NCBI GenBank assembly: GCA_029907545.1 | Contig: JARYLR010000013.1 | Span: 1-37,009, forward strand | DNA: 37,009 nucleotides | Direction of reading: 5' to 3' | DNA from: Candidatus Bathyarchaeota archaeon | GTDB lineage: Archaea; Thermoproteota; Bathyarchaeia; Bathyarchaeales; Bathycorpusculaceae | Shown: in pieces, positions 1 through 37,009 of the stretch | How positions within the stretch are numbered: the first letter of the stretch is position 1 | How the letters are laid out: each line of letters starts with the position of its first letter | Translations under genes and position numbers: made by a program | Notes under the pieces: model-generated | Database searches by the model: none | What the model was told of the DNA's origin: nothing | The model's input: the letters and a program-made list of their open reading frames with translations, nothing else

Positions 1-44
1 CAACTAGAATAGTTTCTAACACTCAATTAAGGGACACTGTGGAA

Positions 45-71
45 CAAGCGTTTCAAAACTAGGAACGCTTG
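45..71. repeat. Perfect 8-bp inverted repeat with 11-nt loop
   Basis: The arms caagcgtt (45-52) and aacgcttg (64-71) are perfectly complementary across an 11-nt spacer. No T-tract follows on either strand, so it does not look like a simple intrinsic terminator. It lies about 130 bp beyond the 3' end of the minus-strand tRNA gene. It could be an operator, an RNA hairpin at the end of a gene lying to the left of the window, or chance. I see no gene between 1 and 202. Confidence 0.35.
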
Positions 72-193
72 CTCTAATGCTAAAGCTAACGATAAACCAA
101 AGAATTAATTGTCAATCACAGGGTTTTGGCTGGGCTTTGTGTAATCGCTTACCTGACCTAAATTAATGTGTATCAATGTTGGTATCTGCACCT

Positions 194-198
194 AAAAA
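194..198 (-). terminator. Oligo-T stop after the tRNA gene
   Basis: On the minus strand the tRNA 3' end is followed after four bases by a run of five T. Archaeal RNA polymerase terminates at such runs without needing a hairpin. The terminator role is inferred from family knowledge; the T run is seen directly. Confidence 0.45.
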
Positions 199-238
199 GG
201 AGCGGGCCCGCGGGGATTTGAACCCCGGTTCTCCGGCT

Positions 239-258
239 TTCTTCCGCACTTGGAGCGC
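239..258 (-). other. tRNA intron 2 (canonical position 37/38)
   Basis: On the minus strand the fold is: anticodon stem, central helix CTCC (nt 32-35) with GAAG (one C-A mismatch), 5' bulge GG^G, 3' bulge AA^A, and inner helix CGC/GCG. The 20-nt excision leaves a 7-nt anticodon loop CTCCGGA. The geometry is that of a standard archaeal BHB with one mismatch in the central helix. Confidence 0.85.
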
Positions 259-266
259 CCGGAGGC

Positions 267-291
267 TTGCGCACCATTTCAAGTTTTGGTT
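267..291 (-). other. tRNA intron 1 (position 29/30, noncanonical)
   Basis: The predicted splice fold on the minus strand is: central helix GCGC (tRNA nt 24-27) with GCGC (intron 3' part), 5' bulge CG^A, 3' bulge AA^G, and inner helix ACCA/TGGT closing a 10-nt loop. Both bulges are exactly 3 nt and all eight base pairs are perfect. Removing these 25 nt restores the 27-31 stem CCGGC. This is the bulge-helix-bulge pattern cut by archaeal splicing endonuclease. Introns away from 37/38 generally need the heteromeric enzyme type common in Thermoproteota. Confidence 0.85.
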
Positions 292-352
292 CGGCGCCTT
301 AATCCGTGCTGGGCAACGGGCCCTTCGGCGAATAGTGTTATGTGGCACTGGG

Positions 353-363
353 ATTAAATATTA
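353..363 (-). promoter_or_regulatory. TATA box of the tRNA-Arg gene
   Basis: On the minus strand TAATATTTAAT is centred about 34 bp upstream of the tRNA 5' end at 323. This is the expected place for an archaeal TATA box giving a very short leader. Confidence 0.6.
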
Positions 364-449
364 GCGCAGCAGCAAGTGCCGCGTTGTTCAGTTGGCGAAT
401 GCCTTAATAGGCGACTCGAATGACTTTTAGCGTGCGAAGTTGCTTGTTC

Positions 450-2231
450 ATGAAGCAAGAGGAGATGGTTTGGGATCTTTCGCAGCTTGTCGCCAGCACT
501 GATCCTGCAGATGTTCAGAGAAGCCTTGAGGAGATGGTAGCCGAGGCTGAAAAGCTTCGAGGCGTTTATCATGGCAAAATAGGCAGCTTAGACACTAAGC
601 ACTTGCTTGAGCTTCTAGAGTGTAGGGACACGTACACATTAAGGTTTGAAGGCGCCGTAAAGTACTGCAGTCTCATGTATTCAGCGGATTCAACAAACGA
701 TATTGCCAAGCAGCTTTATGGTGCAGCGCGCACAGCGGTCACAAAGTCTGAAAAATTGCTAGCATTTGTGGACATCGAGGTTGGCAAGCTTCTTGCAGAG
801 AAACCTTCGCTTGCCACTGACCCTATGTTAGCTGAGTATAAGCACTACCTCGAGAAGTTACTGCGCAAAGTTCCCCACATGCTTTCAGAAAACGAAGAAC
901 AGCTGATCATTGTCAAAGATAAAAACGGCATCAAAGCATGGGAAACCTTGCAAAGCGACTGGCTTTCCACAAGGGTTTTTGAAATAGAGATCAAGGGAGA
1001 AAAAAAGACTATGACTTACGGAGAAATCATCGGCCTCTTCCAGAACCCTGATAGGGAGCTTAGAGAAAAGGCCAATCAAATAGTCTATGAAGGGCTAGGG
1101 AAAGACGAGATAGTCTGGGCTAGCGCCCTCCGCTCGGTCTGTGATGACCACATGCAGATGTGCAAGATGAGGAAATATCCTAGCCCGATGACTCAGAGCC
1201 TAATTGACAACGACATTGATAAACAGGCGGTTGACAGCCTTCTAAACACAGTTCTGAAAAATGTGAGGCTATATCATAGATATCTCACGCTAAAAGCCCG
1301 GCTTATGGGGCTGAAAAAGCTGGCTAACTACGATATTAGGGCTCCCTTGCCCTCTGCCCCAGAAACGGAATATCAGTGGGAAGCAGCACGAAAAGAAGTT
1401 ACAGAAGCCTATGGAGAATTTGACGGGGAGATCGGTGGCTGGATTGAGGAAATGTATACGCGAAGACACATCGACGGCAAAGTGCGAAAAGGCAAGACAT
1501 CAGGCGCTTTCTGTGCTTCTTGGCTTTCTGGAAAAAGCGCTTACATCTTGCAGAGCTTCAATAAGAGAATGGGTGATCTCTACACTCAGGCGCATGAGCT
1601 TGGCCACGCAGTTCACGATTATCTTGCTTCGCGTGCACAGAAGCCTTCTAACTGTGAAGTAGGCAGCTGCATCGCCGAGGTAGGAAGCATATTCGGCGAA
1701 CTTCTTCTAACTGAGAAGCTGCTTTCTCAAGCAAAAACGAGAGAGGAGAAACAGGCAATATTGGCAATGATTCTGGACGAGTTCGGCATTGTAACTTTCC
1801 AAGTGTCGGCGCGCGTTTTCTTCGAGCAAAGCCTGTACAACACGATAGAACAGGGGCAGTTTTTGGATGGAGAGACCGTTGCTGAACTTTGGGTTGCAGC
1901 ACGAGACAAGATTTATGGCGATTCTGTTACATGGCTTGAGGTTATGAAATGGGAGTGGACTATGAAGCCGCACTATTACATGGCAAACTACAGGTTTTAC
2001 AACTACCCCTACGTCTTTGCTCAGTTATTCGTGTTTGCCTTGTACAAGCTTTACAAGGAGCAGGGCAAGGCATTTGTTCCAAAGCTGAAAAACCTTTTGG
2101 CAGCAGGCTCAAGTAAATCGCCGCGCACGCTTGCCATCGAGGTCGGATTTGACATTGCAGACGAGAAGTTCTGGGAAAAAGGTATGAAGCAGACTGAAGA
2201 ATTCATTAACATGCTTGAGGAAACCATGTAA
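450..2231 (+). CDS. pepF: M3-family oligoendopeptidase F-like metallopeptidase
   Basis: This is a zinc metallopeptidase of family M3 that hydrolyses oligopeptides in the cytoplasm. The zinc site HELGH-AVH is encoded at about 1593-1607. The third ligand Glu lies 27 residues further on, in the motif EVGSIFGE (codon at 1677). At about 590 residues it has normal family length and shows no signal peptide. In-frame ATGs occur at 420, 450 and 465. I chose 450 because the sequence then begins MKQEEMVWDLSQL, close to the family's usual start near WDLS, and an AT-rich TATA-like stretch (422-428) lies about 25 bp upstream, as in leaderless archaeal genes. Start 465 is a close alternative. It is transcribed away from the tRNA gene. 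The peptide substrate cannot be deduced. Confidence 0.88.
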   Translation: MKQEEMVWDLSQLVASTDPADVQRSLEEMVAEAEKLRGVYHGKIGSLDTKHLLELLECRDTYTLRFEGAVKYCSLMYSADSTNDIAKQLYGAARTAVTKSEKLLAFVDIEVGKLLAEKPSLATDPMLAEYKHYLEKLLRKVPHMLSENEEQLIIVKDKNGIKAWETLQSDWLSTRVFEIEIKGEKKTMTYGEIIGLFQNPDRELREKANQIVYEGLGKDEIVWASALRSVCDDHMQMCKMRKYPSPMTQSLIDNDIDKQAVDSLLNTVLKNVRLYHRYLTLKARLMGLKKLANYDIRAPLPSAPETEYQWEAARKEVTEAYGEFDGEIGGWIEEMYTRRHIDGKVRKGKTSGAFCASWLSGKSAYILQSFNKRMGDLYTQAHELGHAVHDYLASRAQKPSNCEVGSCIAEVGSIFGELLLTEKLLSQAKTREEKQAILAMILDEFGIVTFQVSARVFFEQSLYNTIEQGQFLDGETVAELWVAARDKIYGDSVTWLEVMKWEWTMKPHYYMANYRFYNYPYVFAQLFVFALYKLYKEQGKAFVPKLKNLLAAGSSKSPRTLAIEVGFDIADEKFWEKGMKQTEEFINMLEETM

Positions 2232-2492
2232 ACCTCGACAAAAAGGCAGATCTCTCTTCTTTAGGCTTTATCCATCTCAGCAATGTGTCCCATGCATGGA
2301 AAAACATGTTTTTCGAGTGTTTTCTGCGTGTTTCGAGTTTGAACGCACAAATACGTTAATATGCCGCGGTGCACTATTAGCTATCGGTAGAACTACTTAG
2401 TGAGAGACATAGACAAAGAAAGGTTTGGACCGGTTTTGTTGCATGTTTTTCCAAGAGTCTACTGCAAATATGGAAATATGCGAGGTGAAAAA

Positions 2493-2687
2493 ATGGAAAC
2501 ATTAAAAGAAGAAACAATCAAACCCGTGACCTCTTGGTGCAGGCGTAGCAAGCAGCAGAAGCCATCAGTCGAGGCCACTTTTTATCCGGAGCTTCGTAGA
2601 TGGGTGCAACACACCATTATTGAAGCAGAGAGACACGGGAATTTTGAAAGAAAAGATCAGCTCCTAAGCCTATTAAAAGATCTTTAG
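2493..2687 (+). CDS. Small conserved-looking protein of unknown function
   Basis: This 64-residue charged protein is soluble, without membrane segment or signal peptide. The C-terminal two thirds look like amphipathic helices (around FYPELRRWVQHTIIEAE and ERKDQLLSLLKDL). I chose the ATG at 2493 because GAGGTG lies five to six bases before it; the frame is also open further upstream to 2400, but without a good ribosome site. It stands alone between the M3 peptidase and gcvH, about 260 bp after the former. I do not recognise the family, and the lone Cys gives no metal site. Confidence 0.55.
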   Translation: METLKEETIKPVTSWCRRSKQQKPSVEATFYPELRRWVQHTIIEAERHGNFERKDQLLSLLKDL

Positions 2688-2835
2688 GAGCTGCTTAGTC
2701 TGAAGTTTTGTTTTGAATGCTGTTTTCTTGTGTCTAAATCATGAACATTTCTTTGCCCTCCTTCCACCCTGGATCTGTTGCGCCAGAGGGGTGAAGTGGT
2801 TAACTATATTCGTCATTTTCAAGATTGGTGACAGT

Positions 2836-2847
2836 TAATTTTAAAGG
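2836..2847 (+). promoter_or_regulatory. Likely TATA box for the gcvH operon
   Basis: The AT-rich element TAATTTTAAAGG would put transcription start near 2868. That leaves a short leader containing the Shine-Dalgarno AAAGGTGA (2878-2885), seven bases before the gcvH ATG. Confidence 0.45.
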
Positions 2848-2892
2848 CAAAGTTGCTTATGAATATGGCATTAACGTAAAGGTGAACCAAAC

Positions 2893-3303
2893 ATGGTGAA
2901 AATAGATGGAGTCGAAGTGAAGGAAGGATTTTACTACAGTAAGGACTTTGAGTGGCTGAAGGTTGAAGGGGACAAGGTGCGCGTAGGAGTAACTGACTAC
3001 GCTCAAAAACAGCTTCGCGAAATCGTCTATGCTGAGCTACCGGGACCTGGAACAGCGATAACCCAGAATACGCCTTATGGCACGGTCGAGTCTGTGAAGG
3101 CGGTCTCAGATCTTGTTGCCCCAGTCAGCGGCGAAATCCTCGAGGTGAACACCGAAGTCCAATCAAAGCCAGAGCTGTTAAACGAAGACCCCTTTGGCAA
3201 GGCTTGGCTTCTGGTCGTAAAGCCAGCGAATCTGCAGGCTGAACTTGCAAACTTGATGGACTTCAACAAGGCTGTTGAGTGGCACAAAACGCTGGGAAAA
3301 TAG
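2893..3303 (+). CDS. gcvH: Glycine cleavage system H protein (lipoyl carrier)
   Basis: H protein carries the aminomethyl group on a lipoyl arm between the P, T and L proteins of the glycine cleavage system. The lipoylation motif ESVKAVSDL contains the modified lysine K69, and the family signature VGVTDYAQ-LREIVYAELP precedes it. Its 136 residues are normal for the family. The start is supported by AAAGGTGA seven bases upstream. The next gene starts 10 bp after the stop, so the two probably form an operon. No gcvP, gcvT or lipoate-ligase gene is present in the window. A non-glycine role, as known for some lipoate-binding H-like proteins, cannot be excluded. Confidence 0.92.
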   Translation: MVKIDGVEVKEGFYYSKDFEWLKVEGDKVRVGVTDYAQKQLREIVYAELPGPGTAITQNTPYGTVESVKAVSDLVAPVSGEILEVNTEVQSKPELLNEDPFGKAWLLVVKPANLQAELANLMDFNKAVEWHKTLGK

Positions 3304-3313
3304 GCGAGCATTA

Positions 3314-4660
3314 ATGCCTCGACGTATAGTTATAATCGGCGCGCACGCTGCCGGAGTAGACTCAGCCTCAGCGGCAAGAAAAACAGATCGCACCGCGGAA
3401 ATCACTCTGATAACCGACGAAAAGCATCCTGGCTACAGCAGATGCGGGCTACCTTTCGTCATAGGCGGGCACATTTCTTCATTTCCTAACCTGATTGTCT
3501 TTCCGCCAGCTTACTTCCAGATTATGAAAATCAACCTTAGAACAGAAACCAAAGCCACCACCTTGAACACTCAAAACAAAACCGTGGACTTGCAGAGAAA
3601 AGATGGTGGATCGGAAAAGATACCCTACGACAGCTTGATAATTGCCACCGGCGCAAGTTCCTTCATGCCGCCGATCAAAGGTAAAGAGAAACAGGGCATC
3701 TATTCGCTGCGGACGCTGGATGACGGAGAAGCCATAGACCAAGCTGTCAGAAGCGGCGCCAAAACCGCCCTCGTCATGGGTGCAGGGCTAATAGGGCTTG
3801 AAACCGCAATAGGCTTGCAGGAAAGAGGGCTTCAAGTAACCGTGGTTGAGATGCTTCCACAAGTACTGCCTCAGATGCTTGATGCTGACATGGCGAAAAC
3901 AATTCAGGAAATGCTGGAGCAAAAAGGAATAAACATCGTGGTCGGAAAAGCCGTGGAAGAAATAGTCGGCGCGGAAAAAGCCACCGGCGTGGTGGCAGGT
4001 GGACAGCAGTACAATGCCGATCTAGTTGTAAGCGCCTTTGGGGTCAGAGCCAACACGCAGCTTGCTCAGAACGCCGGCATCGCTTTAGGCGACACTAAAG
4101 CCATAAAAACCAACGCCCGAATGGAGACAAGCGTCAAAGACGTTTACGCCGTAGGCGACTGCGCCGAATCAGTTCACATTGTCACGCAGAAGCCTACTCT
4201 TATGCAGTTTGGAACAGTAGCCGTACGACAGGGAAAAGTTGCGGGCATAAACGCGGCAGGAGGCTACGCATTGTTCACAGGAGTATTAGGCTCTTCAATC
4301 TCACGGCTGTATGACATAGACGTAGGGTCAACGGGTCTCACCGAAAGCGCCGCGCAGAGAGCAAGAATCGAAACTATTACGGGAACCATAACATCAAAAA
4401 CCAAGGCAGACTATTATCCTGGCGCGCTACCTATAAAAGTCAAGCTTGTCGTTGAAAAAGAGTCGCAGAAGATCATCGGTGCTCAGATCATCGGCGGAGA
4501 GGAAGTGACTCAGCGTATCAACGCGATAAGCTTCGCTATACAGAAGCAGATGACTGCGCGAGAGTTGGCTAAGGCTGACACGGCATATGCGCCCCCAGTA
4601 TGCGAAACGTGGGAACCATTGGTCTTGGCTGCTGAAATGGTTCTCATGAAACTTCGCTAA
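3314..4660 (+). CDS. FAD/NAD(P)-dependent disulfide oxidoreductase, CoA-disulfide reductase/NADH oxidase type
   Basis: This is a 448-residue pyridine-nucleotide disulfide oxidoreductase. It has an N-terminal FAD loop (IVIIGAHAAGVDSA, 5-18), a second dinucleotide loop for NAD(P)H (VMGAGLIGLETA, about 165), the FAD-closing motif VYAVGDCAE and a C-terminal dimerisation domain. The single redox cysteine is C44 in YSRCGLP, as in CoA-disulfide reductases and NADH oxidases. It is not the CxxxxC pair of dihydrolipoamide dehydrogenase. ATG 3314 was chosen because the FAD fold begins there and it follows the gcvH stop by 10 bp. Likely roles are reduction of CoA or other low-molecular disulfides, or of oxygen. 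Its link to GcvH is discussed as a finding. Confidence 0.85.
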   Translation: MPRRIVIIGAHAAGVDSASAARKTDRTAEITLITDEKHPGYSRCGLPFVIGGHISSFPNLIVFPPAYFQIMKINLRTETKATTLNTQNKTVDLQRKDGGSEKIPYDSLIIATGASSFMPPIKGKEKQGIYSLRTLDDGEAIDQAVRSGAKTALVMGAGLIGLETAIGLQERGLQVTVVEMLPQVLPQMLDADMAKTIQEMLEQKGINIVVGKAVEEIVGAEKATGVVAGGQQYNADLVVSAFGVRANTQLAQNAGIALGDTKAIKTNARMETSVKDVYAVGDCAESVHIVTQKPTLMQFGTVAVRQGKVAGINAAGGYALFTGVLGSSISRLYDIDVGSTGLTESAAQRARIETITGTITSKTKADYYPGALPIKVKLVVEKESQKIIGAQIIGGEEVTQRINAISFAIQKQMTARELAKADTAYAPPVCETWEPLVLAAEMVLMKLR

Positions 4661-4752
4661 CCCCTCATTCTTTTTCCTTTAAATGTGACGCAAAATTAAT
4701 TAGAAGAACGCTTTCTATATTCAGAAAAACATTTAGAAATGGTGAAATGTAG

Positions 4753-5766
4753 ATGACAATAAAAGTAGGAATCAACGGGTTTGGACGAATCGGACGCCTT
4801 CTGTTCAGAGCTGCCATAGAAAGAAACGCAAAAATAGACTTCGTAGCCGTAAACGACATCACAGACTCAAAAACGCTTGCGCACCTGCTTAAATACGATT
4901 CAGTTCACGGAAGAGCCCCTTTCCCCGTCGAAGCTGACAAAGACGGCATAATTGTCAAAGGTAAGAAGATACGCACCATAATGGAACGGGATCCGGCGAA
5001 ACTGCCGTGGAAGGATCTTGATGTTTTCTTAGCAGTAGAGTCTACAGGGCTTTTCACAGACCGAGAGAAAGCCGTAGCCCATATCCAAGCGGGAGCCAAA
5101 AAAGTATTGATCTCTGCGCCGGCCAAGAATCCCGATATAACCATAGTCATGGGCGTGAACGATGACAAGTATGATCCAGAAAAACACAACGTGCTTTCAA
5201 ACGCCTCATGCACCACGAACTGTGTCGCTCCAGTGGCGAAGGTGCTGCATGAAAACTTCGGGCTTAAAACAGGGCTGATGACGACAGCGCACGCTTACAC
5301 TAATGACCAGAGAATTCAAGACCTTGTCCACTCCGACCTCCGTCGCGCAAGAGCAGGCGCAATAAATATCATCCCAACCACAACAGGCGCAGCCGTAGCC
5401 GCAACCCTCGTACTTCCGGAACTGACAGGAAAAATGAACGGCATCGCTCTAAGAGTCCCAGTGCCGAACGTATCCATCGTAGACCTAACATGCGTGCTTG
5501 AAAAGAACACGACCAAAGAAGAGATCAACGCTGCCTTCAAAAAAGCTGCTGAAGGACCGCTCAAAGGCATATTGACATACACGGAAGACCCGGTAGTATC
5601 GTCAGACTTCAATCACAGCACATGCTCCGCGGCTTTCGACGCCCAGTCAACAATGGTTATCGGCGGCAACTTCGTCAAGGTTCTTGCATGGTATGACAAT
5701 GAATGGGGCTTCAGCTGCAGAATGACCGAGCTCATCGAGCTTGTAGGCAAGAAAGCTGGCTTCTAG
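4753..5766 (+). CDS. gap: Type I glyceraldehyde-3-phosphate dehydrogenase (bacterial-like)
   Basis: The enzyme interconverts glyceraldehyde-3-phosphate, phosphate and NAD+ with 1,3-bisphosphoglycerate. The Rossmann motif INGFGRIGR opens the protein. The active site is SNASCTTNC with Cys153, and the base is His180 in TTAHAYT. Asp35 in VAVNDI favours NAD over NADP. WYDNEWGFSCR closes the catalytic domain. At 337 residues it is full length. This is the class found in bacteria and eukaryotes; most archaea instead use the shorter type II enzyme, which lacks the ASCTTNC block in this form. GGTGA lies nine to ten bases before the ATG. It is followed 71 bp later by pgk, so both steps around 1,3-bisphosphoglycerate are encoded together. 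Confidence 0.94.
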   Translation: MTIKVGINGFGRIGRLLFRAAIERNAKIDFVAVNDITDSKTLAHLLKYDSVHGRAPFPVEADKDGIIVKGKKIRTIMERDPAKLPWKDLDVFLAVESTGLFTDREKAVAHIQAGAKKVLISAPAKNPDITIVMGVNDDKYDPEKHNVLSNASCTTNCVAPVAKVLHENFGLKTGLMTTAHAYTNDQRIQDLVHSDLRRARAGAINIIPTTTGAAVAATLVLPELTGKMNGIALRVPVPNVSIVDLTCVLEKNTTKEEINAAFKKAAEGPLKGILTYTEDPVVSSDFNHSTCSAAFDAQSTMVIGGNFVKVLAWYDNEWGFSCRMTELIELVGKKAGF

Positions 5767-5837
5767 ATTCACCGAATCCGACAAGCAAAACTCCACATCC
5801 TCTTCAACATTTTTCTCTCTGAAAGAAGGCGAAAAAG

Positions 5838-7064
5838 ATGGAATACCTAACATTAGACGACCTGAAAGTGAAAGATAAAACAGTGCTTGTGAGAGTTGAC
5901 TTCAACTCCCCAGTTGACCCCGAAACAAAGAAAGTTCTAGACGACTCCAGAATCCGCGCGCACGGAGAGACCACGATCAAAGAGTTAGCGGAAAAAGGCG
6001 CCAAAGTTGTGGTTCTTGCGCATCAAGGAAGAAAAGGCGACCCCGACTTCATACCCCTAAAACAGCATGCTGACCTTCTGGGCAAGATCATACGTAAGCC
6101 AATCCGATACGTGGACGATGTCTTCGGCGATAAAGCCAAGGAAGCAATCAAAAAACTGAAAGGCGGCGAAATCCTCGTTTTGGAAAATGTGCGAACATGG
6201 ACAGGTGAAACCAAGGATGGAAAACCAGAAGACCATGCTAAAACAGAGCTTGTGAAGAATCTGGCGCCCCTAGCTGACTTTTTCGTCAACGACGCTTTCG
6301 CAGCGGCCCACCGCGCCCAGGTTTCAATCATAGGCTTCACCGCCGTCCTGCCAAGCGCGGCTGGAAGAATCATGGAGAGAGAACTTAAGTCTCTCAGCAA
6401 GGTCTTGGAAAAACCGCAGAAACCATGCCTATTCATTCTCGGCGGAGCTAAAGCGGATGACTCCCTTGAAATCTCTAAATATGTTCTCGACAACAACATA
6501 GCTGACTACGTCCTCACGGGAGGCGTAGTAGGCCAAGTCTTCCTCGTAGCAGAGGGTCATGACCTCGGCAAACCAACAATGCGATACCTAGAAGAAAAAG
6601 AGCTCCTCTGTTTCGTGCAAGGCATAAAAGAGCTAATGCAGAAGCATCCAGACAAGATCAAGGTTCCAGTCGACTTGGGTGCGGAAGCAGGCGGAAAACG
6701 CTCAGAAATCTCTGTTGAAAAGTTGCCCTTAGCTTATTCGCTGTTTGATATCGGCGCAAAAACAGTTAACGAATATGCTAGGATGATACTCAATGCGAAG
6801 ACCATAGTGCTAAGCGGTCCGATGGGGGTTTACGAAAACAAGGAATTCAGCTTCGGAACAAAGAAGGTCTTTGAAGCTGTAGCGTCATCCAAAGCGTTTT
6901 CGCTTGCAGGAGGAGGACACACAATAGCGGCATTGCAGGAATTTGGATTATCAAGCAAAATCTCGTATGTAAGCACTGCGGGCGGAGCATTAATAGAATT
7001 CCTTATGGGCAAGAAGCTACCGGGAGTTTTGGCTCTAGAACGAGATGCATCCAGAAAAACCTAG
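5838..7064 (+). CDS. pgk: Phosphoglycerate kinase (archaeal type)
   Basis: The enzyme transfers phosphate between 1,3-bisphosphoglycerate and ADP in the cytoplasm. Signatures are VRVDFNSPVDP near the N-terminus, the substrate-binding DDSRIRAH, the archaeal variant HQGRKGDPDF (bacteria have SHLGRP), LENVRTWTGE, and the nucleotide-binding LSGPMGVYEN and AGGGHT blocks near the end. At 408 residues it has normal length. It probably forms an operon with gap. It ends 20 bp before a convergent glycosyltransferase gene, with a T-rich stretch between. The archaeal-type pgk next to a bacterial-type gap makes the pair a phylogenetic mosaic. Confidence 0.95.
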   Translation: MEYLTLDDLKVKDKTVLVRVDFNSPVDPETKKVLDDSRIRAHGETTIKELAEKGAKVVVLAHQGRKGDPDFIPLKQHADLLGKIIRKPIRYVDDVFGDKAKEAIKKLKGGEILVLENVRTWTGETKDGKPEDHAKTELVKNLAPLADFFVNDAFAAAHRAQVSIIGFTAVLPSAAGRIMERELKSLSKVLEKPQKPCLFILGGAKADDSLEISKYVLDNNIADYVLTGGVVGQVFLVAEGHDLGKPTMRYLEEKELLCFVQGIKELMQKHPDKIKVPVDLGAEAGGKRSEISVEKLPLAYSLFDIGAKTVNEYARMILNAKTIVLSGPMGVYENKEFSFGTKKVFEAVASSKAFSLAGGGHTIAALQEFGLSSKISYVSTAGGALIEFLMGKKLPGVLALERDASRKT

Positions 7065-7073
7065 TAACCCTTA

Positions 7074-7089
7074 TCCTTTTTTCTTTATT
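7074..7089 (+). terminator. T-rich terminator after pgk
   Basis: Within the 20-bp gap between convergent genes there is a run of six T followed by CTTTATTC, on the strand that transcribes pgk. Oligo-T tracts of this kind stop archaeal RNA polymerase. I see no hairpin. Confidence 0.4.
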
Positions 7090-8389
7090 CTCGCGCCATT
7101 TTTTCTGTAAAATCAGCTACTTTAAACTCCATTTGCTCTTGATTGTGCTGGAGCGTCTCATATATCCGCAGCGTCTGTTCTGCAGCCTTTCGCCAAGTAA
7201 AGTACTGAAGCACTCTTTTTCTCCCGTTCTCGCCCCATCTCTTCGCTCTCTCAGTATCTGAAAGCACTTCTTTTAAGCCCCATGCAATGTCTGCTGCATT
7301 TCCACCGTTTACGTGAACCCCGTTCTGATTCGGCTCAGCAGATACGACCTGCTCTCTGAAGCCGACTACTCCCTGGGCGCCTACGACTATGGGTTTCGCC
7401 ATCGACATCGCTTCGAGGCTAACTATGCCGAAAGGCTCGTAAGTTGATGGGAAAATACATACGTCAGAAGCGGCATAGTGCAGAATGCGTTCTTCTTCGG
7501 GGACAAACTCGAACCGGCAAACCATGTTACCGTTGATTCCGAGACGGTTCGCTGCCTCTACTATGTCGTTCTGCTGTTCGCCTTTCCCCAAAATAACAAG
7601 CTTCGTCTTAGGATACTCCTGCAAAACCGTGGGCATTGCCTGAACAAGGTTCGTGATACCCTTCACCCATGTCAGTCTGCCGAGAAACAGAATCATTTTT
7701 TCATCTGGCTTTATGCCATATCTCTCTCTTACTGCTTTGACCTTCTTTGCATCGCACTTCTCCGGGTTATAGCGCTCAGGATCCACGCCATTCCATACCA
7801 CGCTGATCTTTGATTTTGGCCATCCATGCCTCGCCAAGTCTTCCTGCATGGCGTGGCTTACGGTTACTATTCGGTCAACTTTCTGAGCCGTCGCCCATTC
7901 CAGATAGGAGACAACTTCAGAGCCTTGACCTCCGCTTCTTCCCCATTCTGTGCTGTGCACGTGAAAGGCTACGGGAACTTTGGTTTCGTTTTTAGCTATA
8001 ATACCTGCTACGCTGCTTAGCCAGTCGTGGACGCATACAATGTCGTAGTTGCATTTTTCCTTCTTGAGCATGCTGTTGATAAACTTGGTGGCGCAGAGAA
8101 CGTTGTAGATGAATATGTCGTTGAACATGCGAATGTTTGTGCCCCACTTTTTCAAATCGTCGATGACGAACATTGGAAAAATGTTGCTTGCGTCAACGAT
8201 AAGGGGGCGGTGAACTTCGACACCTTTTATGACTTCACGAGTTTTTAGGTTTCCCGGATTTAGCGTGAATACCGTGACATCATGTCCCATTGCAACAAAC
8301 TCGCGTGTAATGTAATCTGCGTATGTGCCTAAGCCGCCGACAAGGGCAGGAGGATACTCCCATACGAAAAAACCTATTCGCAAAGACAT
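7085..8389 (-). CDS. GT-B glycosyltransferase, glycogen/starch synthase-like
   Basis: The protein has 434 residues in two Rossmann domains. The N-terminal synthase-type domain starts RIGFFVWEYPPALVGGLGTY, where the GG loop holds the sugar nucleotide. VHDWLSS and HVHSTEWGR follow. The C-terminal GT1/GT4 domain begins after VVWNGVD and contains LFLGRLTWVKG and the catalytic/nucleotide motif EPFGIVSLE (E-x7-E). These are the hallmarks of archaeal GlgA-like synthases that extend alpha-1,4-glucan from ADP- or UDP-glucose, although related GT4 enzymes use other sugars. It is oriented away from the GH57 amylase and the paired synthase genes at 11.2-13.0 kb, with which it probably shares a pathway. 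The start is ATG 8389. Confidence 0.82.
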   Translation of the reverse strand: MSLRIGFFVWEYPPALVGGLGTYADYITREFVAMGHDVTVFTLNPGNLKTREVIKGVEVHRPLIVDASNIFPMFVIDDLKKWGTNIRMFNDIFIYNVLCATKFINSMLKKEKCNYDIVCVHDWLSSVAGIIAKNETKVPVAFHVHSTEWGRSGGQGSEVVSYLEWATAQKVDRIVTVSHAMQEDLARHGWPKSKISVVWNGVDPERYNPEKCDAKKVKAVRERYGIKPDEKMILFLGRLTWVKGITNLVQAMPTVLQEYPKTKLVILGKGEQQNDIVEAANRLGINGNMVCRFEFVPEEERILHYAASDVCIFPSTYEPFGIVSLEAMSMAKPIVVGAQGVVGFREQVVSAEPNQNGVHVNGGNAADIAWGLKEVLSDTERAKRWGENGRKRVLQYFTWRKAAEQTLRIYETLQHNQEQMEFKVADFTEKMARE

Positions 8390-8466
8390 GCACCGCTATT
8401 TTTGAGCAGCAAAAATCAAAGACACCGCGCCTCGAAGGATGTTAAGAAGGAGCTAGTTGGAAGGTT

Positions 8467-9168
8467 CTAGAACAGTTTGATTTTCCGTTTCTGGGTTTCT
8501 TTGGGTTCCTGCTTGAATGGTTCTTCAAGTTTTGGTTCTTCGGGCTCTGGCTGCAGGAATTCTGGAGGCGATTCCTGCGGAGGTTCTGTCTCAAGCGGCG
8601 GGGTTGATTCTTCCTTCTTTTCTGGTGGGGATGCTTGTTCTTTCTTTTTTGAGGTTTTTTCGCTTCGTTTTTCAGGAGCTTTGACTCCTTTGGGTTCATA
8701 GGGTTTTTCAGGCGGGTTCCATGTAAAAATGGGTTGGAGTCGCAGACCTTTGTGGTCTCCTAACTTGAGGTATTCCCACTCATATAGGTCAATGCGCATC
8801 CCCTTCATGCTTTCTACGGCATGTCGCATGGCTTCTGAGAAGCTTGGTGCGATAAGAATGAGGCGTGGTTTTTCTTTGTCGTCGATTTTGTGCTTATTGT
8901 AGGTTGCTTTCAGAAATGATTTGAACTTGTCAGCGTAGTCCATGCTTTGGATTCCTTGTATCAGCATGGTATCGTCTTCGTTAACGTTAATCTGGAGAAC
9001 TACAAGCTGCCCATTGTCATCGTGGCATAGCACGTCAATCTTTGTTCTGTCATTGATTAGCACGTTGTTGCAGATCACGGTCAAGTTCTTCTCGATCTGC
9101 TCTGTTTCCTTCGCTATCATTTCCGCTAGCTCTTGCTGGCTTTCAATCTTTAACTTTTCAATTGACAC
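8467..9168 (-). CDS. PD-(D/E)XK-like fold protein with Pro/Glu/Lys-rich tail
   Basis: This 233-residue protein has two clear parts. Residues 1-155 resemble the nuclease core of the DUF91/NucS-like and RecB-like groups: helical N-terminus, then KIDVLCHDDNGQLVVLQIN (43-61), then a helix with IQGIQSMDYADKFKSFL and an RLILIAPSF strand. In active enzymes this core reads D-x(n)-E-x-K. Here D45 remains, but the E and K positions appear to be Q59 and N61. Residues about 155-233 are low-complexity and rich in Pro, Glu and Lys, probably disordered. The gene lies between two glucan genes, with an AT-rich promoter region upstream. It may be a DNA-binding or scaffold protein. The fold assignment is pattern-based and not certain. 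Confidence 0.6.
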   Translation of the reverse strand: MSIEKLKIESQQELAEMIAKETEQIEKNLTVICNNVLINDRTKIDVLCHDDNGQLVVLQINVNEDDTMLIQGIQSMDYADKFKSFLKATYNKHKIDDKEKPRLILIAPSFSEAMRHAVESMKGMRIDLYEWEYLKLGDHKGLRLQPIFTWNPPEKPYEPKGVKAPEKRSEKTSKKKEQASPPEKKEESTPPLETEPPQESPPEFLQPEPEEPKLEEPFKQEPKETQKRKIKLF

Positions 9169-9315
9169 TAGAGTTCACCTTGCTGTTACTATGGAAGCTA
9201 AGTTTGAATAAATAAGTTATGAACTCAGAATACGAATCCAACTTAAGCATAGTTGAAAATAGCAAATGAGAAATAACTGGTAAATCCATTAAGGAAAAGA
9301 AGAGGAAAAAAGACG

Positions 9316-10845
9316 TTGACGGACATAGTTCTGGTATTTGAGGTTCATCAGCCTTTTCGGCTAAAACGCAATTTTTTCTGGGAAAACCAGCAGTTCAAAC
9401 GTATGAAGAAAAAACAGTTTTTTGACTACTATTGTGACCGCGCAGTAAACAGGGAAATCTTTGAAAGAGCATGCAGAAAATGCTATTTTCCCTCAAACCA
9501 AATAATACTTGAATCAATCGACAAGCACAAACGAGAGAAAAAACAAGCCAAGTTCTCATTCAGCCTCTCCGGCGTCTTCCTCGAACAGTGTGAAATGTTC
9601 AGCAAAGACCTTTTGGAAACATTCAAGCAGCTTGCCAAGACAGGATGCGTCGAGTTCCTAAGTCAAACCTACTATCACTCGCTAGCCAGCCTCTACCCAG
9701 ACAGAAGCGAATTCACCGAACAAGTGAAGCAACATCAGCAGATAATGCGTGACTTGCTTGGCTACACGCCCAATGTTTTCGAGAACACCGAGCTGCTTTA
9801 CAACAACGCCATCGCGAGAACCGTGGAAAAACTCGGGTACAAGGGAATTTTCACCGAAGGCGTAGAAAGAATATTGCATGGAAAGTCACCAAATTATCTG
9901 TATACACCAAAAGACTGCCGGAAGCTGAAGATACTTTTACGAAACTACAAGCTCACAGATGACATAGGCTTTCGTTTTTCTGCAAGATGGTGGAGCGAGT
10001 GGCCTCTGAAAGCCGACAAATACTCAAGCTGGCTTGCCGCAACGCATGGCAACTGTATAAACGTGTTTCCTGACTATGAGACCTTTGGAGAACACCATTG
10101 GCCTGAAACAGGTATCCATGATTTCTTGAGACATCTGCCAGATGAAATTCTGCGCTGGTGGCATCTGCACATGGCAACCCCCTCAGAAGTTGTCGACAAG
10201 TACGTGTCCACTGGGGAAATCGATGTTCCAGAGCTAGGTGGAACTGTTTCTTGGGCTGATTTGGAAAGGGATGCAAGCTGCTGGCTTGGGAACACTATGC
10301 AGTGGGCATACTACACAAACGTAAGGAGGCTTGAAGCGCTTGTTAAAGAGAACGGAGACAAAGAGTTCCTAAAGATGTGGCGCTACTTTCAGATAAGCGA
10401 CCACCTCTACTACATGTTCACTGCCGGAGGAGGACCTGGGGAAGTTCACTCTTATTTTAGCCCCTACGGCTCGCCAATAGACGCCTTTGTAGGAGCACAG
10501 ACCGAGATTCTTGACTTCGAAAACAGAGTTAGAGCGGCATGCATCGCTGCAGATGAGCCTTTCCTCTTTTTTTCAGACGTGGGAGAAGAACACTTTACAG
10601 GCATAATAGCATGGAGCCTGAAAGGGTTCCCAGACGCGATTAAAAGGGTCAGCGTCGATTCCATCGAGTTTCACATCAAGCGGGGAGACTTAGAAAAATG
10701 GGCAGAGAAGTCTTTCAGTGATGATGCCTTGGCTAAACGCTTAAGGAAGCTGAGGCTTTCGAAACTGAAGGGAGAGCAACTTAGGCAAGCTGTAGCTAAG
10801 GTTTTCAAAGAAAGATTCGATGAACTCAAGAATCAAGCACTGTAG
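9316..10845 (+). CDS. GH57 family alpha-amylase/glucanotransferase
   Basis: This 509-residue retaining glycoside hydrolase of family GH57 is common in archaea for intracellular alpha-glucan breakdown or transfer. Conserved regions visible in order are HQP (11-13), CVEFLSQTYYHSL (about 111-123), KGIFTEGVE with E181 as the likely nucleophile, and NVFPDYETFGEHHW with D253 as the likely acid/base. There is no signal peptide, so it should act in the cytoplasm. The start is TTG at 9316, placing the HQP strand at the N-terminus as usual; GAGG lies about 10 bases upstream. In methanococci a GH57 amylase likewise lies near glycogen-synthase-like genes. Exact specificity (hydrolase, branching or 4-alpha-glucanotransferase) cannot be read from the sequence. 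Confidence 0.86.
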   Translation: MTDIVLVFEVHQPFRLKRNFFWENQQFKRMKKKQFFDYYCDRAVNREIFERACRKCYFPSNQIILESIDKHKREKKQAKFSFSLSGVFLEQCEMFSKDLLETFKQLAKTGCVEFLSQTYYHSLASLYPDRSEFTEQVKQHQQIMRDLLGYTPNVFENTELLYNNAIARTVEKLGYKGIFTEGVERILHGKSPNYLYTPKDCRKLKILLRNYKLTDDIGFRFSARWWSEWPLKADKYSSWLAATHGNCINVFPDYETFGEHHWPETGIHDFLRHLPDEILRWWHLHMATPSEVVDKYVSTGEIDVPELGGTVSWADLERDASCWLGNTMQWAYYTNVRRLEALVKENGDKEFLKMWRYFQISDHLYYMFTAGGGPGEVHSYFSPYGSPIDAFVGAQTEILDFENRVRAACIAADEPFLFFSDVGEEHFTGIIAWSLKGFPDAIKRVSVDSIEFHIKRGDLEKWAEKSFSDDALAKRLRKLRLSKLKGEQLRQAVAKVFKERFDELKNQAL

Positions 10846-10931
10846 TCCGAGCGTGCTTTTGAAAGAACATGCACACTCTTTTATAAGAAAACATATACTA
10901 AGAGCATAAAGTCATTCGACAGGTGAGTTTA

Positions 10932-11183
10932 TTGAGAGAGGAGCTTCCGCTTTCGGAAAAGATACTGCAGACACTCCATAATCTCTGCGCTACAGCTCCG
11001 GATTTAGCTAGACGAAGCGAGGAGCTGTCGCAAGTTCTTCAAATTGATCTAGGTGAGATTGAAAGGATTCTTGACAACTATAAGGCCGAGGGCTTCGCGG
11101 AAAGCTTCGTAGACAACGAGGGCAAAAAGCGCTATTATCTTACTGGTAGCGGGATAATAAAAGTCTGTGGGCTTTTCACGTAG
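10932..11183 (+). CDS. Small winged-helix DNA-binding protein
   Basis: This 83-residue protein has a helix-turn-helix plus wing pattern: helix KILQTLHNLCATA, helix-turn-helix LARRSEELSQVLQIDLGEIERILDNYKAEGF, then the wing strands AESFVDNEGKKRYYLTG. I chose TTG 10932 because AGGTGA lies exactly five bases before it; GTG 10923 is an in-frame alternative three codons earlier but would overlap that Shine-Dalgarno. It sits 10 bp before the half glycosyltransferase gene, probably in the same transcript. It could be a local regulator of glucan genes. That role is inferred from position only. Confidence 0.65.
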   Translation: MREELPLSEKILQTLHNLCATAPDLARRSEELSQVLQIDLGEIERILDNYKAEGFAESFVDNEGKKRYYLTGSGIIKVCGLFT

Positions 11184-11193
11184 TGAATAAACG

Positions 11194-11820
11194 ATGCTTG
11201 TGGTAATCTTTTCGTGGGAATACCCGCCAAGAGTTGTCGGACAGCTCGCCGAACACGTGAAGACGCTTGCTGTGGAGCTTGTGAAGAACAAAGTAAAGAC
11301 TTACGTGGTTACTTATCATGATTATTTAACTGGAGGGCATGATGACAAGGACGGAACAAGAACAGTTCGCGTGAGCAATCCTGTGCGTACACATATAGGT
11401 GTGCTGACATGGGTCTTAACTCTGAATCAGGAGGTCGAACGTGCAGCAGCCAACATCTATTATGCTGAAGGCAGAAACATAGATTTGATAGATGCACATG
11501 ACTGGCACTTTATTCCAGCCGCCGTGACTTTAAAGAAGGCTTTGAGCATACCGTTCATCTACTCCGTGGAAAGCTTGGAAGAGCATCGTTCCCATGGCGC
11601 AAACTATCCTTTTAACATGGCTATCAAAAGCATCGAATGGCTAGGCATGTATGAAGCCAGCCAACTTATCGTAAAATCAGAATGGATGCGTGACGAAGTA
11701 ATACGCGTCTACAAGGTTCCTTCAGAAAAAATAAGGGTGATCCCGCCGAAAACTTCGCAATGGATCAAAAACTCCTTGGAAGTCTATCAAAAAGCCAGCG
11801 GAGGCGCGGTTGTCGGTTGA
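11194..11820 (+). CDS. Stand-alone N-terminal half of a glycogen-synthase-like GT-B protein
   Basis: The 208 residues correspond only to the N-terminal Rossmann domain of a GT5-like synthase: VIFSWEYPPRVVGQLAEHV at the start, IDAHDWHFIPAAV in the middle, and SEKIRVIPP at the end. That last block is where the inter-domain NGVD linker and the C-terminal nucleotide-binding domain should follow. The sugar-nucleotide GG loop is changed to GQ, and the HSTE motif of the neighbours is SVESLEE here, so it is unlikely to be catalytic alone. The stop overlaps the start of the following full-length paralogue (TTGA). There are no frameshifts or stops inside it, so it looks like a maintained short protein rather than debris. 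It could pair with or regulate the neighbouring synthase. Confidence 0.75.
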   Translation: MLVVIFSWEYPPRVVGQLAEHVKTLAVELVKNKVKTYVVTYHDYLTGGHDDKDGTRTVRVSNPVRTHIGVLTWVLTLNQEVERAAANIYYAEGRNIDLIDAHDWHFIPAAVTLKKALSIPFIYSVESLEEHRSHGANYPFNMAIKSIEWLGMYEASQLIVKSEWMRDEVIRVYKVPSEKIRVIPPKTSQWIKNSLEVYQKASGGAVVG

Positions 11821-13025
11821 GCCGAGAATTGCGTGTGATCATGCTTTCTTGGGAATTCCCGCCGAGAATTATCGGAGGAATCTCGCCCCATGTCTATTTC
11901 TTGTCAAGAAGTCTAGCTAAAAACGGTGTTAAGGTTTACGTGGTAACCTGTGACTTTCCAGGTGCGCCACAACACGAGAATGTTGATGGCGTTGAGGTTT
12001 ATCGTGTGGATTCTTACAAGAATCCGTCGCCTGACTTTGCGACTTGGGTTTATTTGATGAATGTGAACATGCAGAAGGAAATCGCGGCGCTTGTGAGAAG
12101 CTTAGGCGGCGGAGTTGACATTTTTCATGCACATGACTGGCTTGTGGCTACTGCCGGAGTAGGGCTTAAACATGTTTTCCGCAAGCCTCTTTTGGCAACT
12201 GTGCACTCAACCGAAATCGGAAGAAGAAACGGCATTCATTTTGACTATGAGAGGATGATTCACGAAACAGAGGCATGGCTGACATATGAAGCGTGGAAAG
12301 TGATATGCTGTAGCGATTATATGGTTTCGCATGTGCAGTGGGCTTTCGGCCTCCCCCGTGACAAGGTAGTCATGATTCCCAACGGCGTCAACGTAGATGT
12401 GTACACAAAAAGTGTGCATGGCGACATGTCGCTGTTCAGAAGTAGATTTGCCCTGAAAGAGGAGAAGATCGTGCTTTTCGTTGGAAGGCTGGTCTACGAG
12501 AAAGGCGCACATGTTCTAGTTAACGCAGTCCCGAAAGTGCTGGAGAAGGTCAACGCCAAATTTATAATTGTCGGAAACGGCTACATGAAAGATCAACTCT
12601 CGGCACTTGTTAGAAACATGGGCTTAAGCCACAAGGTTATGTTCACGGGATTTGTGGACGACGAGACACTTAGAGCTCTGCAGAAATGTGCCGATGTGTC
12701 GGTTGTGCCCTCACTTTTCGAGCCTTTCGGAATTGTCGCCCTCGAAGCCATGGCAGCAAAAAGTCCGCTTGTGATTTCAGACAGTGGAGGCTTGTCAGAG
12801 ATCGTTGAACACGACGTAAACGGCGTTAAAGTCTATCCTGGTAATCCTGAATCGCTTGCATGGGGAATAACTAGAGTGCTTACAGATGATGGATATGCAA
12901 ATTGGATAAGGAAGAATGCGTATGAACGGGTTCGAGAAAAATACGATTGGGACAAAATAGCACAGCAAACCAAGGACACCTACAACGGGGTCTTAGGCGA
13001 GTATTCAAAAAGCTTCTGGGCGTGA
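11817..13025 (+). CDS. Full-length GT-B glycosyltransferase, glycogen synthase-like
   Basis: The protein has 402 residues with both GT-B domains. The N-terminal domain has VIMLSWEFPPRIIGGISPHV (GG loop intact), FHAHDWLVATAGV and TVHSTEIGRRNG. The C-terminal domain starts after VMIPNGVNVDVY and contains VLFVGRLVYEKGAHVLV and EPFGIVALE (E-x7-E). It is a paralogue of the 7085-8389 protein. I took TTG 11817 as the start because it overlaps the upstream stop as TTGA, a style repeated in this genome, and GGAGG lies about 12 bases upstream; GTG 11835 and ATG 11841 are alternatives. It is predicted to add glucose to alpha-glucan or a related acceptor. Confidence 0.82.
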   Translation: MSRELRVIMLSWEFPPRIIGGISPHVYFLSRSLAKNGVKVYVVTCDFPGAPQHENVDGVEVYRVDSYKNPSPDFATWVYLMNVNMQKEIAALVRSLGGGVDIFHAHDWLVATAGVGLKHVFRKPLLATVHSTEIGRRNGIHFDYERMIHETEAWLTYEAWKVICCSDYMVSHVQWAFGLPRDKVVMIPNGVNVDVYTKSVHGDMSLFRSRFALKEEKIVLFVGRLVYEKGAHVLVNAVPKVLEKVNAKFIIVGNGYMKDQLSALVRNMGLSHKVMFTGFVDDETLRALQKCADVSVVPSLFEPFGIVALEAMAAKSPLVISDSGGLSEIVEHDVNGVKVYPGNPESLAWGITRVLTDDGYANWIRKNAYERVREKYDWDKIAQQTKDTYNGVLGEYSKSFWA

Positions 13026-13082
13026 CCTTTTGAAAAGGCTTCAAAAGCAAAGCAGACCTGTGGTCAGAGCGGTTGGAGGTTT

Positions 13083-14009
13083 CTATGGATACTTTATTCT
13101 AATTGCTTTCTCCCGGCACACATCCGCGCACTTCATGCAGTAGATGCACTCCGGATGACTAAACTTCTCCCACGGCAGCTCCAGTATTGGGACACGCATC
13201 GGGCAGACGGCAACACAATCACGACAACTTGCCTTTGCACATTTAACGGGGTCTCTGCGCATACCTAGGAAGCTGAATCTGTTCATCACAGCCATAAACG
13301 CTCCATGAGGACATATGTAGCGGCACCAGCCTCTAGGAACAAGCGCAGCGAAAACCAGAACTAGAATCATGATGACTAGCTGTGCCCAGAAGAGCGCCGG
13401 CAACGCGGGGATCTCACTTAGGATATCCAAGAAGGACTTTTCAAACAACGCAACATGGAAATATCGGATTCCTTGGGGTAAGGTTGCAAATAACGTTTCA
13501 GCAGGGCTTATTGCCGTGAATGGGATACGAGCAAAGACTCCTAAAGCATTTTCGTATCCTCTGCTTACCTTTGCAAGCTTCGAAGCAGAGAAAGTTACAC
13601 TAATAAATAGCGTGAGGACCAGCACTAGGTATTTTCCATATAGCAAGGTGTCATGGGTTCGTGGCGCCACTTCTCTTTTCTTACGTTTAATGAAGCCGAC
13701 TAATTCCTGTATGAAACCGAATGGGCAAACCCAGCCGCACAATGACTTGCCAATCAAAACCCCGGTTATCAGAAATGATGCGAGCGCAAGCCATGGGAAA
13801 GCAACTTCGTAAAACCCCAACTGTATGGCGGTTAGTGCGTCTCCAACGGTGTTTTGCTCCAATCCTCGTGTCCATAAAACTGGAAGCAATAAGGGTAATG
13901 AACCGAGGTTGAATACTACTGCGCTGAAGAATATGAACGATAGAAACTGAACTATCCGCCGGTACGTGTTATACTTCTGCAGTTCTTGTTTGATTTTGTC
14001 CTTCTGCAA
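13083..14009 (-). CDS. NapH/NosR-type membrane 4Fe-4S ferredoxin protein
   Basis: This 308-residue integral membrane electron carrier starts with a cytoplasmic stretch of about 18 residues. Membrane segments follow at roughly 19-45, 70-90, 125-145 and 205-225. After membrane helices come the CGWVCPFG and CRYICPHGA motifs of the NapH family. A C-terminal double 4Fe-4S domain follows, with CAKASCRDCVAVCP and CIYCMKCADVC. Such proteins pass electrons between the quinone pool or soluble ferredoxins and a partner enzyme. No partner is encoded next to it, so its role is open. The start is TTG at 14009, with AGGGG about nine bases upstream. It is convergent with the synthase gene at 13025. Confidence 0.8.
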   Translation of the reverse strand: MQKDKIKQELQKYNTYRRIVQFLSFIFFSAVVFNLGSLPLLLPVLWTRGLEQNTVGDALTAIQLGFYEVAFPWLALASFLITGVLIGKSLCGWVCPFGFIQELVGFIKRKKREVAPRTHDTLLYGKYLVLVLTLFISVTFSASKLAKVSRGYENALGVFARIPFTAISPAETLFATLPQGIRYFHVALFEKSFLDILSEIPALPALFWAQLVIMILVLVFAALVPRGWCRYICPHGAFMAVMNRFSFLGMRRDPVKCAKASCRDCVAVCPMRVPILELPWEKFSHPECIYCMKCADVCREKAIRIKYP

Positions 14010-14221
14010 ACTCGCGCCCCTTTCATGCGATTAACGGAAGTCTCAGTTATTTATTTTCCTATAACTTAAGATTTCTCACCTATGGTCACGATGACAGATT
14101 CCCTTATTCGACGTGACACCCTTGTTCATGGAAAACTTGTCTAGCACAGGCTGAGCTAAGAAAGGCATGGATGCAAGAAAAAGAGGAGGGATGTTTAATT
14201 TCGCTGGTTGCCGGAGAGACC

Positions 14222-14554
14222 TTAAGCTTTATGAGCAAGCAGTTTTATCTGTCCAGCGAAATTAAACTCGTTTTGCACTTTTTCCAGTTCAAGTCTGCGA
14301 AGTAAACCGCAGCTTGAGTAAATGTCTTCTAAAATCTTCTGTTCAATGACTTGGGCGCCTGAATGTAAGAATTCCTCAAGGCCTGTGGCGAAAATGTCGA
14401 TTTTTTCGGTTATCTCTTCCCTCTTTATGGAATACTTGTTCTCGAGGTATTTGTATATCAGGGAGGTTGCTTCTTCTCCGAAGACTTGTTTGAGAACCTT
14501 ATCTACTATTTTTACGATTTTGTCTTCGTTTGTAGTTTGAACTATTTTTTCCAT
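14222..14554 (-). CDS. Small helical archaeal protein (NitrOD5/DUF3227-like)
   Basis: This 110-residue, mostly helical, soluble protein has the pattern IYKYLENKYSIKREEITEKIDIFATGLEEFLHSGAQVIEQKI. It resembles the small archaeal output-domain families called NitrOD5 or DUF3227; this is recognition by pattern and not certain. The frame is open upstream to 14647, but the ATG at 14554 is preferred: a good TATA box lies 28 bp before it, and the upstream extension is a hydrophobic non-conserved-looking stretch crossing that promoter. It is about 100 bp downstream of the endonuclease Q gene on the same strand but has its own promoter. Function is unknown. Confidence 0.65.
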   Translation of the reverse strand: MEKIVQTTNEDKIVKIVDKVLKQVFGEEATSLIYKYLENKYSIKREEITEKIDIFATGLEEFLHSGAQVIEQKILEDIYSSCGLLRRLELEKVQNEFNFAGQIKLLAHKA

Positions 14555-14576
14555 GGTCTCGCCGGCAGAACAGTAT

Positions 14577-14589
14577 CTTATATATTGCG
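14577..14589 (-). promoter_or_regulatory. TATA box for the 14222-14554 gene (leaderless)
   Basis: On the minus strand CGCAATATATAAG is centred 28 bp upstream of the ATG at 14554. This spacing implies that transcription starts at or beside the start codon, so the mRNA would be leaderless. Confidence 0.6.
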
Positions 14590-14654
14590 ACTTAATAAGC
14601 CTTGTCGTATACTCGCATAACACAACTACACAAAAAAACCATGCCAAACCAATG

Positions 14655-15941
14655 TCACATAAAATCAGAAAGATTCATCTGTTGAACTCTTTCTGGATCA
14701 GCCTTACCAGAGAAGTTCTCCTCAAAAAGCACAAGCTGCCCATAAACACCATCATAGCCAGGAATCACCCTAATCTTGCCTTCTCTAACACGCACTATTG
14801 CATCTGCAAGCTTCGCATCAACCACCTTGTCAAGCTCTTCCAGCGGAGCATCAAGCAACACCGAATACTCGTTTCCAAACTTGCCAACCAAAGAATTATA
14901 CACACTCCAAACTTTCTGGGTAGATGGAGAATCAACACCGAGAAACGCACATATAATCTCAGAAAGCGGAAGCAATCGGATAAAGCCAGCAACACCTTCA
15001 AGTTTAAAACCAAACGGACGATCAGCCAGCTCCTCAACACGCTGTTCAACACCTTTCGTCAGCATTCTGCGGCAAACAGGACACATGTTACCAAGCTTTT
15101 GGGCTTCTTTAGGAGACAGAGAAACATGGCAGTTTCTGTGGCCAGTCCAATGATATTTCCCATAAGCAGGATCAGTTTCTATTGTAAACCTGAACCTGCC
15201 TGTGTCTTTCAGGCGTATTGCCTCTACGATGTTGCGGTAGCTTGGCTTTTCAAGTTCAAAAACGTTGGCTTCTCTTCCGATTCGCCATGGCCAGAAACTG
15301 TGGCTGTCGCTGTTTGAAACCAAAGTAAACCTGTCGAGCACACTGAGACGCCAGTTCATAGGGGGGTCAGAAGAAAGCCCCGTTTCCAAGGCGTGGATGT
15401 GCTTGGTCATGTCTTGGTAGCAGTCTTCGATGCTGTCAAAGCCGTTGAAGGCGCCGAAAACGCTGAACCAAGGGGTCCACGCGTGGGCTGGAAAAACCAT
15501 GTTCTCGCTTGAAAGCGCCATCACCTCTTCTACAAGCAACGGCGCATCCATATTCAATGTTGGTCTGCCATCTGCTGCTAGATCACCGTATCTTGTCAGT
15601 CTATCATTGATTTGCTCAGCGGTCTCTATTGTAGGCGTTAAGATAACGTGGTGGATCTTTTTCACGTTGTTTTGGAAGGTGAACATCGTGCTTACTTCCG
15701 AGGTGATCATGAAGTACATTAGAGAGTTAGGCTCTTTCGCTAGCTTGTATAACCTAGTTTCCGAGTCCAGTACCAGATTTTCTTTCAGCTCCCTAAGCCA
15801 TGCAGGATGTGTCGAGTCACCTGTGCCGACAACATGCAGCCCCTTGATCTTCGCAAAGCGTGCTATTTCCTCAGCAGACATTTTCTCGCTTGTAGCACGG
15901 CTGTAGCGGCTGTGAATGTGAAGGTCAGCTATCACTCTCAT
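14655..15941 (-). CDS. Endonuclease Q (PHP-domain DNA repair endonuclease)
   Basis: EndoQ cuts DNA 5' of deaminated bases (hypoxanthine, uracil) and abasic sites. The PHP metal site starts with ADLHIHSRYSRATS (H8, H10), and continues with GTGDSTHP, FPAHAWTPWF and LVSNSDSHS. A zinc-finger-like insert follows, with NCHVSL and MCPVCRRML. A helix-hairpin-like C-terminal part contains LDKVVDAKLADAIVRVREGKIRVIPGYDGVYGQL. The last eight residues QMNLSDFM fit a PCNA-interacting box (Q-x-x-L-x-x-F-M), as known for archaeal EndoQ. At 428 residues it has family length. The start ATG overlaps the end of the DedA gene by 17 bp, so the two are co-transcribed. Confidence 0.88.
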   Translation of the reverse strand: MRVIADLHIHSRYSRATSEKMSAEEIARFAKIKGLHVVGTGDSTHPAWLRELKENLVLDSETRLYKLAKEPNSLMYFMITSEVSTMFTFQNNVKKIHHVILTPTIETAEQINDRLTRYGDLAADGRPTLNMDAPLLVEEVMALSSENMVFPAHAWTPWFSVFGAFNGFDSIEDCYQDMTKHIHALETGLSSDPPMNWRLSVLDRFTLVSNSDSHSFWPWRIGREANVFELEKPSYRNIVEAIRLKDTGRFRFTIETDPAYGKYHWTGHRNCHVSLSPKEAQKLGNMCPVCRRMLTKGVEQRVEELADRPFGFKLEGVAGFIRLLPLSEIICAFLGVDSPSTQKVWSVYNSLVGKFGNEYSVLLDAPLEELDKVVDAKLADAIVRVREGKIRVIPGYDGVYGQLVLFEENFSGKADPERVQQMNLSDFM

Positions 15942-16572
15942 CTTTTTTGTTCTCCGTTTTCTCCAGATACTTTTCCAGCCGTCTTTCCCAGTCCACTTTA
16001 AACATGACTATAAAGACTATTACAAGCAAAGCGACTGCTAGAATCATGCCTATCGCGGCTGAAGCCCAATCGCTGTCAACACCGAAAAAGCCGCGAATTA
16101 CCTGAATTGAAAGACGGCCGCTGTAGGCAACAATGAAGTTCATACAGATCTTGCCGATCAACGCGGGAATAAATGCTTTGATGACATTGTAACGCATAAC
16201 ACCTAGCGGTATAAAAATCAAGTCATCCGGCAAAGGTAGCAGAGCAAAAACAAAAATTACAACCCATCCAAACCTGTTAAAAGCCCTAGTAAGCACATCC
16301 ATTTTTCTCTTGTACCTTTCGCTTATGGCTTTTCTTCCGCCAATTCCCAGCAGATACCCCGAGAACTCTCCTAGCGCGGAGCCTGCTCCAGCTACAAGCG
16401 CGATCAAGACAGGATCGAAGGCCGTTGTTCCTCCCAGAGTGAAGATGACTACTGTGTATGGAATGGGGAAGAAGATGGATACGGCGCCGATGAAAGCTAT
16501 TAGGAAGACGCCGAAATAGCCGTACTGAACTGAAAGCGCCTGCATCCAGTCAATTAGATCTTGGAACTGCAA
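15925..16572 (-). CDS. DedA/VTT-family membrane protein
   Basis: The 215-residue polytopic protein has the DedA signature: an N-terminal reentrant region GAVSIFFPIPYTVVIFTLGG, then GAGSALGEFSGYLLG, then FNRFGWVVIFVFALLPLPDDLIFIPLGVMRY, and two C-terminal membrane helices followed by a charged tail (WERRLEKYLEKTENKKDESDS). DedA/VTT proteins move or flip lipids across the membrane; the substrate in archaea is not settled. The start is TTG at 16572. Its 3' end overlaps the endonuclease Q start, making a two-gene unit whose functional link is unclear. Confidence 0.83.
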   Translation of the reverse strand: MQFQDLIDWMQALSVQYGYFGVFLIAFIGAVSIFFPIPYTVVIFTLGGTTAFDPVLIALVAGAGSALGEFSGYLLGIGGRKAISERYKRKMDVLTRAFNRFGWVVIFVFALLPLPDDLIFIPLGVMRYNVIKAFIPALIGKICMNFIVAYSGRLSIQVIRGFFGVDSDWASAAIGMILAVALLVIVFIVMFKVDWERRLEKYLEKTENKKDESDS

Positions 16573-16634
16573 CCTGAAAGCTTCCCTGCAATACTGTAAT
16601 CGTGAGACTTAAAGAAGTTATCATGGTAAACGCC

Positions 16635-16647
16635 ATGTTTAAATCAA
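16635..16647 (+). promoter_or_regulatory. Possible TATA box for the AOR operon
   Basis: CATGTTTAAATCA lies about 53 bp before the TTG start at 16694, in the 121-bp gap between the divergent DedA and ferredoxin genes. It would give a leader of about 25-30 nt carrying the GAGGG ribosome site (16681-16685). Confidence 0.35.
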
Positions 16648-16693
16648 ACTAGACATAGAGAGAGAATAAAAACAGGTTCTGAGGGAAGACGAG

Positions 16694-17221
16694 TTGCCAG
16701 CAAAGAAAGAGCAAATCTGGATATCGAGAGAACTCGCCAAATGCAGCGGCTGCAGAAAATGCGAAATCGCGTGCTCCCTCTTCCACGAAAAACGCATCTG
16801 GCCGGAAAGCTCAAGCATACGCGTTTTCATGCTAGTTCCAGGCGCCGAGTTCCCGCACTTGTGTGCTCAATGCGAAGATTATCCATGCGTGAAGGTGTGC
16901 CCTTTCAACGCGCTTTCCATAAGCAGCAAAACCGGAGCCGTTCTCGTAAACAAAGAAAAATGCACAGCATGCGGAAAATGCATAACTGCTTGTCCGGGCA
17001 GGATTCCTCATATGCATCCAAAGGAAAGGCATGTCGTGATATGCGATCTCTGTAATGGTAGTCCACAATGTGTGAAAGTATGTCGGGAAGGCGGATGGAA
17101 CGTTCTTAAAACTGTTTCCAGAAGAAACATGACTTACGCGCTTTATGCCCGCAAGCCAGAAGAGATTGCGCGTGATTTAGCGGTCAAGTTCTACGGCGAA
17201 AAAGGAGAGGGATTCGTATGA
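16694..17221 (+). CDS. Polyferredoxin subunit partnering an AOR-family enzyme
   Basis: This 175-residue soluble protein has four cysteine clusters for 4Fe-4S centres: CSGCRKCEIAC (near 17-27), CAQCEDYPCVKVCP, CTACGKCITACP and CDLCNGSPQCVKVC. This is the electron-transfer subunit type found beside aldehyde oxidoreductases and related molybdo/tungsto-enzymes, comparable to DMSO-reductase B subunits. The TTG start at 16694 is preceded by GAGGG at a spacing of eight. Its stop overlaps the ATG of the AOR gene (ATGA at 17218), so the two products are probably made in equal amounts and form a complex. Confidence 0.87.
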   Translation: MPAKKEQIWISRELAKCSGCRKCEIACSLFHEKRIWPESSSIRVFMLVPGAEFPHLCAQCEDYPCVKVCPFNALSISSKTGAVLVNKEKCTACGKCITACPGRIPHMHPKERHVVICDLCNGSPQCVKVCREGGWNVLKTVSRRNMTYALYARKPEEIARDLAVKFYGEKGEGFV

Positions 17222-19122
17222 TAAAGGGCTACGCTGGAAAATTTCTCGAAATCGATCTGACAACCCAGAAAATGAGGGAGACAAGTTTCAGCGACGAAAT
17301 CCTAAGCGACTACATGGGCGGAAGAGGGCTAGCGGCGAAAATCCTCTGGGACAGGCTAGGCCGCAGGTGGAAGGAAGTAGATCCGCTTGGTTCAGAAAAT
17401 ATTCTTTTGCTCTTGGCTGGTCCGCTCACAGGATATTTTCCAGGAGGCAGAATCTGTGTTTCCGGAAAGTCTCCACAGAGCAATGGTGTGATAGGGTCAA
17501 CGGTTGGCGGCGAGTTCGGGGTTGAGTTGCGGTGTGCTGGATATGATGGCTTGATAATAACTGGCCAGTCAGAAAAGCCTGTATACTTGTTTGTTAAAGA
17601 CTCTGAAACTGAGATTCGCGATGCCGGCCACGTTTGGGGCAAAGATGCAAAGCAGACTGTTACCATGCTGACGAGAGAGTGCCGAGGCCTTCTTAAGAAG
17701 AGGTTTCCGCTCTATGGCGAATGGAAAGAGCCTGCGCTTGTCTATATTGGTCCAGCTGGAGAAAACATGGTTAGGACAGCGGTGGTTGCTGCAAAATGGA
17801 CTCATGCAGCTGGCTACGGCGGGTATGGTGCCGTTATGGGTTCAAAGAAGCTTAAGGCGGTGGCTGTCAAGGGCACTGGACCATTACCGGAAGTAGCGAA
17901 CATCAGAAAAGTTGAGAAACTTATAGGTGAGCTGTGTGAAGGCGTTTATGAGCATGAGCTTTGGCGGCGTTGGGGAACAGGCTCCGGCGGCTACGAGGTA
18001 GGTGCGCGAACAAGCTCTGAGCCTGTGAGGAATTGGCAAGAGGAGTGGCATGACGAGAAAAGCTTTGGCGTTGACCAGTTTGAGAACAAGGTCTGGGTAA
18101 AGCAGTGCTGGAGCGATTTCGGCTGCCCAACGAACTGCCTAAAAATCTCAGTAGTCAAATCAGGAAAATTCAAGGGCGCGATAACCGATAATCCTGACTA
18201 TGAACTGCAAGCGTATCTCGGCCCTAACCTAGGAGTCTTTTCGCCGGAGGAAAACGTGTTCTTAGCAGCTGTGATTGACGACTTGGGTCTCTGCGGAATA
18301 CAGACAGGCAATGTTATGGGCTTCGCGGCGGAACTGTATCAAAGGGGGATCTTGACAGAAAAAGACTTGGACGGCATCAAGCTTACGTGGGGTGATACTG
18401 AGGCTTTTGCAGCATTAGCCAGAAAGATAGCCTACCGAGAGGGGCTAGGCAACATACTCGCGAAAGGAACCTACCGTGCGGCTTTGAAAATCGGAGAAAA
18501 GAAGAAACTGAGTTTGCTTCAGTATGCTGTGCAGTCTAAGGGCGTAGGAATAGGTGCTCACGGAATTCGCAGCCGGAAAGACTATCCAGAAATAATCGCG
18601 TATGCTTGCTCAGTCCAAGCCGGAGACCACACGTCAACAGCAAGCCTGCCAATAGACGGTGGAGGAAGCGAACTGATGGAAATCTTCAACGACTCAGCGG
18701 TCTACTGTAACTTTAACAGTTTCGGCATCCGCCGCAACCTCAGATTCGAGTTCTACAAGGCTGTGACGGACTTGGAGCTTACGCAGAAAGACTGGTGCAT
18801 GAAGAAGGCAATGAAAACCCTGCAGCTACAGAGAGCCATGCTTCTGCTGGGCGGACCAGACGCACAATGGACACCGGAGAAGCACGATGATAATCCGCCT
18901 AGATTCTACGAGCCGTTGCCTTCGGGGCCATACAAGGGAAAAAGCGTTGACAAAAAAGAGGTGCAAGAGGAAATACACAGATATTACAAGGCGGCTGGCT
19001 GGGACAAAAAGGGTATACCGAAATCAGAAACGCTTCGTAGGCTGGAACTCGTGGATGTTGATAAGGCTTTGAAAAAACCGACGCTGAGAGTGGTTAACAG
19101 AAACTATGATGCCAATACTTAA
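17218..19122 (+). CDS. Aldehyde:ferredoxin oxidoreductase family tungstoenzyme
   Basis: The protein has 634 residues. The N-terminal pterin-binding domain starts GYAGKFLEIDLTTQKM and has YMGGRGLAAKIL (32-43), PGGRICVSGKSP and GAHGIRSRKDYPE. It should oxidise an aldehyde (or a related substrate) to the acid and reduce ferredoxin, using a tungsto-bispterin cofactor and one 4Fe-4S cluster. The usual cluster motif is C-x2-C-x3-C. Here the nearest residues are C297, C303 and C307 (spacing x5, x3), with C497 in VYCNF as the expected fourth ligand. It is translationally coupled to the polyferredoxin upstream. The closest known subtype cannot be named from the sequence alone. Confidence 0.87.
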   Translation: MIKGYAGKFLEIDLTTQKMRETSFSDEILSDYMGGRGLAAKILWDRLGRRWKEVDPLGSENILLLLAGPLTGYFPGGRICVSGKSPQSNGVIGSTVGGEFGVELRCAGYDGLIITGQSEKPVYLFVKDSETEIRDAGHVWGKDAKQTVTMLTRECRGLLKKRFPLYGEWKEPALVYIGPAGENMVRTAVVAAKWTHAAGYGGYGAVMGSKKLKAVAVKGTGPLPEVANIRKVEKLIGELCEGVYEHELWRRWGTGSGGYEVGARTSSEPVRNWQEEWHDEKSFGVDQFENKVWVKQCWSDFGCPTNCLKISVVKSGKFKGAITDNPDYELQAYLGPNLGVFSPEENVFLAAVIDDLGLCGIQTGNVMGFAAELYQRGILTEKDLDGIKLTWGDTEAFAALARKIAYREGLGNILAKGTYRAALKIGEKKKLSLLQYAVQSKGVGIGAHGIRSRKDYPEIIAYACSVQAGDHTSTASLPIDGGGSELMEIFNDSAVYCNFNSFGIRRNLRFEFYKAVTDLELTQKDWCMKKAMKTLQLQRAMLLLGGPDAQWTPEKHDDNPPRFYEPLPSGPYKGKSVDKKEVQEEIHRYYKAAGWDKKGIPKSETLRRLELVDVDKALKKPTLRVVNRNYDANT

Positions 19123-19165
19123 ATAATGAAACTTCCACAATCACTATCCATCAGACATTAAGGTT

Positions 19166-19483
19166 GTGAAAGATTTGGCTGACCAGAAAAAGTGGGCTGA
19201 AAAGCTCAGTTCACAGTGCGGAGTAGACGCAAAAACCTTGGAATCGGCTTTGGAAGAGCTTAGCGAAAGCTGCTATGGTGATGCTGCCACATCGAAGAAA
19301 GTCATAGAAGAACTCGCGTTGAGCTGCCATATGAGCGCGGAAGACTTGAGGAAGTTCATAAAGGATGTTTCGAAGAGCTGCCCGATGGATGCGAAGAAGC
19401 TGCAGCAGGAAGTTGCTCAGGCAGGCGGACAAAAAGAGCGGGCATTCCAAGCAATAGGCAGAGTTGCAAAAAGACCTATCTAA
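19166..19483 (+). CDS. Small protein of four 18-residue repeats, one cysteine each
   Basis: The protein has 105 residues. Residues 14-85 form four tandem units of exactly 18 residues, roughly L-S-x-S-C-x-x-D-A-x-x-L-x-x-x-I-E-E. The cysteines are C18, C36, C54 and C72. A basic tail (RVAKRP) follows. No membrane segment or signal is seen. The start is GTG 19166; TTG 19175 is possible. It begins 43 bp after the AOR stop on the same strand, so it may be co-transcribed. The four regularly spaced cysteines could bind a metal or Fe-S cluster or take part in thiol chemistry. I do not recognise the family. Confidence 0.7.
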   Translation: MKDLADQKKWAEKLSSQCGVDAKTLESALEELSESCYGDAATSKKVIEELALSCHMSAEDLRKFIKDVSKSCPMDAKKLQQEVAQAGGQKERAFQAIGRVAKRPI

Positions 19484-19613
19484 CCTTCTCTCCTTCTCAT
19501 TTTTAGAAACCTATTCTTTAGACAGATTGTGCTGGTTCCACTTACCGTTAATGCTTCAAGCGGGTTACGCTTTTTATCGGATAAAGCAAGGCTTATACAA
19601 GGTTTCTTAGACC

Positions 19614-19621
19614 AATATTTA
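19614..19621 (+). promoter_or_regulatory. TATA box for the 19645 gene (leaderless)
   Basis: AATATTTA is centred about 27 bp before the ATG at 19645, which fits a leaderless archaeal transcript. The 160-bp gap before it also holds a pyrimidine/T-rich stretch (19487-19505) that may end the AOR transcript. Confidence 0.55.
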
Positions 19622-19644
19622 GTGAAGAGCCGAGTGTAGTTGCC

Positions 19645-20061
19645 ATGTTCACGAGACGCAGAAAACTGCCATTGGCTCTACTAATTGTTGATTTGATTAT
19701 AGTAGCGTTAGGCATTATCTGGTTATCCTTACTTAGGTACTTTCAATCATTAGAGCTTGCCTTGATAGTGATTATGTTCGTGGTGGCCCTTTTCATTGTC
19801 CGTTTAGTAATTTATCCTAGTTTTATAAGCACACGGCCTTCCCAAGACAACATGTTTAAGAATTGGACTAGAAAGCACTGGGCAGGGTTCTTTTTAGTAC
19901 TTGCCGTAGCTGCGCTACTGCATTATTGTTTGTCTTGCGTTATTTTTTCTTATCCTCATTTGGTGCGCTCCTTTATATATACTTCAATTTGGCTTCTGAT
20001 AGTGGTGATTGCCGCTCTCATTTACTCGAAAAAAGAGGGAACTGAAACAGTGTTGCGCTAA
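19645..20061 (+). CDS. Four-helix membrane protein of unknown function
   Basis: This 138-residue protein has four predicted membrane helices, at about 9-30, 36-58, 79-100 and 108-128. There is a basic N-terminus (MFTRRRK) and a short charged loop (RPSQDNMFKNWTRKHW) between helices two and three. No catalytic motif or known family signature is visible. It is convergent with kbl, whose stop is 16 bp away. The decayed membrane-protein gene at 22445-22935 also encodes several helices, but I cannot show relatedness. Confidence 0.6.
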   Translation: MFTRRRKLPLALLIVDLIIVALGIIWLSLLRYFQSLELALIVIMFVVALFIVRLVIYPSFISTRPSQDNMFKNWTRKHWAGFFLVLAVAALLHYCLSCVIFSYPHLVRSFIYTSIWLLIVVIAALIYSKKEGTETVLR

Positions 20062-20077
20062 CAGATCTTTTAAATGC

Positions 20078-21271
20078 CTAGATTACGTGTAGTTCTTTTC
20101 CAATTTTTTCGAACTTTTCAATAGCAAAGTCCAAGTCTTCTCGGGTTAAGGCAGCGTTCATTATGGTTCGTATACGTGCTTTGTCCCGTGCAACCATCGG
20201 ATAAACAATGGGCAACGCAAATATGCCTTCCTCAAACAGTCTTGCACTCAGCCTCTTGGCTAGTCCACTTTCGCCTACTATCACAGGGGTTATAGGCGTT
20301 TCACTGTTTCCTATGTTGAATCCCAGATCACTCATGGCTTTCTTAAAGTAGCGCGTGTGATCCCAAAGAGTTTTGACATGCCGGGGTTCGGTTTCCAAAA
20401 CGTCAATGGCAGCTATGCATGCAGCAGCAACAGCAGGTGGATGCGAGCCACTTAGAAGCCATGTCCTAGACTTGTTGTAGGCAAAGTTCACCAAGTCGCG
20501 AGAACCGGAAACGTGTCCTCCTACCACTCCGAAAGCCTTAGAGAAAGTGCCCATCTCCACGTGCACTTTGTCGCGTCCAAGCTTGAAGTGGGAAACTATT
20601 CCTCTTCCGCCCTCACCGAGCACTCCTTCGCCATGGGCGTCGTCGACGTAGACCATGGCTCCGTGTTCAGCGCCAAGCTTTGCTATGCCGTCTAGCGGTG
20701 CGATGTCGCCATCCATTGAGAAAACGCCGTCGGTGATTATCAGAATCCTTCGGTAAGGCGGATTGTGCTTTTCTGCTTCTTCGAGTACTCTCTGCAGGTC
20801 TTGTACATCTGAATGCTTGTAGACGGCTCGTTCACCATGTGACAGTCTGACGCCGTCTATGATGCTTCCGTGGTTGAGTTCATCGCTGATTATGAGGTCT
20901 CCTTTGCCTCCTAGTTGCGGAATTAATCCGGCATTGGCGGCGAAGCCTGTTTGATAGACCAGAGAAGCTTCAGCATGCTTGAATTTGGCAAGGCGTTTCT
21001 CAAGTTCTATGTGTATGTCCATTGTGCCGGCGATGGGGCGAACTGAGCCTGAGCCTGCACCATGGGTTTGCACGGCTTTGATGGCGGCTTCCTTCAGCTT
21101 GGGATGGTTGCTTAGGCCTAGGTAGTTGTTGGAACAGAACATTAGAACCTTTTTGCCGTCAACCATGCACCATGGTGTGCTTGGACCTTGCAGAATGCGA
21201 AGTTTCCAGTCAAGCTCGTTTTTCACCAAATCCTCGAATTCTTCACGGAGAAACGCTGTTGAACTACGCAT
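20078..21271 (-). CDS. kbl: 2-amino-3-ketobutyrate CoA ligase (glycine C-acetyltransferase)
   Basis: This PLP enzyme of the alpha-oxoamine synthase group cleaves 2-amino-3-ketobutyrate with CoA to glycine and acetyl-CoA, the second step of threonine breakdown. Signatures are FCSNNYLGLSNHPKL, GAGSGSVRPIAGT, NHGSIIDGVRLS, DGVFSMDGDIAPLDGI, VYVDDAHGEGVLG and the PLP lysine in GTFSKAFG. The ATG at 21271 gives 397 residues, close to the E. coli enzyme, with GAGG nine bases upstream. A GTG at 21310 would add 13 residues but has its purine-rich site touching the start codon. Its partner threonine dehydrogenase is at 22978-23955 on the same strand. Confidence 0.9.
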   Translation of the reverse strand: MRSSTAFLREEFEDLVKNELDWKLRILQGPSTPWCMVDGKKVLMFCSNNYLGLSNHPKLKEAAIKAVQTHGAGSGSVRPIAGTMDIHIELEKRLAKFKHAEASLVYQTGFAANAGLIPQLGGKGDLIISDELNHGSIIDGVRLSHGERAVYKHSDVQDLQRVLEEAEKHNPPYRRILIITDGVFSMDGDIAPLDGIAKLGAEHGAMVYVDDAHGEGVLGEGGRGIVSHFKLGRDKVHVEMGTFSKAFGVVGGHVSGSRDLVNFAYNKSRTWLLSGSHPPAVAAACIAAIDVLETEPRHVKTLWDHTRYFKKAMSDLGFNIGNSETPITPVIVGESGLAKRLSARLFEEGIFALPIVYPMVARDKARIRTIMNAALTREDLDFAIEKFEKIGKELHVI

Positions 21272-21353
21272 CTTGCTGAACCTCTGTGCCCTTTCTAGAG
21301 AACAATTCACCCTCTTAAACTCTTTTCCTAATAACCTGCCAAAACAAGGTTAG

Positions 21354-22269
21354 TTAGCCGATTAAGATAATGTTTGGAAGGTAATACAGCGCGGTGACGT
21401 TAGTGTATACTGCTCCTCCCCATCCAAAAGTGTGATCCCAATAGGAATTAAGTCCGTCTTTTGAATACGCAAAAATCACATCTGTCCATATGACTTCGCT
21501 TGTTTTAATATAACGAGGATAACTCAAATATGAATGCCAGCCAACGCGCCCAATATTATACTTACTCCATGCACCAAAAAACTGCAGAAACTTCACAGTG
21601 TTAGGAAGAGGTAGCGGTCCCAAAGCTCTACCGCAGATGCCTGTCATAAAATAGTGGCATGCAGTTTCGTTCGGAGTGTATTGCTTAAGAAGCCATGTTA
21701 TTCCATCCGCCTTCACGTATTAATCCAATGTCGCTTCTGTCCATTGCATAGTTAGAGTAATAGAAGAGTTTATCGTGAGGCCGGGTATAATTGCAGTCCA
21801 GCTGTAGATGGATTTTGCATATCCGGGCAAACAGTTTACCCATTCGTGTCCTTCAAAAACTTCCGCATAGACCTATGGCTGTGACATGTAAGGAGTCAGC
21901 AAAAGATCAAAAATGTATCCCCAATCAATAGCATTGCATCCTCCATGTATGCTGCGGTCCTTGCGCAGCAATTCCAGCAGCCAACCAATTATCGTGTTGA
22001 ATCACAGATTTGTTTGTTTCCTTAAATGAGACAGTTACGCTTACTGCGTTTGCGCGACCTACTGTTTAATTGCCTAAGAGGTAGTCTGTTGTCATATAGT
22101 ATCCTACATAGGACTGACTGTTTTGGTTTCCATCGACCCAAGATTCAAGCAGTGATTCACAATCCATGACTAATGGACTACCGAGTCCTTTCACCGAAAA
22201 AGGGAACGAAGATGTAAGCAATCAAAGAACCAATATGAGATACAGAATGCGGTTCTTGGGTGTTACCAT
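21354..22269 (-). pseudogene. Decayed gene for a secreted protein
   Basis: Reading the minus strand from ATG 22269 gives a signal-peptide-like start (basic MVTPKNR followed by ILYLILVL). The remainder reads as protein in two frames. Lesions are TGA at 22224-22222 inside the signal, TAA at 22068-22066, a frameshift between about 22001 and 21928, then TAG at 21875-21873 and TAA at 21722-21720. The last block ends at a normal stop (21356-21354). The reconstructed product is about 300 residues and rich in Trp, Tyr and Asn, typical of extracellular beta proteins. I cannot name the family. A TATA-like CTTTTAAG lies upstream. The 120-codon open stretch at its 3' end is only a remnant. Confidence 0.7.
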
Positions 22270-22444
22270 GGTTAATCCGCCTAATTATCTTGATGTTTAG
22301 CTTAAAAGATTTTTGACGGCTACACACCATCCGCTTTTGCTTATTCATCAATCCAAAGACCCACGTAGATGAATAATCATTAGATCCTCAGGAGAAAGTC
22401 TAATACTTGCGACCAAACATAAAACATTAGTCTTGTGGTGTACC

Positions 22445-22935
22445 ATGCGTTACATCGAGGTTGGAGCATTTATATCGTCACTTACATTTATATCGTCTTT
22501 CTTTGCCATGTGGTCTATAGATTCATCTTGGCGTCTTGTCGCTATACTTGAAGAAAATTCGTTACATTACATTGACTATGTCAGGAATACATTATTTTTT
22601 TAATTTTTCCCCAAGCACTAGGGATTGTTTTTAGCAGTGGGATACAAGAAACAATCAACTCGATCGACCAGAAACCTTCCTAAGTGGACTCTTGCAATAA
22701 TGGGTGGAATTTTTCTTTCGTGGGGGGTCTTTTGCTTCTCCTACTGTACAACGCATATGACCACAGTATTGCAGCCGCAAGCTATTTGGGCATCCAAGGA
22801 ATTGGTAATCTTATTCTAACATTCTATGTAATAGCATGGTCAGCTTGTGCCCTTTGGATGATCACAGACATTCTTCTTGCGTATTTTTCAATTGTTAAGC
22901 ATCGAGGCTCTAATCAAAATATAACCAATAGTTAG
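22445..22935 (+). pseudogene. Decayed gene for a small membrane protein
   Basis: From ATG 22445 the frame encodes two hydrophobic segments, then hits TAA at 22601 and TAG at 22619, beside a run of seven T. The same frame resumes with basic residues and a third hydrophobic segment. It then shifts frame at a run of six G near 22725. Beyond that the next frame continues as LLLLLYNAYDHSIAAASYLGIQGIGNLIL (split here) and a last helix, to a stop at 22935. The intact ancestor would have had about 160 residues and four membrane helices. Function is unknown. Confidence 0.6.
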
Positions 22936-22977
22936 CTGTCTATCAGATTTCCATGCTAAAATCACTATTGGTGAATT

Positions 22978-23955
22978 CTAGAGTTTGCCTTCTCCGTGGC
23001 GTTTTAACAGTTTCTCGATCATGTCCCTTACCATATCAGCCAGATCATAGTCAGGCTTCCAACCCCACTCTTTGCGGGCCAAGCTGTCGTCAATCGACAT
23101 GGGCCACGAATCCGCAATGGCTTGTCTAAAGTCAGGCTTATAGTCACATACGAAGTCCGGAATATACTTCTTGATCTCGGCAGCCAGTTCCCCAGCAGAA
23201 AAACTCATGCCTGCCACATTGTAGCTATCATGGCGTTTAACCCGTGAAGGTTCCGCCTCCATCAAGTCTATAGTGGCTTTAATGCAGTCAGGCATATACA
23301 TCATGGGCAGCACCGTGTCCTTCCTCACGAAACACGTGTAGCGCCTTTTCTTTATTGCTTCATAAAAGATTTCAACAGCATAATCCGTTGTGCCTCCGCC
23401 CGGCAAAACCTCGCTGCTTATTATTCCCGGATACCGCAGGCTTCGGACATCTACACCAAAGCGGACGAAGTAGTAGTTGCACAATAACTCGCCGGCAACT
23501 TTCGTGATGCCATACATTGTTTGAGGCAGCAGCACGGTTTCTTGGGGCGTGTTAACTCTAGGCGCCGTGGAGCCGAAGACTGCGATCGAGCTTGGCCAGA
23601 AGAGTCTCGTGAGTCTATGTTCCCACGCGATTTCAAGGATATTGTAGAGGCTACCCATGTTCACATTCCAAGCTTGTTGCGGGTTCTTTTCACCAGTTGC
23701 GGAGAGAATGGCTGCTAAATGGTATATGGTGTCAATTTCATATTTTTTAACAAGTTTCTCGGCACTCGCCTTGTCTGTAAGATCCGTGGTCTCATATGGT
23801 CCAGAATTAAGCAGAGTTTCGCTTGGTTGCTTACGGTGACCAACGGCGATAACGTTGTCGCATCCATATTTCCTTCTTAACGCGACTGTTAATTCCGAGC
23901 CTATCTGCCCGGTGGCTCCGGTTACGAGAATTCTCTTCATGATCTTATTGCTCAT
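22978..23955 (-). CDS. tdh: L-threonine 3-dehydrogenase, SDR type
   Basis: This 325-residue extended short-chain dehydrogenase oxidises threonine to 2-amino-3-ketobutyrate with NAD+. It shows the Rossmann motif VTGATGQIGSEL, active-site region FWPSSIAVFG and YGITK (Tyr and Lys). It also has the blocks that mark the epimerase-like TDH group: RYPGIISSEVLPGGGTTDY (split) and AVEIFYEAIKKRRYTCFV, then PMMYMPDCIKATIDLMEAE, YNVAGMSFSAGELAAEI and DSWPMSIDDSLARKEWGWKP. This group is distinct from zinc-dependent TDH. ATG 23955 is favoured by AGAGG about eight bases upstream; ATG 23940 is possible. It works with kbl, although two broken genes now lie between them. Confidence 0.93.
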   Translation of the reverse strand: MSNKIMKRILVTGATGQIGSELTVALRRKYGCDNVIAVGHRKQPSETLLNSGPYETTDLTDKASAEKLVKKYEIDTIYHLAAILSATGEKNPQQAWNVNMGSLYNILEIAWEHRLTRLFWPSSIAVFGSTAPRVNTPQETVLLPQTMYGITKVAGELLCNYYFVRFGVDVRSLRYPGIISSEVLPGGGTTDYAVEIFYEAIKKRRYTCFVRKDTVLPMMYMPDCIKATIDLMEAEPSRVKRHDSYNVAGMSFSAGELAAEIKKYIPDFVCDYKPDFRQAIADSWPMSIDDSLARKEWGWKPDYDLADMVRDMIEKLLKRHGEGKL

Positions 23956-24109
23956 TTTTCTTTGCCTCTGTGTTTGCGAACGAGTTCAAGTATGAAAGAT
24001 ATAAGAATTTAGGAATAAGGTTGCTGTTTCAAGCATCCTTGAGACTCTTTGCAAGGGAATGGCAGAATCGTTTATAGCGAACTTGTTGCGTCTTGTAATT
24101 GAACGGCGT

Positions 24110-25228
24110 ATGAAAATAGGCTTCGTTGTCAACCCCGTGGCTGGAATGGGCGGGAAAGTGGGGTTAAAGGGAACAGACAATGTTCTAAAAGAGGCAATAA
24201 AACGTGGCGCCAAGCCGGTATCGCCCAAAAGAGCTGGTAAGTTTCTGAAAACGCTGAAAGACCGCGCGGCGCTTGACCATCTGGAGATTTGGACCTGCCC
24301 TAAAGCGATGGGTGAAGACGAAGCAAAGCAAGCAAAGGTTGCAGTTAATATCCTGCCGATGAGAATCCAAGAAAAAACAACCGCTGAAGACACAAAGATA
24401 GCTGTAAAGTTGCTTAAGGAGGCGAAAGTAGATCTTATAGTCTTTGTTGGCGGCGACGGCACAGCTAAGGATATTTATGATGCGCTTCAGGGCTCCAGCG
24501 CGGTTCCGGTTTTAGGCGTTCCGGCTGGTGTGAAAATGTATAGCGGAGTCTTTGCAATCAGCCCCAGTGATGCGGTGGATATTGTCCATGCCTTTGTGAA
24601 AGGAGAAGCAGAGACAGCCGCGCTCGAGATCATGGATGCTGATGAAGATGCAATTCGAAGCGACACCTTTTCCATTGAACTCTATGGTTATCTAGAGACT
24701 CCGTTCTTGCCGATGCGAATCCAAGGAAGCAAACAGATAAGTTCAGCGACGGTTGAGGAGAGAGACAGCCAGCTTGCTATCGCCCGCTTCATAATCGAGG
24801 AAATGCACCCTGAAGACACCTATATTCTCGGTCCAGGAACAACAGTCAAAGCTATTGCCGAGCTTCTTGGCGTAGAGAAAACATTGCTGGGCGTAGACAT
24901 ATACCGAAAAGGCAAAGTTGTCCTTGATGTGAATGAGAAAAAAATCTTGAACCGTATTCAAGACTGGAAAAGAACATGGATTATCCTCTCCCCAATTGGG
25001 CGCCAAGGAATTCTTTTAGGGAGAGGAAATCAGCAGATAAGTCCTGAAATAGTTAAACGCGTAGGCAAAGACCGAATAATTGTTGCGGCAACGAGGAATA
25101 AGCTTCAAAGCATCGAAGGAAACGTTTTCAGAGTAGACACCGGCGATGCTGAGGCGGATGGCCTGCTTAAAGGCTACCTTAGAGTGGTTACAGACTACAG
25201 GGAATGGCGGCTAGTGGAAGTCAAATAG
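24110..25228 (+). CDS. AcoX/ATP-NAD kinase-like protein
   Basis: The protein has 372 residues. It starts MKIGFVVNPVAGMGGKVGLKGTD, the typical opening of the COG3199 family of NAD-kinase-fold proteins. It contains the nucleotide-binding motif FVGGDGTAKD (112-121) and the block ILGPGTTVKAIAELLG. Members are annotated as ATP-NAD kinase family or acetoin catabolism protein X. Their true substrate in archaea is uncertain; phosphorylation of NAD or a related metabolite is the reasonable guess. ATG 24110 was preferred over the ORF extension to 24059 because the Rossmann strand begins there and TTTATA (24070-24075) lies about 37 bp upstream. It is convergent with apgM across a strong hairpin. Confidence 0.75.
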   Translation: MKIGFVVNPVAGMGGKVGLKGTDNVLKEAIKRGAKPVSPKRAGKFLKTLKDRAALDHLEIWTCPKAMGEDEAKQAKVAVNILPMRIQEKTTAEDTKIAVKLLKEAKVDLIVFVGGDGTAKDIYDALQGSSAVPVLGVPAGVKMYSGVFAISPSDAVDIVHAFVKGEAETAALEIMDADEDAIRSDTFSIELYGYLETPFLPMRIQGSKQISSATVEERDSQLAIARFIIEEMHPEDTYILGPGTTVKAIAELLGVEKTLLGVDIYRKGKVVLDVNEKKILNRIQDWKRTWIILSPIGRQGILLGRGNQQISPEIVKRVGKDRIIVAATRNKLQSIEGNVFRVDTGDAEADGLLKGYLRVVTDYREWRLVEVK

Positions 25229-25237
25229 AAATTTCGG

Positions 25238-25261
25238 AAAAACGCCGCTGTTTGCGTTTTT
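25238..25261. terminator. Bidirectional hairpin terminator between convergent genes
   Basis: A perfect 8-bp stem aaaaacgc (25238-25245) / gcgttttt (25254-25261) encloses an 8-nt loop. The outer A/T halves give a T-run at the 3' end of the hairpin on both strands. It lies just after the AcoX-like stop and touches the apgM stop codon (25262-25260), so it can serve both transcripts. Confidence 0.65.
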
Positions 25262-26498
25262 ATGCTCCAAACTTGCTTGTTTTGCCGAGAAGATTCATAA
25301 GGATCGGCATCAAATCCATGCCTCTTATGCGGTGAAGCCCGCCTCCAGCGCATGATCGCTCGTCATATTCTTTGACGGAGTCGCGTCTTACTTGTGGCCC
25401 GGTTATGGCGATGGGGACTGGGTCGCCTTCATGGTTTCCCGTAGCCGAGGAAGTGGTGTGGTCGGCGGTTACAGCCAAGTATACAGAGTTTAAGTCAATA
25501 TGGTCGATGAAATAGCTCAGAATATCGTCGAGTTTTTCGATTGCTTCAACTTTCTGTCTGACTTTGCCATCATGACTTGCTACATCTGTGGCCTTCACAT
25601 GCAGGAGCACAAAATTGCTGCTTCGCAATGCTTGGCTTGTAGCGCGTGCCTTGGCAAGATAGTCGGTTTGCAGTGTTCCGGTAGCACCTGGCACGTTAAT
25701 GGCTTTCATCCCAACTGCTTTGCAGACGCCCTTAACAAGAGGTGTGGCAGCTACACATGCGGCTTTTATTCCGTAGATATGCACAAGAGATTTCACGTTT
25801 GGCAGTGTTCCAGCGCCCCGGCAGAGAACCATGTTCGCCGGCGGCAAACCACGTTTAATTCTTTCTTCGTTGATTGTGTGGCTAGTTAGGTTTTTGTGAA
25901 ATTCGTGCATTAGAGTGTTAACGATTTTGGCGGTGAGTTTGGCTTCAGGGCTACCGTCTAAGGGTTTAGCTTCCATGACTTTTTCACCAGTTATTCCCGG
26001 GTCCGAGTCGCTCACCTTTGCTGACAATCTGGATCCGCGGAGCACTAGGACGGCGCGGTGCTGGATGGTGCTTTTAAAAAGGAATCTTGCATCTGAGGTT
26101 TTCAATTTGACTTTGCTCAGGCTTTCTGCAAGTTTCTGTGAGTCTTTGTTTTCGATTCTGCCGGCGCGTCTATCGAGGACTGCTTGGTTCTGGCTGACGG
26201 TTGCGAAGTTACATCTTAAGGCTACGTCGCCTGGCAAGATCTTCACATTCGAGCCTAGCGCTTCTAGGGCGCCTCTTCCTGAGTAGATTTTTGGTGCATC
26301 ATAGCCAAGCAAAGCAAGCGTAGCCGTGTCGCTTCCCGGCGGGATGCCCGGCGCTATAGGGTCAAGTATCCCGCAGATTCCTGTTTCGGCTATGTGGTTT
26401 AAGGAGGGTTTCCGCGCAAACTCGAGGGGGGTTTTCCAGCCAAGCTCTTTAACTGGCCGGTCAGCCATTCCATCCGCGATAATCAGAACCGCCTTCAA
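25260..26498 (-). CDS. apgM: 2,3-bisphosphoglycerate-independent phosphoglycerate mutase, archaeal type
   Basis: The 412-residue enzyme of the alkaline-phosphatase superfamily interconverts 3- and 2-phosphoglycerate. Metal and active-site motifs are LIIADGMADRP (D9), PPGSDTATLALLGYD with the likely nucleophile S56, and LLHVKATDVASHDG. Near the C-terminus is TADHTTSSATGNHEGDPVPI. The archaeal subgroup is recognised by this spacing and by its length of about 410 (bacterial iPGM has about 510). The start is TTG 26498, with GGTG about eight bases upstream. With gap and pgk in the same window it covers three consecutive steps of central carbon metabolism, though in a separate transcript. Confidence 0.92.
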   Translation of the reverse strand: MKAVLIIADGMADRPVKELGWKTPLEFARKPSLNHIAETGICGILDPIAPGIPPGSDTATLALLGYDAPKIYSGRGALEALGSNVKILPGDVALRCNFATVSQNQAVLDRRAGRIENKDSQKLAESLSKVKLKTSDARFLFKSTIQHRAVLVLRGSRLSAKVSDSDPGITGEKVMEAKPLDGSPEAKLTAKIVNTLMHEFHKNLTSHTINEERIKRGLPPANMVLCRGAGTLPNVKSLVHIYGIKAACVAATPLVKGVCKAVGMKAINVPGATGTLQTDYLAKARATSQALRSSNFVLLHVKATDVASHDGKVRQKVEAIEKLDDILSYFIDHIDLNSVYLAVTADHTTSSATGNHEGDPVPIAITGPQVRRDSVKEYDERSCAGGGLHRIRGMDLMPILMNLLGKTSKFGA

Positions 26499-26997
26499 GT
26501 TTGATACACCATCTTTCAGAGACGGGGAGACGAGTTATCCAATTTAGATTGCGGAAGGTTAAAACACTTGTGTAGCTTAAGAAACTGAAGACAGCGAAAT
26601 AGGAGAAACAGTTACCGTCACGTTCAGAAACCTCTATCGCCAGATTGCCAAAAAACAAAAGCAAGTTCCTATACTCCTCATCGTATTTTCCTAGAAGTGA
26701 AACCCAGCCATAGTCTCACGAATCCACCATAATTTTTTACATCTCCAATTAGCTGGAAAGGTTCTCCAAACAACGGGTTATAATAAGACTATATATGATG
26801 CCCAGGAAAGTTTATCTCACGTAAGAAAGCCTCTTCTGCTTAACCAGTCTATATCTAAACCTATTGCACGTGTTCAGCCTAGTTTGCATTTTTCAGCCTA
26901 ACTTGTTCTCATAATTGATATAAGGCAATTACCTTCTATAATGCAAACCATTAAGCAGCATCATAGCCATAACATGTATCGATGTCAAGGTGAAGTA
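26499..26997. other. Long intergenic region without a gene
   Basis: These 499 bases separate the divergent apgM and ATP-grasp genes. I find no convincing coding frame on either strand. Near the right end are a pair of direct repeats, a TATA-like element TTGATATAAGG (26915-26925) and the ribosome site AAGGTGA (26987-26993) of the ATP-grasp gene. The left two thirds are AT-rich and show nothing I can name. Confidence 0.6.
26873..26900. promoter_or_regulatory. Direct repeat ahead of the ATP-grasp promoter, candidate operator
   Basis: TTCAGCCTA occurs at 26873-26881 and again at 26892-26900, a 19-bp offset or nearly two DNA turns. Over 15 bp the copies match at 12 positions. They end 15 bp before the TATA-like box at 26915. 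This is the usual place for an archaeal activator or repressor site. The role is inferred. Confidence 0.35.
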
Positions 26998-28071
26998 ATG
27001 AAGCGCATCTTAACCACAGGTGCAGGAGGCCCAGCGGGCATAAACTTTGTAGCTTCGCTAAAGATCGCACCTGAAAAACTGTTCATCGTAGGAACGGAAG
27101 CCAACAATCATTTCCTTCACCTAATTCCAACAACCAAAAAACATCTAATCCCGAAGGCAACCGACTCCAACTACATCGATGCACTCAACGAGATAACAAG
27201 AAAGGAGAAAATCGAATTTCTCCACCCACAGACAGACGCAGAAGTCGAAGTTGTTTCAGAAAAACGCGAAAAAATCGACGCCAACCTGTTTCTTCCATCA
27301 AAAAAGGCTGTTGCTGCATGCCAAGACAAACTGGAGGCTACAAGACTATGGAAGAAAAAAAACGTTTCAGCCGCAAGGTTCATTGAGACAAACGATAAAT
27401 CAGACATCAAAAAGGCGTTTGAAGAGTTCGGAAGCCCAATATGGGTCAGAGCCACACATGGCGCAGGCGGAATAGGAAGCACACCAGCCGACAACTTGGA
27501 AACAGCCGTCTCATGGATCAACTACTGGAAAGCCCGACACGTAAACTGGAAGTTCATAGCACAAGAGCATCTGCCAGGAAGAAACCTGGCATTTCATAGC
27601 CTTTGGAAAAATGGTGAACTGGTCACGTCGATGGCTCGAGAGAGACTTGAATACATTTATCCACATCTGGCCCCTTCAGGAGTCACCGGCACCCCAGCCG
27701 TCCAAAGAACAATTCATGACGAAAAGGTCAACCGCGTTGGCGTAGATGCTGTGCTGGCAATTGATCCAAGGTTTAGCGGAATTGCATGCGTGGACATGAA
27801 GGAAACCGAAAAAGGCGAGCCGTGCGTGACAGAGATTAATGCCGCAAGAATGTTCACGACATCATACTTCTTTTCCTACGCAAGCAAAATCCTTCGAAAA
27901 GACTACTATGCGAACATTCCATACCTATACGTGAAACTAGGCTACAATGAGAAAATCCCAGACCTTCCGAAGTACAACATCCTTCCAAAGAACGTCTACT
28001 GGATCCGCCATATGGATGCACCGGCTAAACTGGTCAAAAATGGAAAAATTGTCGGAGAGATGTACCGTTGA
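26998..28071 (+). CDS. ATP-grasp carboxylate-amine ligase-like protein
   Basis: The protein has 357 residues. The N-terminal pre-ATP-grasp domain begins MKRILTTGAGGPAGINFVASL. The ATP-grasp core has the nucleotide lysine/arginine region SPIWVRATHGAGGIGSTPADN, the hinge WKFIAQEHLPGRNLAF, and the metal ligands in IACVDMKETEKGEPCVTEINAAR (D and E/N). It resembles carbamoyl-phosphate-synthase-like ligases that join a carboxylate to an amine. ATG 26998 has AAGGTGA four bases upstream; an upstream in-frame ATG at 26941 has no such site. It overlaps the following HAD gene (TTGA), the first link of a three-gene coupled set. The substrate is unknown, possibly a surface sugar or peptide precursor. Confidence 0.8.
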   Translation: MKRILTTGAGGPAGINFVASLKIAPEKLFIVGTEANNHFLHLIPTTKKHLIPKATDSNYIDALNEITRKEKIEFLHPQTDAEVEVVSEKREKIDANLFLPSKKAVAACQDKLEATRLWKKKNVSAARFIETNDKSDIKKAFEEFGSPIWVRATHGAGGIGSTPADNLETAVSWINYWKARHVNWKFIAQEHLPGRNLAFHSLWKNGELVTSMARERLEYIYPHLAPSGVTGTPAVQRTIHDEKVNRVGVDAVLAIDPRFSGIACVDMKETEKGEPCVTEINAARMFTTSYFFSYASKILRKDYYANIPYLYVKLGYNEKIPDLPKYNILPKNVYWIRHMDAPAKLVKNGKIVGEMYR

Positions 28072-28562
28072 CCGAGGCAGTCATCTTCGACCTTGACGGC
28101 ACACTGATTAACCTTCCAATCAACTATGAGAAACTCTTCAAGGAGGTTAGAGAGATTCTGAATATGAATAATGTGAGACCTTTCTTGAAAACAGTTTCCC
28201 AAACCAGAGGCAGAAAAAGAGCCATGATCTTCAAAGCGTGGGAAGAAGCCGAGCTCGAAGCGCTACCCAAAGTAACCCTTAATCCTAAGGGGAAGGTAAT
28301 ATACGAAGAATATCGCAAAAAACCTAAGGCACTCGTAACCATGCAGAGCAGAAAATTCTTAGAAGCCTTTCTCCGACAGTTCGGGCTAGTCTTCAAAGGC
28401 GTAGTCACAAGAGAAGACAGCATGAACAGGGTCAAACAACTCGAGATAGCTAGGAAGACCTTGGGGCTGAAGTTTGCAGACATCTTGTTCGTAGGAAACA
28501 AGGAATACGATTTAGTTGCAGCCGAAAAGGTTAAATGTAGGTTTCAGTGGGTTGGCGAATGA
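28068..28562 (+). CDS. HAD-superfamily hydrolase
   Basis: The protein has 164 residues. Motif I is VIFDLDGTLINL with the nucleophile Asp at position 8. Motif II is probably ALVTMQS. A lysine (RVKQLEIA) stands for motif III. Motif IV is ILFVGNKEYDLVAA, where the usual first Asp after VG is Asn. It is short for a phosphatase, with a small helical cap. The TTG start at 28068 overlaps the ATP-grasp stop and its own stop overlaps the next start (ATGA). It may dephosphorylate the product or precursor made by its coupled neighbours. Weakened motif IV leaves activity uncertain. Confidence 0.75.
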   Translation: MTEAVIFDLDGTLINLPINYEKLFKEVREILNMNNVRPFLKTVSQTRGRKRAMIFKAWEEAELEALPKVTLNPKGKVIYEEYRKKPKALVTMQSRKFLEAFLRQFGLVFKGVVTREDSMNRVKQLEIARKTLGLKFADILFVGNKEYDLVAAEKVKCRFQWVGE

Positions 28563-29548
28563 AAATCTGGTATGACGCGCTTACAGGAAAACACTTGAGA
28601 TACGCGGTAGCAGTCGCAGAAAGACTTCAAGCATCAAAACATGAGGTAGTGCTTACAACAAGAAAACACCCTGACACGTTGCCACTAGCATCTTTTCTAA
28701 ACAGGCAATTCATAGTTATTGGGCAATATGATCCGCGGTCGCTCTTAACGAGAACAGAAGAGGGTGCACGGCGACAGCTGGCGTTCTGCAAACTCTTCAA
28801 GAAAGAGGCCCCAGACATAGCCATCTCCCACGGCTCTGTCGACATGTGCAGAACCGCGTTTGGGCTTGGAAAACCAATAATCACGACAATAGACACTCCC
28901 TATGCGGAGGCCGTGCACAGGCTTACGCTTCCATTGTCATCACATATCGTTGCTTCGGTAGCGATCCCGAAAAGAATACTTGGCACTTACAATGTTAGAG
29001 CGGAGATCACATGTTTCGCCGGCGTAGATGAAGTCGCATGGATCAAAAATTTCAAACCCTCCGTAAAATACGACTACGGTAAACCGCTTATCGGGGTGAG
29101 GCAATTTGAAGAAAAAGCTGCATACAGCAGAGAAAGCGTAAACATGCTTCAGTTGGCTAGAAATCTCACGCGTTTAGGCACCGTGGTTTTCCTCTCAAGA
29201 TATAAACGAAAAGCAGTAAAAGACATAATCGTTCCCAAAGAATTCATAGACTCTGCAAGCCTAGCTTCGCAAGCCGATCTGATCGTAGGCGTCGGAGGAA
29301 CTATCACTCGAGAGGCAGCCCTTCAAGGCACTCCGGCAATAATCGTAGAGGCTCTTCCAAAACAGCATGTAAACGACTTTCTCATAAGAAAAGGGTTTCC
29401 AATCTTCAAGACAAAGCCGTCATCAACATTAAGCTTAGCTAAAAAAATATTAGGAAAAAAATACGACGTAAAGCACTTGTTAGATCAGCTTGAAAACCCC
29501 GTAGATGCCATCAAAAATATCGTGAACAAGATGAGCAGAAGCTATTGA
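28559..29548 (+). CDS. DUF354 family protein (GT-B-like fold)
   Basis: The protein has 329 residues. It opens with MKIWYDALTGKHLRYAVAVAERL and includes PDIAISHGSVDMCRTAFGLGKPIITTIDTPYAEAV, then IVGVGGTITREAALQGTPAII near the end. This pattern marks DUF354, an archaeal group related to UDP-GlcNAc 2-epimerase and MurG-like GT-B proteins, which often sits in surface polysaccharide loci. ATG 28559 overlaps the HAD stop as ATGA. Its stop overlaps the stop of the convergent acyltransferase gene (29542-29548). The function is not known. Binding of a nucleotide sugar is likely from the fold. Confidence 0.8.
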   Translation: MKIWYDALTGKHLRYAVAVAERLQASKHEVVLTTRKHPDTLPLASFLNRQFIVIGQYDPRSLLTRTEEGARRQLAFCKLFKKEAPDIAISHGSVDMCRTAFGLGKPIITTIDTPYAEAVHRLTLPLSSHIVASVAIPKRILGTYNVRAEITCFAGVDEVAWIKNFKPSVKYDYGKPLIGVRQFEEKAAYSRESVNMLQLARNLTRLGTVVFLSRYKRKAVKDIIVPKEFIDSASLASQADLIVGVGGTITREAALQGTPAIIVEALPKQHVNDFLIRKGFPIFKTKPSSTLSLAKKILGKKYDVKHLLDQLENPVDAIKNIVNKMSRSY

Positions 29549-30054
29549 CTTTTGCCTTTTCTCGTTTCCAAGAAACTTTTTCTTTTTGCCTCGTATTCCT
29601 CTCTCGTCATCATTTTCCTAGCAGGAACACCCTTCACCACAGTATTAGGCGGCACATCCTTGGTCACTACACTTCCAGCAGCCACAATCGAGTTTTTTCC
29701 AACAGTCACATTCGGCAATATTGTGACACATCCTCCGATAACTACGTTGTCCTCAATAATTGATGGAGTAAGGCATCGGCTGTGCGGAAAGCGATCATTC
29801 AGCAGGCTGCTGTTGGGACCTACAAAGACGTTATTGCCGAGTCTGCACTTGTTCGAAATGGTAACATGTGCCTGAACAATGCAGTTGCTTCCTATTTTCA
29901 CGTCTCTGCCGATGTCGCAAAAGCTGCCTATCCGAGTTCCATTTCCAATCTTCGCGTTCTCGCCGATAACAACATAATTCCAAACTACCACATCTTTGCC
30001 AAACTGAGCGCTTTTACCGACCAGAACTCCTTTTCCAAGTTTAGGCTCTGACAC
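29542..30054 (-). CDS. Hexapeptide-repeat sugar acyltransferase
   Basis: The protein has 170 residues. Repeats of the form (I/V/L)-G-x-x-x-x run from residue 8 to about 135 (for example VWNYVVIGENAKIGNGT, IGSNCIVQAHVTIS, VVIGGCVTILPNVTVGKN), forming a left-handed beta helix. The tail PPNTVVKGVPARKM is the usual capping motif of the WlbB/WbbJ group, which N- or O-acylates nucleotide sugars. The active-site region is NDRFPHSRC. The GTG start at 30054 has GAGGAGG nine bases upstream. It is divergent from the dehydrogenase-like gene at 30144 and very probably belongs to the same surface-sugar locus. The acyl donor would be acetyl-CoA by family knowledge. Confidence 0.86.
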   Translation of the reverse strand: MSEPKLGKGVLVGKSAQFGKDVVVWNYVVIGENAKIGNGTRIGSFCDIGRDVKIGSNCIVQAHVTISNKCRLGNNVFVGPNSSLLNDRFPHSRCLTPSIIEDNVVIGGCVTILPNVTVGKNSIVAAGSVVTKDVPPNTVVKGVPARKMMTREEYEAKRKSFLETRKGKSQ

Positions 30055-30143
30055 TAGTGAAAACCTCCTCGTCTACACATTGTAATATATACGCTTTAAA
30101 TAGTTTGGCAGTTTATCTATTCCCCGAAAAAAGAGGAAGTGCT

Positions 30144-31004
30144 GTGACCAAAGAAGCAGTTCTGATAGTTGGGCTAGGTGAAGTAGGTCGCCCTCTCTAC
30201 GAAATCCTAAAAGCAAGCGGAAAATTCACTGTCTATGGTTTTGATTTGTCAACGGAAAAAATGCAGGCACTCGGACAGACACGGCTTCCAAATAAGCCTG
30301 CTGACATAATGCACATTTGCATCCCGTGCTCTAGCCAGACAGATTTTATAGAGGCCGCCGAAAGCTATGTACGAAAGCATAAGCCTAAACTTGTAATCAT
30401 CAACAGTACTGTTGTACCTGGAACCACTATGATGCTGCACGAAAGAGCCAACTGTCTAGTGGCACACTCACCTGTACGAGGAGTACACAAAAGCTTAGAA
30501 CATATGAAAAGAGAGCTAGAGAACTGGACAAAGTATATAGGTGGCGCCACTGAAAAAGCGGGAAAAGCGGCGCAACTGCACTTCAAGAAAGCTGGCTTCA
30601 AAACCAAGGTTCTAAAAAGCTGCAGAGAAACCGAGTTGGCTAAGCTTTTTGAAACCACCTACAGGGCATGGATGATCTCGTGTTTTCACGAAATGCACAG
30701 AATCAGCAGACACTTTGGCGCTGACTTCGATCAAGTAGTCGATTTTCTTGATGATACACACCGCACGCTGCTCAATAGACCAGTGATGTTTCCTGACGTA
30801 ATAGGCGGACATTGTCTGATACCGAACACTAGGTTACTTTTGAAATCTTATGATTCAGAGTTCCTTCGTTTGATTCTGGAGTCAAATGAGAAACGCAAGG
30901 AGGACGTCAGAAACAGAGAGGTTGTGAGAGAAATCGAGAAGGTCAAGAAACGGGTGGAAGATTTTGAGAGAAAACGCGAACGCGAAAACAAAGCCCTTTT
31001 TTAG
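30144..31004 (+). CDS. Truncated UDP-glucose/GDP-mannose dehydrogenase-like protein
   Basis: The protein has 286 residues. The NAD-binding Rossmann domain has VLIVGLGEVGRPLYEIL and IMHICIPC. The central helical domain has CRETELAKLFETTYRAWMISCFHEM, like the WecC/UGD family. Then comes the catalytic-cysteine motif IGGHCLIPNTRLL (C224). The family's C-terminal UDP-binding Rossmann domain (about 120 residues) is missing and replaced by a charged coiled-coil-like tail (about 250-286). GTG 30144 has GAGG seven bases upstream; the longer frame to 30057 crosses the divergent promoter region. It may oxidise a sugar or sugar acid not held as a nucleotide, or may have lost activity. Confidence 0.72.
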   Translation: MTKEAVLIVGLGEVGRPLYEILKASGKFTVYGFDLSTEKMQALGQTRLPNKPADIMHICIPCSSQTDFIEAAESYVRKHKPKLVIINSTVVPGTTMMLHERANCLVAHSPVRGVHKSLEHMKRELENWTKYIGGATEKAGKAAQLHFKKAGFKTKVLKSCRETELAKLFETTYRAWMISCFHEMHRISRHFGADFDQVVDFLDDTHRTLLNRPVMFPDVIGGHCLIPNTRLLLKSYDSEFLRLILESNEKRKEDVRNREVVREIEKVKKRVEDFERKRERENKALF

Positions 31005-31067
31005 TGGTGCACTTTATCCAAGAAAAAATCTCGATTCAGCAGAAGCACAGTAGAAGTTCGCAAAACA

Positions 31068-31078
31068 CTTTATTAATT
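31068..31078 (+). promoter_or_regulatory. TATA box for the 31.1-37 kb operon (leaderless first gene)
   Basis: CTTTATTAATT is centred 26 bp before the ATG at 31099. The six genes that follow overlap or are spaced by at most about a dozen bases, so this is the probable promoter for the whole run. Confidence 0.6.
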
Positions 31079-31098
31079 CTAGATAAGCATAGAGTCGC

Positions 31099-32226
31099 AT
31101 GACAGTGAAGCCAATGCGGATATGTTACCTAGCAAACGCGGCAAGCGTACACACCGTTCGATGGGTCAGATATTTCATTGAAAAAGGCCATGAAGTCCAC
31201 ATCGTTTCCTTCGAAGAAGCACATGTAAAAGGCGCAATCATGCATATCCTGAAACTTCCGGTTCTTGTTAAAAACGCTACATTCGCTCTAAAGCTTGCAC
31301 TCGTTTTCCAGATCTACATACTGCTCAGAAAAATCAAGCCAGACATCGTTCACGCGCACTATGTAACCAACTATGGGCTCTTCGGCGCGCTCAGTAACTA
31401 CAAACCTTTTGTGCTAACCGCATGGGGCTCAGACATTCTTACTGTGCCAGGCGAACGTTTTCTCTCAAATATAAAGAGACTCATATCTAAGTTTGTTCTA
31501 AGTCAGACAGACTTGGTGACCTGCGATGCAGAGCACATGAAAATTGCCTTGAACCAGTTAGGAGTGCAGAAAAATAAGATTGTTTTAATCTTTTTTGGAG
31601 TAGATACTAAGAAGTTTTGTCCCAGACAAAAAAGTGATGTTCTTGAGAAAAAGTTTGGGATTCGAGATGTGTTTGTTGTGATAAGTTTGAGAAATCTTGA
31701 ACCACTGTACGACATCGAATCCCTAGTAAGGTCAGTACCTATCGTTTTAAAAGAGGTTCCGAAATCCAAGTTTATTATAGCGGGAAGAGGTTCTGAAGAA
31801 CAGCGATTAAAAAAACTGGCGGAGTCTCTGGGCGTTTTAAAGAACGTGAACTTTATAGGGTTCGTGCCCAACGACGAGCTTCCACAGTACCTGAACAGCG
31901 TTGATGTTTATGTTTCAACTTCACTCTCAGACGCAGGAATCGCAGCAAGCACCGCGGAAGCCATGGCCTGTGGACTGCCCGTGATCGTCACCGATGTGGC
32001 AGACAACAGGAAATGGGTTACAGATGGAGAAAACGGCTTTGTGGTACCTAGAAAGGCTCCTGAGATACTTGCCGAAAAGATTATCTATTTATTGAAAAAC
32101 GAGCACATAAGAAAGCGCTTCGGCGAAGCTAACAGGCACGTGATAGAAGAAAGAAATAACTACTATAGAGAGATGGAAAAAATGGAAACTCTTTACGCAG
32201 AACTAATTCGGAGACGCAGAAAATGA
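31099..32226 (+). CDS. GT4-family glycosyltransferase
   Basis: The protein has 375 residues in two GT-B domains. The N-terminal acceptor domain starts MRICYLANAASVHTVRWVRYF and contains PDIVHAHYVTNYGLFGAL. The C-terminal donor domain has IFFGVDTKKF, then VISLRNLEPLYDIESLV, KFIIAGRGSEEQRL and SDAGIAASTAEAMACGLPVIVTD. In the E-x7-E motif the first Glu is Asp. ATG 31099 fits a TATA box 26 bp upstream; ATG 31114 is an alternative. It likely transfers a sugar during surface glycan or glycolipid synthesis at the inner face of the membrane. Its stop overlaps the epimerase start (ATGA). Confidence 0.85.
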   Translation: MTVKPMRICYLANAASVHTVRWVRYFIEKGHEVHIVSFEEAHVKGAIMHILKLPVLVKNATFALKLALVFQIYILLRKIKPDIVHAHYVTNYGLFGALSNYKPFVLTAWGSDILTVPGERFLSNIKRLISKFVLSQTDLVTCDAEHMKIALNQLGVQKNKIVLIFFGVDTKKFCPRQKSDVLEKKFGIRDVFVVISLRNLEPLYDIESLVRSVPIVLKEVPKSKFIIAGRGSEEQRLKKLAESLGVLKNVNFIGFVPNDELPQYLNSVDVYVSTSLSDAGIAASTAEAMACGLPVIVTDVADNRKWVTDGENGFVVPRKAPEILAEKIIYLLKNEHIRKRFGEANRHVIEERNNYYREMEKMETLYAELIRRRRK

Positions 32227-33185
32227 GGATGCTCATAACCGGCGGCGCCGGCTTCATTGGAAGTTACCTGTGTGAGAAATACACGAAAGAAGGACACACC
32301 GTGCTTTGCTTAGACAATTTTCTAAGCGGCAACCTACTTAATGTGAGACATCTTCTTCGTTACCGGAACTATAAGCTCATAAAAGGAGACATCCGAGACT
32401 ACAACCTTCTGGAAAGAATCATCCACGAAGTTGACGTAGTTTTCCACTTAGCAGCACAAATCCACGTTGATAGATCTCATGTCGAACCTAAACTGACTTA
32501 TGAAGTAAACGTCATGGGAACTCAAAACATTTTGGAAGCCGCAAGAATATATGACGTGAAGAAAGTGATACATGCTTCTACTAGCGAGGTCTACGGTTCA
32601 GCCCAGTACGTGCCTATCGACGAGAAACATCCTCTAGACGCACCTCACCCCTATGGAGCAAGCAAGATCGCTGCAGACAGAATGTGCTTTGCATATGTCC
32701 AAACATACGGAATGGACGTTTCCATCCCCAGATTCTTCAACATTTTCGGTCCCCGCCAAAGAGACATAGGCTACGGTGGCGTGATTTCAATATTTACAAG
32801 GCGAGTTCTAAATGATATACCCCCCGTGATCTATGGAGATGGAAAGCAGACCAGAGATTACACGTACATAGAGGACGCGGTTCGAGCCTTCGACCTTGTT
32901 CTAAACCATGAATCAAGACTTGCCCCCACGAACATTGGCACAGGCAAAGAAGTAAGCATTCTTGATCTTGCCAACATGATTATTGAGATCTGCGGCAAAA
33001 AAGACAAGATCCAGCCAGTTCATGTCGACCAAAGGATGGGTGAAGTCAAACAGCTCATTGCAGACGCCACAAGAGCGGAGAAAATTCTCAAATGGAAACC
33101 CAAGTATAACCTGAGAGAGGGGCTTAAGCAGTTCATTCAATGGTACAAGAACTACGGCCAAGAGGAAAGAATAAAACTTGAATAA
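32223..33185 (+). CDS. NAD-dependent sugar epimerase/dehydratase
   Basis: This 320-residue extended SDR has the NAD motif ITGGAGFIGSYL (5-16), LDNFLSGN, FHLAAQIHVDRSHVEP, ASTSEVYGSA with the active Ser/Thr, YGASKIAADR with catalytic Tyr and Lys, and NIFGPRQRDIGYGGVI for substrate binding. The sequence sits between UDP-glucose 4-epimerase and NDP-hexose 4,6-dehydratase groups. It would change the configuration or oxidation at C4 of a nucleotide sugar. Its 3' end overlaps the E1 alpha start by eight bases. With the DegT aminotransferase downstream a 4-keto sugar intermediate is plausible. Confidence 0.88.
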   Translation: MRMLITGGAGFIGSYLCEKYTKEGHTVLCLDNFLSGNLLNVRHLLRYRNYKLIKGDIRDYNLLERIIHEVDVVFHLAAQIHVDRSHVEPKLTYEVNVMGTQNILEAARIYDVKKVIHASTSEVYGSAQYVPIDEKHPLDAPHPYGASKIAADRMCFAYVQTYGMDVSIPRFFNIFGPRQRDIGYGGVISIFTRRVLNDIPPVIYGDGKQTRDYTYIEDAVRAFDLVLNHESRLAPTNIGTGKEVSILDLANMIIEICGKKDKIQPVHVDQRMGEVKQLIADATRAEKILKWKPKYNLREGLKQFIQWYKNYGQEERIKLE

Positions 33186-34179
33186 GAAAGAACAGAAACC
33201 GCTTTCGCTCGACCTGCCCAGAGAACTTTTACGCAAAATGTACACCACGATGGTGACTATACGGATATTTGAGGAAAGAGTTGCCTCGCTTATCGCCCCA
33301 AAAAAGGAAATCACAACACCATGCCACCTCTACATTGGGCAGGAATCCGTTGCCACAGGAGTCTGTATGGCGCTGAAAAAAGAGGACTACGTCTACAGCA
33401 CGCACCGATCCCACGGGCACTACATTGCCAAAGGGGGAGACCTAAAGCGGCTTATGGCGGAACTCTACTGCAAAAAAACAGGCTGCTCCAGAGGCAAAGG
33501 AGGCTCAATGCACATAGCCGCACCGGAGATCGGTTTGCCTGGGAGCTCTGCAATTGTCGGGGGAACCATACCGATCTCGGTTGGCACTGCCCTAGCGTTT
33601 TCCATCCAGAGTAGAGATAATGTGTCTGTTGCCTTCTTCGGCGATGGAGCAGCCCACGAAGGAGTCTTCTACGAATCCTTGAACTTTGCATCTTTGAAAA
33701 AACTTCCTGTGGTTTTTGTCTGCGAAAACAACCTCTACTGCACACATCTTCCAATAACCTCATGTCTAGCAGACCCAGAGATCTACAAGAAGGCTCAAAT
33801 CTTCCACATGCCGGGAGTCAGAATCGATGGAAATGACGTGGTAAAAGTCTACAAGACCACGCGCAAAGCAGTGGAGGACGCACGCAGGGGCAAGGGACCA
33901 ACCCTGATAGAGTGCTTAACTTACAGGTGGCTTGGACATGTTGGACCGTCTGATGATCTAGACAAGGGGTTGAGAAGCAAAGAAGAATTGGACTGCTGGG
34001 TGAAAAAGTGCCCTATTAGGAGAATGAAAAAGACGCTTTTGAAACATGGGATTATCACGGAAAATGAGATAGACAAGATTGAAACGAAGATCAGAGCTGA
34101 AGTGGAAGAAGCAGTTGCCTTCGCAAGAAGCAGCCCTTACCCAGACGAAAGTGACCTTCTCTACGGCATATTTAGTTAG
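33178..34179 (+). CDS. TPP-dependent dehydrogenase E1 component, alpha subunit (acetoin/pyruvate type)
   Basis: The protein has 333 residues. It contains YIGQESVATGV, STHRSHGHYIAKG (HRSHGH 76-81), SRGKGGSMHI, and the thiamine diphosphate motif GDGAAHEGVFYESLN...CENN (GDG 155-157, NN 184-185). These match the E1 alpha of acetoin and pyruvate dehydrogenases, which decarboxylate a 2-keto acid and pass the two-carbon unit on. The start is TTG 33178, overlapping the upstream gene. E1 beta follows after a methyltransferase gene. No E2, E3 or lipoylation gene is nearby, and all flanking genes modify sugars, so the acceptor is probably not lipoamide. Confidence 0.9.
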   Translation: MNKKEQKPLSLDLPRELLRKMYTTMVTIRIFEERVASLIAPKKEITTPCHLYIGQESVATGVCMALKKEDYVYSTHRSHGHYIAKGGDLKRLMAELYCKKTGCSRGKGGSMHIAAPEIGLPGSSAIVGGTIPISVGTALAFSIQSRDNVSVAFFGDGAAHEGVFYESLNFASLKKLPVVFVCENNLYCTHLPITSCLADPEIYKKAQIFHMPGVRIDGNDVVKVYKTTRKAVEDARRGKGPTLIECLTYRWLGHVGPSDDLDKGLRSKEELDCWVKKCPIRRMKKTLLKHGIITENEIDKIETKIRAEVEEAVAFARSSPYPDESDLLYGIFS

Positions 34180-34190
34180 GTCGGTGATGT

Positions 34191-34868
34191 TTGAACCATC
34201 TAGTCGTACTCTACCATCGGGCGCGGTCGCTTCTTAGTTCTCTGCTAGGCACGAGATTCAACGAACTAGTCTGGAGATTTCGCCACATCTACCGAAGAGG
34301 CTGGGCGGAAGGATTAACCACTTCAGCCTCACATCCTCATCGAAAACTGCTTGCGGAAAAAATTGCCTTCCATGCGCCTTTCACAGATGTTCTGGAGATA
34401 GGCTGCGCAACAGGACCTAACCTTTACGTGCTGGCGAGAAAATTTCCAAACGCCCGATACGTCGGCATTGACATAAACCCGAATGCCATAAAACATGGAA
34501 AAATGTTCTTCGAGAGAGAAAAAATACGTAATGTGTCGCTTTTAACTAGGAAAGCTGATGCGTTAAGATTTCCAGACAAAAGCTTCGATATAGTCTTCAC
34601 TGACGCGGTGTTAATGTATATTGGTCCGGATAAAATCATGCGGGTGACAGAAGAAATCCAGAGAGTTGCTAGAAAAGCGATAGTATTGGTTGAGCATCAT
34701 TCTGAGGAAGAAAGCCCTATAGGAGTGAATAGGGGAAAGTGGTGGCTAAGAAACTACGTGAAGCTGTTTCAGCCATACACCAGAGAAGCACAATGCACTA
34801 AAATAACCTCTGACGTATGGGGTGGAAACTGGAGCCAGTTTGGGTATATCATTGAAATGGAAAAGTGA
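34191..34868 (+). CDS. SAM-dependent methyltransferase
   Basis: The protein has 225 residues. The class I methyltransferase fold is shown by motif I VLEIGCATGPNLYVLA, the acidic loop YVGIDINPNAI, motif II ADALRFPDKSFDIVFTDAVLMYI and the following helix. There is a basic N-terminal extension of about 55 residues (RARSLLSSLLGTRFNELVWRFRH) that may bind a membrane or partner. The TTG start at 34191 has GGTGATG close upstream. It lies between the two E1 subunit genes, and its stop overlaps the E1 beta start (GTGA), so all three are translated together. It could methylate a sugar or the branch added by E1. Confidence 0.82.
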   Translation: MNHLVVLYHRARSLLSSLLGTRFNELVWRFRHIYRRGWAEGLTTSASHPHRKLLAEKIAFHAPFTDVLEIGCATGPNLYVLARKFPNARYVGIDINPNAIKHGKMFFEREKIRNVSLLTRKADALRFPDKSFDIVFTDAVLMYIGPDKIMRVTEEIQRVARKAIVLVEHHSEEESPIGVNRGKWWLRNYVKLFQPYTREAQCTKITSDVWGGNWSQFGYIIEMEK

Positions 34869-35860
34869 AAAATATGCGCACCATAAGCTTTGCCAAAGCC
34901 ATCAACGAAGCACTACACCAGATAATAGCCACAGATAAGCAGGCATTTCTGATCGGGCAAGGAATCACAAGCCCATGGTATGTTGGAACCACAACAGTCG
35001 GCTTAATCGGCAGATTTGGCCCAAAAAGAGTCATCGACACGCCAACATCAGAAAACTGCATTACAGGCGTAGCTCTAGGTGCAGCGCTTGCAGGAATGCA
35101 TCCTATCATATGTTTTCCTAGAATGGATTTTATGTACCTCGCCATGGATCAGCTTGCAAACCACATGGCCAACTGGTGCTACATGTTCGGCGGACAGCTT
35201 AACGTACCTATGGTTGTCTGGGCAATAATTAACCGAGGCGGAGAACAAGCAGCCCAGCATTCTCAAGCTTTACAAGCAGTTTTTAGCCATATCCCAGGAG
35301 TCAAAGTTGTCATGCCAAGCACGCCTTACGATGCTAAGGGACTGCTGATTGCAAGCGTGCAGGACGGCAACCCTGTTGTTTATATTGATGATCGTTGGCT
35401 ATATGAAAAAGAGGGCCATGTCCCAGAGGAACACTATTCCGTTCCTATCGGAAAAGGCGTTGTGAGAAGAGAAGGCAAAGACATAACGGTGGTTGCCACC
35501 TCCTACCTGGTGCACGAAGCGCTAAAAGCAGCCGATAATCTTTCCAACGTAGGTATAGATGTGGAAATTGTTGATCTGCTTTCAGTTAAGCCATTAGACG
35601 AGAAGCTTCTGTTTAAGTCAGTTGAAAAAACAAACAGATTAGTGGTTGTAGACGGCGGCTGGATACACTTTGGATTAGCTGCCGAGATTGCTGCACGCGT
35701 CTCGGAAACATGTCTTTTCAAACTGCTTAAAGCGCCCGTCATGCGGGTGGCGTTACCGAATGCTCCAGCCCCAGCCAGCTCTGCTCTAGAAAAGGTTTAT
35801 TATCCGAATGCTGGGAGCATAGTTTCAGCTGTCAAAAAAAGTTTGGAGAAGCGAAATTGA
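34865..35860 (+). CDS. TPP-dependent dehydrogenase E1 component, beta subunit
   Basis: The protein has 331 residues. It aligns by eye with E1 beta of pyruvate/acetoin dehydrogenases: ISFAKAINEALHQ, RVIDTPTSENCITGVALGAALAG (E63 is the glutamate that activates thiamine), ANWCYMFGGQLNVPMVV, EQAAQHSQALQAVFSHIPG and PSTPYDAKGLL, then the C-terminal transketolase domain (ITVVATSYLVHEAL, VDLLSVKPLDEK). The usual FLIGED near residue 30 is FLIGQG. The GTG start at 34865 overlaps the methyltransferase stop; ATG 34874 is possible. Its own stop overlaps the DegT start. It pairs with the E1 alpha at 33178. Confidence 0.9.
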   Translation: MKNMRTISFAKAINEALHQIIATDKQAFLIGQGITSPWYVGTTTVGLIGRFGPKRVIDTPTSENCITGVALGAALAGMHPIICFPRMDFMYLAMDQLANHMANWCYMFGGQLNVPMVVWAIINRGGEQAAQHSQALQAVFSHIPGVKVVMPSTPYDAKGLLIASVQDGNPVVYIDDRWLYEKEGHVPEEHYSVPIGKGVVRREGKDITVVATSYLVHEALKAADNLSNVGIDVEIVDLLSVKPLDEKLLFKSVEKTNRLVVVDGGWIHFGLAAEIAARVSETCLFKLLKAPVMRVALPNAPAPASSALEKVYYPNAGSIVSAVKKSLEKRN

Positions 35861-36969
35861 AGTATAAGGTTCCGTTTGTGAATTACCCTGAGCACTACAG
35901 GCGAATCTGGAATGAAGTGATAAGTGCTATCTCAAACGCGTTGTCCAAGGGAGATCTGATTCTCCGTGATGATGTCAAGCAGTTCGAGCGAAACATGGCT
36001 GACTTTATAGGAGTTAAACATGCAATTGGACTTAACAGCGGCACAGACGCCCTTTACATATCGCTTAAAGCTGTAGGAATAGAAGCGGGAGACGAAGTAA
36101 TCACGGTCGCCCACACTTTTGTAGCAACAATCGCCACTATCGTCCAATGCGGGGCCAAGCCTATACTGGTTGACATAGGCGAAGACATGAACATGAATGT
36201 AGACGAAGTGGAAAGCAAGATTAACACTAAGACTAAGGCAATAATTCCTGTAGATTTAAATGGACGTCTATGCAACATGGAAAAACTGATGAAAATCGCT
36301 AAAAAACATGACGTACTCATCATAGAGGATTCGGCTCAGGCTTTAGGAGCAATGTTTGACGGAAAAAAAGCAGGCGCCTTCGGACTAACCGGATGTTTTA
36401 GCTTTTATCCCGCAAAAATTCTTGGAGCAGCTGGAGACGCAGGATTGCTGACGACAGATGATGACAAGATCGCGGAAAAAGTATATCTCCTAAGAGATCA
36501 TGGCGTTCAAAGATCCACAGGTGAAACGCTCTTCTACGGAATCAACAGTCGGCTTGACAACGTTCAGGCTGCAATACTGAACGTAAAATTTAGATATCTA
36601 AATAAATGGATAGAACGCCGGCGAAAGCTGGCACAGCTCTACCACCGACGCTTGTCAAACATACCTGATCTCAAACTTCCGCCGCCTCCAAGCAATAACG
36701 GTCATTTCTACGATGTCTACCAGAACTACGTGATAAGATCCAAGAAGCGCGATCAACTGGTCACTCACCTCAGAGAATCCGGTGTGGAGGTTTTGATTTC
36801 TTGGCCAAAACCTCTCCAACATCACAAGGCTCTTGGTCTAAGCAGATTTCACCTACCTACGACAGAGCAGGTTTCAAATGAAGTTCTCTCGTTACCCATG
36901 TACCCCGAATTAAGAGAAGAAGATGTGAACTACGTGGCAGACGTAATCCAAGATTTCTACGACAGATAA
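35857..36969 (+). CDS. DegT/DnrJ/EryC1-family sugar aminotransferase
   Basis: The protein has 370 residues. This PLP enzyme transfers an amino group from glutamate to a keto sugar nucleotide. Motifs are LNSGTDALYISLKAVGI, VAHTFVATIATI, IIEDSAQALGA and CFSFYPAKILGAAGDAG with the PLP lysine K187. RLDNVQAAIL and YQNYVIRS follow, with the family's normal end YPELREEDVNYVADVI. The region VDLNGR replaces the common VHLYGQ. The TTG start at 35857 overlaps the E1 beta stop as TTGA. It is the last gene in the window; the operon may go on beyond 37009. Confidence 0.9.
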   Translation: MKYKVPFVNYPEHYRRIWNEVISAISNALSKGDLILRDDVKQFERNMADFIGVKHAIGLNSGTDALYISLKAVGIEAGDEVITVAHTFVATIATIVQCGAKPILVDIGEDMNMNVDEVESKINTKTKAIIPVDLNGRLCNMEKLMKIAKKHDVLIIEDSAQALGAMFDGKKAGAFGLTGCFSFYPAKILGAAGDAGLLTTDDDKIAEKVYLLRDHGVQRSTGETLFYGINSRLDNVQAAILNVKFRYLNKWIERRRKLAQLYHRRLSNIPDLKLPPPPSNNGHFYDVYQNYVIRSKKRDQLVTHLRESGVEVLISWPKPLQHHKALGLSRFHLPTTEQVSNEVLSLPMYPELREEDVNYVADVIQDFYDR

Positions 36970-37009
36970 AAGCAGCTCATAGAGGAAAAACCTGAAAATG
37001 AGAAAAGAA

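Follow-up and report, generated by a model that had tools for sequence, protein, structure and literature searches.

An E1-alpha/E1-beta pair of the pyruvate dehydrogenase (PDH) type, encoded within a sugar gene module of a Bathyarchaeia MAG, is probably an E2-independent ThDP carboligase which adds a C2 unit, most likely derived from pyruvate, to an NDP-keto-sugar and so gives a C-branched octose. The pair has the fold and the ThDP residues of E1 enzymes, is independent of E2 in related genomes and belongs to a clade of its own. Furthermore, it is linked to sugar genes, which in two relatives lie in an N-glycan locus.

The six-gene module and its conservation

The window analyzed here is the entire contig (37,009 bp, 37 kb) of the MAG (genome G000). 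A sequence-only reading had described a GT4, an SDR, E1-alpha, a methyltransferase, E1-beta and DegT; all six ORFs were confirmed within 31099-36969 (Table 1). In a Pfam profile search each protein scored far above the cut-off for its own family: 131 bits for GT4, 263 for the SDR (GDP_Man_Dehyd), 255 for E1-alpha (E1_dh), 67 for the methyltransferase, 94 and 125 for E1-beta (Transket_pyr and Transketolase_C) and 355 for DegT. From GT4 to DegT the junctions are -4 (ATGA), -8, +11, -4 (GTGA) and -4 (TTGA) bases. The ATGA, GTGA or TTGA overlaps and gaps of about a dozen bases reported before were recovered, except that the SDR and E1-alpha overlap by 8 bases at a TTG start.

Table 1. Coordinates and supporting evidence for the module genes and the genes upstream of them
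Feature	Position	Strand	Evidence
Hexapeptide acyltransferase (WbpD-like by eye), module context	29542..30054	-	homologue near module in four relatives
Nucleotide-sugar dehydrogenase-like gene, upstream of module	30057..31004	+	PF00984 1.2e-10
GT4 glycosyltransferase, first in conserved module	31099..32226	+	PF00534 3.5e-38, PF13477 2e-30
SDR, NDP-sugar 4,6-dehydratase (LegB/RmlB/GMD) kind	32223..33185	+	PF16363 5e-78; TSE...YxxxK motif
E1-alpha-like ThDP subunit, E2-less clade	33178..34179	+	PF00676 9.8e-76; TTG start, 8-base SDR overlap
Class I SAM methyltransferase	34191..34868	+	PF13649 3.1e-18
E1-beta-like ThDP subunit, E2-less clade	34865..35860	+	PF02780 1.7e-36, PF02779 9.4e-27
DegT/DnrJ/EryC1/StrS PLP aminotransferase	35857..36969	+	PF01041 6.8e-106; PLP lysine in FSFYPAK

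The module is common to five archaeal genomes of two families (G000, G001, G004, G268 and G375), two of which belong to a distant family of the same phylum. Its most conserved protein is the SDR, with identities of 98/84/75/71% in G001, G004, G375 and G268, respectively. In the same order, the GT4 orthologue heading the module shares 91/67/52/47%, the methyltransferase 86/38/41/42% and the acyltransferase homologue 93/64/41/37%. The upstream nucleotide-sugar dehydrogenase-like gene is kept in G001 only (88%); neither G375 nor G268 has an orthologue of it next to the module.

In all five archaea a nucleotide-sugar SDR gene stands immediately before the E1 pair, a DegT of the sugar type comes after it, adjacent to E1-beta, and GT4 belongs to the operon. 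Additionally, the module of two relatives sits in an N-glycan locus with ALG7-, Alg14- and Alg13-type genes. Both observations support the earlier interpretation, the synteny by tying the E1 pair to sugar genes and the locus by placing it among N-glycan genes. The clusters of G004, G375 and G268 contain further Gfo/Idh and acyltransferase genes of a diacetamido-sugar pathway.

A methyltransferase gene between the two E1 genes, as described for the window, was found in the window's genus only. In G004, G268 and G375 nothing separates the E1 genes, and the methyltransferase comes after DegT. The insertion is a local rearrangement, and we rejected the split as a functional trait because it is not conserved in these three genomes.

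The best NCBIfam match of the SDR was TIGR04180 LegB (240 bits, cut-off 475). Where NDP-sugar 4,6-dehydratases have a Thr/Ser-Asp/Ser-Glu catalytic motif and YxxxK, its sequence reads TSEVYG...YGASK; it stays below every equivalog cut-off. Motifs of the TSE...YxxxK type are also present in UXS-type decarboxylases, and the breadth of the SDR family (epimerase, dehydratase, decarboxylase) was counted against a carboligase function of the E1 pair.

E2 genes and phylogeny of the E1 pair

With the contig ending at 37009, only 40 bases beyond DegT, we turned to the sister genome G001 (Candidatus Bathyarchaeota QZM_B1_bin_37_1) for what lies downstream. There, the genes past DegT encode a glycosyltransferase, a protein resembling NDP-sugar dehydrogenases and a polytopic, flippase-like protein. 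Neither E2 nor E3 genes, for which the sequence-only reading had left room past 37009, were present, and an E2 lost to view at the contig end was rejected on these grounds. No E2-like ORF was found anywhere in the 37 kb window. The earlier statement that E2, E3 and lipoylation genes are absent nearby holds with one qualification, a lipoyl-bearing GcvH-like ORF at 2893-3303, 30 kb from the module.

On another contig (C23) G000 has a separate canonical E1-alpha/E1-beta/E2 operon; G000 and G001 encode one E2 each, within a separate E1-E2 operon. A genome-wide search for the PF00198 E2 found none in G004 (95% complete), G268 (98%) and G375 (85%), all of which carry the E1 pair. Since these three genomes encode no E2, it is supported that the pair works independently of E2. 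In total, E2 was near the E1 pair in 0/13 loci of its clade, and E2 or a lipoyl domain was found in 19/22 PDH-type loci.

In a tree of concatenated E1-alpha and E1-beta sequences, the window pair forms one clade with the pairs from glycan clusters of Solidesulfovibrio and Azospirillum and with two pairs from Streptomyces biosynthetic plasmids; the 41 PDH-type E1s fall outside it. Support for the clade is 100/100, and 99 with each subunit alone. The Streptomyces pairs serve as stand-ins for AviB1/B2, Pau11/12 and KbDH; both join the clade. This separation from the genome's own PDH (100/100) led us to reject a recent duplication of its E1, with which the pair shares 46-48% identity (C23 paralogue). 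Together with the genomes devoid of E2, it sustains the earlier claim that the pair acts without this component. The close homologues are not parts of a standard PDH complex, as the sequence-only reading had allowed they might be. An E1 of a PDH/BCKDH complex matches in folds and catalytic residues but is disfavoured by the missing E2 and the separate clade. A split-chain transketolase was rejected, since the NCBIfam models of PDH E1-alpha (347 bits) and E1-beta (316 bits) score far above transketolase (34 and 87 bits).

The plain identity of E1-alpha to archaeal PDH (about 50%) slightly exceeds that to the bacterial glycan E1s (40-46%), with which it groups in the tree. This small difference was counted against the carboligase function.

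A scan of genome contigs found only four loci. Besides the G001 record these were a locus of an Actinobacteria MAG and, from Paenibacillus, two operons for sugar catabolism, both of which include E2. The viral contig collection gave no match, and the phage collection gave distant matches of the acetoin-dehydrogenase or transketolase type alone (about 32-40%).

Active-site and outer-loop residues

The residue comparison comprised 11 rows of the E2-less clade, five of them archaeal, and 41 PDH-type rows (42 for the outer loop). The structural roles behind the reading of the active site and the outer (lipoyl-gate) loop were taken from the literature (PMC2663715). The pair resembles the PDH E1 of Geobacillus stearothermophilus, of human and of its own genome (C23) in fold, ThDP motif and catalytic Glu and His. 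E1-alpha keeps GDG...ENN and the outer-loop His; E63 and H132 of E1-beta align with the catalytic E59 and H128 of Geobacillus and are invariant in all rows. The ThDP motifs noticed before, including Glu63, were therefore confirmed.

Besides the missing E2 and the separate clade, the pair differs from these PDH E1s in several residues. R86 of E1-beta replaces Geobacillus F82 next to the catalytic His, and Arg is found at this position in 11/11 clade members and 0/41 PDH-type rows. The E1-alpha outer-loop segment has 11 residues in the clade compared with 8-9 in 41/42 PDH-type rows and is thus 2-3 residues longer. A signature of P48, Y82, E161 and F170 in E1-alpha is present in 11/11 of the clade, and W174 is lost in the E1 pair.

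K289 of E1-beta is located at the position of Geobacillus E285, which we take to be an acidic residue for E2 docking. Lys was found here in 5/5 archaeal members; the PDH-type rows have D/E in 34/41 and K/R in 7/41. Because of the latter, K289 was rejected as proof of lost E2 docking.

These data bear on whether the pair is a second, specialised E1 which borrows the E2 and E3 of the genome in trans and supplies acyl-CoA for sugar acylation. We consider this very unlikely. An E2 is indeed available on another contig in G000 and G001, and the ThDP residues, the E1-beta catalytic His and the E1-alpha outer-loop His are kept. However, in G004, G268 and G375 the orthologous pair occurs in genomes without E2, the lipoyl-gating loop is extended and the clade is separate; the Lys at E285 points the same way, though weakly if taken alone.

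Predicted pathway and related sugar-branching enzymes

Two-subunit carboligases of the alpha-keto-acid-dehydrogenase type (aKADH2) make the branched octoses of avilamycin, paulomycin, aldgamycin and kibdelomycin. Their E1-alpha/beta pairs (AviB1/B2, Pau11/12, the aldgamycin enzymes and KbDH) have been described as C2-branching sugars, and in kibdelomycin (amycolose) the branch is transaminated (PMC12247030, PMC4425429). By gene content the window pair is similar, with E1-alpha and E1-beta but no E2 in a nucleotide-sugar gene set, and by analogy we propose that it, too, attaches a C2 unit from pyruvate to a keto sugar. Unlike these pairs, it is archaeal, belongs to an operon for a surface glycan or N-glycan and not to an antibiotic cluster, and is tied to GT4, a 4,6-dehydratase-like SDR, DegT and a methyltransferase. 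The sequence-only reading knew of no archaeal pathway of this form, but it missed these bacterial precedents. Overall its interpretation was largely right and is partly supported.

YerE of the yersiniose A pathway (bacterial O-antigen) depends on ThDP to add a C2 branch to a CDP-keto-deoxy sugar for a surface glycan (PMC12247030). It has been described as a flavoprotein with one chain, from the decarboxylase (AHAS-like) superfamily, whereas the window enzyme combines E1_dh and Transket_pyr/Transketolase_C on two chains; a YerE-type flavoprotein was rejected for this reason. Joining a two-carbon piece to a sugar in this way has to date been reported from no more than a few antibiotics and surface sugars of bacteria.

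The E1 pairs of Solidesulfovibrio magneticus pDMC1 and of Azospirillum plasmids share the clade (100), the signature residues, the lack of E2 and the close SDRs. In these four plasmid members (three from Azospirillum) DegT lies beside the pair or one gene away, together with SDRs and often GTs. Their DegT and SDR genes are distant from those of the window (27-29%), heptose-type kinase, SIS and HAD genes are neighbours in some, and no described product was found.

The predicted steps would follow the gene order. The SDR would provide an NDP-4-keto-6-deoxy-sugar. E1-alpha/beta would decarboxylate a 2-oxo acid, most likely pyruvate, and transfer the hydroxyethyl (acetyl-anion) unit to a ketone carbon of the nucleotide sugar instead of lipoamide, so that the sugar would bear a tertiary alcohol and a C-acetyl branch. 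DegT would then act, probably on the branch ketone, and turn it into a 1-aminoethyl group by transamination. The methyltransferase would methylate N or O, and GT4 would transfer the sugar onto a lipid-linked surface glycan, probably an N-glycan.

Concerning the acceptor, one observation counts against the sugar-branching function: the biosynthetic clusters of the two Streptomyces clade members (L067 and L074) contain no clear sugar genes. What the clade marks is therefore carboligation without E2 and not sugars as such. These members would also fit an acyloin synthase that needs no E2 and takes a non-sugar or open-chain acceptor (aldehyde or ketone, e.g. a sugar phosphate or small carbonyl), the deoxyketose-like or acyloin product of which would be aminated by DegT and then built into the glycan by the module. 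The heptose-type kinase, SIS and HAD genes near the bacterial glycan-cluster pairs make a sugar-phosphate chain extension conceivable. Nevertheless, this alternative is unlikely, as the SDR before and DegT after the E1 pair and GT4 in the operon in 5/5 archaea favour a nucleotide-sugar acceptor.

Concerning DegT, its nearest solved chains are 7b0d (334 bits), QdtB 3frk (262), DesV 2oga (227) and WbpE 3nyu (219); ArnB and PseC scored 138 and 133 bits. That it could use a ring ketone rather than the branch was counted against the carboligase function. QdtB, DesV and WbpE are C3 aminotransferases acting on ring ketones, and the diacetamido-sugar genes in three relatives would fit as well with amination, on another intermediate, of a ring ketone at C3 or C4. 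The targets of E1 and DegT would then be separate carbons, or separate sugars within one glycan. We regard this as rather improbable, given the transaminated branch of kibdelomycin and the adjacency of E1-beta and DegT in 5/5 archaea. The genes are near-adjacent in the four bacterial clusters too; since this holds despite a DegT identity of 27-28%, it suggests that the E1 product is the DegT substrate.

A literature search, with most subscription journals outside its coverage, found nothing specific on an archaeal branched-chain sugar or E1-DegT glycan pathway. To our knowledge, no sugar of the predicted type has been recorded in any archaeon. With the sugar-branching function of the E1 pair as the preferred explanation, we tentatively suggest that some Thermoproteota N-glycans may carry a C-branched octose bearing amino and methyl groups, whose 1-aminoethyl branch would come from a PDH-type carboligase free of E2 together with DegT. 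If true, such a branched-chain sugar pathway would be a first for Archaea, within a widespread E1-alpha/E1-beta/DegT route to surface sugars that is common to Archaea and Bacteria. An enzyme of core metabolism would have been used repeatedly without its complex for surface sugars in both. Arg at the Geobacillus F82 position of E1-beta, the longer E1-alpha outer loop, the lack of E2 and a neighbouring DegT are marks for finding mis-annotated 'pyruvate dehydrogenases'. Pyruvate oxidation in these archaea is overstated when PDH is annotated from E1 genes only, as G004, G268 and G375 lack E2 despite their E1 genes.

Composition and conservation of the operon

The window, 37,009 bases long, is an entire contig (C4) of the 1.46-Mb MAG G000, a Thermoproteota genome with 97% completeness, whose closest named relative is the Candidatus Bathyarchaeota isolate QZM_B1_bin_37_1 (G001) of the same genus. 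ORF reading and profile matches bore out the six genes and the family assignments of the sequence-only reading, namely GT4, SDR, E1-alpha, methyltransferase (MT), E1-beta and DegT. Their junctions measured -4, -8, +11, -4 and -4 bases, respectively. Since the same genes were found again in four further genomes, this is an operon-like row of intact genes and not a chance array.

Identity (%) to the window proteins
Protein	G001	G004	G375	G268
SDR	98	84	75	71
E1-beta	91	71	63	66
E1-alpha	90	72	63	63
DegT	92	69	56	54
GT4	91	67	52	47
MT	86	38	41	42

The contig ends 40 bases 3' of DegT and the operon may therefore continue further. In G001, where the six genes have the identical order, the next genes encode a glycosyltransferase, an NDP-sugar dehydrogenase-like product and a polytopic flippase-like protein without Pfam match; E2 or E3 genes just past 37009, named beforehand as counter-evidence, are absent there. 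In G004, from a different genus of the same family, and in G375 and G268, from a different family of the phylum, the order was GT4, SDR, E1-alpha, E1-beta, DegT and MT. The splitting of the E1 genes by MT thus holds for the window and G001, but is peculiar to one genus rather than a general trait.

Relationship to other E1 pairs

Bacterial relatives were sought by plasmid searches, which yielded E1 pairs in glycan-type clusters. On Solidesulfovibrio magneticus pDMC1 the pair is accompanied by GDP-L-fucose synthase, DegT, epimerase, nucleotidyltransferase, kinase and GT2 genes, in Azospirillum thermophilum by DegT and an oxidoreductase, and in A. oryzae by two DegT genes and GT4s; A. lipoferum 4B carries a pair in such a cluster as well. 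The best non-orthologous match to the window E1-beta was that of Solidesulfovibrio (51%; archaeal PDH at most 47%).

In a concatenated E1-alpha and E1-beta tree one clade (100/100) united the five archaeal pairs with those of Solidesulfovibrio and Azospirillum and with two pairs from Streptomyces plasmids. Outside it stood 41 other rows, almost all of PDH type, the window genome's own paralogue on contig C23 among them. The clade was recovered with each subunit alone (SH-aLRT 99) and held after adding two more Azospirillum rows. Where the bacterial members branch within it is unsure, as they sit on long end branches. DegT and SDR of the bacterial clusters were only 27-29% alike to those of the archaeal module. 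The pairing of E1 with DegT has therefore probably originated, or been reassembled, on more than one occasion, and this speaks for a functional connection between carboligation and transamination.

Further arrangements are listed below. The genes common to L068 and L118 possibly represent a shared bacterial surface-sugar pathway. The two Streptomyces biosynthetic clusters, which between them hold a condensation domain, KS and ACP as well as a P450 and an AMP ligase, lack clear sugar genes, and their E1 pairs are possible acyloin-forming enzymes of natural products. Fused E1 ORFs (about 670 aa) also occurred in several further Thermoproteota matches; the 15-kb contig of L041 contained no E2. 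As the Paenibacillus loci illustrate, separated E1 genes occur in E2-coupled sugar-catabolism operons too.

Coordinates of the operon and of additional loci
Locus	Position	Content
Window	31099-36969	six-gene operon
Window	2893-3303	GcvH-like lipoyl protein, 30 kb from the operon
Window	3275-4660	CoA-disulfide-reductase-like flavoprotein, overlapping the former; likewise lipoyl-related
Window	26941-28562	ATP-grasp protein, borderline PylC-like N-terminal match, overlaps HAD-type ORF
Window	28547-29548	DUF354 glycosyltransferase-like, following the ATP-grasp protein
L041 (G026:C23)	8136-10142	fused E1-alpha/E1-beta (668 aa), beside SDR and myo-inositol-phosphate-synthase-like gene
L045 (Paenibacillus)	9989-16566	gluconolactonase-like and SDR genes between E1-alpha and E1-beta, E2 downstream
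L046 (Paenibacillus)	10061-16877	as L045
L067 (Streptomyces plasmid)	14025-16071	clade E1 pair in a biosynthetic cluster
L074 (Streptomyces plasmid)	about 9958-12032	as L067
L068 (Solidesulfovibrio)	5091-17984	E1-alpha, E1-beta, DegT, SDR, radical SAM, NUDIX, sugar kinase
L118 (A. oryzae)	3723-16078	as L068

E2 partner and active site

The window genome contains two E1_dh genes and one E2. The latter belongs to the C23 pair, where E1-alpha, E1-beta and a lipoyl-bearing E2 are consecutive, as on contig C50 of G001; the canonical PDH is encoded there and not by the operon pair. The E2 profile PF00198 had no match in G004 (95% complete), G268 (98%) and G375 (85%), the strongest evidence against the operon E1 feeding lipoamide. 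Annotating a pyruvate dehydrogenase in these three genomes on the strength of E1 genes only would be a mistake. An E2 or lipoyl-domain gene surrounded the pair in 19 of 22 PDH-type loci, compared with none of 13 clade loci.

Unchanged were E63 and H132 of E1-beta (Geobacillus E59 and H128) as well as GDG...NN and the outer-loop His of E1-alpha. E1-beta R86 was present in all 11 clade members, whereas all 41 PDH-type sequences carried F, Y, W or M; the equivalent Geobacillus F82 is among the side chains nesting the catalytic His128 (PMC2663715). The otherwise invariant E32 (Geobacillus E28) was replaced by Q in 8/11. In E1-alpha, P48, Y82, E161 and F170 were common to all 11, all had lost W174, and the outer-loop segment had 10-11 residues versus 8-9 in 41/42 PDH-type sequences. 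Inner and outer loops of PDH E1 engage the lipoyl domain (PMC2663715). The clade site thus retains what decarboxylation needs and is rebuilt at the second-substrate entrance. K289 at Geobacillus E285 would fit a lost E2 docking, though non-specifically.

Putative sugar chemistry and glycan context

Two-subunit E1-like ThDP enzymes (aKADH2) attach a pyruvate-derived C2 unit to sugars of bacterial antibiotics that bear a keto group at C3 or C4; ketone ligation was achieved in vitro with KbDH, and the branch ketone is subsequently reduced, methylated or oxidised, or, as happens with kibdelomycin, transaminated (PMC12247030). Kibdelomycin amycolose is a 3-(alpha-aminoethyl) sugar (PMC10055692), and Pau11/Pau12 are listed as AviB1/AviB2 homologues (PMC4425429). 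The archaeal module offers one gene per step of such a route: SDR would provide the keto sugar, the E1 pair the branch, DegT the amine, MT the methyl group and GT4 the transfer. DegT possibly aminates the ring ketone instead of the branch, since its nearest solved relatives include the C3 aminotransferases QdtB, DesV and WbpE.

The proposal that E1 passes its unit to a sugar and not to lipoamide is in the main the best interpretation, given the E2-less carriers, the clade and the conserved sugar module. That a conserved sugar module of archaea employs an E1 independent of E2 started as a guess and can now be inferred with good support. The literature searched, with most subscription journals outside its coverage, held nothing specific on an archaeal branched-chain sugar or E1-DegT glycan pathway; the claimed novelty stands to that extent, but the chemistry is of the known bacterial aKADH2 kind.

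Operon-type E1 occurred at ≥70% only in G000 (the window genome), G001 and G004 among 257 genomes of the class (all others ≤51%), at ≥63% only in G000, G004, G375 and G268 among 398 sampled genomes of the phylum (next 49%), and in 2/22 genomes of the family of G268. Such a scattered distribution suggests horizontal transfer or frequent losses.

A possible role of the window's ATP-grasp protein is to link an amino acid or a comparable group to the glycan. In G375 the module lies within ~5 kb of GlcNAc-1-phosphate-transferase-type (PF00953), Alg14 (PF08660) and Alg13-like (PF04101) genes, the start of the lipid-linked chitobiose N-glycan pathway, and sequence reading placed the same set beside it in G268. 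Because of this proximity, a surface or N-glycan role of the module is well supported in G375 and G268 and likely in the window genome.
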